From Sipunculus nudus (taxonomy: Eukaryota; Annelida; Sipuncula; Golfingiida; Sipunculidae), in NCBI GenBank assembly GCA_026874595.1, contig CM049307.1:61966370-62030369 (forward strand): a stretch of DNA of 64,000 bases. Direction: 5' to 3'. Under the pieces are notes generated by a model. The model ran no database searches, was not told where the DNA came from, and saw only the letters and a list, made by a program, of their open reading frames with translations. The translations under genes were made by a program, and so were the position numbers. Positions 1 to 64,000 of this stretch are shown one piece after another. The first letter of the stretch is position 1. Each line of letters opens with the position of its first letter.

Positions 1-2108
1 ATTTTTACATCATGTTAATTTAGTTGAGGTCATGATTATGGACTGTTCTGGTTACTAAATATGTAAAATGTGATGGTATTTATGATTACCATGCATGCTT
101 ATAACACTCACAATCAACAAGGTAACCTTGACCATGGTGGGCCTTTCATTTTCAGGAAGATAAATGGTGGAAACCTTATATCAAGAACAAAGTATGAAAC
201 ACCATATTTTAATTATTATTTCAGGAAATGTCAAATGCTTACACATACACTTTTAGTTACCTTAGCACTGTAATGCAGGGTTTCTCAGCCATTCTGGAAA
301 TAAAAAAAAATCCTTGAAAATGAGATCTGCTTTTTCCAGTAATGGAATTTGAGAAAAATCAGGGACAAAGTGTGGGACATTGATAGGGCATAAAGGGAAA
401 ATGGTAAAAAATTTACATTTTGTATTTTTTTTTAAATGTATCTGCTCGAAAAATGGCTATGGTAGCTTCTAGCTTTGGCCTGTTAAGAAGGTAATAATTA
501 TAATTATGGAAATTTATTGAAAACCAGGAAAAAATTAGCTAATTTTGTTTGCTGAGAACCCAGTATTGGTTGCTATAGTGAAGTAAGGGTTATCATGATA
601 TCATGATAGTTGCCATGATACCATGACACTATGCACTTAAGACCTGTAAATATTCTCTGCCCTCCGTCACCATCGAGTAAAATCTTCTTTCTCAGCCCCA
701 GGATGTTTTTATTTTTACCATTGATAAAGTAGCAATACCAGCTTTCTCTCAAATATTCATGATTTTTGTATTGCTGTGAATCCCTGTACTAAAATCATTT
801 TGATCATGTATGCTGGCTCGTGTTGGAATGTATGTTAAGGCCAAAAGATGTAGCAGCATTAAGAATATGATGAGCAAGTCGTGTGAAATATCAAATCCTA
901 TTATGTAAGATATATGTAATCAAATCAAGCTTTCAGAATATTTGTTAAACTGTATATAGTAATAAACATGCTTGAATAATAAGATAAACTGAATCTCTTA
1001 TCTGTTTACTGATATGCATGCCGCAAAATATGCAACTTAAATGCTCTGTGTCACTATCATTATGTTCTACTTTTGTCCTTGTGGTGGGTGTGGTGTATCA
1101 GCAGTAACTTACTTTGAAACTCTTTTATTTAATCCTAAATGACCAGGTTTCCCCGAGTTTATCCAGGACACATACCTTCCACTAAGTCCAGTTGTTTGAT
1201 ACATTAAATTATTTTTAGAAACTCTGTAAATTTTGAGACTTTTATCCTCAGTCTGACAACTTTTGTGTTTGTGGGTGACAAATAATCATTGATCCTGGCA
1301 GTCAAATGTAAATGTGACTTCATAAACTGGATAGAGCAAACATAATAAGTTTCAAGTCACTGGTAAGATATTTATAGTCAAGCCAGATCATCTATAATAG
1401 CACTTGCAGACTACTTCATTGAGCCAGTCTGGTGTCTGTTTGATAAATAATGAACAAGGCAATTGAACCAATCAAATGACTCTTGTTAACTTCTTCTACA
1501 CATCAACTGACATGCATCTGTTGCTATTTTAAGATCAAATGTTAGGCATTTCAAGAAGGGAATAAGTAATCTGACCAAATGAATAAAAGCTTGTAAACAT
1601 ATCCCATTTCCAATGCATGTATTATTCTGGCAGCATGTGAACAGTTTTGACTATTGCATATTTTTTAGATTTGGTTCATTGGATTTAATTGGCAGCAATT
1701 GGCAGTCTTCTTCATTATACATGAAATAGATGTCAGAACAGCTCAATAAATCAAGGTCACTGACAGAGTAGCTGCCAAAGCCTAGATATTAGGGAGATGA
1801 GCTAGATATTTCAAGGCATTTAGTTTTTTTGACGGATTCTTCAAAATAATGTGGTAATTCTGGAAAGTGCAGTTAAATTGTTGAGTGTTGAAATTCTAAA
1901 AATATTTTTTATTGGCCTAAATTGTGCCATACATTACATTAATATTTTATCGATAATCTCATACTAATTATTCATATATATATCTAAACACTGCCCTTAT
2001 TGATAACTGATCACCAAACCCCAGGGAAATAATGTTAACATTTCTATTGAGCGCCAGCCCAAACTAAAGGTGTTGTAGTTATAACCGACTGCTACATACA
2101 TTATTGTA
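1..2108. other. No gene seen; AT-rich intergenic DNA
   Basis: Only short frames on both strands, none with domain-like content; short palindromic ATCATGATATCATGAT near 594-609. Nothing else supported. Confidence 0.6.
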
Positions 2109-3607
2109 TCCGCCAAAATGAAGTTTTGCGGATACTATGTTTTTGACCAGGTTCCGCCGCCGCTGCGTTTGTTTCCGGAGAACTCCTCTGAGACTACTGG
2201 ATGGATTTTTCTGAAACTTACACGAATTATCGGGTCACATGTGAACTGGGGCCTAACCAATTGTCCTTGACCTCTGACCTTTCCTCTCTGCCCATCGTCC
2301 ATTTGTGTGTCTGTTTCCACACATAAACCCACATATCTCGGAACTGTTTGACCGATCAGGAAAAAAAATTGGTACAAATGTAGCCCTTGGAGAGCTTTAT
2401 AACATACACAAAAAATAGTGGCGCCACCTGCAACCATGCTTGCACAGTGTCCTTCTGTTCATCTGCCTTGGGTTAAATTCACTCATATCTCCGCATGCAT
2501 ATTCATCCTGGATAGCTTTCTTGATTTTATGACAGGTGGCGCCACCTACATTCACTTTCAAGCTGCAGACATCCATGCTTATATCTCCGGACTGGTTTGA
2601 CATATCTTTCTGAAAATTTGCACGTGTATAGATCTCACATAGCTCGTTATCATACACAAAACTGGTGGCTCCACCTGCAACCATTTTTGCACAGCGTCCA
2701 TCTGTTTGTCTGCCATGGAATAAAATCACTCATATCTTGGCAGTGGTTTCACATATCTGCCTAACATTTTGCAGGTTTATACCTCTGGGACTGCTTTCTT
2801 GATTTATGACAGGTGGTGCCACCTGCATCTGTTTGTCTGCCATGGAATTAAATCACTCATATCTTGGCCTTGGTTTCACATATCTGCCTAACATTTTGCA
2901 GGTTTATACATCTGGGACTGCTTTCTTGATTTATGACAGGTGGTGCCACCTGCATTTTAGTTTATGCTGTAGACTTCCAAGCTTGTATCTCAGGAACCGT
3001 TTGACTGATTGGGCCAAAATTTTGCATGTGTATAGATCTCACATAACTCCTTATCATACACAAAACTGGTTGTGCCACCTGCAACCATTTTTGCACAGCT
3101 CCTCCAACTCGGTAGTAGTTTGACATATCTGCCTAACATTTTGCAGGTTTATACATCTGGGACTGCTTTCTTGATTTATGACAGGTGGTGCCACCTGCAT
3201 TTTAGTTTATGCTGTAGACTTCCAAGCTTGTATCTCACCAACCGTTTGACTGATTGGGCCAAAATTTTGCATGTGTATAAATCTCACATAGCTCTTTATC
3301 ATAAACAAAACTGGAGGGGCTACCTGCAGCCATTTTTGCACAGCTCCTGTCTGTTTGTCAGCTGTGGGCCAAAATCAATCATATCTCAGAAGTGGTTTGA
3401 CTTATCTGCCAAAAATTTTGCATGTGTATACATCTTGGTTAGCCTTCTCGATGTTTTTGCAGGTGGCGACACCTACATACACATTTCATGCTAATATGCA
3501 ACACACCTCACTATTTCCCCGTGCCACTCCATCCATGCCTCACTTCATTTGTTCCAGTCTAATTTTGGCGGATACACATAGTAGCTTGTCGACTACCCGT
3601 CTTCTAG
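2109..3607 (+). mobile_element. Helitron-like non-autonomous element, family 1, copy A
   Basis: The 5' end begins TCC with a hairpin (arms TCCGCCAAAA and TTTTGCGGA) then GGATACTATGTTTTTGACC and CCGCCGCCGC. The body is tandem 140-280 bp units that repeat ggtggcgccacct, tttttgcacag and atatctc. The 3' end has a hairpin (GTAGcttgtcGACTAC region), then CTAG at 3604-3607 followed by TT. No Rep/helicase ORF is present, so mobility would need a partner element. Confidence 0.7.
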
Positions 3608-3781
3608 TTATACAAAGGGATGATTGGATATTGCCAGATAACCCATTCTAATATCATACTTCATATTTGATATATCAGTTTGTGAGTGATTTTACCTTAT
3701 TAGCATAAGAACAAAGTCAGTATTGCCTACTGCAGGAACAAAGTTCTTTGATAACTTATTTTTATATGTGACAAAGATGTC

Positions 3782-4012
3782 TTCAAGTGCAAAATATTTA
3801 ACAGGTAATATGCTGGTACCAGTACATGTCAGCCTCATGTTAAGCACTTGTTCTGGTAATTGTGTTTAAGAATATAAGTAATTACATATTTTCTTTTCAC
3901 AAATAAGTAGAATATTTGGCAGGCTGCATAATCAGGTGACAGATAGTTTAGGTTATATATATGTACATGTGTTGGTATGATCATATTACCTGTTAAATAT
4001 TTTGCACTTGAA
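3782..4012. mobile_element. Short palindromic MITE-like element with perfect 31-bp inverted ends
   Basis: Bases 3782-3812 (TTCAAGTGCAAAATATTTAA...) and 3982-4012 are exact reverse complements. The 231-bp size and high AT content fit a MITE. I could not see a convincing target-site duplication, so the superfamily is open. Confidence 0.65.
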
Positions 4013-4257
4013 AGACCAGTATAGTTTTATTTTTTAGTACAATAGTTTGTACTTTAAGTGCACCCACTTGAACCATAGTTACTGATGGATTGTGGTGCAA
4101 TTAGCCCTGTGCAAAACAGTGTAAAAATATATAAACATGAACCCCATTTTTTTCCAAACTTCAGCACTAAAAATCTATTATCCTCAACTCCATGATCTAC
4201 CTAATTTTCAACAGGGTTCCTGCACCTCTTGGCAAAGCAAATTTAAGACCAGCTGAC

Positions 4258-4747
4258 CAGAGTTGGGGCCAGGTACAAGTAAAAGTACCTAGGTACAGGT
4301 ACAGGTACTTGTGAATAGGCCAGGTACAGGTGCAGGTATAGGTACTTGATTTTCACAGAGTACCTAGGTACTGGTACTTTAGAATGTACCGAGGTACAGG
4401 TACATTTATTTAGGATCACTTCAAACAAGTTTTTACAGATAATAATGGTGGCATAAATTCACGTATTTGCAAGTTAACACTGCCTGTTTTCGATCAAACA
4501 ATATTGAAGTAATTTGCAAAAGAATATTAATTAAAACTTACTATTATAATACTCAAAGAGAAAAAACAAACTTAAAAAAAAGTAGATATGAAAATGTAAC
4601 TGGAGTACCTTGTACCAGGTACTGATACTTTAGTTTCAGGTACAGGTACAAGGTACTTCCTACTCCTGACCGGCAGGTACAGGTACAGGTACTCTGAAAC
4701 TTGTACCTAGGTACAGGTACAGGTACAAGTACCTGGCCCAAACCCTG
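4258..4747. mobile_element. hAT-type MITE with perfect 8-bp target-site duplication
   Basis: The left end CAGAGTTGGGGCCAGGTAC and the right end (reverse complement) CAGGGTTTGGGCCAGGTAC form terminal inverted repeats. Both sides are flanked by CAGCTGAC (4250-4257 and 4748-4755), an exact 8-bp duplication as expected for hAT. Both subterminal regions are packed with AGGTAC/GTACCT hexamers; no transposase is encoded in its 490 bp. Confidence 0.9.
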
Positions 4748-4755
4748 CAGCTGAC

Positions 4756-6229
4756 AGAAAATTTAATAGAATTCTTAAATGGCCCTACACTTCTTTAAAA
4801 CTACTGAAGATCTTGGGGGGAACTTTTTTCTACAAGTAACCACGGCAACTTCCTCTAAACAGTCTCAAGCTTCAGTTAGACCACTGAACTGTTTGTGCAC
4901 ATTCATTATATCAGGATGGGTAAAATCAAATTTAAGACCTTTTTAAAAGACATGTCAGGATCCCCGGCACTTTTACGGCCTTTTCAAAGCCTTAACAAGG
5001 GACCCATGGGTCGCTGTGCTCAGCTGAAGTTGACCTTGAAGGTAAAAATCTAAAATAATATCAAATGGAGATAAAGTTTAAGAGGAAGAGGTAATAAAGG
5101 CCATGGTTGGTTTATATGATTAGTTTGTATTGATGAGCAAGAAATTGTTGCAAATAATATATTGTGACCTGACCATGTGTTTCCTAATGTTGAAACTGAA
5201 GCATGTGAGCAGTTTGTGAACAAATGATCTGTACTATTACCATGATCATTAGTTGGCTTTTTGATTAACTGTTGACATTTCAGTAGTTTACACATTTGTT
5301 TAATTGAATCTTTTCTTTTGTATAATATATATTATTAAATATATATGTATTTTTTATGAAATGTATACAGTTGAAATATAACTAATTTACAACATAAAAA
5401 AGGGCAAACAAAGCCTGATCTGAGGCAGAAAAATAATAAACAAATGTTTGTATTAAATCCTCATTTTTTTATCACATCAATTTTTTTTTAATTTAAGTTT
5501 ATATTTCTATACATTTCCAATATAACATATATATCTTAAAATAAAAGTTGATTCATAATTCTCAATTGCATCATCATAAATCTCAATCTTGTTAGATAAC
5601 ACCACATCATGCATACAAATGTTTATTTATTATTTACTTCAAAAATATATCTATTAAATGTGCAAAACAATTAATATCTAAAAATAATACTTGATTTAGA
5701 TTTTACAATTTTTAATTGTGTCTTTATTTATCCAATATGTGCTTCATATTTTATAAATTTAAGCATACTGATGGGTTCAATTATATTTGTTAAAATCATT
5801 TAAAAGAAAATTAATTTCTTTAAAAATGCTACATTACACAACATTGCATCTTCTGGATTACACCTTGAATTACTTTTTCAAGGAAAGTTTTTGCATATCG
5901 GAGTGGAAACAGCAGTTCAATTAAGGAGATATAGTGAAAACAATAACAATTATGGCATAACACTTGGTGGGTTGGGTTTGCGCGAGGGGGGGGGGGTGAT
6001 TGGGGTGTTGATATGAGAATAACTGTACACTTGTCACAGCAGGGGATCTCCCCCAGTGACTGTAACAAATCGGCATAGCTGACTTCCAGTGACCTGGAGT
6101 GGGACCCTGCATCTGTAATCAAAGGAAATAACTACAATAGACCCTCAAGAAAAATGCAATAACTAGCTTAATTTTCAAGCTTTTTATTTTCAAATTTAAA
6201 CAAATTAAATATTTATGTTTACATGCTGT
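4756..6229. other. No gene seen; AT-rich intergenic DNA
   Basis: Poly(A/T)-rich, with a G-run at 5986-5996. Open frames near 5829-6122 overlap on one strand and lack recognisable content. Confidence 0.55.
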
Positions 6230-6870
6230 GAAAATTAAATCAATGGTATTTACAGGAAAAAACGTGCCATGGTCAAAGTTGGGCAAAATTTAAGGTACTG
6301 ATTTTATTTTTATGCTAATAACTTAAAACATTTACAAAATTCAGATCTAATTTTGGGTAAACAATTGAATCTTAATTAAACATAGGTTATATACTTGGGG
6401 AAAATAGACTATAGTTTCAAAATTTTTCATGTTAAGTGAGTAAATATTTTTCCTGATTTTTAACAAAGTCCATTATGTTCGGGCACATAACTTAGAGAAT
6501 TTATACTTAACAGACTTAATTTCTGGCATGTTCATAGGAACTATATAGAGGAATATTTATGGTAAATATGAGGAAAAACAGTTGAGTGGTTTTGATATTA
6601 GGCAGTCCTGAAGTGTGAAAATAGGTTTTTAATAAAAAATTGAGGTTTTTCCCTAATTTCTCAAAGGAACGAAGTCACAAAGACCCAGTTTTCTGCTGTG
6701 TAGTAGATCTTGGGGACATCTAACATTATGCTGAATTTTGAATTCCTAGGTCTTACAGTTTCAAAATGTGCCACATCTACGGATGGACGGACGGACGGAC
6801 AACGGACAATGGACCACGACTATAGCTCAGATGACTTATAGTCAGCTGAGCTATTCAGTTCAAGCTACAT
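6230..6870. repeat. Dispersed repeat, copy 1, with GGAC-rich tail
   Basis: About 400 bp here (attaaatcaatggtatttac..., gccatggtcaaagttgggca, gtgagtaaatat, tggttttgatattaggcagt) closely resembles 18950-19345. This copy continues into a (GGAC)n tract at 6783-6805 and the inverted motif AGCTCAGATG/CAGCTGAGCT, a tail style common in mollusc interspersed repeats. Confidence 0.6.
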
Positions 6871-7941
6871 AGCCCATCTGAGTTATCCCTATTACTGCTT
6901 ATTTGCGGGTAACTAAGGTGGGACAGTTTAAGGCCTGGGGGGTGGGGGGGGGGAAGAATATTTCTCTTGTGATCGCTCAGTAATGGCTTACCTTTAGTTC
7001 AGAGAGTTCAGATTAATATATATATATATAGCTGAGTGATAGACAGAAACAAACAAAGTTTAAATTAACAGAAGACATGTTTTCAGTACATGAAGTTGAC
7101 AGATAAATCTGCAAGAGGCTGTCACTGGAAAGCCAAAGGTACACAGACCTGTACATATGAAAACAGTATTAGCTTCAGCAGAGAGTGTGAACAGTACACT
7201 CAACAGATCTGAATCACTCTAGATGGTTAAACATTGGATGCAGTTGATTGCCCTCAGGTGGTGCACAAGCAGGATACGTTTGGGCAGCAAGGTAGAGTCA
7301 ACCTTGTTTTGATGGCTGGCTTACAAAGAAATTTATTGGCTGTTTACCAGTATTTTATCACCTCACTTCAATTGTCAGAACAAATTGCAGATAATGAGGT
7401 CAGAGGTCACAAGACTATAACAATGGGCATATTACCTGTATGCACTTTGTAGGAAACTGATGATCTATTAAAAACCACACATCATTTATTAATTCACATA
7501 TGGATATGTAATACATCTCATTTTTCACTTACTTTTCCGCTTTGATGCACTATTATGAAATGTAGCTCACAGCAGCAAATGAATACAAAGTCTGAGTTTG
7601 AAAAGTCAAAAATACTGACTATTTAATTTTAAGCAACTGATGCATGGAACATACATAGTTACCACATGGCAAAGATGAGACAAAAGTAAAAGTCTGCTTG
7701 AAATACATATGTAAACTGAGAGCACTCAGCGGTACAGTAAATTGTAAACAAGGCCTACAGGCCTAATGCGAACCTGTGCAATGAGATTACACCAGGTAAA
7801 ATGCTTCAATGCTGGACCATTACTTTTCAAGAACATGTGTAACATGTATATGAACAATGCAAGTACTAAACACTTAGAACAAAAAACAATTAAACATATA
7901 TCACTGCTGCAATTCTGGCATGGGTGCACACAACACAAAAA

Positions 7942-9140
7942 CTAGAATATGGGTAGTCAACAAGCAACTACTTGTATCCACCAAAATCAGAGTAGGAAAG
8001 GTGAAGTGAGGCATGGGTTGAGTAGCAAGGGGGAATAGAGTGAGGTGTGTTGCATAATAACCTGGATGTTTGCAGCCGAAATGTGTATGAAAAGAGCTAT
8101 GTGAGATCTATAATCATGCAAAATTTTTGCCAAATCGGTCAAATGGTTCCTGAGATATGAGCTTGGATGTCTGCAGCGTAAATTTGAATGAAGGTGGCGC
8201 CACCTGTCATGAAACAAGAAAGCTGTCAAGGATGTATAAACCTGCAAAATTTCAAGTGGATAAGTCAAACCACTGCCAAGATAGGAGTGATTTTATCCCA
8301 AGGCAGATGAACAGATGGATGCTGTGCAAAAATGGTTGCAGGTGGCGCCACCAGTTTTGTGTATGATAAAGAGGTATGGGAGATTTATAAACATGCAAAA
8401 TTTTGGCCCAACTGGTCAAATGGTTTCTGAGATATGATCTTGGATGTCTGCAGCTTAAACGTTAATGTAATGCAATTTAAGGCAGATATGTCAAACCACT
8501 GCCGAGATATGAGTGATTTTATCCCACGGCAAACTAACAGACGGACGCTGTGCAAAAATGATTGCAGGTGGCGCCACCAGTTTTGCGTATGATAAAGAGC
8601 TATGTGAGATCTATAAACATGCAAAATTTTTTACCAATCGGTCAAATGGTTCCTGAGATGTGAGCTTGGATGTCTGCAGCTTAAACGTGAATGTAGGTGG
8701 CACCAACTGTCATAAAATCAAGAAAGCTGTCTAGGATGTATACACATGCAAATTTTCAGGTGGATAAGTCCAACCAATGCAGAGATATGAGTGTTTTTAT
8801 TCCAAGGCAGATGAACAGATTGACGCTGTGCAAAATGGTTGCAGGTGAGGCCACCATTTTAGTGTATGTTATAAAGCTTTCCAAGGGCTACATTTGTGCA
8901 AAATTTTTAGCCTTATCGGTCAAACGGTTCCTGAGATATGTGGGTTTATGTGTGGAAACAGACGCACAAATGGATGCTGGGCAGAGAGGAAAGGTCAGAG
9001 ATCAACCAAAAATGAGGGCGCAGCGGTTCACATGAGACCAGATAATTGGTGTAAGTTTAGGAAAAATCTGTCCAGTAGTCTCAGAGGGGTTCTTTGGAAA
9101 AGAACACAGCGGCAGCGGCAGAACCCGGTCAAAATTATAA
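7942..9140 (-). mobile_element. Helitron-like element, family 1, copy B (5' end decayed)
   Basis: On the minus strand the 3' end is intact (hairpin, then CTAG at 7942-7945 followed by T). The body has at least four units with GGTGGCGCCACC (8193, 8341 and others). The 5' side fades after the CCGCTGCCGCTG stretch near 9110 and lacks the hairpin and GGATAC start. Confidence 0.65.
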
Positions 9141-12100
9141 CCACCAAGGTAGCGACTAATTTTAACTTTGCTGTATTATGCTAATTGTTTGAAAGAAAAG
9201 ATTATCAAGTGCAGGTCCCTTAACCCTCAGACCTTAATCCAATGACCCAAGCCATCTTAGCCTTATTCATCAACTGTCTCATTCTAAACCTTTAAAGGTA
9301 ATTATTCACTTGCCGCAATGTGCAAGATCTTGAACATCAATCAGTTGATTTTAGCTTAATACAAAAGTTTATAAGTAAAACCACTCCAGCTTACACACTC
9401 AGTGTTTCATTTCCACCTGCTTTACATATTGTTTTGGTTGTGTTTTGATAAATACAATCCAAGCATGTGTTTACTAAAACATGATGATATTGTGCATGCA
9501 GGAAAACTGCAATAATGGAACAATAAATTAATGTGGCCATCTGGCCACAGCCCAATATATAAATCCCTAATTCCCATAAGTTTTCAATATCTTACTTCTC
9601 TTTTCCCAAACCTCTTCCACAACAGAAGTTCAAGAAACAACTTTGTGAGTCATAATTATCCAAATAAAAGGCTGTATCCACACTTTTCTGAATCAGATAA
9701 TACTCAACCAGTTTATTTTACTCTAAAAAGTAGTACTGTAGTTTGCTTTACAAAAGCCTAGATCAGTTTATTCAATAGTAGGCGAGTTTGCTGTCCGCAT
9801 TTGGTTGTTAATCCAATTTACTGAGCTGCAGAAGGTGAAATGGGTCAAATGGTAGCAAATCTGGCTTCACACAGACAAGAAATGTACAGAATTCTGTTCT
9901 AGTCTGTCAGTTCCGTGATTCTGTCTACGTTTGCGGAGAATCACTGGCTCTACTGTCAGTTGGGCTTTCATATATCGATTTTGTAAAATCTGTGTCAATG
10001 CAACAAGGGCAAACCTTTTCTTATCAATTATTTAACTATGTGCATATCTAAATCTGATGTATAAACAATAAATTAAAACAAAATATTGTGATGTTCTTTA
10101 TTGAGTGTATATTACCATCATACAGACATGATCACCAATATTCACACAGCCAGTTTGACCTAAGTAATAAGGCTGATTGCCATAAATTATCCTTGGTGGC
10201 CCTGAGGTCGCTGAAAAAAACTTGTACCCCTTCTGGGCCAAATATTTTAAGGATAAAATTTATCATCTTGTACACACGTAAATACGGTACTTGCCAGTGT
10301 GCAAGAGGAACCAGTTTACTGTACACACGTAAATACAGTACTTGCCAGTGCTGAAGAGAAACCAGTTTACTGTAAGCTGGACTAAAGTTGAACCGGACCA
10401 CTGTAGATCGCCTTTCAGTGTGATGATAAGCATACCCATCGAGAGTAAGTAAACAGGTTTAGTATAATCTGATTCCGATGCAAACCAAGTGTGAATACAG
10501 CCTTATTTGCACAAGACCTTCAAGCAGACAACAGTTCACCCAACTGATGTGGATTAATGGCCTAGTGAGGTTAGAGTAAACCAATTCATGATCTGGATTA
10601 TTTGCTAGTGCAGATACAGCAGAAGATTAAAGCTACTGGTTTTGAGGTTTTGCCTGGGTGAGGGTGCAAGACGTCTGTGTCACCACCTACATATCTCCCT
10701 AATTATGTGGCAGTTTGTGGTGACATCTTTAGTAGAGTACCCTTTTATGCCATGCATCATGTTCATCTTGCAGTTCTTCATTTTACCATGTATACTTTAC
10801 AATATCATATTGATATATACTGACATCATGCATCAAAGGATTTGCAATATATCATGTATATTCTATTGCATCACATATTATAATTAACAGCCTGTCATGA
10901 AAACAAGTGTATAACAGTAAAATCTACACTTGAAATGTTACCTTTTGGTATTAACTGACAGCTACTGCACTTAAAAAAAAACATTTAGAATAAACCTAAA
11001 GATATACCGCATACACATACATTACCTGAAACGTCTGAGGTATAACAAAAAGGAATACTAAAAAAAACTGTTAACATCAAATGCATTATATTTGTATTAA
11101 CATCTAAGAAAAGACATTTAGTGGAGTAGTCAGGGTAAAACAGCAGTACCTTATTTGCAAACCACATATTTAAATATATATTTAAATATACATTGACATT
11201 TATGTTATGTATATTATGAGATCTCACTATACCCTAACAGGCTACAAAAAATATAGTACTCTGTGAGGCAGCCTACAACTGAAGTGTTTCTTTATAAATC
11301 TATGATGCTAACTCTTTCATGATTGTTGACTAGGAAGACTGTAAAAGAAACTACACAATAAGAAAAGGCAATTTATATAAACTCTCATCAACTCACAACA
11401 TGACAATTACATATAACTACAGTCACAACATATCTGCAGGCTCTGCAATGAGAATAAGGCATCTTTCTTTTGCAAATATTTTTACAAGAATTGTCAAACA
11501 TACATAGGTTAACTATGACAGGAGTTCCATGCATGGATGTCCATGTAATATCCCAAACTTATTTTTTAATTATTAAACGCTGAGTATATTAAGAACCATT
11601 AGTCACTTTTATTGTGTTTATTATGTTTTAAAGAGTAATTACCACATACTATAACTTGAATGGCACACCATATTTTGTGCTTTTATGTGTTAGTAAATTC
11701 TGTTTTAAAATAACATTTGTAAAATATAGTAGGAGTCATTTATAGGCTGGCAACATATATCATAGCTTATATGTATATCTGTTTTTAAGAGTATTCATCA
11801 AGTAAGGGCTCAAATAAAGTATCACTGTGTCATGGTTTACTATGTGTACAAAATCTTTAAAATAAATGTACTGTGACTTTAAAGAACAAAAGGCTCTCAA
11901 ATGTCATGTTACCATGCATTCTTTGTGCTGTATGGACTCAAGATATCCAATATATGACCATATATGGGCTTCGGATATGACAGTACCTGTTCAAAATGGA
12001 GAAAATAAAGGCAGTAATGATTTCCTGCAACCATACATATGGTAAAAGTGAAACACTCTGATGTCATTAGCCAAACCATCAAGATTTATCATCAGGAATG

Positions 12101-12779
12101 GCAATATACAGAATTTCAAGACAATCCAATGTCACTGAATGTTGAAATGTCAATCAAACTTGTATAATCTCTCACCTTAGGATCCTAACTTTTGACCCCG
12201 ACATCTATAACTGGGGTTATAAATACACATGTTATAGGCATAGTCCACCTGGTATGAAATATGTTATAAAAATATTTAAAGTCTTGTGTCAGCTTGATCT
12301 CATGCCTTTTCTGATGGACAAGAGTAAACTAATGTCTACATCTGCACAATACAGTTACATCAGCAAAATTATATGCATTTCTCTTTGTATTCAAACCTCA
12401 CTTGATGAACATTAAAAAAATTATGTATTATAATTTCTTTACACATTTAAATATAATAAAAATGATGGTTTCATGGCTGCATTGGCTGTTTGATTGTATA
12501 CTTAAATCTGGCCTTGCAGCTTTAAAACTAACCTAGTTCTAGTACACTTTGCCCAAGGTAGCTACATCACTCATTATGTACCTACCTACTTCTCAATAAA
12601 TAATTATGGTAAACTTGGCCTAATGAACACTGAGAATTTAATTCTACAAATACAAGTCATTTTAATTCATATTTCCCAAAATATAATATAAACATCTGAT
12701 ATTCTCTTAGTGAACTTGGCAAGATGACTGTTTATGGACCCAACTCAACGCCGCTCAAAAACTGACTGCTTCATGCAGA
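9141..12779. other. Downstream flank of SAMD8, probably including its 3' UTR
   Basis: No coding exon recognised apart from the small tandem repeat noted. The SAMD8 3' UTR must begin at 12779 on the minus strand; I could not fix its end. Confidence 0.5.
10265..10372 (+). repeat. Two-copy tandem repeat (about 54 bp)
   Basis: tgtacacacgtaaatac followed by ttgccagtg and gaaccagtttac occurs twice in direct succession with few differences. Confidence 0.8.
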
Positions 12780-13108
12780 CTAATGCACCTTGACTTTGCT
12801 TCGCAAATACTTGGCTATAGTGTACAACACATCTACAGGCCATGCAAACTCATTAGGGATGACACCCTGTACGCTGGACTCAAAATAAGAGAACAGGGGG
12901 AACCATATGCGGGTCCGTCGTCCGTCAGGCTGCATCAGGGCTTTGTTATTGGCAAGAGTATGGTAGTAGAGGAAAAGTCGAGAGGTTATGTAGTATGCGA
13001 TGAATACGTCGATGGAATAATGCTCATGAGCAGCGAGAATGAAGAAAATCCCAAACATGTTCATGACCCACGTGGTGGTGTGTAACCAGTGCATGCGACG
13101 AGGGGAGT
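12780..13108 (-). CDS. SAMD8: SAMD8 coding exon 5 (second catalytic histidine, stop)
   Basis: Acceptor ctttgtttcag before 13108; stop TAG at 12780-12782. It encodes [20 protein letters not shown], then [20 protein letters not shown] with the second His and the Asp of the catalytic set, a last membrane helix and a soluble tail ([19 protein letters not shown]-like) as in vertebrate SMSr. Confidence 0.95.
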
Positions 13109-16100
13109 CTGAAACAAAGAAGGTTTAAATATGAGCAATTGATAACATTTTAACACCGGAAACAACTAAAGATTTTAACATCTGAAATTAATGTTTATCA
13201 ATTATCATTTGAAAACAATCATACCAAAGATCTCTTTTATTATAAGACTATTTAATATTATTCAATCTACTAAATACAGTTACTATTTTATTGGTATTTT
13301 TATTCATCTGTATGCATATGTAAATATGATTTTAACAATATACATGTAAGAAAATATACCAAACCACTGCTCACATCACCACAATGGATAAAGATACCAA
13401 TAATATACAGAAATTCCATACATACCAATATATCAATTTTATATTGTAAGAATACTCAGTTGTATATGATTAATTTTTTTACTAATTGATTAATTAATAC
13501 AATGCCAGCCTAAACAGAAAACATTTCCACTAGTTTTAAAATATGTTAATTTCCAGCATAACACAAGTGTGACATTACCGTAATGTCTACATTAGTTTGT
13601 ACCATGCATTACTTCATACACCCTATTTTCTCCAAAAAGATATTTTTATAAATAGTCTGTAATAATTGGTACATGTAAATGCTGGCGCAATATTAGGGGA
13701 TTCCCCTTGACAACATCCAATATGACTAGACTATAAGAAATGTGCCAGCCATGTTTTATTTAATCCTTACAGAGTCATTTTATGCATATCTTCTAGTTTC
13801 ATGTCTTTCTTTATTTATTTACCAATGTCACAGCATTGGAAGAGATTATGTAAAATAAAATACATCTGAGTTCAAGACTACTTCACTTTATGGATTCCTG
13901 AGACAGTGGATGAATCACAGATGATTCAGCACATCAAAATTAGTCTAGTTGAAACGCCATATTTTATAATTTAAATTATTTTCTTAAGTAAGATGTTTAT
14001 TATAATGTACTTTGCCAAGAAATAGATATGTGAAGCGGACATTTCTGGAACCATGAAAAGGGGCAGGATAAATCCAAGCACAAGCGCTTACATTCACATA
14101 TGAAGAAGTTGAGCAGTGTGACTGCGACTGTATGACCACTGAACATGTAGTCACCACATGTCCGCACTCCCTGAATGCTCATCCCTAGACCTTTGGATAT
14201 CGTTACAGCTCTAGTCATCTTGGCCCACAAGTCACCATATGGCTGAAAATAATTAAAACACATTTATAAATCATTAGGACATTTTCTGACAGTGCAGGTT
14301 TTGAGCTTTGTATTCACTAACAAAGAAATGAAATACAGAGTGTTAAAACTACCATTTTGTGTCTCCAGTCTCTTCCAGCAACATCAGGAAAATAACATCA
14401 GTGTTGTGCCAATTAATGGATTATATCAATGATTGGTCGGGTTTTTTTTAATTAATCAATTAAATCATTTGCATTTGTGCATATCTGATCACAAACAATT
14501 ATGTAAGCACATGCAAAATAGTCATATTATCGAGAAAACAATTTTCTAATTGTGTCGGGGATATATAAAAGACAGGGCACAAACCAGTGAACAGCAATAA
14601 AACCTAACTTTGTGCAACATAGAATTGTAAAAATTCTGGCCATTACATTGGCCTTTCAGGATAATATAAAAGTAAGACTGAGTTTATACGGTTAATATTG
14701 CAGGTATAATTCTATACAATAAATTTCATGTTAATATAGATGGTACATTGATCATCGGTCGTCTTTTATCTTTCAGTCACTGAATATGATTTGAAAAACA
14801 ATCCCTACCACTAGATAACAAGCTGCAATTTGCCACTGTAGCAGTTTCAAACAAATGATGCTGTGACAAATTCACTAAAATTTTAGTTTTTAATATGTAA
14901 ACATTTAAAAATGAAAATGTTTCAACAAAATTGTCAATTTCATTTAATATGTTAAAATAATACTGTCAGGCTTAGTGCATTTAGGATATGAAGTGTTTTG
15001 GTACTTTTGCAGTTAAGCAGACATTCCAATAAACCAAGTTTCGATTAAGTATATATATACTTTTACCTGAGGCTTGCAATCCAGATGATGACCAGGTACT
15101 GATAGTGACGTGATGATCATGGTGAAAGCTCTAAGTAGAAAGATGGTGCCAGCCAGACAGCACAGGCGCCGCAGAATGATGAACCTGAAGTACAATATCA
15201 CAGAGAATGCTTTAAACAAGAAGATGGTGAAAGCAAGACAACATACACTGCAGGATTATGAGCCTGAAGAACAAGACCATAGTGCTCTAAATAAGAAGGT
15301 GGTGCCAGCCTGACAACAGAGGCACTGCAGGATGATGAACCTGAAGTACAACATCATAGTAAACGCTCTAAATAAGAAGGTGGTGAGAGCAAGACAACAT
15401 ACACCGCAGGATGATGAACCTGAAGTACAATATCACAGTGAATGCTCTAAATAAGAAGACGGTGACGGCAAGACAACATACACCGCAGGATGATGAACCT
15501 GAAGTACAATATCACAGTGAATGCTCTAAATAAGAAGGTGGTGACAGCAAGACAACATACACCGCAGGATGATGAACCTGAAGTACAACATCATAGTAAA
15601 TCCTCTGTATAAGAAGGTGGTGCCAGCCTGACAACATACACTGCAAAATGATGAACCTGAAGTACAATATCACAGTAAATGCTCTAAATAAGAAGGTGGT
15701 GCCAGCCTGACAGCAGAGGCACAGCTGGATGATGAACCTTAAGTACAATATCAAAGTGAATGCTCCAATCAAGATGATATATATTCAGCATTATTTCACT
15801 ACAAAATCACAAATTAGTTTATTTACACGAGTTCCATAAAATACCAGAATAATTTACATAGCTTACAATAAAGCCCATACATGTTGGATCAAAAATCATT
15901 TCAAATGCAGTCTATAAAACAATGGAAACTTTCAATTAATGGCCATTGGTTGGAGCTGCATTTTTCCCTTTGAATGATAATGCCTGTAATGGGAGTGGTT
16001 ATGAAACACAAAGCCTAAATTCCTAAAGATAATTTAATATCCAAGTTTTGGTCCTTAGGGGTATTTCCAGTAATTATCAGTAATACCCAGTAATTATAAA

Positions 16101-19100
16101 CTAAAGATCAGGAGGTCATTCCGATTTCAGACTGAATTCTTTAATGGCTAATATGCTGTTTACATACATTAACATCATTATATATTTCAGGGTTAGCATT
16201 TGACCTAGGTAAAATCTGTTTTTCCCCCAACCCAGTGGATAAACCTGGGTTAAAAGTATTTTACCCATTCATTACCTAGGGTTTTGCCGAGTTTATCATC
16301 CAAGCTTCTTCAATGTTCATATGCTTTTATCAAGTAAGCAACACACCCATTTTCTTTCTGTTTTGGCAGCAGAAGTTATACACACATTCTGGGAATACTG
16401 GTGGCAAGCAGACTTGCTCTAGCCACAACATCCCTGTTAAAATGATGCAATTTACCACTGACACTTCAACTCATTTTTGGCTATGCAGAGCACATAACTG
16501 TACTCATTAGGAATTTAGTGTAAAACCAGGATTCCTGGGCAATACCTGGGTAAAACCTAATCTACCCAGCCCAGGTTTTATCCAGGTGTTACCTGGGTTT
16601 TACCTATGAACCCTGATTTATCTAAACAGTCTTATGTCATACTCACCTATGATTGTGAAAGAACAAAATAATACCAAGGATACCGAAGAGTACCATCCCT
16701 GTCACTTCACACATGACGAACGCCCATGGAATGTAGGGAAGGTTATCTAGCACTATGTCTGGCAGGGGAGGGTACTTCTTCATATCTGGAACACGGTCGT
16801 GACATACAGCCATAGCCATAGCTGTGATCAGAAAGACACCATAACAGTAAAGGCCACTTATAACTAACTTGGTGTACTCTGGTTTTAATGCTGTGCAGTA
16901 TTTACCAGAATAATCGTCACCATTATCACAGGTATCAATATAATCAGATGAGGTAGAGAGTTCGCTGTCCAGTCGATGGACCTTTTTCCGCCTGATATTG
17001 GGAACTGTAAGGTATCCTCCAGAGCTGGAAACTGTGGGTGGTGCATGCAGTAATTCTTCTTCCATAAAACTGACGTTTTCCCTCTGTAACTGAGTAATCT
17101 GGCGTGATAAACGTTTTATGTCACCTAGGGAGGTCATGGACAAAGGAGAGCTCCGAAGATCATTTTCTGTCATCATGAGTAAGACGGATCCATCCACTTT
17201 GTGACTGGAAAATAGTGACACCAAATGACCAAACCCTTTACTCTCCATCCACTGACCAACGTCCTGCACAGTCCACAATGTGACATCATCAGGACTTTCT
17301 AATCTTTTTCTGCAACAGGAAATTTGACAAGCATTAGTACTCAAGTCAATCAATGAAACCCTGAAGATAAATATTTCCTATAATCTGTTTAAAGTACACA
17401 TCTGTACTTGAAACCTTATTTTTCAAAACTTATTGATTTTGCAAATTCATATCTGAAAATTGCTACACAACCCACAGTAGGACAGACTCTACCTATCAGT
17501 CCAGGGCCTGAAAATTGGACAATAGAGCAGAGCCTAACATTGTGGGCTGCATGTAAAATCCCATAAAATGGCACATGTAGTTAAAGGAAAGGACAAAGGA
17601 AAAAGAAACAGATGAATCCAGCCAATGCAAGTATAGCAAAGGCAGATACGGCAGACAGAAAGTGGGAATTTCTGTGGAAGGTTAAGATATCACATACAGT
17701 GTTTTGCTCCAGGACATTACATGTTCTGAAGAGGCACTGGCAACAATACATAATATTGGCTCATGGAGTAATATTTGCTCATAGTAAGTCAACATACCTG
17801 TCCAATGTGCATAGAAGAAATGAAAAAAAGCACCATGTGGATCCTATGTACGTAGTGACACTTAGGATGGGGATGTCAGAGCAAATTCCTAATACTGCAT
17901 GAAAAGAAATTATCCATAAGACACAGTACCTGGTACTAAATTTTAACAGTGCAAACCTAATGGTAGAGGAAATACTACAATACGCACCTGTGGTTTAACC
18001 CCAACACAAATAGAAAGGGAATTTGGAGGAAGCAGGGGTAGAAGTGTGAACTGGTTCAGTTTTGCATGTGAGGTTTGCCAGGAGACATTAATCTGAATAT
18101 CTGAAAATGGCCAAACAATCGGGGACGAGGGAATTATCTTGAAAATTGATGAATTGAAATTTGCCAAACAGAAGTACCATCAGGGTCATGTTGTCAAGGG
18201 GGAATGGGTTTTTGACAGGCATGAGAGGGACAATAAAAGATAGTTTTCATGTTCACAGTTATCATGTAACAGCTGATACAGCCATGAGTCTTAATGTCAT
18301 TAGTCAAACATATTGACATATTTCATTTTTTTTTAAATTTTGTAATAAACATTAACCAACAAATTAAACTCCTGGAAAAGACTTGGAAATTTAGATTAAT
18401 TTAATATAATCAACTGCATCCTTGTCTATCATTAACTTGCTTCACATAATCCCTAATAGTAAACAACAATTTTATTTAACTATTTATTTTTCATTTTTAT
18501 GATTGAAATGAAATATACCCAATAGTGACTGCATGGTGTCATTTGAAATACATTTTCAGTCATCCAGGGAAGATCCATAAAACTAAAGTACATGCAAAGT
18601 TATTCCCTGTTACTCATTATCTATAAAATTCCTTTTCCATCATTTTTTTCTTAAAGTAATTATTATAAACCAATATTTTTTTTTAAATTGATTATTGTTA
18701 TGTCCAAAACAACTACTAGAGGATGGGAGTTGGACAGTTAAACCCAGCTAGAGCAACCCAAAAGCTGGCTGGGTGCAGAGTATGCCTCACCTAAAGCATG
18801 CATAATTGGCCTGAAAGGTCAATAAGGTGACATATAGGCTTCACTATAGCCTAGGTATGACATGGTCTCATAAAAACTTTAATAAAAGCTACAGTTTTAG
18901 GTCAATTCCTTCTAAATTTCAGAATTTAGAAGCTGAAATCCTTATGTGTGATATGAAAATTAAATCAACAGTGCTTACAGGGAAATAACATGCCATGGCC
19001 AAAGTTGGGCAAAATTTATGGTACTGATTTTATATTAATTCAAATAACATATTAAATTTTAAAAAAATAAGATCTAAATTTTGACATACAACCGAATTTC

Positions 19101-20164
19101 GATTAAATGAAGTTATATCCCTGAAAAACAGACTCTAGTTTCAGCAATTTTTTTGTTAAGTGAGTAAATATATTTCCTGTTTGTTTTACAATTTGCATCA
19201 TGTTTGGGTATATAACTTCAACAGATGATGCAATACTGACCTAATTTTTGGTGTGTACATAGGACAGGTACAGAAAAATATGCAATATGAATACTATGAT
19301 CAAATTTAGATCAGTGGTTTTGATATAGGCAGTCTTGAAGTGTAGCAAGCGCATATAAAGGTGATATATCAATATTTTAGTACATGTAAAGTTTATTTCT
19401 ATATATGAATGGGCTCTCCCCGCCTAACTTTCGGACTTCATCACAGATGATTCAATGGAGTCTGTACGTGTCGGACTAGCAACTAGAAGGAGTGGTATAA
19501 GTGGAGTATAGACCCAGTGGTGGCTGTTGTAGACACAGAGCAACAGGCCCCTGCCTTCATTTATTTAGAGGAGGGGAGTAGGCTACACCTGATGTTGGGT
19601 GCCTATCCCAGTGCCCCTGTGCTATTGTTTCAAGCAGCAGTGTACATGCATGCATGATGTGTTACATCATCACTGGTGCATGGTGTGAGTGTCCTGTAAC
19701 TGGACCACTAGGTACACACAACCACGGGCTACAGGCGGTATTGTTATTAAGGTAACACACTGGGTTTTTTCTGCTGGCCAGGCGCATGTATCACATTTCA
19801 GCTCGGTGTGCCAGTAAAAAGTTGGCAGTGATGATGTAACACTGCAGTGCACACGGCTAGCCTGAAACAATGATTAGCCAATCGTCCAGGGCGTAGCCAC
19901 AGGCTTAATGTACTCAAATTGGGTACATCATCGTCGACTGCATGCGCTCTTGTCCGCTGGATAAATGAAGGCAGGGACCTGTGGCTCTGTGTTTACAACA
20001 GAGCCACAACTGGGTCTAAAGTGGAGTACAAATAGACGAGACCTCCCCCCTGACGTGTGTGGGCGATAATAAGAGAAAATCTATCAATGGTATAAAATCG
20101 ACTAAATATGTTACAAATAATGAATTTCCAAGCACTTTTATCGTGTAAATACTTACTCAGACAT
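12780..20164 (-). CDS. SAMD8: SAMD8 / SMSr, ceramide phosphoethanolamine synthase (whole gene, 5 coding exons)
   Basis: Coding exons in transcript order: 20157-20164, 16647-17309, 15067-15184, 14092-14242, 12780-13108. All introns are GT/AG and phases agree; total 1269 nt, 422 residues (vertebrate SMSr is about 415). The protein has an N-terminal SAM domain (about residues 11-80), a linker, several membrane segments, the family motif PPLPD, then [10 protein letters not shown] and [10 protein letters not shown], which supply the catalytic His, His and Asp of the sphingomyelin-synthase/LPP family. The SAM domain marks the SMSr branch, which is known to make ceramide phosphoethanolamine in the ER and to influence ceramide levels; SMS1 and SMS2 make sphingomyelin. 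No catalytic residue is missing. The intron before exon 3 contains an unusual array of copies of that exon's start. UTRs were not delimited. Confidence 0.95.
14092..14242 (-). CDS. SAMD8: SAMD8 coding exon 4 (first catalytic histidine)
   Basis: 151 nt, acceptor ttattttcag, donor GTAAGC. It encodes [20 protein letters not shown] through [20 protein letters not shown]. The His in FSGHT is the first catalytic histidine of the sphingomyelin-synthase fold. It ends one nucleotide into the Tyr codon completed by exon 5. Confidence 0.94.
15067..15184 (-). CDS. SAMD8: SAMD8 coding exon 3 (membrane segment, TSLSVPG motif)
   Basis: 118 nt between acceptor cttcag and donor GTAAAA. It encodes [20 protein letters not shown] then [19 protein letters not shown], matching the family's RRxxxxxGTLYLxRxxTMxxTxLPVPG block. 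It is the only copy in the neighbourhood that extends past the repeated part and has a donor, so it is the functional exon; copies of its first 57 bp or so lie upstream at 15209-15780. Confidence 0.92.
15128..15780 (-). repeat. Tandem array of copies of SAMD8 exon 3 start plus splice acceptor
   Basis: Units of 75-81 bp begin at 15128, 15209, 15284, 15365, 15444, 15523, 15602 and 15681, with a partial one at 15762. On the gene strand each holds about 24 bp of intron ending in cttcag (cttaag in the last) and then about 57 bp of exon 3 coding sequence. Only the 15128 unit continues into the rest of the exon and a donor. The array therefore offers up to seven extra acceptor sites upstream of the true one. 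Confidence 0.9.
16188..16615. mobile_element. hAT-like MITE next to SAMD8 exon 2 donor
   Basis: The left end CAGGGTTAGCATTTGACCTAGG and the right end (reverse complement) CAGGGTTCATAGGTAAAACCC are inverted. Internal repeats of AACCTGGG/CCCAGGTTT add secondary structure. Flanking octamers ATATATTT and ATTTATCT agree at six of eight positions, fitting a decayed hAT duplication. It lies about 30 bp inside the intron from the exon 2 donor. Confidence 0.6.
16647..17309 (-). CDS. SAMD8: SAMD8 coding exon 2 (SAM domain and first membrane segments)
   Basis: Acceptor cctgttgcag before 17309 and donor GTGAGT after 16647; 663 nt. It encodes the SAM domain ([16 protein letters not shown] through SLGDIKRL), an acidic, Ser-rich linker, a hydrophobic helix ([20 protein letters not shown]), the loop motif YPPLPD and a second helix ending ILFFHNH. 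The reading frame continues upstream of the acceptor to an ATG at 17353, but that extension lacks similarity to the family and crosses a good acceptor, so I do not use it. Confidence 0.93.
18950..19345. repeat. Dispersed repeat, copy 2
   Basis: Same family as 6230-6630, same orientation: tgccatggccaaagttgggc, gttaagtgagtaaatat, tggttttgatataggcagtc. It sits in SAMD8 intron 1. No coding capacity seen. Confidence 0.6.
19500..20031. mobile_element. Foldback element in SAMD8 intron 1
   Basis: Arms of about 65-70 bp at 19500-19565 and 19961-20031 are inverted copies (gacccagt, acacagag, ccctgccttcatttat against ataaatgaaggcaggg, ctctgtgt, actgggtc). It ends about 125 bp from the exon 1 donor. Superfamily not determined. 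Confidence 0.65.
20157..20164 (-). CDS. SAMD8: SAMD8 coding exon 1 (start codon)
   Basis: ATG TCT GA followed by a perfect GTAAGT donor. Joining to the acceptor at 17309 gives [11 protein letters not shown] in frame, running directly into the SAM domain. Human SMSr also starts only a few residues before its SAM domain. The coding part is only 8 nt, so the start is inferred from phase, donor strength and protein length. Confidence 0.75.
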
Positions 20165-21084
20165 GGCCAGGCTCAAACAATCTCCCACTGCTCTCTAAAA
20201 CGGGCTCTGCTAGCCGGAACTTGACAGGTCTTGTTTAAAGTGAATCATCTGATCAAAAATATAACCTTTACCGTAACGTTCCCACAAAAGTACGCACATG
20301 AGGGTCCATCCCACACAGGGATACGCGCCCCCTTCCAGCGTGGCAAACATGAGTACTTCGGTAAATCAAATGCTAATTTCACGTATGGAGATTAGATCAT
20401 GCGGACAGTTTCATATCTAACATACAAGACATTACAAATAATTTAAAACAAAACAGATAATTTTCATTATATATATATATATTTTTTTTCCTATATGGGC
20501 TGGGATACGTACAACTTATAGGTCTAGGCGTTTTAGGAACCTGACAACAAAAAGCTATTTTTTACTGGTGTTTTTTAAATCCGCTTACAAGAAAAATAAA
20601 TTGTTTTTAATGTATACTTACAGAAAACTTAGATCTAAATAAATACATATTTCTCATGTAACAACGGTTACATATTTTAGCCTCACAGATCTATAATAAA
20701 TTTAAACATTAAAATTAAAAGAAAATAACGCAAACCTCGATACAATTTAATACAGAGACAAAACCACAAAAAAAACCCTGATTTTCCCCTTCTGAAAATC
20801 TTACAAAAGTGGCGCTCTTTTTAGAATATCAGTAGACAAATATGACGCATTGAAATATTTCTTATCAATCGTTGGGCTACCATTAATGAAAGGATAGCCT
20901 AGATCTGACTTGTACCTTGCATATTTGTAAAAAGGCAAAGGCATTGAAAACTATTACCTAAATTTTAAAAAGGCATATTTTTCCTTTTTAAACAAAAAAA
21001 TTGCATGCATCCATGCGCATTTTGCTCCTTTCCTATGCTGCCACCTAGTATCAGACAAGAACACTGACTGAACATGTTGTTGTA
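20165..21084. other. SAMD8 5' UTR and probable promoter region
   Basis: Sequence upstream of the SAMD8 ATG on the minus strand. The first 180 bp or so is less AT-rich (gctctctaaaacgggctc, ccacacagggatacgcgccc), as expected near a transcription start. No TATA box assigned. A (TA)n and poly(T) run is at 20470-20490. Confidence 0.45.
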
Positions 21085-22261
21085 TCCGCAAAAACAGAGT
21101 TTTGCGGATACTATGTTTTCAGCCGACCGCCGCCGCCGCCGCGTAGGTGTCCGGAGAACTCCTCCGTAACCGCTGGGCGGAATTTTACGAAGCCGGGATT
21201 ATGTTCCGTCACATGTGAACTGCTGCGCCCCGATTTTGTTTTTACCTCTGACCTTTCCTCTCTGCCAAGCGTCCATTGGTGCGTCTGTTTCCATACATAA
21301 ACCCACATATCTCGGGAACCGTTTGACCGATCAGGAATAAAATTTTGTACAAATGTAGCCCTTGGATAGCTTTATATCATACACAAAAAATGGTGGCGCC
21401 ACCTGCAACCATGTTTGCACAGTGTCCATCTGTTCATCTGCCGTGGGATAATATCATTCATATCTCGGAAGTGGTTTGACTAATTCACCTGAAATTTGGC
21501 ATGCGTATACATCCTGGATAGCTTTCTTGATTTTATGACAGGTGGCGCCACCTACATTCTAGTTTACGCTGCAGACATCCAAGCTCATATCTCGGGAACC
21601 GTTTGACCGATTGGGCCAAAATTTTGCATGTGTGTAGATCTCACATAGCTCTTTATCATACACAAAACTGGAGGGGCCACCTGCAATCATTTTTGCACAG
21701 CGTCCGTTTGTTTGTCTGCCGTGGGCTAAAATCACTCATATCTCTGCAGTGGTTTGACATAACTGCCTAAAATTGTGCAGGTTTATACATCCTGGACAGC
21801 TTTCTCGATTTTTTGGGCAGGAGGTGCCACCTACGTTTATGTTAACGCTGCAGACATTCAGGCTTATATCTCAGGACTGGTTGGACATATCCCCTGAAAT
21901 TTTGCATGTGTATAGACCTCACATAGCTCGTAATCATACACAAAATCGGTGGCGCCACCTGCCATCATTTTTGCACAAGTCCTTCTGTTTGTCTGCTGTG
22001 GGTTAAAATCACTCATATACATGTAGTGGTTTGACCTTTTGCCTAAAAGTTTGCATATGTATACAACTTGGACAGCTTTCTGGATTTGTGGTAGGTGGAG
22101 CAACCTACATACACATTTCGGCTGCAGACATCCATGCTAATACTAGTATGCAACACACCTGACTCTGTTTCCCCTTGCCACTCAATCCATGCCTCACTTC
22201 ACCCGTTCCACTTTGATTTAGGCGGATACACGTAGTCGCTTGTCGACTACCCGTATTCTAG
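21085..22261 (+). mobile_element. Helitron-like element, family 1, copy C (best preserved ends)
   Basis: 5' end TCCGCAAAAACAGAG with the perfect hairpin GTATCCGCAAAA / TTTTGCGGATAC, then TATGTTTT and CCGCCGCCGCCGCC. The body is tandem units with GGTGGCGCCACC. 3' end GTAGTCG-cttgt-CGACTAC hairpin, 7-nt spacer, CTAG at 22258-22261, then TT. This layout (5' TC, 3' hairpin a few bases before CTRR) is the Helitron signature; the central tandem repeats recall Helentron-associated HINE/DINE-type elements. Confidence 0.75.
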
Positions 22262-22577
22262 TTTTATATTGAATATGATAAGATAACATGAAGATTCAGA
22301 TAGGGGTGACCCATAAGATTCAGTGCCTTATGTTACCGAGTAATATAGATAATTTGTATTTCTATTCTACTCATTTCAGTCAGCTTAAAGCAAATTTTGA
22401 TAGGAAAATATACAATATTTCATGAGTACATTTCGGGGATTTTTGACCTATAAGATCCTGTCAAATGTCACAAATTTTCGAATTCGCAAGAGATTATGAT
22501 ACAAAAATTTTTTGTTTCAAATTTCAGGAAAAATATGCCTCGCTTGAAAGATATCGCGTTCATTCTGTGATAACTGG

Positions 22578-24075
22578 CAGTGGTATGGTGGCTGATTTAG
22601 GACACAGAAAAAATATTTATCTCGAGATGTTAAGTTGAGATCTCGAGATAAAATTTGAATGAAAAAAAATAAGTCCATGTGGGCGTTTTATACGAACCAT
22701 TTGATGCTTAATTGAGGTAAAGCAAAATAGAGGGACCGACTCCGATATATGACGTATGTCAAATAAACATAATCTATTGACCCTTTCATAAAAACGAGCC
22801 AGTCCCACAGCATATATAGGTAGTGTTTTTTTGTTTGTATCCACATGATTTTAACATGGATCGAAGTGGTGGATGGGGTCGCTATATGGCCACCGATGGT
22901 AACAGAAACACTTCCGGCGAAGACAAGTAGCCTATAGATAAATGCTAATACGTCAAAGTGGCGTTAGAAGAACCTTTCGCAGCAAGGATTACCTTCAGTT
23001 CTTTAATTTGTATATGCAGAGTTAGTCGGTATCACAAAAATTCTATAAATAAGGTGAACAGTGGCTTTAAGTCCAAAGCAGACTCGGAGCATTTTGCAGA
23101 AGGAAAACCATTATGATCGAAATATTTAAACGGTTTATTTATGGATAAAATTAATTTATGATTCGGATAGGTTGACGCAAGGTAATCTGAGATATAGTTA
23201 AAGCTATAGTGGGTCCAGACTGGGACTTTAGGGGCTGTGGCACCCCTCCCTCCCCCTTCCCCCCACCTCCCATCTCGCGTACCTACCAGAAAACACAGTT
23301 TTCATTTTTATCATATTTTCATTTATGATGGTCAAATACGTATGCCATAAAACAAACCACAATTTCAATAAAAACAAAAGCTGAAAAATTTAAAAAAATA
23401 GCGTGGTTCTATACCAAGCTCATATCTATCTGTATGTTTAAAATAATAAGGTCCCCACCATGCATATATGCAGACCTAAACATTTATATTTGAGTGATTT
23501 CTCAGCAATGACTTCGAATCCGCCGTTCAGGTTGAATCTGTTCCAATTTCTTTAGGCTTTGACATCTTCCTTTCGGATATGAATAATTTAATATTGGATT
23601 TTATATTGAACTTTTCTTCACCTCGCCCTATCCTAGGGGAAATACAAACCTGATTGATTTTCACAGAATTTTATTGTATTATCGTCCATTTAAACACAGA
23701 ACACATGGTCTTTGTTTTTATAATTGCAGTATAAAGCAATCCTCACGTATTTTGTCCCTTTACCGTTGTTTTTCTTTTATGATCGGTGGTCATTTTTGCG
23801 AACCCACACCCCGATCCATGTTATAAACACATGGATACAAACTAAAGGCACAACGTGTACCCCGTGGGATTGGCTTATTTTTATGAAAGGTTCAATTGAG
23901 CATCGAATGGTTCGTACAACGCCCACGTGGACTTATTTTTTTATTGAACTTTTATCTCGAGATCATTTTTTTTCTGTAGCAATTTTTTGTGTGAAATAAT
24001 ATGTCGAGTTCTCGAGATAACATCTTGAAATCTCCAGATAATTACTTTTTAACTTGTGTCCTAAATTAGCCACTG
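22578..24075. mobile_element. Foldback DNA element with about 270-bp inverted arms
   Basis: The left arm (about 22578-22870) and right arm (about 23810-24075) are inverted copies. Shared blocks in order: GGCTRATTTAGGACACA, TATCTCGAGA, ATAAGTCCAYGTGGGCGTT, ACGAACCATT, CCTTTCATAAAAA, GTATCCA, ACATGGATCG. The 940-bp centre is AT-rich and has no transposase ORF. The ends differ by a small insertion at the left, so exact termini and target duplication are unclear. Confidence 0.75.
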
Positions 24076-24329
24076 TTAAGATATGAGTTAAAGGATGAAT
24101 AATATTTAAATTAGAGTCATGAACTTAACTCTGAAAGTGGCTTTGACCTTCAATATTTTCATATAAGGAGTAAAACATTGTTTCTCAAGTGGAAAGATGT
24201 ATCCTTCTGAAAGTCAAAATGAAAGATGTCAGATGATAAGTTGTCGCAAGAGTTTGAAAAACATGTGACCCTCAAATCTGCTAATATATAGGATTTCATG
24301 AACCCCATATTTGTTGAAGTATCATATTT

Positions 24330-24609
24330 TTTTATTCAGATTTGACACGAACAATATTTCCACCAATATCTTGGAATTGTAAAGGCAGGCTGCACATCAA
24401 ATATCAGATTCAGGGATGCCTGCTTTTGCCGATCAGCAAAACCGACAGAACACTCAGCCACATTTGCACCAGATGATCTGGAAACTCTTTCATTCGCTGA
24501 AGGCGGTCTTGCCAGGGATGCGTCTGGTAATCTGCTGCCTGTTGCATCTGACGAAGGATCGACTGCCATCAATGATGAGAGATCGGTGTGTGCGGAGCAG
24601 CACTCTATA
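24330..24609 (+). other. GC-rich exon-like island, not identified
   Basis: A polypyrimidine tract and ttattcag at about 24343 look like a plus-strand acceptor. One plus frame is open from after a TGA at about 24346 to TAA near 24622 (about 90 codons, including FRDACFCRSAKPTEHSATFA and DLETLSFAEGG); a minus-strand frame of 78 codons is also open. The base composition stands out from the AT-rich surroundings. I do not recognise any protein family and cannot tell which strand, if any, is coding. Confidence 0.3.
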
Positions 24610-24624
24610 AAATTTTATTAATAC

Positions 24625-27345
24625 TAGCATGTTCTCAATTATATAACTTTTTTTATTTCACATTCATTGAAAGAATATGAGCATGGATAATATTTGTTAT
24701 GTATGTGGTTTCAGTGCTACATTTTCCTTAAATTTTCCCTTTTTTGTACTACTTTTTCGGTAATTCCTATCCTACTTTTTGTCCTATTTTTTCCGAAGGG
24801 CATGCCTGCTAACCTGATATTTAAAATATGTTTTTTCTACAGCTATTTCAACAGATCTGTTACAAACATTTACACATTTTCCATAACTAGTTGGTCAATG
24901 AGTATACACGCATGTACATATCCATTCAAAGGCACAAGTTTATCAACAATTGCTGCTTTTAAAGACTTGTATTTTTGACACGCGTGTTTTTCATAGAGTT
25001 CAGTGTTACCTTTCAAACCAAAACTTCAATGAAATAGTCTTGATCCTTCATCCCCACAACATAAAAATATACAAATTTCACTAAGCGCATGGAATGAACT
25101 TTTCGTCATTTTAAGTTAGGATCTCAGGAGGCCCATCTTGCATATTCAAAATTCTGTGTTAAAGTTTAGGAGACGGCTTTTATTTGTGATTTTGAAAAAA
25201 AAAGTTTGTATAAATTTGCAAAATCAATGAGTGCAGAAAAGTGAAAGCCCACACTAGCCCTATCATATATAACAAACAAAATGAAAATTGGTAAAAACAT
25301 AAAGGAGAAGAAGCATTTTTTTAAATTTTGAAATAATTTGCATAAATTTGCATAATTTATGATTTACAAATAGGACTCACAGCATCAATATACATCTGTA
25401 GAACAGTGCATTTTGTATTAAAGCATGAAATTGATTTAGGTGTTAAATGCAGGCAAGTGTTCATATTATCTGTATATTAACAAACGGTGCCACTTAACCA
25501 TTGTCTTGCAACTTCTTCGCGGCCTAGAAATGCCTGCATGTGTTTTGAATTGTTTGGTTTCAAATGTATCCAAAGAGGGGTAATTTTCCAAATTTTCTCA
25601 CAAATCTTGATGAATTTTACATAATTTGAAACTATCACAGCTATGCAGGTGAAACCAGCCAAAAAACAAATCCGGCTGAAATTGAACAGATTTGTCCTAA
25701 ATACAAGAACGGTTGATATGTAAGGGGGTAAAGTTAAGGTCCTCACCCCAAGAATCTTACAACTATACGTAAAGTTTTACTTGAGGCAAAATTTATAAAA
25801 GACAATTTTTCAGGATTGTCTCCATGTAGTGTCTTTAAATTTTGTGCGCTCATATACTAGTATTATGGATATCTTTATTCATAATACAATTCAACTGACG
25901 CTTTCTTAAAACATTTTAATCATCATAATATTTGATATCCAGCAATTAAATAACAAATCACAAAAAAAAAACTAATTTGCCTGAATTCCTCGGGAATTTT
26001 CAAACGAGTAAATATCAGGCCTCGGTTTCAAAGGTATATGTAGTTCAAAACATGGCATGGGCAAATGAAAAGTTGAACTGGTTTTTCTTGCAAAAACAAA
26101 CACCAGGAAATCTTTAAAGTATTATAAACACACAAATGGATTTACATGATGCTTTTATTAACATCAACAATTTCACAGACAAAATATGTACGGAGATGGC
26201 TATATATAGTACACTTATTCAACTACACCTACACAGCTAATAAAGTGACGTATTATATGATGCTGGAATGTGAGACATACAGTACATGAATTTGTACATG
26301 ACACGAAAATAAAATGTATTTATACTTTGTTCATACCATTTCCTTTTACAACCAAGTGCGGAACTAACTGCACTGATAAACACCAGCTGTATTTAATCCA
26401 TGATTTTGTTCTCAATTATCTTGTTTTAGTAGATAATGGTTATAAATTAAGCATATAAACGTGAGGACAAGTACACAAATAAATACTGCAATTCCTGTTG
26501 TCGTTTCATATCTTTTAACCCTTCACAAATTTAAATATAAAATAGGTAACGAGTTGCTCACCAGGTGGCACTAGTTCTCATTTATGCCAGATAATTTTTG
26601 TTTTGGCTCGGCTATGGAATATATTCTATATATACATATCAGAATTTCAGATAACACATATCGACTGAGAAGCCCCTGTGCCTTTGTAAATGACCAAACT
26701 GTGCTTATAAACAGCAGCTGCATTTGACATATGATGGTGTTCAACAGAAAACCTTATTTTAAAAGCAGATTATGATTATTATTACAATGCATATCCAGCA
26801 GAGAAATCTACACAAACGAATACTGCAGGTTGTATACTCCTGTACATATATTATCCAAATTACCTTGATCAAGAAAGTTCTGTTTCCTTCCATGCCTGTT
26901 TGTGTGTTGGTCTGTCTAGCAGGATAATTAAAAAGTGTCAATTATTTTTCCATGATAGTTTGTGGAGGGTTGGGACTTAGACCAAATAAGATCACATTAA
27001 AGTTTGGTGCAGATTTGCATAAAGGGGCAGATCTAGTAGAATTTGGCGTTTCCACTGAAACCTCTTCTTGGATTTAGGAATAAAACAGGTTATAATTTGC
27101 TAATTACTCACCAGATGGTGCTGCTTGTCACACAAGGCTCTGTCCTTTGCTGGTGGACATGAACGTGTGCTTGTTATGATGTTGTGTATGCATGTTTGGA
27201 ATTGATGTATACCTTCATATAAAACATGTTCAGTGGGGTATATACTGACATTTTTCAAGAACTACAATTCTGTGAAACTTTTCAACATGCAACATTTTCA
27301 TACATAAAGGCTGCATGAAGTATAAATTTTAGACCAAAAAAAAAA
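24625..27345. other. Intergenic; faint repeated structure only
   Basis: Weakly similar blocks recur near 26470-26590 and 26800-27130 (cacaaayRaatactgca; ctcaccagRtggYRct), suggesting an old duplication. No coding exon recognised. Confidence 0.4.
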
Positions 27346-27630
27346 AAAAAAGGGTATGGTTCTCAGGCACTGCCCGCGTCAATTTTAACCCCCCTGCATT
27401 AACACGTTTTATTTTGATTTTCATCTTTCAAGAAGATAAAAAATACAATTTTGATAAGATTTCCTATGTTATGTAATGCTTTTGCCTGTTTAGCAATACA
27501 ATTCTGTTATTTTCATGCTTTTCCCTGATCTTGACATTTTTATTGACACATACAAAAAAAGGTAAAAAAAAAAATTGCCTGCCCACACTTGTTTCTGAAA
27601 AAGAGTGCCTAAGAACCATACCTTTTTTTT
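27346..27630. mobile_element. MITE with GGTTCTYAGGCAC inverted ends, copy 1
   Basis: The left end AAAAAGGGTATGGTTCTCAGGCAC and the right end (reverse complement) AAAAAGGTATGGTTCTTAGGCAC are inverted. A second copy in opposite orientation lies at about 51735-52050 and shares the internal motif TATCTTCTTGAAAG; a decayed one is at about 37620-37870. Confidence 0.65.
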
Positions 27631-28014
27631 CTTACTGAAAAGAATATATGAACAGTACTTAGTGTGTTTAAACATCCATAGCTTAGAAATGGCTAAAAGT
27701 ATGTGGCAGTGGATTGAAAATGAACACTTTATTATGCATGTACATGTAGTTTGATCTCTGCACTTTGTAACAACTAAGTCTTGCTGTTTTGTTCAAACCT
27801 TTAAAACTATGTTTCATCTCCTCAGTATTAAATACAGTAAAACCCTGATAATTCGGCACCTGGTGTAATAAGACACATACCAACAAATTTATAATGTCCT
27901 TATCAGGCAGTTTGTACAATTCAACTACTGCACCTTTATAGAGATCCTACATCCCATATAACAAGTCATATCATGATTGCCAATATATTTCAACCAAAAA
28001 ATTGGATATGCCTG

Positions 28015-28590
28015 AATAATTACACTGAAACAATGCCCCCCCCCCCCCACCCAGATATACATCTATACTGAACCAAGGACTGGACCAATTTCAAACACAT
28101 TTCAAACCCTGGATATGCATCTATGCTGAAGCAATGACTAGCCAAATGCATATATATAATTTCAAACCATGCATATATATCTATATTTAACCAAGGGTTA
28201 TGCTAATTCTACATTTACATTTAAGAAGGTGGTATATTTACACTGAATCTATGAGTGGGCAAGGTACTGTATATATACACATTTCAAACCCTGGATTATA
28301 TTTATGCTAAACCAATAACTTGCCCAAGATATACATACACTTTTCAAACCACATTTTTTCTATTTGACCAAGGATTGGACCAATGCATACATATATGTTT
28401 CAAACCATGGCTAATATCAATTCTTTAAAAAGGCCTGGGCCAATGTATAAATAAATACATACATTTAAACCCTGGGTATATGTATCAATGTTAGCTAGAA
28501 TAAAGACTGGGTTTGGGTTGATGTACACATCTATATTTTAAATATTAGATTTGTATCATTACTGATCTCAAGACTGGGCCAATGAACATG
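28015..28590 (+). repeat. Degenerate minisatellite, units about 60-75 bp
   Basis: Repeated cores tttcaaaccctgg, atatgcatctatgctgaacc and aaggactgggccaatg recur about nine times with divergence. The array runs directly into the (TA)n tract. Confidence 0.75.
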
Positions 28591-28595
28591 CACAC

Positions 28596-28705
<110 letters not shown>

Positions 28706-28749
28706 CCATTCTGGTTCATTGTTTATAGATGGAAAGGGTATACACAGAA

Positions 28750-28860
28750 AGGGTATAGCCTACACAGAAAAATTGTTTCACTGCCGCTGGGATTCAAACC
28801 CATGATCTTCAAAATTCTGGTGTGGCTGACAAGTGATTAAGCACAAATCCAGAATTACAA
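28750..28860 (-). mobile_element. tRNA-derived SINE-like fragment
   Basis: On the minus strand, gatcatgggtttgaatccc contains a near-consensus pol III B box (GGTTTGAATCC against GGTTCGAATCC), preceded by a weak A-box-like stretch near CACTTGTCAGCC. There is no cloverleaf or mature tRNA, so this is a SINE remnant rather than a tRNA gene. Confidence 0.45.
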
Positions 28861-31294
28861 ATGCACATTTCCCATATATAACAGCACAATTAGGGTAAAA
28901 TATACCCTGAATGTATTTTTCAAAAGTGAGCCTGATCAATAGATGTACTAAGTAAGTACATGTATATGAAATGTAATGTGAAGATGCAATTATCTTTTTC
29001 AAATTTGATTCTAATTTTCTTATAGACATGATTCACAATTCAGTTAATAAAGTTAAATGAAAGGCTGCCAAGTTTGAATTCAGAGCCTTTGAGCATCTTT
29101 ATGTGTTGTTCAAAATTCAAACCTTTTACAAACCTGTTCATTGCTCCAAAAAAAACTCTATTCTGTATTAATTGTTCAAATGTTTATCAACTTGCTGCTT
29201 CATTTAAACCATCACATCAGTGGACTACATGGACCAACACTGAAAAAATGTGTATGCAAAAGAAGGAACCGTACATATATGAGGGAAACAAGAGTATGAA
29301 ATAGATTGGTTTGGACATAATACTTGATGATTTTGTGCTTTCTATAATAATGTAGACAATACAAGTTATCATCTTTCCTTTTTGGCATTTATTGTTCAGA
29401 CACATCCTGTTGTGGAGAAAAATACTGACACTCTTGACTGCCAACTGAGTATATATGATACAAAAATAAAATGAAAAAAGTGCATTAGAGGCAACAGATC
29501 TGAGCATACAATACATTGAACTATTTCTTGATAAGTTACCCTAAATTAGCTAAATAATGCAGTCAGTGGGTCTGCTCTAAGTAATTTGAAAGAGCTAAGG
29601 CCATACACATATGATAAATTTTATGGATATCTCGCTCCCATTTTCTCACAGATCAATCTTTTTTCCCCATATGAATACCAGGTCCTTGGTAATCATGCTA
29701 ATTTGTGCTATGGCACACATTAATTAAAAGAAATCTTAAAAAGTATGGAATGTGGACTAAATTTTGTGTTGATTAACACACGGTTTCAAGTTGTGAAGCA
29801 ATATTTTGTATAATCTAAGCAAAGTTGCAAAATTCTACATACTGTATCTTGACGGGTAAATAATAAAAATATAAAATATAGGCCCTCCTGGACCAAGTTT
29901 TTTGTTATTGGAGTCAGTTGAACAATTATTTTTTTTATGTGCCTAAGTGACAATCATTTTTACACAAATTCATTAGCTAATATTGTCCTAAGATTTGTCT
30001 CTCATCCTTGATATAAGCACTGATAATGCATCCATCTTGCAGTAAGAATATACAGTCATTTTTTTCAGTTGGTTAATCAAGTTATGCTATGGGCAGACAC
30101 CTGATTTTTAGCATGACTAGTAAAAAACACTTGACACTTGATACACACAAATAGCCAGCTTAATCACTGACTTTTAAAATTGGGAACATTGTGTTTGAGT
30201 TGTAACATATTCTGGCAGTACTTGCATCACTAGTGTTAAACAGTTTGAAACATTCATCAAAGTGGAATATTCAATCATACCATAACCCAAGAACTGGTCA
30301 GCAACACTGCAGCAAAGTGAAATGTAAATTGAAGGTGTAAAACTGAATAAAAGCATACTGATACAGAACCCTGATTAATAACTGGTAAATCTGATACATA
30401 GTAAATCTTAGACATGAGAGAGGCAGTCTGACACTGAGCAAGTAATTGATTCAAATTAAACAGGAAAATGCAATCCTGTCTTGACATCATGAAAGTGCTT
30501 GTACATGCTGCCATCTGGAGGTAAGAAGAGAAATTAACATGCAACCTGTCACTGCAGACCTGGATACCTTTGTTGATACAAAGCAATTTACAGAATATAC
30601 CTCAGATCTACCTACCTGGGGAAAGTCAGCCTTCACTGCATGATGCTTCAATCTGACTGGAATACCAGTCATAACTACTTCATACTCACAGCAGACTGAG
30701 ATTTTCTTTACCTCATTTTAATGCTATCACAACACACACTAAATTCAGTATTTAATCAAGCTTTTACAAATTTCTTCTGGACTTTTTCATATAGAGAGGA
30801 ATGTGATACAGCTGAGAATTAAATGATGAATTTAACAAATTCACCTGCATGCCAAACTTCCTGCCACGTTCCCTTTGACATTACATCATCCCGACTAACT
30901 GTTCTGGAAATTTCCAAGAAAAAAATTCATACCTTATCAGCATGCAGCAGCTAGAATCTTTGATACATGGCCGCATTTGATACTGCTCATACAAGGCAAA
31001 GATTAATACATCAAATACATTTAAACAGATATCTGTTAAAATATAGCCTGATTTAGATTAAATATAACATCTACCGGTAAATAATTCTAAATATACATGA
31101 GCTGGCACAGGTATTTGGGATTTGTACATCACATAAATTATATTATCTATTAATAACTAATGACTAGTCACACTAAGTTTTATGGCAAAGTGAATATCGG
31201 TATGATTTATACATGCAGGTAAAGGATGAACAAGGTATTACTGTGAATCATGGGTAATGAATAATTTATCTGTTCATTATGGCAGCTTTCTGGT
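28861..31294. other. Intergenic or TBC1D16 3' UTR
   Basis: The minus-strand side next to 31294 must hold the TBC1D16 3' UTR. Three overlapping minus-strand frames at 30174-30672 have no recognisable domain. Nothing else supported. Confidence 0.45.
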
Positions 31295-31489
31295 TTATAT
31301 GATGGTTTTGCGGGCTGGACTCTTTGGTTTTCCTCCATACGGGCACTGGTCATCTCCGTGGTTCCCATCACACTCCACCGTGGGAGCATACCCACTATCC
31401 CACATCCCTGCCCCGCACAGACTGCACAGGTCACGCAGTGTGCAAGGAATCTTGTCACGAGTCCGGAACTGGTGCAACATACCTCTTGC
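31295..31489 (-). CDS. TBC1D16: TBC1D16 coding exon 9 (C terminus, stop)
   Basis: Acceptor ttttattgcag, then ARGMLHQFRTRDKIPCTLRD, LCSLCGAGMWDSG and CPYGGKPKSPARKTII before TAA at 31295-31297. The Cys-rich CSLCG/CPYGG tail is diagnostic for TBC1D16. Confidence 0.95.
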   Translation of the reverse strand, partial: ARGMLHQFRTRDKIPCTLRDLCSLCGAGMWDSGYAPTVECDGNHGDDQCPYGGKPKSPARKTII

Positions 31490-34400
31490 CTGCAATAAAA
31501 AATAAAACATTTTTAGATTGAGAGAGGTATCTCATATTATGAAATGTGACTTCATACATTTTGCGACAAGTAAAAATGACCCATGGCATGGCCCAAAAAA
31601 CTCAGCATAATATTATGTGTAGAATCTGTACACCTTTTGTCACAATCATCATTTGATTCTTATATTCAGCTTGTAGTCAGTTTGAAATTGTTATATACTG
31701 TATTACGATCAGTAATCAGACCAGTGCTGACATCTATTGACAGAATAAAGAGTTCCAAGACTGGACAACTCACTGAGTACCATTGGTAACAGTTTTCTCA
31801 CATTGTTCAGAATTTTTCTTTCAAGAGATTCAAGTCCTCATTTGACAAATATTTGAGTGAGAAAAACTGTGTCTTAAATGGATTCTTGAGGGAACAAAAA
31901 TACAAATGGTCACCTTCCTTACTTGTAGCAGAACAACTTTTCTTTTATGATAAAATTTTATATTTGATCTATACCTGCCTTATAGTAAAGAGTGGGATTG
32001 CATGTAATGAGAATTTGTCTGACCTTGCGGAGGACGACCTCTCCGTTCATATGCATGGACAGGCTACTGAAGTGGAACAGCATCTCATCGGCTGGCAGGT
32101 CCTGCTGAACGACATCTTCTCCGTAAACCGAAATGATTGCCAGTACAACAAATAGGTGGAAGTAGTCTGTCTGGTAGTGAGCCCAGCATGCCTCCCAGAT
32201 ACGCAAAGCCTCGGGAGCTGGGAATTCTCGTTTAAAACACAACAGAATCCACCTGAAGGAACAGAACAAAATCATAAATAATGGCCTAATGAAAAACCAA
32301 ATCCACCTGAAAGAACAGGATGGTTTATTGCTATTTTGCCAGATTCACTGTTATATTCCCAGATTCCCTGTTATTTTCCAAGATTAACTCCTATTTGCCA
32401 GATTCACTGTTATTTTCCAGACTCATTGCTATTTTCCTAGATTCTTTGCTATATTTTAAAGATTCACTGCTATTTTCTCAGAATCATCGCTATATTGCCA
32501 TAATCATTGTTATTTTCCCAGATTCAATGTTATTTTCCAGGATCATTCCTATTTTCCCAGAATCATTCCTTTTTTCCCGGATTCACAGGTACTTTTGAAG
32601 ATTTGCAGTTATTTTTCCAGATTCATTGTTATTTTCCCAGATTTACTGCTTTTCACCCAGATTCACTGTTATTTTACCAGTTTAATTACTTATTATCAGA
32701 TTAACTGTTATTTTCCCAGATTCACTGCTGTTTTCCCAGATTCACTGCTATTTTCCCAGATTCACTGCTATTCTCCCAGATTCACTGCTATTTTTCCAAA
32801 TTCATTGCCATTTTCCAAGATTCATTATTTTCCGAGAATCACTGCTATTTTCCCAGATTCACTGCTTTTTCCCAAGATTCACTGCTATTTTCCTAGATTC
32901 ACTATTTTCCCAAATTGCTATTTCCAAGATTAACAGCTATTTTCCCAGATTAACTGCTATTTTCCCAGATTCACTGTTATTTCCCAGATTCTCTGATATT
33001 CTCTCATATTAACTACTATAACCCAGATTCACTATTTCCCAGATTCACTGTTATTTTCCAAGATTCACTATATTCCAAAATTAACTGCTATTTCCAAGAT
33101 TCACTATTTTCCCAGATTCACTGCTATTTTCCTAGATTCCTTGCAATTTTTCCCAGATTCACTACTTTTCTCCAAGATTCATTGCTATTTTCCTAGATTC
33201 ACTGCTATTCTCCCAGATTCATTGCTATGTTCCCAGATTCACAGTTTGAATAAATAAGACACTGATATAACAATCAAGATTAAAACAAAATCATACCTTG
33301 TGAAATATTTCAGTAAAAAAAAGACAACATTTTAGATATCAACTATTGCAGATGAGGTATTTAGCAGTGTGAAGGATAATGAACATGTTTAACCTTAACA
33401 CAGAAAAACATATGCTATTTTGGGTACTGGTCTTATTAAAAAATACATGATACATAAGTATCAACAGAGCTGCTGTGGCAAAGCATCATATAACATTACA
33501 CTGATATATCATAATATATAATGGGTCTGAGTCGGCTGTTTAGTCATAAAACACCAGTGTCCCCAGGAGATCCATCGTGAAATAGTAGCCCACTATGAAT
33601 AAAATGTGTATAATAGGCTTGGTTCAAATGCAAATGCGTTTAATTACATTTCAAAATGGCACATTTGTATTTAAATTCAGAGCTACTGATAACTCTGCAA
33701 ATGCATATACATATGAGAATGATAATCTTAAATTATCAAATACAAACATATTACTTGAGTCCCATCTTGCAATGAAAAGGCAAGACAGTTTCATAAGAAT
33801 AGTGAAATAAGTTTCCAATATGCTAATCTACCATATTGACTGGTTTCAGAACCATGACATTATTCATTACATTATGCACACACACCTTGATATACTAATG
33901 CATCTGTGAGTGCACTGTATTTGCATTTGATAAATAATATAATATTGCATTTGATAATATTTAATCATTTTTCCATCTGATCTGAAATATGCATTTTTAA
34001 ATGTGCTGAATTGCATTTGAACCCTGGCCTAGTAAACAAGATTTCTTTACTGATAATTTTGCCGTTCATATTGTGTATAATTTTGCTTCTGATAATTTCT
34101 ACATTCATACCTGTGGCAGAACAAGAGAGCCATCCCATCCTGCATCTTCATCAGATGCTTGTAGAAGCGAGGCAGCATGATACGAATCAGCTCACCCAGG
34201 TACATCTGAAAGTACAACATGACATCATAGTGACAGAGGATAAAAAGTGCAGAGGGTCTAGTCTGGTAGCAATAGTCACTGATGCATAAAAATATTTATA
34301 TTACTTATTATAACTGACTGTGGCATTCAACCATTGGCATATAAATCCTATGTGGCCAAGCCAGTATTTGGTTTTGAACTGTCACCAACCATGTCCTAAG

Positions 34401-37400
34401 GGGGGTCATTTTCCATAATTAACCATAAATCCTGAAAATGTTGACATTATTTTGCAAAGTGGCTACCGCATATGCTATTTATCAGAAACTATGCCAGTGA
34501 ACTCGGCTCATGTCAGCTCAACCAAAGAAAGACCCTGTTCTGCACAAACTCAACCGAAGTCCTGCTGGCCTATCCTAATGCAAGAATGGGTAAATATGCT
34601 TGGGTGTACAATCGACCATGCCACACCACTGAAGGTAAAGCAAATAAATTAAAATTTTTTTTTTCAGCTTAAAAGAGGGCACCATCTTTGGAAAAAAATA
34701 AAATCATAACAATATACATTTAACACAAATGACTGAACTGTATTTTAAAATGCAATTTGAGCTTTAAGTGAATTACGAACATTTATTTATTTATTTAATT
34801 TTTCATTGACCATGTACTGGCAGATCTTAGCTTTGGGACTTTTTTGTTTTACAAGTCTACAAGGTTATAAAATGTTACAGAATTCCTTCAGAAAAGAAAC
34901 CCACTCCTTTACATGAAAACAAAACAGCCACTGACAAAAGACCCTCACCCTGCTACCATCTGGAGAGTCAAGATTGTACTACAAATTTATATTTTTTTAA
35001 CCATTTGAATTTTAGAATCAGGATTTAAGATCCAGATCATCTTCAAGGAGGCCTGTAATGCTGTAGAGACCTGCCTTGTGTAAAATTTTTAAGTGGAAAC
35101 ATACTAAAGTTTATGAGTCACAGGTGTGGGACAAACAAATATGCACACATAAATACATATATACAGACAGACCTAAATGCAATTCTTATGTCCTTCTGGG
35201 GTCAGAGGTCATATAATATATATATCATGCATGGTGTCACATGGATACCAAGGCCCAGGCATAAGTAGTATGACACGTCATTCAAGGCTCGTGTCAATGC
35301 CCATAGGCAATATGGTTTGTTCATTTTATTTTCAACACAGTGAGCTCATATCAGCACGGCACTCAGTGATGTACTGCAACAGAAAAAATTGAAAAGCTTC
35401 ACAATGCCTGTTACATCATTGTGCTCTAGGACACACTGCCAAGGAATGAAACTGACAACATACTGGGACCCTGGATATATGAAGGTGCCATTGTGTATGC
35501 ACTGCTGAACTGTGTTTCACTTTACGAGTACTTCATGAAAACAGGCAACTGTATACTGTTGATTGTTTTCATAATATGTGTGGTCATTTTATAAAAACAT
35601 GATGAACCGAATTTTTCAGTATCACCTTCCCTATTGGCCTTCAGGCAGCCTTATCACCCTGTGGGCCTCAGGCCCATATGGCTGCCAGAAGGCAATTACG
35701 GAGGTAATACCGAACAAGCTGGTTAATAACATATAAAACAGTGTGGTGTTCAACATACCAGCTGCCTGTCCATATCAATGTCTTTTGGTGAACTGACAAA
35801 GATGGTTCGCTGCATGAGACCCACAAAGCACCAGTAGGCATCAGCCTCTCTCTGAACCTCCGCCAGTACTGGTGACAACAGGTCGGACATCTCCTGACTG
35901 TAACCTAACTGTGGATTGGCTACAGCGTAGTTCAGTAAGATGTTCCTGCAAGAGCAGAGAGATAACTTATATTTTTAATAATGGAATGTTTTTAATTTGA
36001 TAATCTCAATATTGATATTACTATATATTTAATATAAAATATTAATTAAATACTTAAGCTTGGTATTACAATGTGCACATGGCCCTGAAAATAGGGAAGG
36101 TGTTACCAATGCTACACAAATTGAAAGTAAAGCATTGACAGATATACGGCTGTACATTATTAACAGAGGTCACCCAAGGGTCACAATACTAAACATACAG
36201 ATTGCAAGAAACACTAGAGGTCTATGGCAACAGTTCCATGAACAAGAATGTTTTTCAGTTCTTAAAAAGTTGAAGGTTCATTTACTGTAAATTCAATTAT
36301 TTAAATACAGACAGTCTTAAACACTGTAACAACATTTCAGTTGAAAGGTAACAATGAGTAAACAGTGTTGACAATGATGTATGATGCCACGACTTTAAGA
36401 AACCATTCTTTGTTCCAAATGATCAATGGTTACACAAATGAACAATGACCTTCACTCATATATACACTCACTGAAGTACTTCAATGTGAGGATTTCCTTC
36501 TCCCTTGAAGTACGGATGGCTCCGGTCTGTCCGGACAACGTCTTTCTCTACAGTACACTGGATGCTGCGCCAGAACCTCTCCTGTTCTTCTGTACTCATG
36601 AGGTCTCTGTCAAGTAAAATCCAGACTGGTCAGCAAAGACTCAAGCAAGAATATCATGCATAATCACATCACTCCTATTCTGAAAGACCTACACTGGTTG
36701 ACTATTCAGAGCTGACTTGACTTCAAGGTACTGAAACACACCTACAAGGCTCTACATGGCAGGATATATGCAGGATATGCTCTCTAGCTAGAATGTTCAA
36801 GACTCTCATTCTAGTCACTCAGAACTGCTACCTATGGCAAAGATGTTTTAGTTGGAGCGCATCTAGTCTGTTGAACAACCTACCAATCCATTTCAGAGAG
36901 GCCTTCTTGGTTGACTCTTATAAACATTCCTTTGAGACATTTATTGTACAATAAGTCTGAATTATAGTTTTCTTTTACTAGTATCATTTAGTATCTATTT
37001 CAGGGTTAATTTCTGTATTTTTTGGTGTACTTTATGTTATGAAAACAGCACTACATAAATGTGGTTCATAAATAAAGAATATATATAAAAAAGAGCTGTT
37101 AAGGGAAAGTTGTTGCTGGAGATTCTTTGTAATGTTAATTCTCTAAATTCTTTATTTTGCCAATGCCACAGGTTGATAACGCCATCTGTTGACTAAATCC
37201 TATACACAAAAACCTGTATCAATCAGGACTCAATTTTTCCTTCCAAATGATTGTCCTCTGATAGAAATTTAAGTTTGGGAAGATAATAAAATAACATCTA
37301 CTGGCCTTGGTGAACTAATAACATCCAGAATGTTTGAATAAATATGCAAATGTCCTTTATGTTTTAAAAACAATCTGAAATCTCAGACAGTTTCATTAAA

Positions 37401-40400
37401 GTACCTTTGTTTTCGTATATTCTGGTATTCAATGTATTTGTCATTGCGGATCTGTTCACGCTCCTCGTACGTGGATTTGTATGGGTAGTAGTGCAGGAGG
37501 AACGGCCACATTTCATGTCTCAGGCCCGGGTCTATCCCAGCAAAGAATACTGCCTGAAAGATATAATTATAACAGTCTGTCAGTTGTTCATCAGCTATAT
37601 ATAAATATGTACAGGTAAGGCTTAAAAGAAGACTGGGTCCTCAAGCACTTCAAAAATCAGTGTGGCAGGGACAATTTATTTTGAAATTTTTCAATAAAAA
37701 TTTCATTTAATCAGGGGAAAACAAAAAAAAATTACAGAACTGTTTGATAAACAGTTAAACACACATCTTATCAAAATAAAAATAAAATTTTTTTGAAAGT
37801 TAATTATTTTATTTTCTTCAAAGAAATGTCTGAGGATCTGGAGCTCAAAACTGGGAAATTTCTGAATATTAAAATTTGTTATTAAGTATTACAATCTGTA
37901 TTTGTGTAATCAGATATCCATTTATTTCAGCCTTGAATTAATCTTACCACAGTATATGACTTCAGTTTTCAATGTTTTCTGCATACTTACAGAAAAAGGT
38001 TTACAAATAATATCTGAAGTACAGACATAACATTACAACATAAGTTACTTAGACTGGTTGCATATTCCCCTTCAGTCAAATGTTAACACCACAGATATAT
38101 GGTTTTTATTACTCTCTCTTTCCACTAGAGACAGCTGCTATGTAAACACAGGCATTGAACTTTGACCTTCTTTTACATAAACCACACATACCATCTGTAG
38201 AAGATTAAAAGTTTATGTATAACAACATGAATCTTATACTGAAGTGGGTTCCACTGATATAATAAAAAAGAAACATACAAATTACGATCATAAAAGTTCT
38301 AACATGTTTTTTCATTCAGTGTGATTCCTGCAGGAAGTGTTAACACTGACAGACGTGGAAATAATGTGAAAATGAGAGACCTGTGGTGGAAATTGAACAC
38401 ACTTATCTAAGAACTACAATATTTGCTGTGGTAATGATGCTAAAAAGTTCCTTAATGTTACCTTTCTGAGGGTGAGGTCATCTTCGATTTGACCTTGATC
38501 GTTCATATGCTGTTTCCATGTGGTATCGTTGACCATTTCATAAGCACCTTCCTCCGGGTGTGCCTGGTCATCAGGCAGGTATGGCCGGATAACAGAGAAC
38601 TGTTTGCACCTCATAGGGTCATCTTTACGTCGTTTGCTCTTACCCTGGGCAAGGAAGTTCCAGTCACTGAGGCACTCGGCCAATTTGTCCAGTCCACCAT
38701 GGTGAAAGTACAAAATCTTATACTGACTCTCCCGGCTAGCGATGACTAGTTGGCCTCGTGTGCAGCTGTCGTTGTTGTAAAATAGTCGTAGAGATCTCAT
38801 CTGACCTGAAATGATAAAATTATATAGAACTAATTAAAAGTGGCTTTGTTGTTGATGGGACAGTGAAGCATACAAGCAATACTCTTAAATAATGTGAAAT
38901 TAGAAATAACATGGGCCTAATATTGGATTTTCGATGGGTCATTAACCCTCATAGGTGTCAATCTTCAGTAAAATTTTTATGGAATTTACTTGAATGATTC
39001 TTGAGATAATGCATGCAAAAGGATTTCAAGTTCTCCGCCTCGTGGCCATATTGGATTTCTGATGGATCTGAATCTGATAGTGCACATCCCCTCATGGGTA
39101 TCAGTCTTTGGCAAAATTTTCACAGCAATTGCGTGAACAATTTGAGATAATGCCCATGAAAGGAGTTCCAAGCTCACTGCCTGACAGACATATTGTATTT
39201 CAAATGGTTCTGAAGTTTACATCCTCTCACTAGCTTCAATCTTCCCTAACATTTTCATGGCAATTGCTTGAATGGTTCTTGAAACAATGCATGCAAAAAA
39301 ACCCATGGACAGACAGATAGAAAGCCTGATTACTATATATAGGGCGCCAACCAAGGAGTGACCTTAAATAAGGCTTTAGCAGCATCCTGAAGTGATGTGA
39401 TGGTGTAATACTGAGTGACTCATTTCTCTGAGTGACTTTGTGGCATATATCACAAATTTCAGCATTCCAAATATATGTGACTGAAGTGCTTGGGTATATC
39501 AATACAGAGTATCAGTTGCAATCAGTAACACTCTAAGCTGATGTGTGTTTACAGCACTGGATATCACCTAAGGTAGTACTGCACTGAGCATTTCTTTAGA
39601 AACCTGTTAAAAATTGTAAAAACAGCTTGACATTTTTATCTTATATATGACATTTCTTTCAAGAACATGAATGGGAGAAATATTTCAAACTGTTAAAAAA
39701 GATGTGCATCTTGGTGTTTGTTTTTACTGGTGGGTCACAGAGATGATCGTGTGCTGTAATAAAAATGTTCTTTGGTGGAACTGCTGTGAAACAGATAATA
39801 CAATTCTTACTTACCCAGATCAACAGAAAAGACCCCACAGACTTGCTCTTTGGCACTCTTGGTTGGTGTTTCACCAGCATTGCGACCAACTTTGACAGCG
39901 TTTTCCGGAAATGTCATGTTATGAGTCATGTTGAAATCTGGAGAACCTGGAGTGTCAAGAAACTGGTGATGGACAGGGGAACTGCTGGCGGAGTCTGATG
40001 AGTATGGTGTCGGAGGATGTGAATCTGGACCCGAAGTTGGTGTTGACGACAATGAATCTGTAACATCTGTCACCGAGATGTCTGGTGTTGTCACATTAAT
40101 TGGGTAAGATCCATTCACGGAATTCAATTTAAGATCTAAAGACTGTTTGAGTTTCTCAACACTATTTGACCCATTTATTTTTTCACTTGCTGCATTTGGT
40201 GCACATCCAGATGTTGAAGGCTGAGATTTTGTCAGGTCAGGATCGTTTGCCTCTGTGGCGAGATTCTGTATGTTTTTCTGCAGTTCTTGCAGCATTTTGT
40301 TATAGCGCTCACTGCCAGGACTAGGGAATGTGGAGTCTGAGCTGAGACTCATGCTGTCAGCGTCGGTGCTCATCCCACTGCTGCCACCAGTTTGTGATCC

Positions 40401-43400
40401 TGATGCCTCAGCATGACCCAAAACTTTATCCTCCCTTTGTTCATCAAATGGTGAATCCTCAATTTCCTCTGTCACAACCATCAAGTTATCACCCTCCATT
40501 TCAATGCTGACAGAGCGATTTGAACCAGTTCTCTCAGACGTTGATCTCTCACGAAATTTTTCATTCACTTTGTTCTGTAACAGGGCAGTGAGCTGCTCCT
40601 CTGTGGGGGGACTTTCACATGATGAAGACTCACTGTCATCCTGTTCGCATTCTGGATTTGGCCTCTCTTTGGTTTTGGCGATTAAGGGATCATTCTCACT
40701 AACAAATTCGTTTTGACTTCTGCCATTGGAATGTTGATAGTCCATTTTCTGGCTAATGCCTGACGACTTTGGCTTGCTGTAAGTGGGAATGATACTTGAC
40801 TTGTATATGTCAGAAACATCCTCTGGGCCAATTCCAGAATCAGCTTGAGACTTGAAACTGTTGTTGTACTTGTCTGATGTCATATCATAGTTACTGGAAA
40901 CATCAGAGCTGCAGGTGCTGGTTTCATCTTTACTGAGCCTCTTTTTGGTGTGTATCGGAATGCCGCACTCCTCATAAACACCAGGACTAGATGTGTCATT
41001 GGTGGACGATAATGGAGAGGATACACCATCTTCGTTCCTCTTAATATATTTTGACTCAATAGGGGGCGGGTTTGATTCAGTGGGAGAAGAATCGGCACTC
41101 TGGGATTCCTCAAGGGCATACTCTTGGCGGGGTGAACGACGAGGGCTGATTCTTGGGCTGATCTGACCATGGTTAGGACTATTTTCAATACTGCGTGGAT
41201 TCTTCTGTAGGGTTGAGTTGGGGATCCATGTCAAAATTAGAGTGTTCCCTAGAACCTGGAATACACGAACAAAGGCTGAAGTATTTCATGTAAACCTATT
41301 AACATATATAATTTCAAAGGGAAGGCTTACAAAATGAAGACTGATGATGAACTCTAGGCTGATGTCTCTCCCTGGTGTACATAAAGTTAATTAAAATATG
41401 CATAAATATAAAAATATTAATGAATGCTAACACCCAAAAACATGAAGGATGCCTGCTAGCATGTACAGACAGCTGCATGCATCAAACAGTGAAAGACGCA
41501 AGATGAACCAGGTAAATCATAAAATGGGTGAATAATAGAACAACAATAAAAAAAAAATAGATTGGAATTGTAAATGTATTCTCCTTCCTTTGTCTATGCT
41601 TCTCACAGTCCATAACAGAACATCTTGGGATTTGCAACATGGATCCAAGTTTGAAACCCACCTTACCCTGGTCTTATTGGTCTGAACCTTCTTGGTCCTG
41701 TGCCAAATGCCTGGTGGTAATACCCAGCATACCATGTTATTGCAAGCATCAGCTACATGAAAGGAGTTAGGTAACTACTGCTGTATGCAACTGCTGTAAA
41801 AAAAGGAGTTTACCTCAATCAGCCCACATGTTTGTGTGTGGCTCATATGGACTATGTATATTAGCATATACCATGGTATTTGCACTATTTGTATCTGTCA
41901 GGAGGGTATACATTCATCCCAATTTGTGTTTGTGTGTGTGTTTGTTAACAACATAACCAATCATGAATGGAATCTTATGAAATTTTCAGGGCGTTTCTGG
42001 AAAGGGCCAATAAAAAAATGTACATGATCCGAATTCAGGAACATCATCAAGGAATATTCACAAATGTACAGTCACTTATGCACGAATGAACCTGGGAATA
42101 TGGGCCGTATAAGTGAATGCAAACATGGGTTTGGGGGCATCCCACAATTGAGACCCCCCCCCCCACATGGCGGAGGCTTGCATTAATTAGAATGCAGATT
42201 TCTAGTTGCAGATTAAACTTTCAGGGCTTATTTAGGATCTACTTGAGTTTATATTTATAGTCAGCTAAGCTGACATTTAATTTTCTAAAAATACAATAAG
42301 CATTCAACTACCTACTCAATTCTAAAATTTAACATTGCTGTACCTTACCATCAATAAAATTAAAATATCTATCTCATATTTTACTGCTGCTGTCAGGTCA
42401 TGCTATTCTGAGCATCTAAATATATAATTTATCATACAGCACTTATCTGACACTGCACAATGGTTTATTAGGTCTGAGTTCATGAGAATGAATGTTAGCA
42501 GAGTAAAATAAATATTGCAAAGATCAATAGAAATGTTGTGTTAGTAGTGCTGTATGGGTTACATATTTAAGGCAAATTGTAAAATGCTTGGCTGGGTGCC
42601 AATGTAGTGGTTATGGCACCAGGAGGGTGCCCAAGAGACAAATATGACTGGTCATAAAACCTCCCAAGGACCAAAAACAGTAGAAATGACAAAAGGATGG
42701 TCATGCTATGAGAGTGGCCCTAAGGCATGGTTTCACTACACTGCCAAACATCCAGACCTCTAAGATATTACCATAAATATGCCAACTAAGAAAAGTTCTC
42801 CCTGATACTGGAAAGTGAACTTTTTCCAGATGTATAACACTGAAATTTCCCAGAGTAATAACTCATGACTGTACAGAATTGGTAGACTGTAGTTGGCTAA
42901 CCAACCATTTGTGCAAAGGACAGGTCAGTTTTCTTTCATACTCTGATGCTTTATGTTTTCTGAATGAATCTTTTAAGTAGCATTCAATGTATCACCAGAG
43001 CCAGAGTACTGCATCAATGAACACAGGGCTTAGAAGTACATAATCCAAGATTTATAAATCATTAAAGATACAGATGGTGGCTCCCCTTACAGTTCGATCG
43101 ATAATGGAGTTGAGTTCCCTGACTAAGCTAGAGAAGTAAATTCAACAGAATAACACTGTTGCCATGAATAAAACAATTAATGGGCCCCTTTTGACTCTTA
43201 ATAAAATCTCTCTGCAGGAGCTGTGAGGGACCACGGTGAGGAGGGCATGAATCATACTTGTCTGCATGAATTACAGCCCCTAGCTGCCTGCTTACTTCCT
43301 TCATTTTAGGAATTATAATATCTATAGAAACAACAGTTGGTGGCCTGTGAGGGTCACTATCAACTAACTACAAATTTCTTGGCATCTGAGATCCCATAAT

Positions 43401-46400
43401 ATCCCCAGACAATTAATGCATATCCCCTTCAAAAACTAGAATACGGGTAGTTGACAAGCGACTACGTGTATCCGCAAAAATCAGAGTGGAACGGGTGAAG
43501 TGAGGCATGGATTGAGTTGGCAGATTTGATCTTAAGTAAAGGTCAAGGGCACAGGTTTCAAACTCTTTCAACAACTTATCACCTGAAAATTTTCATTTTG
43601 ATTTTCAGATAGATCCATCTATTATCTTGAGAAACAATATTTTTCACCAAATATGGAAATATTCAAGGTCAACCAAATCTCATAGGCCAGGTAATGACCC
43701 CAATTTATATATAAGTCATCCCATAACCCATATCTATGTACATACATAATATGAAAGAAATCTGTCCATTAGTTTTTGACAGTACTATCAAGTGGCAATG
43801 ATGGGGGTATTAACAAGCACAAAAATATGAAAGGACAAAAAAGGTGCCTACTGTCTCCCACAGAAGACAAAGCTTTCAAAGATCTCTTTTAATTTGACCA
43901 ATTTGATTTTTGGACCAATCCATGCCTCCCTCATTGAGTTATTTAAGATTTTGTGGGATTTCTTGAAATATGGAAATTTTTAAGGTCAAGGCCACTTTTA
44001 TAGTAAAGGTCATGATCCTAATTTATATATATACGTGATCCCATAACCCATATCTATGTACATGCATAATTTGAAAGAAATCTGTCCATTAGTTTTCGAC
44101 TTACCAGTATAATTCTCACAGTAATGTCAAGTGGCAATAAGGAGGGTATTAAAAGGTGCAAAAACAAGAAAAGGATAATAGGTAGTGCTACCAGTTTCTG
44201 GTACATGACAATGCTATCCAAGATCTTTGGTCAACTTTTTTTTGATCAACCAATGCAAGATTTCTTGAGACATTTAAGAATTTGTGTGATTTTCCCTAAA
44301 AATTGACCTATTCAAGGTAAAAGACACTCTCCTAGTAAAGGTCATGACCCCATTTTAAATAGGCTTTGTCTTATCACCCATATCTAAGCATATGTCAAGT
44401 TTGGTAAAGATCTGTAAAATTTTTTAGAGTTATTATGCAGACAAAATTTATCTGTGCCGACAGCGTAACACTCATAAAACCAAAGTATCTCCTCGAGTTT
44501 GTCTGGGGATAAAATAATGGTTTTAATCATAAAGTAAGCACATCACATTATCATAATAAGAGCTACTAATGCTCAACAATTAAGCCAGCCTCCCATCTAC
44601 CTATTTTGTGTTTAGGCTGACTTTTTAAACCGGCCAGATAAATCTGTAAGTCTCACCAGCCCACACACCTAGCGATTTTTCCTGCAGACTGCCAATTTCT
44701 CCGGTCACTTTGGTCACTTCTGGTTTTGTCTCCAGGATTGTTATTGCCATAAAGAATGATAAAAAGAAGGAAAGGCAGGTTGCAAATCAGCTGTTTTTTT
44801 CAGTTCTGTCATCACATCTACCAGAAAGAAATTTCCAGCCACATGAAAACTGTCAAGGATTTTTGCAGCCTATTTTGCCTGCCAGATTTTTTCAAAAGAT
44901 CTGGCTGGCAGCACCCTCCTATCAACCAATCTTACCAATTTTTCAGGATGGCAAAAAAAATTGGCCAGAAAAATTGGTAGTGTCAAACCTTACTATTATG
45001 AATGATTGTGCCGACATGAGAAGTCTGATAAAAGTTTTGCCTGTTGATTTAGATGTGGTACATTTGCAGCTAAGGATCTGTAGCCTAGGTCTGTTGATTA
45101 AGATGCAGTGGTTCCTGCATGAAACATCAAGTTATTGTATACATTATAATGACAAACATCATATAAACATATACAGGACTTCTTTGTGAATTAACAACAA
45201 ATTCCTGAACTGGAAATTTTAATAGGGACTTAGTCAAGATTTCTTCTTCTAATTGGGCATAAATAATGGAATAATGAAAATACTAGAATGGTGGGAAGTT
45301 AACCTATGGTGTTACCTATCTTAAATGCAATTTTTTCTCCATGAAAACTAACTGACACTTCAGGTTTCAAATGACTGACATGTACCGTAAGCCAAAAGGT
45401 ATAAATTCAATAATGCTGAGAGTTTTTGCTGAGATGAACAGCTCGCCGATGAAAATGTCACTTGACATAATTTCATGTGAAATTTTTACCACATAACCAC
45501 TGTCACACTATGACAAAAAATAAAGAAAAACTTTTTTTATTGTTATGAACAATGTTATGAACTGGTTACTTGCTTATATCATTATTCTTTAGTTTTGATG
45601 CATAAATATTAACTAGACATTTCTTGGCACTGCAGGTGCCAGAGTATCCCCAGACATAGTAGCCCCCCCCCCCCCTTTAAGAATAGACCCCCATTTTTAG
45701 CAGCATATACTGACACTTGGCATATTTATTGTTTCTTCCATCTAACAATCCACAATCTTGTTGAAGATGTTGGTCCTGTGACCTTGATCTTTTTAAAGAT
45801 GTGTCCTGTGACCTTGACCTTTGACCTCATGACCCCAAAATCAATTTGGGTCTTGCTTTTCCAATGGGACATATGCAAGTCAAGTTTGAAATCTATACAT
45901 CAATAAAGCAGGAATTATCATCCAGAAACTAATTTTTGGACATATGGCTCCTGTGACCATCACCTTTGACCTTGTGACCTCAAAATTGATAGTGTTCTTC
46001 CTCTCTTGGCAGGAGAACTACATGTGCAAGACGAAAGATCTGAGATGAAATGTGTGGCTGAAAATGCATCCACATCTTTTTAAAGATGTGTCCTGTGACC
46101 TTGACCTTTGACATCATGACCCCAAAATCAATTTTGGTCTTGCTTTTCCAATGGGACATATACAAGTCAAGTTTGAGATCCATACATCAATAAAAGCAGG
46201 AATTATCATCCAGAAACTAATTTTTGGACAGATGGCTCCTGTGACCTTCACCTTTGACCTTGTGACCTCAAAACTGATAGGGGTCTTCCTCTATTGGCAG
46301 ATGACTTATATGTGCAAGATGAAAGGTCTGAGATGAAATGTTTGGCTGAAAATGCATCCACAATCCTTTTAAAGATGTGTCCTGTGACCTTGACCTTTGA

Positions 46401-49400
46401 CCTTATGACCCCAAAATCAATTGGAGTCTTGCTTTTTCAATGGGACATATATAAGTCAAGTTTGAAATCAATACATCAGTAAAAGCAGGAATTATCATCC
46501 AGAAACTAATTTTTGGACAGATAGCTCCTGTGGCCTTGACCTTTGACCCCAAAATTTATATGGATCATCCACTATTGGCAAGTGAGCTATATATTCAAGA
46601 TGGAAGACCTAGGATGAAAGTTTGGCTTAAAATGCATCCACAGTATCTTTTAAAATGCCAGTCCAGTGACCTTGACGTTTGACCTCATGACCCTAGAACC
46701 CATAGGGTTCTTACTTTAGTGGTGGGCCATACATAAGTCATGTTTGAAATCCATATGGCTATCAACACTGGAGATATCATAAGAGGTGTGTGATTTTCAC
46801 CATATATGGCAATATTCAAGGTCAAGGCCACTATCATAGGAAAGGTCATGACCCCAATTTAAATAAACATCATTCAATAACCCATATATACCTATGTATA
46901 TGCATAATATAAAAGAAATCTGTCCATTAGTTTTTGACTTATAATGCTCACAGTACTGTAAGGTGGCAATTTTGGGGGTATTAAACGGCACGAAAACAAG
47001 TAAAGAATAATAGGTGGCACCACCAGTTTCTGGAACATGACAGCACTATCCAAGATCTTCCATCAAGTTGATTTTGGGATAAATCCATGCAAGATTTCTT
47101 GAGATATTAAAGAATTTGTGTGATTTTCCCCAAAATTGGACCTATTCAAGGTCAAGGACACTCTCCTAGTAAAGGTCATGACCTCATTTTATATAGGCGT
47201 CGTCCTCTTACCCATATCTATACATATACCAAGTTTGGTAAAGTTCCGTGAAATATTTTTTGAGTTATCATGCCAACAAGATTTATATGCGGCGGCGGCG
47301 GCGGCGGGGGGAACGGTATGAAAACATAGTATCCCCTGACTTTGTCTGGGGATACAATTATATATTTTAAATATAATACACTTGATTTTCACATAATATT
47401 ACTATGATATACTGTCATTGTAAGTGACCAATGTAACGTTTGATTTCTATCCTACATATTAACTTTTCCTTTATGTAAAATAAATTAAAATTACGTTTCT
47501 CATGAAGGCATTATTAGGTGATACTGTCTTCTAAATTGAGAAGTTATTATTGGTTTTGTTACCACAGCTGCATGAGCTGATATAAGGCCCACATCAAGAG
47601 GTTGAAAATCAACACAGCACAGAGCCACTTAATTAAACCATTCATCATATGATAAAGAGACAACAGGCCATTGCAGCGACAGTGAATGGTCCCCCAGGGG
47701 TATAGTCGAAAACTGAGACCTCAATCAGGATTTAATATATCCGAGTTTGAGGTGGCATATACCGCCCTGCGGCTGAAATGTCCTCTCCTCTCCTTAGATC
47801 CATCATATCTCCTGCTGCCAAAACTGGTCCGTGTTATATGGGCTATTGTTAGAAAATCAATAATGTTGGGGCCAGGTTTTATACCAGTGGTTCTAAGCAG
47901 ACTCCTGCAGGCTGACAGCATCTGTTACAGTCTGTTCGTTCTAGTCCAGCTGCTGGGTTGGTTCTGATTCTATGATGCTGGTGAAAAACTGTTTTTTGCA
48001 TCTGATGAAGCAGTGACGATGGGTATGTCACATGGAGGTTGTGATAGGGTTATGGGCTTTCTTAAATTAGAAAAAGCTCTGGGTTGATGTGAAATATTTA
48101 ATACTGACAGCCATTTATTGCACAATGTCTTGTTTATTAAAGCACACATTGGCTTATTTTAAACATCAGCCTTTTCTCATTCACCACACAGTTATTTAAT
48201 TATTTGTGTAAAACAAGCAGAAATTTATATGTTATAACCAACATTATTGATTTAATTTAATGATTTAGTATATGTACAGTGCCTTTATTAAGCATACATG
48301 CTTAGAATATTGGGCTTTATAAATTTATATTAATAATAATAATAATAATTCATCCCTTTAGAAAATAATAATAAAATGAATAAATCAAGAAACATAATTT
48401 GTTGTAATTCAGTTGTCAAATTTTTGGAAATGAGCTTGGTCCTATACTTTTGGTCATTGGAACAAAGACCAGCAGAATAATCGTTTCAGTATTTTGATTA
48501 AAACAATGTGACAAATGGGTCATGATGCCAGGCTGAAACCTGACTGACAGCACTGTTTAGATATTTAAATTCTTTTATAACTGATGAGTGTTTAGAAATG
48601 GTAGTTAAATCATGTTCCATTAGTGTAGGACGAAAGCAACCAACGATTGATTATTAATCAGTTATATCTACCCATGTAATATTTTACAGAATTAACCCAC
48701 AAACTATAATTGACCACATGTTCCTTGTCTCATTGTTCAAGTGCCTCTAACAGATGTCAGTACCACTGACAGTTACTTGCTGGGAGATAAAAGTACAAAC
48801 AGATGAAAAAAAAAACTGCTATTGGATCTTGATAATTTGTAAATTTATGAAATAAACCCTTCCTTGCTTCAAGGCACACCTCTTTAAACAATTCCTCTTT
48901 TTTATACATACTGTAAACAGACAAGCCAACAAACATAAGGAAAATATAACCTCCATCCCAGGCTTCTGGCAGAGAAGAAAACAATACCACTGGAACTGTC
49001 CCTTCATCTGGATGCACTACAAAATTTACCCTCCATGGCCTGTCCAATCCTTACACAAAACTTTATGGAAATCAGATAAATGGTTTTAATGTAATCCAGC
49101 TAACATTCAAACCAACCAACAGACAGACACATGTTAAATCTTAACCTCCTTGGTGGAGGTAATAAAGCAATATTGAACTAGAATATGGGTAGTTGAGAAG
49201 CGACTACGTTGATCCGCCGAAATCGGAGTGGGACGGGTGAAGTGAGGCTTGGATTGAGTGGCAAGGGGAAATAGAGTGAGGTATGTTGCATATTAGCATG
49301 GATGTCTGCAGCTGAAATGTGTATGTAGGTGGCACCACCTGTCACAATATCCAGAAAGTTATCCAAGTTGTATACAAGTGCAAAATTTTTATAGGCAGAT

Positions 49401-52400
49401 AAGTTAAACCACTGCCAAGATATGAGTGATTTTAATCCCACGGCAGATAAACAGACAGATGCTATGCAAAAATGGTTGAAGGTGGCGCCACCAGTTTTGT
49501 GTTTGATGAAGAGCTATGTGAGATCTATAAACATGCAAAATTTCAGGAGGATACGTCAAACCAGTCATGAGATATAAGCCTAGATGTCTGCAGCCTGAAC
49601 TTGAATGTTAGTTGCGCCACCTGTCATAAAATCAAGAAAGCTATCCAGGATGAATACACATGCAAAATTTCAGGTGGATCAGTCCATTCACTGCGGAGTC
49701 TCACAGCATAATCCTAATAAACATAAACCCAGAGAGACTATGTTTGTGCAGGGCCAATCCTGTTGCAGGACTGACATGTCTGACCACAGTGACTGGCCAT
49801 CTCCTGCCTGCCAGCCATGCAACCAGCAAACATTCATACTGGGTAACTCAATACCAGAAGGCAAGGATAAATGGTAATTCTACATTTGCTTCTGGCCATT
49901 GTGGGGTGTAGGGAATCAACAAAATACCTGCCAAAGTCAATATCTGCACCCATCACTCTGAGTGCACTCAGCCTACTGAGTGGTATTAGACTGATCACCA
50001 GAACAAGTCTCCTGCCAACAATGTTTATACCAAAGGTTACTGTTACAACACCCTTATCCACCATCTGCAAGGAAGTTACATGTTTATTTCCTTGGTGTGC
50101 TGGTTGGTTTGTCTGTTACCAACTTAAGAGTTAGGGTATCACCTCAGTTTATAATATTTTGTAGGTAATCTCGATCATCATAAATTTTAATCCATAGGAT
50201 GATATACCATTATGATACAGGGCGATTCCTTTCTCCCGGAGTGGAAACTGCCCATTCATAGGTATTAGGGGCAGCATTTGTTTAGCAACTGACCAGGTGA
50301 ACCATTGTTTCTGATTAACTGAAGCATGAACTGAGTACAAAATAATGTGAAAGCTTGATCAGGGGATACAGGCAGGGGTATCCAGGAAGTTGTTTCACTA
50401 CACATATCTAGTTTTCCAATATTATGTTTCTTTCAAATTTATTTTTTAGCCATTAAACGGCAGCTTTTATCACAGGTCATATGGCTATTTATGATAATAT
50501 AAAATAAACATAATTACTTTGTGATAGTGTTGACTATTGGCAGTTTCTGAGGAGCTGCAAAAACAATGGCCTCATTTGAAATGACCACAGCTTACCTGTC
50601 CATACCTGTGATATTATTCTGAGAGACATACCAAGTGATGTAATAAATGTGGCATGAAAGTGATGCATACAAATACCACTGTGATATCATGCATCATCAA
50701 TCCAAATTTGTTTCTGTTTCCTCCTTGGGCCCAGGCAGGTGAACTTTAGTGTATATTGCGAAAATTTTTATTAAAAAAAAGATAGATAGGGGTAGAGCTC
50801 ATGTTCATTAGGAAATTAAGATGAGACCAATCATCATTTGTCTCGCAGTTAATTAGTACCAGGCAGAATCTACTGGGACTTATATTTCTGGTATTCATTA
50901 AATGTTATCTCATATCATTAATTTAATCTTTTCAATCACATTACCACTGAGGTACAAAAATTATATAAATATTTTCAAATTCCTTTCCCCTCAAACATAA
51001 GTCTAGTTCCTAATTATAGTATCAAAGTGGCTATCTTGCCTCTGTGTCAATCACTTTGATCACAGGTTAGGCTCCACATCAAAGGCCATTAAGATTAAAG
51101 TGTCCTGGGTATGTTTAAAAAAAGTTCACTTTTAAATAATACACCTGTATGAAATAAGTACTAAAATATCTCTACTGATAATCACACTCAAAATAAACTT
51201 AAAATGTTGTTTGAACTCCAAAATTTGAGGTCTGCAGCATTATCATTAGAAAATGATCTTTAGTTTTGTATGTGTTATATATCTCGAGTAATCAGGAGAA
51301 ATATAATAATAATAATAATAATAATGTTAATAAATAAAAGTCTATTGCTCTAAACACTTTATAATAAGAGCATTAAGAGCAAATGATATGTTTAAATTAA
51401 TAAATTATGCCATAAATGCCAAATTATGCCAAAATATTGTTGGTTCAGTTAGAACTGAGCAGTTGTGTTCATTACTGTTCTGACATAAAGTAGAAGTTAA
51501 CAGATGTTACATGAAAAGGTTGAGCATTCTGAGCATTTTACTGTATCTCTTAAAAAATACAGTGAAACCTCATTGTGTGGAAGTTGAAGGGACCCAAGGT
51601 TTGACACAAGCAGGTTTTACTTGGTTATAATTTAACTAGAGTTGTCCGGAATATCGAGTCTGTAACTTCAACATAAGCGGGGTATTCGACTTAAGTGAGT
51701 TTGACACATTGAGGTTTCACTGTATATCTTAGGCAAAAAAAATTAAAAGGTTGGGTTCTCAGGGACTCAGGCGATGGTTTTTTTTTTTACCTTTCATGTA
51801 TGTTTTGATAAAAATGTCATATGATCAGGGATAAGCATGATTATTACAGAAAAATTTTAATATCCACGTAAAAAGCACTACATAACAAAAGAAATATTAC
51901 AAAAATTGTATTATTTTATCTTCTTGAAAGAAATTTCTGAGTAGCTGGAGCTCAAAATTGATAAGTTTCTATTGAAAATCAAAATAAACAATTTTGATGG
52001 GGGGGGGGATAAAATCAATACGTGCGGTGCCTGAGAACAATACCTTTTATTTGTTTTGGCCTTAGATGTCTTAAGGATAAAATTATGCTATTTTGTCCTC
52101 TAAAAGCAAAATCTTTATAAACATGCTATTTTAGCATGCATCATTTTTGTGCCATCTGAACAGGCAGACTGATGAAACTTTGTGGTGGCTGCGTCACATC
52201 AGGTCTCTGCAGGAAGGACAAATAAGTCTCCCCTACACTCAGTATGAAAACTGATTCAGTCCTGCCACACATTCAAACCATATATCATGTTCTATTTGAC
52301 TTGTGTTTTCCAGTGACTGAGCACTGTTTGATGATTGTTCATAAAATGATATATGAGTGTTTGTTTTACATCAGATGCAATCCCACCACAATGCTACTGA

Positions 52401-54228
52401 TTCAATAAAGGGCGTCCAAAAAACCCAACACTCCTAAATAAACATAAATATGCAATGTAAGCTGCATGATATCAAATTGTGATCTAAATTAATATTGTAA
52501 ATAAAACATATGTTCAGTAATGAAGGACATTAATAACTAATTCCCCCTTCTGTTTGTAATCAACCTGGTGAAATAGCTAAACATACCAGCCACAGCAGCT
52601 TGTATGAACAGACCACTATCAGCAAGTTCAAGAACATTTATAAATGTCTCAGTCTGACTGCCTGTGTGGGCAGGTGGACTCACTAAGGACATATGGCCTG
52701 TTTTACATCTAGCGCTGTATGTTTTCATAGTTCCACTGCTGTTAGGAGCTTCTCGTTCACCAATTAACCACATCCCCATCATATAATTATCATTCAGGAC
52801 TGCACTATCTTGATGAAGGCAACTATATCTGTGCAAGACAGAGCAGGGATAATCTAAAAATATCTTGGGTTTGCTGCACCAACTAGTCTACAGATTTTGC
52901 ATTTTCATTTTACATTAATTGTCAGAGACATCAACAATTATACTGATTCTTGACAGAGCCATCAGTAGTCACAGTGAATTTAAATTTAACATACTTACCC
53001 TATCATAATGGATGCTGATGAATCAAGGTTAAAACGCTCACAGATAAAATACTGATTACAGTACAACTAACTTTATAGTTGACTCAAAAGGCATAATTAT
53101 TCTGTATCTGCCTGTACAAGACTAAAACAGCTATATCACCTACAATAAATTCATACCTTATGGATAACATATCCCTTGGCTTTTGTCTATGGATGTTTAG
53201 TATGAAAACCTGGCACTTAATTAATCAATACATACCCATCACCAGATATATCAGTTGCAGCAAAGCAAATACCTCAGTAAGAATGATCAATAAAACATGG
53301 GATGCTACATTTTAACTATTATCATGACTGATCAGTAAATCATTATTCCATACCATGTTCATCAATCCAAAGGTGACTATTACATTATTAACTATAACAT
53401 AACTGTTAAATTATTTAGTAAGAAGAGATTAAATTTTTACTTGGAAGTTATAAGGTATGCTATTGAATAGCAGTTTTTTAAATTGGCAGAACTAATTTTG
53501 ATGCAAAATGATGAATCTCAACACAACCTCAGAGAATGATGCACTGCCTGGAATGAATTCAACAAACATAGCAGATCATGTGACATCACTGTGCTTAGTA
53601 ACAAACCCCTCATTCCCAAAATGCAATCGACAAGTATTACAGGTTATGTGATGTCACTGTGTACAAAGAAAAACTACCTAAGAATGAAATCAACAAACAT
53701 AGCAGGTTGTATGCATCACTGAGCACAGTGATAACCCCCTCCCCCCCCCCCCCCTATGAAATCAACAAGCATCATGGGTTTATGTGATGTCACTGTGAAC
53801 AGTGATGCACTGCCCAGAAATGAAACTGACAACCAGGACCTTAGTTTGGTGAAGGTACCAATGCATGTGTTCACTTCAGTACAGTGTGAAAATATGGTGA
53901 TTATACATGGTTAGTTGCGTTAATAACATCTGATATGCTGCCCACAGGTCAACATGAAGGCAATACGGTACCAAACAAGTCAGTAACTTACATATAAATA
54001 CAGTCTTACCTCATCTTCTTGAGACCTGATATTAAGGTATCCAGGATGATGCACAATATCAGTGCTGAGGGCTGCGGGGGGATGTACGCACACATTGTTC
54101 TTACAGAAGATGATCTCTCCATCCAGGGGCGGGGGTTTGTTGGATGACGGGCTGCTCAGGCCGAGAAAGTTAGTAGCTTTACGAAAGAAGCTGCTGAAGG
54201 CCATGGTATCGAGCAACGGCAAGTCCAT
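31295..54228 (-). CDS. TBC1D16: TBC1D16, TBC-domain Rab GTPase-activating protein (whole gene, 9 coding exons)
   Basis: Coding exons in transcript order: 54010-54228, 39815-41255, 38462-38805, 37405-37553, 36472-36606, 35759-35945, 34111-34205, 32024-32252, 31295-31489. Junctions are GT/AG and phases agree throughout; 2994 nt, about 997 residues against 767 in human, the excess lying in a disordered linker. Order: conserved N-terminal block (LDGEII-KNNVCVHPP, HHPGYL), long Ser/Pro-rich linker, PH-like block (GQMRSLRLF through DDLTLRK), then the TBC domain with the arginine-finger region VEKDVVR and the C-terminal CPYGG tail. Human TBC1D16 is known as a GAP for Rab4A acting on endosomal recycling. 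One oddity: the glutamine-finger motif reads YSQEM, where the family has YSQGM. An upstream non-coding first exon is likely but not identified. Confidence 0.95.
32024..32252 (-). CDS. TBC1D16: TBC1D16 coding exon 8
   Basis: 229 nt, acceptor tgttccttcag, donor GTCAGA. It encodes RWILLCFKREFPAPEALRIW, EACWAHYQTDYFHLF and MHMNGEVVLRK, nearly identical to vertebrate TBC1D16. A copy of its acceptor region, 18 of 20 bases identical, lies at 32298-32317 at the edge of a minisatellite. Confidence 0.96.
32318..33245 (+). repeat. 20-bp minisatellite in TBC1D16 intron
   Basis: Around 45 imperfect copies of CAGATTCACTGCTATTTTCC (17-21 bp). There are no spacers of the CRISPR kind; the repeats abut. The left edge joins a duplicated piece of the neighbouring exon boundary (32298-32317). 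Confidence 0.95.
33246..35758. other. TBC1D16 introns, non-coding
   Basis: Apart from the exon at 34111-34205 there is no coding signal. 35400-35750 resembles 53770-53990 (ccaaggaatgaaactgacaac; ggcaattacggaggtaatac), a dispersed repeat abutting exon donors in both places. Confidence 0.5.
34111..34205 (-). CDS. TBC1D16: TBC1D16 coding exon 7
   Basis: 95 nt, acceptor gtactttcag, donor GTATGA. It encodes MYLGELIRIMLPRFYKHLMK then MQDGMALLFCH, matching vertebrate LLYLRELLRL and LQMLFCH. The Arg at its end is completed by the next exon. Confidence 0.94.
35759..35945 (-). CDS. TBC1D16: TBC1D16 coding exon 6 (glutamine finger, altered motif)
   Basis: 187 nt, acceptor gctcttgcag, donor GTATGT. It encodes NILLNYAVANPQLGYSQEMS then DLLSPVLAEV and YWCFVGLMQRTIFVSSPKD. 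The glutamine of the Q finger (YxQ) is present, but the next residue is Glu (codon GAG) where TBC domains almost always have Gly (YxQGM). Confidence 0.94.
36472..36606 (-). CDS. TBC1D16: TBC1D16 coding exon 5 (arginine finger)
   Basis: 135 nt, acceptor ttacttgacag, donor GTGAGT. It encodes STEEQERFWRSIQCTVEKDV then VRTDR; the motif DVVRTDR carries the arginine finger of the dual-finger Rab-GAP mechanism. GEGNPHIEVLQ follows, as in vertebrates. Confidence 0.95.
36655..37085 (+). mobile_element. Decayed CR1/L2-type LINE 3' end
   Basis: The plus strand encodes NHITPILKDLHWLTIQ, then LDFKVLKHTYKALHGRI with a stop between, and further on SLRTATYGKD. This is the well-known C-terminal tail of CR1/L2-clade reverse transcriptases (HITPVLKSLHWLPV, FKILLLTYKALHG, SLRSS). 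Stops and frameshifts mark it as dead. It is antisense to TBC1D16, between its coding exons 4 and 5. Confidence 0.8.
37405..37553 (-). CDS. TBC1D16: TBC1D16 coding exon 4 (start of TBC domain)
   Basis: 149 nt, acceptor tatctttcag, donor GTACTT. It encodes AVFFAGIDPGLRHEMWPFLL then YEEREQIR, the RxxxWxxLL opening of the TBC domain. Confidence 0.95.
38462..38805 (-). CDS. TBC1D16: TBC1D16 coding exon 3 (PH-like block)
   Basis: 344 nt, acceptor atcatttcag, donor GTAACA. It encodes QMRSLRLFYNNDSC, GQLVIASRESQYKILYFHHG and GLDKLAECLSDWNF, closely matching vertebrate TBC1D16, then HPEEGAYEMVN and DDLTLRK leading into the TBC domain. Confidence 0.95.
38940..39345 (+). repeat. Three-copy degenerate tandem repeat, about 130-bp units
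   Basis: Each unit has ccctcayrrgtatcaatctt, a run ending ttttcatggcaattgcttga, and gagataatgcatgcaaaa. It ends in gacagacagatag and lies in a TBC1D16 intron. Confidence 0.6.
39815..41255 (-). CDS. TBC1D16: TBC1D16 coding exon 2 (disordered linker)
   Basis: 1441 nt, acceptor gtgtattccag, donor GTAAGT. It starts VLGNTLILTWIPN, matching vertebrate MLGATLILAWVPN, continues as about 450 residues rich in Ser, Pro, Thr, Asp and Glu, and ends FSVDLG, joining to QMRSLRLF in the next exon. No domain is visible in the linker; the many Ser-Pro dipeptides make phosphorylation plausible. It accounts for most of the length difference from the human protein. Confidence 0.93.
41256..43435. other. TBC1D16 intron 1, no gene seen
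   Basis: AT-rich, C-run at 42158-42166. No exon-like ORF with good splice sites noticed. Confidence 0.5.
43436..44509 (-). mobile_element. Chimeric Helitron-like element, copy D
   Basis: On the minus strand the 3' end (hairpin, then CTAG at 43436-43439 followed by TT) is family 1. From about 43523 the body is family 2 (caaggtcaa, aaggtcatgacc, gaaatctgtccattagtttt), and the 5' end TCCCCAGACAAACTCGAGGA at 44509 is family 2. The switch suggests end exchange between families. Confidence 0.65.
45613..47352 (-). mobile_element. Helitron-like element, family 2, copy F
   Basis: Minus strand: 5' TCCCCAGACAAAGTCAGGGG, GGATACTATGTTTTCATACC, a CCG-repeat tract (47285-47306), a shared non-repeated part, then three to four tandem units. 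The 3' hairpin TGGCACC-tgc-RGTGCCA is followed by AGAAATGT and CTAG (45613-45616), then TT. Confidence 0.75.
47353..49177. other. TBC1D16 intron 1, repeat fragments
   Basis: A moderately GC-rich patch at 47680-47970 is open on both strands but unrecognised. (AAT)n lies at 48332-48349. 48990-49166 ends in the hairpin ACCTCC-ttgg-TGGAGGT after acagacagaca, the tail of another interspersed repeat. Confidence 0.45.
49178..49700 (-). mobile_element. Helitron-like element, family 1, copy E (5' truncated)
   Basis: 3' end intact on the minus strand (CTAG at 49178-49181). Units with tgtaggtggcaccacctgtc and ggtggcgccaccagttttg. Family similarity stops near 49700 with no 5' hairpin. Confidence 0.65.
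49928..50064 (-). other. Exon-like ORF, unidentified
   Basis: Acceptor acttccttgcag, donor GTATTT, 45 codons plus 2 nt open in one frame only (MVDKGVVTVTFGINIVGRRL and following hydrophobic residues). It lies 3' of the exon-like ORF at 50149-50318 in TBC1D16 intron 1. No family recognised; it could be a chance ORF. Confidence 0.25.
50149..50318 (-). other. Exon-like ORF with in-frame stop, unidentified
   Basis: Acceptor tcatgcttcag, then a single open frame starting two bases into a codon (NQKQWFTWSVAKQMLPLIPM, YHNGISSYGLKFMMIEI) to TAA at 50149. Its phase fits exactly after the exon-like ORF ending at 52587. It may be the terminal exon of an unknown minus-strand gene, or chance. Confidence 0.3.
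51560..51722. mobile_element. Tc1/mariner-pogo-type MITE with TA duplication
   Basis: Ends CAGTGAAACCTCATTGTGTG and (reverse complement) CAGTGAAACCTCAATGTGTC, flanked on both sides by TA (51558-51559, 51723-51724). The 163-bp length and near-palindromic structure are typical of pogo/Tigger-like MITEs. Confidence 0.85.
51735..52050. mobile_element. MITE with GGTTCTYAGGCAC inverted ends, copy 2
   Basis: The left AAAAGGTTGGGTTCTCAGGGAC and the right (reverse complement) AAAAGGTATTGTTCTCAGGCAC are inverted ends. The interior resembles 27346-27630 read on the other strand. Confidence 0.6.
52587..52828 (-). other. Exon-like ORF, unidentified, in TBC1D16 intron 1
   Basis: Acceptor ctctgtcttgcacag, donor GTATGT, 80 open codons with protein-like composition (NYMMGMWLIGEREAPNSSG, YSARCKTGHMSLVSPPAHTG, INVLELADSGLF). 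The phase is not symmetric (242 nt), so it cannot be inserted into TBC1D16 between exons 1 and 2 without a frameshift. Phases do agree with an upstream piece at 52999-53051 and with the ORF at 50149-50318. This suggests a nested minus-strand gene or gene remnant; I do not recognise the family. Confidence 0.4.
52999..53051 (-). other. Possible small exon, unidentified
   Basis: 53 nt between acceptor actgtaatcag and the strong donor GTAAGT, open in one frame (YFICERFNLDSSASIMI). Ends two bases into a codon, matching the start of the ORF at 52828. Too short to stand alone. Confidence 0.25.
53510..53830 (+). repeat. Degenerate tandem repeat, about 60-bp units
   Basis: Units contain gaaatcaacaaacatagcagg, tgtgatgtcactg and acagtgatgcactgcc, about five copies, with a C-run at 53738-53754. 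It continues into a dispersed repeat also seen at 35400-35750. Confidence 0.7.
54010..54228 (-). CDS. TBC1D16: TBC1D16 coding exon 1 (N terminus)
   Basis: The ATG at 54228 is the first in frame after an upstream in-frame TGA; a second ATG at 54204 (MAFSSFFRKA) aligns better with the vertebrate start and could be the true one. The conserved block LDGEIIFCKNNVCVHPP then HHPGYL matches vertebrate TBC1D16. Donor GTAAGA after 54010, phase 0. A possible acceptor (ttctcctgtag) at 54264 suggests this exon begins at 54263 and that transcription starts further upstream. Confidence 0.92.
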
Positions 54229-54372
54229 CCCGGAGGCCGTCAGAACCTCTCTACATCATGGGTCTACAGGAGAAAAAAATAAATCATAGATTATATATTG
54301 GTGAATGAAAAACCTCAAGTTCTATCCCCTGGGCTGTCAGAACCTCTCTTCATCCTGGGTCTACAAGGAAAA
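54222..54372 (-). repeat. Duplicated 5' edge of TBC1D16 coding exon 1
   Basis: 54222-54270 and 54322-54372 are similar (ctatcccc/catcccgg, then gtcagaacctctctWcatc, tgggtctaca). The first copy spans the start codon context and the putative acceptor; the second repeats them just upstream without the ATG. Confidence 0.6.
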
Positions 54373-57300
54373 ATGGAATATATATAATACACTAGATGAA
54401 CTAAAAATATCAAGAAGAAAAGTAACAAGAAGAAAAGGTAGAGGAAGGAAGTTCACAAATAAGGTCACACAAAGGAGCAGCACACTGAAAGTCACAGGAA
54501 CTGAAAAGTGATAAATATAAGTCCCAACAAGCAAATTTACAGAATTTTTGTCCCCTGCTTCTGCCTCTTGTTATTTTAACTTCCTGTGATCTTCATGCTT
54601 GCCTTCCCAATATGTTTTAGTTTTTATTTTTCCCCTGAAGATATCTCCTCATGTAATAGTGCCTGTGTTTAAGTTTTCATTGTCCCCTGAAGATGTCTCA
54701 ACATGTCATAATTTTTTTTGTGAATTGGGAACAAAAGGGACATTTTTTGTTTGTTTGAAGAGCTGGTGATAATAAATGTTTAGACAGACACTCCAAAACC
54801 AATCCCAAGCAAAGTATGCATGAGAGCAATCACTGACCCAAATTTGAATGAAATCAGATTATATTTAGGAAAGTTACTGCATGTAAAGAAAACCTGACGG
54901 ACGGACGGACAGACAGACAGACAGACGGACAGACAACCCCAAATCAATGTCCCCCATTGCACAGAAGCGGGGGCAAAATGACACAAAGTTGAGCAGGCAA
55001 AATGTCATGAGAAATTAAGTCAAAATTTATATCAGGCAAGCGCTAAGCAGAAAAAGACATCATTTTTTCCTACTTTAAATTTGTTTTATTCTCAACTGTT
55101 ATCATGTCAGTCTCCCCTGTCCCCCATTTGTTTCAGGAACTATAGTGTAAGTTGAGCAAAGGGTGTATGATATATATACAGTTATAGGCTATATTAGCCA
55201 AGTTAGCCTCTTGACATGCAGTTAATTCTGGCTATTCAGTCTTGTATGCAAGGTCGAAATCAAAAGTCTGTTAACTGAAGAATACATATATATAAGCAAA
55301 TCAGTGTATAAAACATGATTTCTTCCATGAAACTTATTCTTTTACAGTTTTGAACACAACACTTTTAAAACTAACATTTCATTCCAAAATGGTAAAAAGT
55401 AAAATTTCTAAAGGATATGATTTTGCAAATGCTGTCATAAATATTTATGGTATAATTAATGAATTTGAAATATATTTTCTCATTTTAGTAGTTTAATCTG
55501 CAAAGTTTTACCCACCATATACCCCAAAGGAATTAAATGACTTCTATTATGAAGAACCACGCTTTTGAAGAATTCCTATAATGAACATAACTAAATACAT
55601 GTGAATTCCTAAGATATCTTTTACCTGTATAATATCCTTTGAATCTTTTCTTTACTATGTATACATGTACTTGTTACTTTTTATAATACAACTACACATC
55701 TGTCAGCTTATGAAATCTATAATCACCCTGTGTCCATTTCTTTGCTTATTAAAATATCTACAGGGTGACATGTGAAAACATGACATGTGATGTAAGTGTT
55801 CACAAACAAGGTTCCTTATTAAGAGGTGTCCCCAAAAGGTAACACCTTATAAATCAACATGTCAGTGAGTTTGATTCTCTAATCATGCATGTTCGGTCAT
55901 ATCTCATTGTTTTGGCAGCTGTCAACTTTACATTTAAAATTACCACTACATCTCATGTGCAATTACTTATAATAATTAAGGTAAAGGTAAACTGGATTTA
56001 TAGTAGTGGTTTGCCAATTAATAGATCAAATCGATGATTGGTAGTTTTCTTTCATAATCAATTAAATCGATTGCATTTTTGCATAATAGATTAACGGTGA
56101 CCCATGGGTCATGATGCTCAGCTAACTAATAAGACATTCACAAAACAAGTTTTATCATCTGAATGCCAAATTTTGTAGGTGGTATTCCTATTCAACTGAA
56201 GCTTATCTTGGAGGATTTGGGTAACAGAGACATAATTAAAGGTCTCTCAGGAGATTTAGGACCTCCTTGGATGTCAAGTAAGAAGATTCTAGGTGCATTG
56301 GTTACAATTTGTGCCCTGTTAACAGACAACCATATCTCTGAAGGTATCAAAAATAGAGAAAAAAATGTGTAATTTTTTTTTTAATCTAGGTGGCACCACC
56401 AGTCTGCAGGAACTTGTGAAACACTTCATGATCAATATGTGGAGCATGCTTTTTATTCTGTTTATCTGTCCATCTGTATCCTTCAATTGGCTGAAATGGT
56501 GCATGAACAATTAATTAACCTTTGTTACTACAATGGGCTAACTTAAAGAACTGAATACATATTTCAGTTGCCTTTGATTTGACAGAGGAAAAACTCAGAC
56601 AACTTCACTGCAACTTTCTTGTGCTTTTATGTGGCCTTCACCCATATTTTGTATGCAATGTCTCCATCACATGACACCTTGTGGATAACTAGATATCTAT
56701 TATATTCTTGTCACACCAAAGTGCACTACCTTTCTGCATCTACTAATATCTGAAATTTAGAACTTAATCCTTTTTTTGGCAAAATCATCTGGACCTGGAG
56801 TCAATCTTTTCTCATGAACCATCTGTTTGACCTCTATCCTTAGTCCAGGTAAACAAAAAAACAGATACAGGTGATTAAATTGGTTTAAAATGTTGTGGTT
56901 TTCACCTTCAAAATTATTTAATAAGGTTGGAGCCATACTCCCCTGAGCACTTACACAAAGTACCTTTTAAAAAGGATATATACTTAACAGATTGTTGTTA
57001 TGACCGATAAAGACACGACAGGTAATAAACTACATCCATGTTGTGTGACTATGAGCTATTTCATGTTAATTACAGCCTTTGAATCTTAAAATAACCTTTA
57101 AAATGTGTACTTTTGGGTAGAGTTCCTAAATTTATGGAAATTGGTTACCCAAGAATGCCACAAACTTGAAACATCACATAAGATTATAACTCCTGTACTA
57201 AATGCTGTGATAAAGGTTAGAATAATTATATTTTACACTGAACTGCACTTTATTCTTATTTTTTTCACTGACATTTGTCTGACAAACATGGAATCTGTTT

Positions 57301-57734
57301 TCAAAATAAATATAAAGTGGACTTTGCAGTTTGCTGTTTAAGGGTAAGAAATAGTTGAAAAATCCCTTAAGAAATGATCAAGTGATTGTGTATGACACAA
57401 CTGTATGCAAACGTTATAACAGAATGTAGGTGACCCTAGTAAATTTGAAAAAAGTTGGGTATGTATGGTCTGCATGCATGCAAACTTTCATGACATTTTA
57501 TTCACTAATACTGAAGAATGTACTGGCATAAAAGTAACACATAAATTATCAAGAAATAGCTGTTGCTTTGCAAAAGTGACTGCAGAAATTTTCATTTGTT
57601 GTGCAAGTTTAGCCTCTGAGAGATGATTTGGGCCAACTTTGGGGCTATGAATAGTGTTAGATTTCCATAAAGTATTTGAATTAATTAAAGTTTTGAAAAA
57701 TATTCAATACCAATCAGTAGGGAAGCAAGTATAA
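54373..57734. other. Upstream of TBC1D16 start codon; no gene seen
   Basis: Probably 5' intron or flank. 56010-56095 resembles 14390-14480 (gccaattaatRgat, tgattggt, aatcaattaaatc), a short dispersed repeat. A GGTGGCACCACC block is at 56391-56402. No coding exon recognised. Confidence 0.45.
54894..54936 (+). repeat. (GACG/GACA)n tetranucleotide tract
   Basis: gacggacggacggacagacagacagacagacgga-type run at the 3' side of an AT-rich stretch, the usual tail of a dispersed repeat. Confidence 0.85.
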
Positions 57735-57924
57735 CTAGACATTTCTTGGCACCGCAGGTGCCAGAGTATCCCCAGACATAGTAGGCCCCCACCCCCTTTA
57801 TAAATAGACCCCCATTTTTAGCAGCATATACTGACACTTGGCATATTTATTGTTTCTTCAATCTAACAATCCACAATCTTGTTGAAGATGTTGGTCCTGT
57901 GACCTTGATCTTTTTAAAGATGTG

Positions 57925-60250
57925 TCCTGTGACCTTGACCTTTGACCTCATGACCCCAAAATCAATTCTGGTCTTGCTTTTCCAATGGGACATATGCAAG
58001 TTTGAAATCTATACATCAATAAAGCAGGAATTATCACCCAGAAACTAATTTTTGGACAGATGGCTCCTGTGACCTTCACCTTTGACCTTGTGACCTCAAA
58101 TTTGATAGTGTTCTTTCTCATTTGGCAGGAAAACTATATGTGCAAGATGAAAGATCTGAGATGAAATGTTTGGCTGAAAATGCATCCACATCTTTTTAAA
58201 GATGTGTCCTGTGACCTTGACCTTTGACCTCATGACCCCAAAATCAATTTGGGTCTTGCTTTTCCAATGGGACATATACAAGTCAAGTTTGAAATCCATA
58301 CATCAATAAAAGCAGGAATTATCATCCAGAAACTAATTTTGGGACAGATGGCTCCTGTCACCTTCACCTTTGACCTTGTGACCTCAAAATTGATAGGGGT
58401 CTTCCACTCTTGGCAGGTGAACTATATGTGCAAGATGAAAGAACTGAGATGAATTGTTTGGCTGAAAATGCATCCACAATCTTTTTAAAGAGGTTTCCTG
58501 TGACCTTGACCTTTGACCTCATGACCCCAAAATCAATTCAGGTCTTGCTTTTCCAATGGGTCAAATTCAAGTCAAGTTTGAAATCCTAAATCAATAAAAG
58601 AAGGAATTATCATCCAGAAACTAATTTTTGGACAGATGGCTCCTGTGACCTTCACTTTTGACCTTGTGACCTCAAAATTGATAGGGTTCTTCCTCTCTTG
58701 GCAGGTGAACTATATGTGCAAGATGAAAGGTCTGAGATGAAATGTTTGGCTGAAAATGCATCCACATCTTTTTAAAGGTGTGTCCTGTGACCTTGACCTT
58801 TGACCTCATAACCTCAAAATCACTTTGGGTCTTGCTTTTCCAATAGGACATATACAAGTCAAGTTTGAAATCCATACATCAATAAAAGCAGGAATTAACA
58901 TCCAGAAACTGAATTTTGGACAGATGGCTCCTGTGACCTTCACCTTTGACCTTGTGACCTCAAAATTTATATGGGTCTTCCACTCTTGGCAGGTGAACTA
59001 TATGTGCAAGATGAAAGATCTGAGATGAATTGTTTGGCTGAAAATGCATCCACAATCTTTTTAAAGAGGTTTCCTGTGACCTTGACCTTTGACCTCATGA
59101 CCCCAAAATCAATTCAGGTCTTGCTTTTCCAATGGGTCGAATACAAGTCGAGTTTGAAATCCATACATCAATAAAAGAAGGAATTATCATCCAGAAACTA
59201 ATTTTTGGACAGATGGCTCTTGTGACCTTCACCTTTGACCTTGTGACCTCAAAATTGATAGGGTTCTTCCTCTCTTGGCAGGTGAACTATATGTGCAAGA
59301 TGAAAGATCTGAGATGAAATGTTTGGCTGAAAATGCATCCACTCTTTTTAAAGGTGTGTCCTGTGACCTTGGACCTCATAACCTCAAAATCAATTTGGGT
59401 CTTGCTTTCCCAATGGGACATATATAAGTCAAGTTTGAAATCCATACATCAATAAAAGCAGGAATTATCATCCAAAAACTAATTTTTGGACGGATGGCTC
59501 CTGTGACCTTCACCTTTGACCTTGTGACCTCAAAATTGATAGGGGTCTTCCTCTATTGGCAGATGACTTATATGTGCAAGATGAAAGGTCTGAGATGAAT
59601 TGTTTGGCTGAAAATGCAGCCACATCTTTTTAAAGATGTGTCCTGTGACCTTGACCTTTGACCTCATGACCCCAAAATCAATTTGGGTCTTGCTTTTCCA
59701 ATGGGACATATATAAGTCAAGTTTGAAATCCATACATCAATAAAAGCAGGAATTATCATCCAGAAACTAATTTTTGGACAGATGGCTCCTGTGACCTTCA
59801 CCTTTGACCTTGTGACCTTTAAAACTGATAGGGGTCTTCCACTCTTGGCAGGTGAACTATATGTGCAAGATGAAAGATCTGAGATGAATTGTTTGGCTGA
59901 AAATGCATCCACAATCTTTTTAAAGAGGTTTCCTGTGACCTTGACCTTTGACCTCATGACCCCAAAATCAATTGGAGTCTTGCTTTTTCAATGGGACATA
60001 TATAAGTCAATTTTGAAATCATTACATCAATAAAAGCAGGAATTATCATCCAGAAACTAATTTTTGGACAGATGGCTCCTGTGGCCTTGACCTTTGACCT
60101 TGTGACCCCAAAATTTATATGGATCATCCATTATTGGCAAGTGAGCTATATATTCAAGATGGAAGACCTGGGATGAAAGTTTGGCTTAAAATGCATCCAC
60201 AGTATCTTTTAAAATGCCAGTCCAGTGACCTTGACCTTTGACCTCATGAC
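57925..60250 (+). repeat. Tandem array with DR1-type nuclear-receptor motifs
   Basis: Period about 287 bp, starting near 57925, 58204, 58496, 58783, 59074, 59359, 59640, 59931 and a diverged last unit near 60227. Most units contain TGACCTTTGACCT (57936-57948 in the first), the reverse complement of AGGTCAAAGGTCA, plus further TGACC half-sites (ccttcacctttgacc, ttgtgacctc). Copy F holds three to four such units at 45785-46690. Confidence 0.85.
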
Positions 60251-60841
60251 CCTAGAACCTATAGGGTTCTTACTTTAGTGGTGGGCCATACATAAGTCAT
60301 GTTTGAAATCCATATGGCTATCAACACTGGAGATATCATAAGAGGTGTGTGATTTTCACCATATATGGCAATATTCAAGGTCAAGGCCACTATCATAGGA
60401 AAGGTCATGACCCCAATTTAAATAAACATCATCCCATAACCCATACCTATGTATATGCATAATATAAAAGAAATCTGTCCATTAGTTTTTGACTTATAAT
60501 GTTCACAGTGCTGTAAGGTGGCAATTTAGGGGGTATTAAACGGCACGAAAACAAGTAAAGAATAATAGGTGGCGCCACCAGTTTCTGAAACTTGACAACC
60601 CTATCCATGATCTTATTAACTTGATTTTGGGATAAATCCATGCAAGATTTCTTGAGATATTAAAGAATTTGTGTGATTTTCCCCAAAATTGGACCTATTC
60701 AAGGTCAAGGACACTCTCCTAGTAAAGGTCATGACCTCATTTTAAATAGGCGTCGTCCTCTTACCCATACCTATACATATACTAAGTTTGGTAAAGTTCC
60801 GTGAAATATTTTTTGGGTTATCACGCCAACAAGATTCATAT

Positions 60842-60886
60842 GCGGCGGCGGCGGCGACGGCGGCGGCGGCGGCGGCGGCGGTGGCG
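60842..60886 (+). repeat. (CGG)n trinucleotide tract
   Basis: About 14 CGG units with two interruptions, inside the 5' region of element G. Similar shorter tracts are at 47281-47306 and, as CCG, at 2156-2165 and 21127-21141. Confidence 0.9.
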
Positions 60887-60929
60887 GGACCGGTATGAAA
60901 ACATAGTATCCCCCGACTTTGTCTGGGGA

Positions 60930-62940
60930 TACAATAAAGATGTACTAGCTACCATACAATTAATATAAAATATTTCATATTTTAACTCATGGAAGAAGGA
61001 GAACCTGATATTTTGGTTCCGGCATTGAGCTTTCACTTTTTTAAATAATAATATTTAAAAGTTGCAACTGATGAATTTACTGATTACAAACTTAAAACTT
61101 TGATCCAATTAAGAACTTATTTGTGAAAACGCTGTGTGATCAATCAGGCTGCTTTCAAGAACAAACACAAACTGTATTACAAATAATTTTCAGTGATAAA
61201 TATCAAACCAATATAACTTTTGTGTGACTTAAAACCACATCCTAATGAATGATATAACATGAACAGTTTATTTTAAAAAGCAGAATAGCATATTTTGAAA
61301 ATGATCCTCACCACCATTTTTTGTGAGTATATATATGGGCTGGACAAAAGTTGCCTGTTCAATGTTCTAGACAACAGATAAACCCTCCATGAACAAATCT
61401 CCTTCATCTTGATATTGGCCACATCCTGCAAGCCACATTGCCCAGAACCTGGACACTGTGTGGTATACGACTGTAACAAGATAGATCACCTCAGGGGGAT
61501 TTTCTTTATCCTTTTGCTCTGGGAGTACACTCCTCTGAGCTCTCTGGTTTCCGGAGTCAGGAACCATAATCTATCCTTACATTAACCCACTCTTGTCTCA
61601 CCTTGTTTTGTTTGGGATCTTTAAAGTCTGCTTCTCTTAAGTTTATTCCAGGACCACCATACCCTGTCTACCGGGTTTGTTTTTTCGTGATTACATTTTG
61701 GACAATAAAACTAAAAACTATTTTTCAAAAGGCAGTAAGGGCAAGGAAATGTGTAATTAATTTAATTAATATCCTAGTTTCTCTTAAATTCCTTTCAATA
61801 CTGCCATGAAATATGAAAAATTTCATATTTTTTTTATCTGACAAAAAAACAATCTATCAAGAAGTTTGACACTGGGTTAATAGGACAATTAACAATTAAC
61901 TTTAAAGTTGGAAGTGAAAGGTTAAAGCAAACAGCTCTATGATTTCTAAGATTATCCCCAGGTCTATGCATGAAAAGGATTAAGTTCAGAAGAACATTAT
62001 AAAATAAACAAGTGCACCACAAACATGCATAATTCGCCCATTGTGTATCTGGTGACCTTTGACCTCATTACATGCGTGAATTTTTATGAGAAGGTAATTC
62101 ATATGAGAAACTCTATTGGTAAATATAAATAATGAGTTTTATGAAAATCCATAGGATTTTTGGTAAGTTACCAAGGTGCCTCCATAAGGCAGGGACCTCA
62201 TTCAATATGCATGGATTTTGCTGGAAATAGAACTTATAGGTGAGATATTTTATTGATTAGCATTTCTGATGAGTTTTATCAAAATCCTTCATAAGTTATC
62301 GCAGTGACACCACAAGGTAGCCTTGTAGTGACCCGTTACTTTATTAACTATGTGTGGATGTTGCCAATAATCGAACTCGGGCAAGATAATCAGTAAATAA
62401 GTAGTTATGGTAAGTTTCATGAAAATCCATCAAAGCCCTGTCAAGTTATCAGGGTACCGGTAATACTAAAAGTTAACAGATGGATAGATTGATGGACATT
62501 AAATGGGTATACCATAATACTCCTGTCATATGATGGGTGTATAAAAAAATCAACATTCAATTGTCAATTCCGGCAAACATATTAGTTGTACCCTTTAGAA
62601 AATAATAATCTGGAATCCACAATATGATGATCAGAAGCTTATCCCAGATAAGTTACAAAGAGTATGTTGCAAAATATTGCTGATTCCTGAAAACCGCCTT
62701 TACATACCCTCATACAAACACACCAAGGAATGTCACATTATGGTGTATTTTATGCTATAAATGATCTAAATAAGCCTTGATGGTTGGCTCAGCAAGACAA
62801 CACAAGAGGATGCCCTCAGCAGCATAGGCAATTACCTTCACTGAGCTCAGTTATATACACAGGATAATATCCAGGCCATCTGATGGGTATTTATTACCCC
62901 TCCTGTTAGAATATTTGGCACATACTCTTTTTGAAATGTA
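60930..62940. other. No gene seen; repeat-like 62.0-62.5 kb
   Basis: 62040-62480 has degenerate repeats (gtaagttacca/ataagttatcgcagtg, ttttatSaaaatcc) with an ending gatggacattaaatgggtataccataat typical of mollusc dispersed repeats. Confidence 0.4.
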
Positions 62941-63080
62941 ATATAAGAAACAACAATTAATCACTATTTAGTATGAGGTACAGTGGCTTTAGTGGACATT
63001 CAATGGAATAATATAAGAAACAACAATTTATCACTATTTAGTATGAGGTACAGTGGCTTTAGTGAACATTCAATGGAATA
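62941..63080 (+). repeat. Nearly perfect 70-bp tandem duplication
   Basis: 62941-63010 and 63011-63080 differ at two positions by eye (atataagaaacaacaattWa ... agtgRacattcaatggaata). Such identity suggests a recent event. Confidence 0.92.
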
Positions 63081-63097
63081 ATATTGATACGAATGTG

Positions 63098-63801
63098 GGG
63101 TTGGGGAATGTCCCCACCTGTATCACATACGGTTGCTGATGTGCGTTGCAGACAATGTTCCAAGACTAGTTTGATGATAGAAGTCTTTATTCAATAGCAA
63201 GCGATCTGGGACAGTCTCTCTCTCTGAGAGAGCCGCCCAGCCTCCCTGAATCTCTCTCTGACTCTCCGCGCACACTACAGATAGTTTTGTTACAGAGCTT
63301 TCACGTGACATATGAGACATTCATATCCATATTTCTGCATTTCGTCATAAAAGCTAAACCTTATTGGATGACTCAAAGTAGGTCACAATTACATCAGAGT
63401 TATAAGTGTTCCTCCTACCTTTCGTGAGATCTGATTGGACAAAAGTTCTATGGAAAATCCCAAGTCTGACCTGACATACATCCAGTTATAGACTGACCTA
63501 CAAGTCCTATTTACAGACTCATATAAACATAATCTGCCTGCCTCATCATAGAAACCAATTTAGAGCTAATTTGGGAGAGAACATTTAGGCTCTACAAACA
63601 TACTGAATTGCCATTAGATACTTGGTCATCTGATGAACATTAATTTCCTTTGGCTCTGTCTGAATATCAGAACAGACTGAAACCAAGATTGATTTTTATT
63701 GTTTCTGAATGATTTTAGATCTTAATTAATGAAATATTGAAATATTCCTTTAAATATGTGTTAAGTCACATATACACCCTTTCTCACTCCATAACATATC
63801 C
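63098..63801 (-). mobile_element. Possible solo LTR
   Basis: On the minus strand the segment starts TGTTATGGAGTGAG, has CT/GA-rich stretches, a poly(A)-signal-like GAATAAAGACTTC near 63195 and ends CCCAACCCCACA. This is LTR-like (TG...CA, AATAAA near the 3' part), but I see no 5-bp duplication, no primer-binding site and no internal region, so it stays tentative. Confidence 0.35.
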
Positions 63802-64000
63802 CTCTGGTATTCAGAATGAGGCTCCGGCCTCATCGGCTAAGTCAGAGAAAAATGAGTTATTTCAAGAAGGATAACCGGAATGTAGATGACAGAAATACAT
63901 AATGTGTAAAGATCAAGACTGCATAAGTCTGAATTAACTGCGAGAACAGTAGCCAGAATGTGAATGAACTTGCTGGCACTAGTGACAGTGTGTTGGATAT

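Follow-up and report, generated by a model that had tools for sequence, protein, structure and literature searches.

A SAMD8/SMSr gene and the repeats before one of its exons

The window, a DNA stretch of 64,000 nucleotides, carries on its minus strand a gene that by sequence comparison is the SAMD8/SMSr orthologue: Pfam and PDB chain comparisons find both a SAM domain and PAP2_C in it, with SMSr as the nearest solved chain, in agreement with the gene assignment of an earlier note on this DNA. The SAMD8/SMSr product is a lipid-making membrane enzyme. The exons are given here with a slash marking the splice junctions.

16647..17309, minus strand: upstream exon with the SAM domain (PF00536, E 9.3e-15); donor TAG/GTGAGT, first intronic base 16646; acceptor end 17309 assigned without homology placement
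15067..15184, minus strand: coding exon next to the array, 118 nt; acceptor AG/15184; first intronic base of the donor 15066
14092..14242, minus strand: next exon, start of PAP2_C (PF14360, E 7.2e-7)
12780..13108, minus strand: last coding exon, PAP2_C, including the stop (PF14360, E 1.5e-15)

In the PDB, the 39 aa encoded by the exon next to the array hit the SMSr chains 8ijq at E 7.7e-13 and 8ijr at E 3.3e-12, and sphingomyelin synthase-related protein 1 (SMSr) is also matched by the last exon, at E 3.5e-40. Across the 16647/15184 join, 14 residues run gapless by eye against HKHR-SILLRRLCSL of the solved SMSr chain, a match pieced together from separate exon comparisons rather than read from one alignment across the splice. 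This gapless fit makes it very likely that 15184 is the genuine acceptor.

In the intron preceding this exon lie seven extra copies of its acceptor region, head to tail on the minus strand, which together with the real exon unit give eight units in total; the count of about eight copies proposed earlier is right for the whole array, the eighth being the real exon and not an intronic copy. TRF reports the array at 15122-15765 with a period of 79, 8.1 copies, 83% matches and a score of 807. Going towards the exon, the unit lengths are 81, 79, 79, 79, 79, 77 and 79 nt.

15749..15774, minus strand: distal partial unit, or pre-existing breakpoint similarity; 22/26 nt like the unit end
15668..15748, minus strand: unit 1, 81 nt; in-frame and open, 27 codons; acceptor AAG/G, first 'exonic' base 15737
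15589..15667, minus strand: unit 2, 79 nt; acceptor 15656
15510..15588, minus strand: unit 3, 79 nt; acceptor 15577
15431..15509, minus strand: unit 4, 79 nt; acceptor 15498
15352..15430, minus strand: unit 5, 79 nt; acceptor 15419
15275..15351, minus strand: unit 6, 77 nt; middle exon-like, with a 4-nt loss near the end; acceptor 15340
15196..15274, minus strand: unit 7, 79 nt; acceptor 15263; its end forms the upstream context of the true acceptor
15115..15195, minus strand: template unit, comprising 11 nt of intron end, the true acceptor and 70 nt of the coding exon

Each unit consists of about 12 nt of intron end, AG/G and, by hand alignment, about 69 nt of exon-derived sequence. The unit alignment and the SMSr homology of the exon thus bear out the earlier description of a repeat that runs from the 3' tail of the intron through the AG into a coding exon, and the array layout, with the exon matching SMSr chains, confirms that the real exon is the gene-proximal end unit of the cluster. 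The exonic part, given previously as 57 bp, comes to about 69 nt by hand alignment, and a diverged partial copy extends the distal edge of the array to about 15774. Local alignment of 15749-15900 with the unit consensus scores 36, compared to a mean of 17.9 and a maximum of 29 in 300 mononucleotide shuffles, and a short stretch, GAGC.TTCAC..TGAT, is present both at the distal edge of the array and in the exon. No further decayed units were found in 15901-16646 (shuffle p ~0.36) or in 15000-15100 (p ~0.14).

A 25-nt motif spanning the acceptor, allowed up to 3 mismatches, has 8 matches in the window, all of them at unit junctions, with a mean of 0.00 in 100 dinucleotide shuffles; a motif of the unit has 0 matches in the viral contig collection. 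Within 15067-15800 the best 24-nt self-match is 24/24, as compared to at most 18 in 60 shuffles, and 14900-16000 contains no inverted repeats of at least 20 nt. The array upstream of the exon has a G+C content of 42%, the exon one of 50%, and the remaining intron, like the window as a whole, one of 36%. Arrays of this kind can misassemble, and the draft genome of amphioxus seems, according to PMC3087553, to contain a misassembled version of the BflGb6 mirage. The substitutions and indels that separate the units argue against one read repeated over and over, so that an assembly artefact is scarcely credible as the source of the array; an error would be confined to the number of units, in particular of the most similar middle ones.

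The window holds other repeats and frames. A satellite family with units of 288-289 nt that contain CCTTGACCTTTGACC occupies 45787-46755 (3.4 copies) and 57908-60314 (8.4 copies); a 34-nt motif of the family has no exact match in the bacterial, archaeal and viral contig collections. Tandem units of 245, 226 and 278 nt lie at 2873-3348, 8259-8695 and 21306-22142, respectively, and their consensuses share the motif GGTGGYGCCACC (all by TRF). On the minus strand, 39810-41285 is an open frame of 492 codons for a serine-rich protein that matches no Pfam family at E 0.1.

Divergence and turnover of the units

The units are 73-84% identical to the exon unit and 76-96% identical to one another. The middle of the unit exists in two forms: it has the exon-like length in units 1 and 6 and a common 2-nt deletion in units 2, 3, 4, 5 and 7. 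In this single haplotype the inner units 3-5 are about 90-96% alike (3/4 96.2%, 3/5 93.7% and 4/5 89.9%, the last slightly under the 90.9% of 1/6), and unit 7, at one edge, shares 76-89% with the others. Edge unit 1, at 79-91% (90.9% to unit 6), is not clearly set apart, which leaves the edge pattern incomplete.

Unit 1 can be read through over 27 codons and ends in the frame in which it began; the first duplication was therefore probably of 81 nt and in frame, and we take the ancestral unit to have had, probably, this length and frame. An 81-nt open segment would have been duplicated first, perhaps through slippage or unequal exchange between short similar stretches at the segment ends. One copy would then have lost 2 nt, and the 79-nt form would have spread by unequal exchange or conversion, with purifying selection presumably keeping the exon copy intact. 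Summed over the seven related units, differences from the exon number 50 at third, 32 at first and 20 at second codon positions, an excess that leaves room for an early phase of coding constraint.

Around the acceptor, at -11..+9, the unit consensus has 0/20 mismatches to the exon, as compared to 16/59 elsewhere (hypergeometric 0.005, Fisher 0.008). Counted by cells, 4/140 differ from the exon in this core and 100/406 outside it, and no other stretch of 20 columns varies as little among the copies (1/81 circular shifts; permutation 0.012). The stretch was picked after the alignment had been viewed and the units are not independent, and so these statistics are to be taken as a hint. Two processes could account for the conserved core: conversion that includes the intronic side of the true acceptor and is weeded out within the exon, or selection on the decoy acceptors.

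The second of these possibilities is developed in an explanation that we consider unlikely, namely that the decoys, chiefly 15263, compete with 15184 and send a share of the transcripts to nonsense-mediated decay (NMD), tuning the level of SMSr with copy number as the dosage. All seven decoy AGs are kept, as this would have it, and the low variability of the core points the same way. However, with non-consensus cells at about 9% overall (50 of ~550), all seven units would fairly often retain the complete AG by chance, and the published mirages are reported, in the accounts we draw on, to leave splicing undisturbed.

Choice among eight acceptors

Splice sites were scored with an approximate human-type weight matrix. 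On this scale the true acceptor 15184 scores 4.6 and is only 29th of the 85 AGs in 14990-16720, and decoy 15263 ranks first among the same 85 with 11.2. Decoys 15577 and 15340 score 5.9, 15656, 15498 and 15419 score 4.6, and 15737 scores -0.4, placing three decoys above the true acceptor, three level with it and one below. By the same matrix, the other acceptors assigned to the gene score 7.2 (17309), 4.4 (14242, the top AG of 32 in its region) and 11.3 (13108, the top AG of 40 in its region). Drift in the exon-derived parts has also given rise to new AGs, 15706 in unit 1 (10.1) and 15309 in unit 6 (9.8), both of which score above the 4.6 of the true site on this matrix.

Since six of the seven decoys match or exceed the score of the true acceptor, site strength does not account for the choice of 15184, and exon definition is the likely reason. 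The spliceosome would normally pair donor 16646 with acceptor 15184, so that the array leaves as intron, and exon definition with donor 15066 would help: the true exon is 118 nt long, as compared to the 197-671 nt that would result from decoy use. The high rank of 15263, together with a resulting exon of 197 nt, the shortest of that range, is what the dosage explanation has in its favour here; as a score it depends on the human-type matrix.

If spliced to the upstream exon in its phase, each of the seven decoys would run into a premature stop, after 17 residues in four cases and after 28, 48 and 75 residues in the others. This outcome is expected under the dosage explanation, and it goes against the earlier suggestion that the array may create protein variants. 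A version of that suggestion, in which one or more units are included in frame and lengthen the protein in a hydrophobic segment, can point to unit 1, whose 81 nt are open for 27 codons and regain the same frame when read from 15737. With stops after 17-75 residues on all seven decoy readings of the present array, and with the 2-nt deletion in 5/7 units, we regard it as very improbable. Under the reading that we prefer, in which the array is removed as intron, rare use of a decoy would lead to a premature stop and decay of the message, and the array would be buffered rather than be a source of protein variants. Variant proteins are thus unlikely, and some NMD-targeted transcript is possible.

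The junctions themselves suggest one more route. AG/GT is found at 7/8 of them, the true one included, the exception being unit 7 with AG/GC, and introns are known to arise by tandem duplication of AGGT (PMC3443670, PMC4974935). The units might then be removed recursively as introns of 77-81 nt, each running from the AG/GT of one unit to the next AG and restoring the exon start. The donors at the junctions, however, score 1.5 or 0.5, compared to 11.0 for the authentic donor 16646 and 6.5 for 15066 (human-type matrix), and such removal is highly unlikely. More generally, as the best donors within the array reach only 3.4 against these authentic ones on the same matrix, neither microexons nor unit-introns are favoured. 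Removal of the whole array with the intron remains our preferred reading, and the array is probably harmless.

Boundary duplications here and in other genomes

Among titles and abstract starts we found no report that matches the splicing of SAMD8 exon 3. The closest known systems are the mirages of amphioxus, described in PMC3087553 as minisatellite-like tandem duplications of the 3' end of an intron and the 5' part of an exon (BflGb6), with an earlier report in Adh3. According to PMC3087553 and PMC3902484, the set comprises Adh3, the globins BflGb6 and BflGb9 and TnC, with imperfect repeats in PGBD5, and the data presented there suggest regular splicing. PMC3087553 further describes the mirages as variable in length, with inner units that evolve together and cluster boundaries that do not; in lancelet PGBD5, imperfect repeats of 60 and 108 bp lie at splice sites (PMC3902484).

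The array has the three anatomical features of a mirage, judged against what these accounts give: head-to-tail repeats of minisatellite size, a unit that lies across an authentic exon-intron boundary and, on our reading of PMC3087553, the authentic section at one end of the cluster. As in BflGb6, several units combine the 3' intron end with the 5' exon part and many keep AG/GT. Turnover may also be comparable, with middle units more alike, the comparison here being within one haplotype, in which unit 1 reaches up to 91%. The gene, SAMD8/SMSr, is a different one. The unit, 77-81 nt here, measures 150-160 in BflGb6, 157 in BflGb9, 60 and 108 in PGBD5 and 10-72 in Adh3 in the same sources, and unit identity is 76-96% here as compared to the 81-100% given for BflGb6.

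Two further cases are related. In the potato RdRp gene, where the geometry is the same, an intron was gained by tandem duplication over an intron-exon boundary (PMC4974935); that duplication has two copies and a new intron in use with RNA support, whereas ours has many copies. U2AF1 exons Ab/3 are tandem homologous exons under common control of the 3' splice site, in which a duplication that took in the upstream intron and an exon gives competing acceptors (PMC5224494), but there whole exons with their donors were duplicated and both are used, unlike the exon starts of our array, whose best donor scores 3.4.

Taken together, we put at roughly 0.8 the probability that the array is a mirage, that is, a minisatellite that arose by tandem duplication across the intron-exon boundary, is spliced out as intron and is neutral or nearly so. 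The evidence for an origin by boundary duplication is good; that for a function beyond intron filler is not.

A second, single duplication of an acceptor lies in the window, at an exon that matches RabGAP-TBC in Pfam (E 2.9e-7) and TBC1D17 and TBC1D15 chains in the PDB.

32241..32318, minus strand: single acceptor duplication at the RabGAP/TBC exon; 24-nt copies, 54 nt apart, 21/24 identical
32241-32264, minus strand: assigned RabGAP/TBC acceptor copy, first exonic base 32252
32295-32318, minus strand: upstream acceptor copy, first exonic base 32306

None of 400 dinucleotide shuffles of 32040-32325 reaches 21/24. With the phase assumed, the 54-nt copy is in frame and open, and the upstream acceptor would add 18 codons. 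Of eight reading frames compared with Pfam, one gave RabGAP-TBC, one (33981-34286) stayed below the curated cutoff and six gave nothing. Directly upstream of the duplicated acceptor, at 32329-33242, TRF finds about 47 copies of a 20-nt minisatellite.

The window was also scanned for local copies (24-nt windows, at least 20 matches, within 300 nt), which gave no support to the idea that acceptor-like sites are generally richer in local duplications. A local copy was found for 9/329 acceptor-like sites, five of the nine in the SAMD8 array and one at the TBC acceptor, for 18/607 offset control positions with the SAMD8 array unmasked, and for 45/4914 random plus-strand positions outside arrays. 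Among the acceptors assigned in the window's two genes, 2/5 have a local copy of at least 20/24, or 1/4 when the SAMD8 array itself is left out.

Both duplications in the window, at 81 nt (the inferred ancestral length) and 54 nt, are open and would fit a more speculative idea, which we hold to be improbable: that boundary duplications survive mainly if their first unit is open and its length divisible by three, that later frameshifts turn the copies into stop decoys that sharpen selection of the true site, and that the kept acceptor cores form a tunable spliceosome sink. In-frame open units would be tolerated because early ambiguity between equal acceptors would then cost little. Of the lengths published in the sources above, the 60 and 108 bp of PGBD5 (PMC3902484) fit, the 157 bp of BflGb9 (PMC3087553) does not, and BflGb6 at 150-160 bp (PMC3087553) fits neither way clearly.

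Arrays of this kind are natural tests of how the spliceosome chooses among nearly identical consecutive acceptors, and with a second acceptor duplication in the same window, counting such cases genome-wide is worthwhile. Should the host be other than a lancelet, the mirage kind would extend beyond the cephalochordate cases covered in PMC3087553 and PMC3902484. Mirages have been proposed, in the account of PMC3087553, as raw material for new introns.
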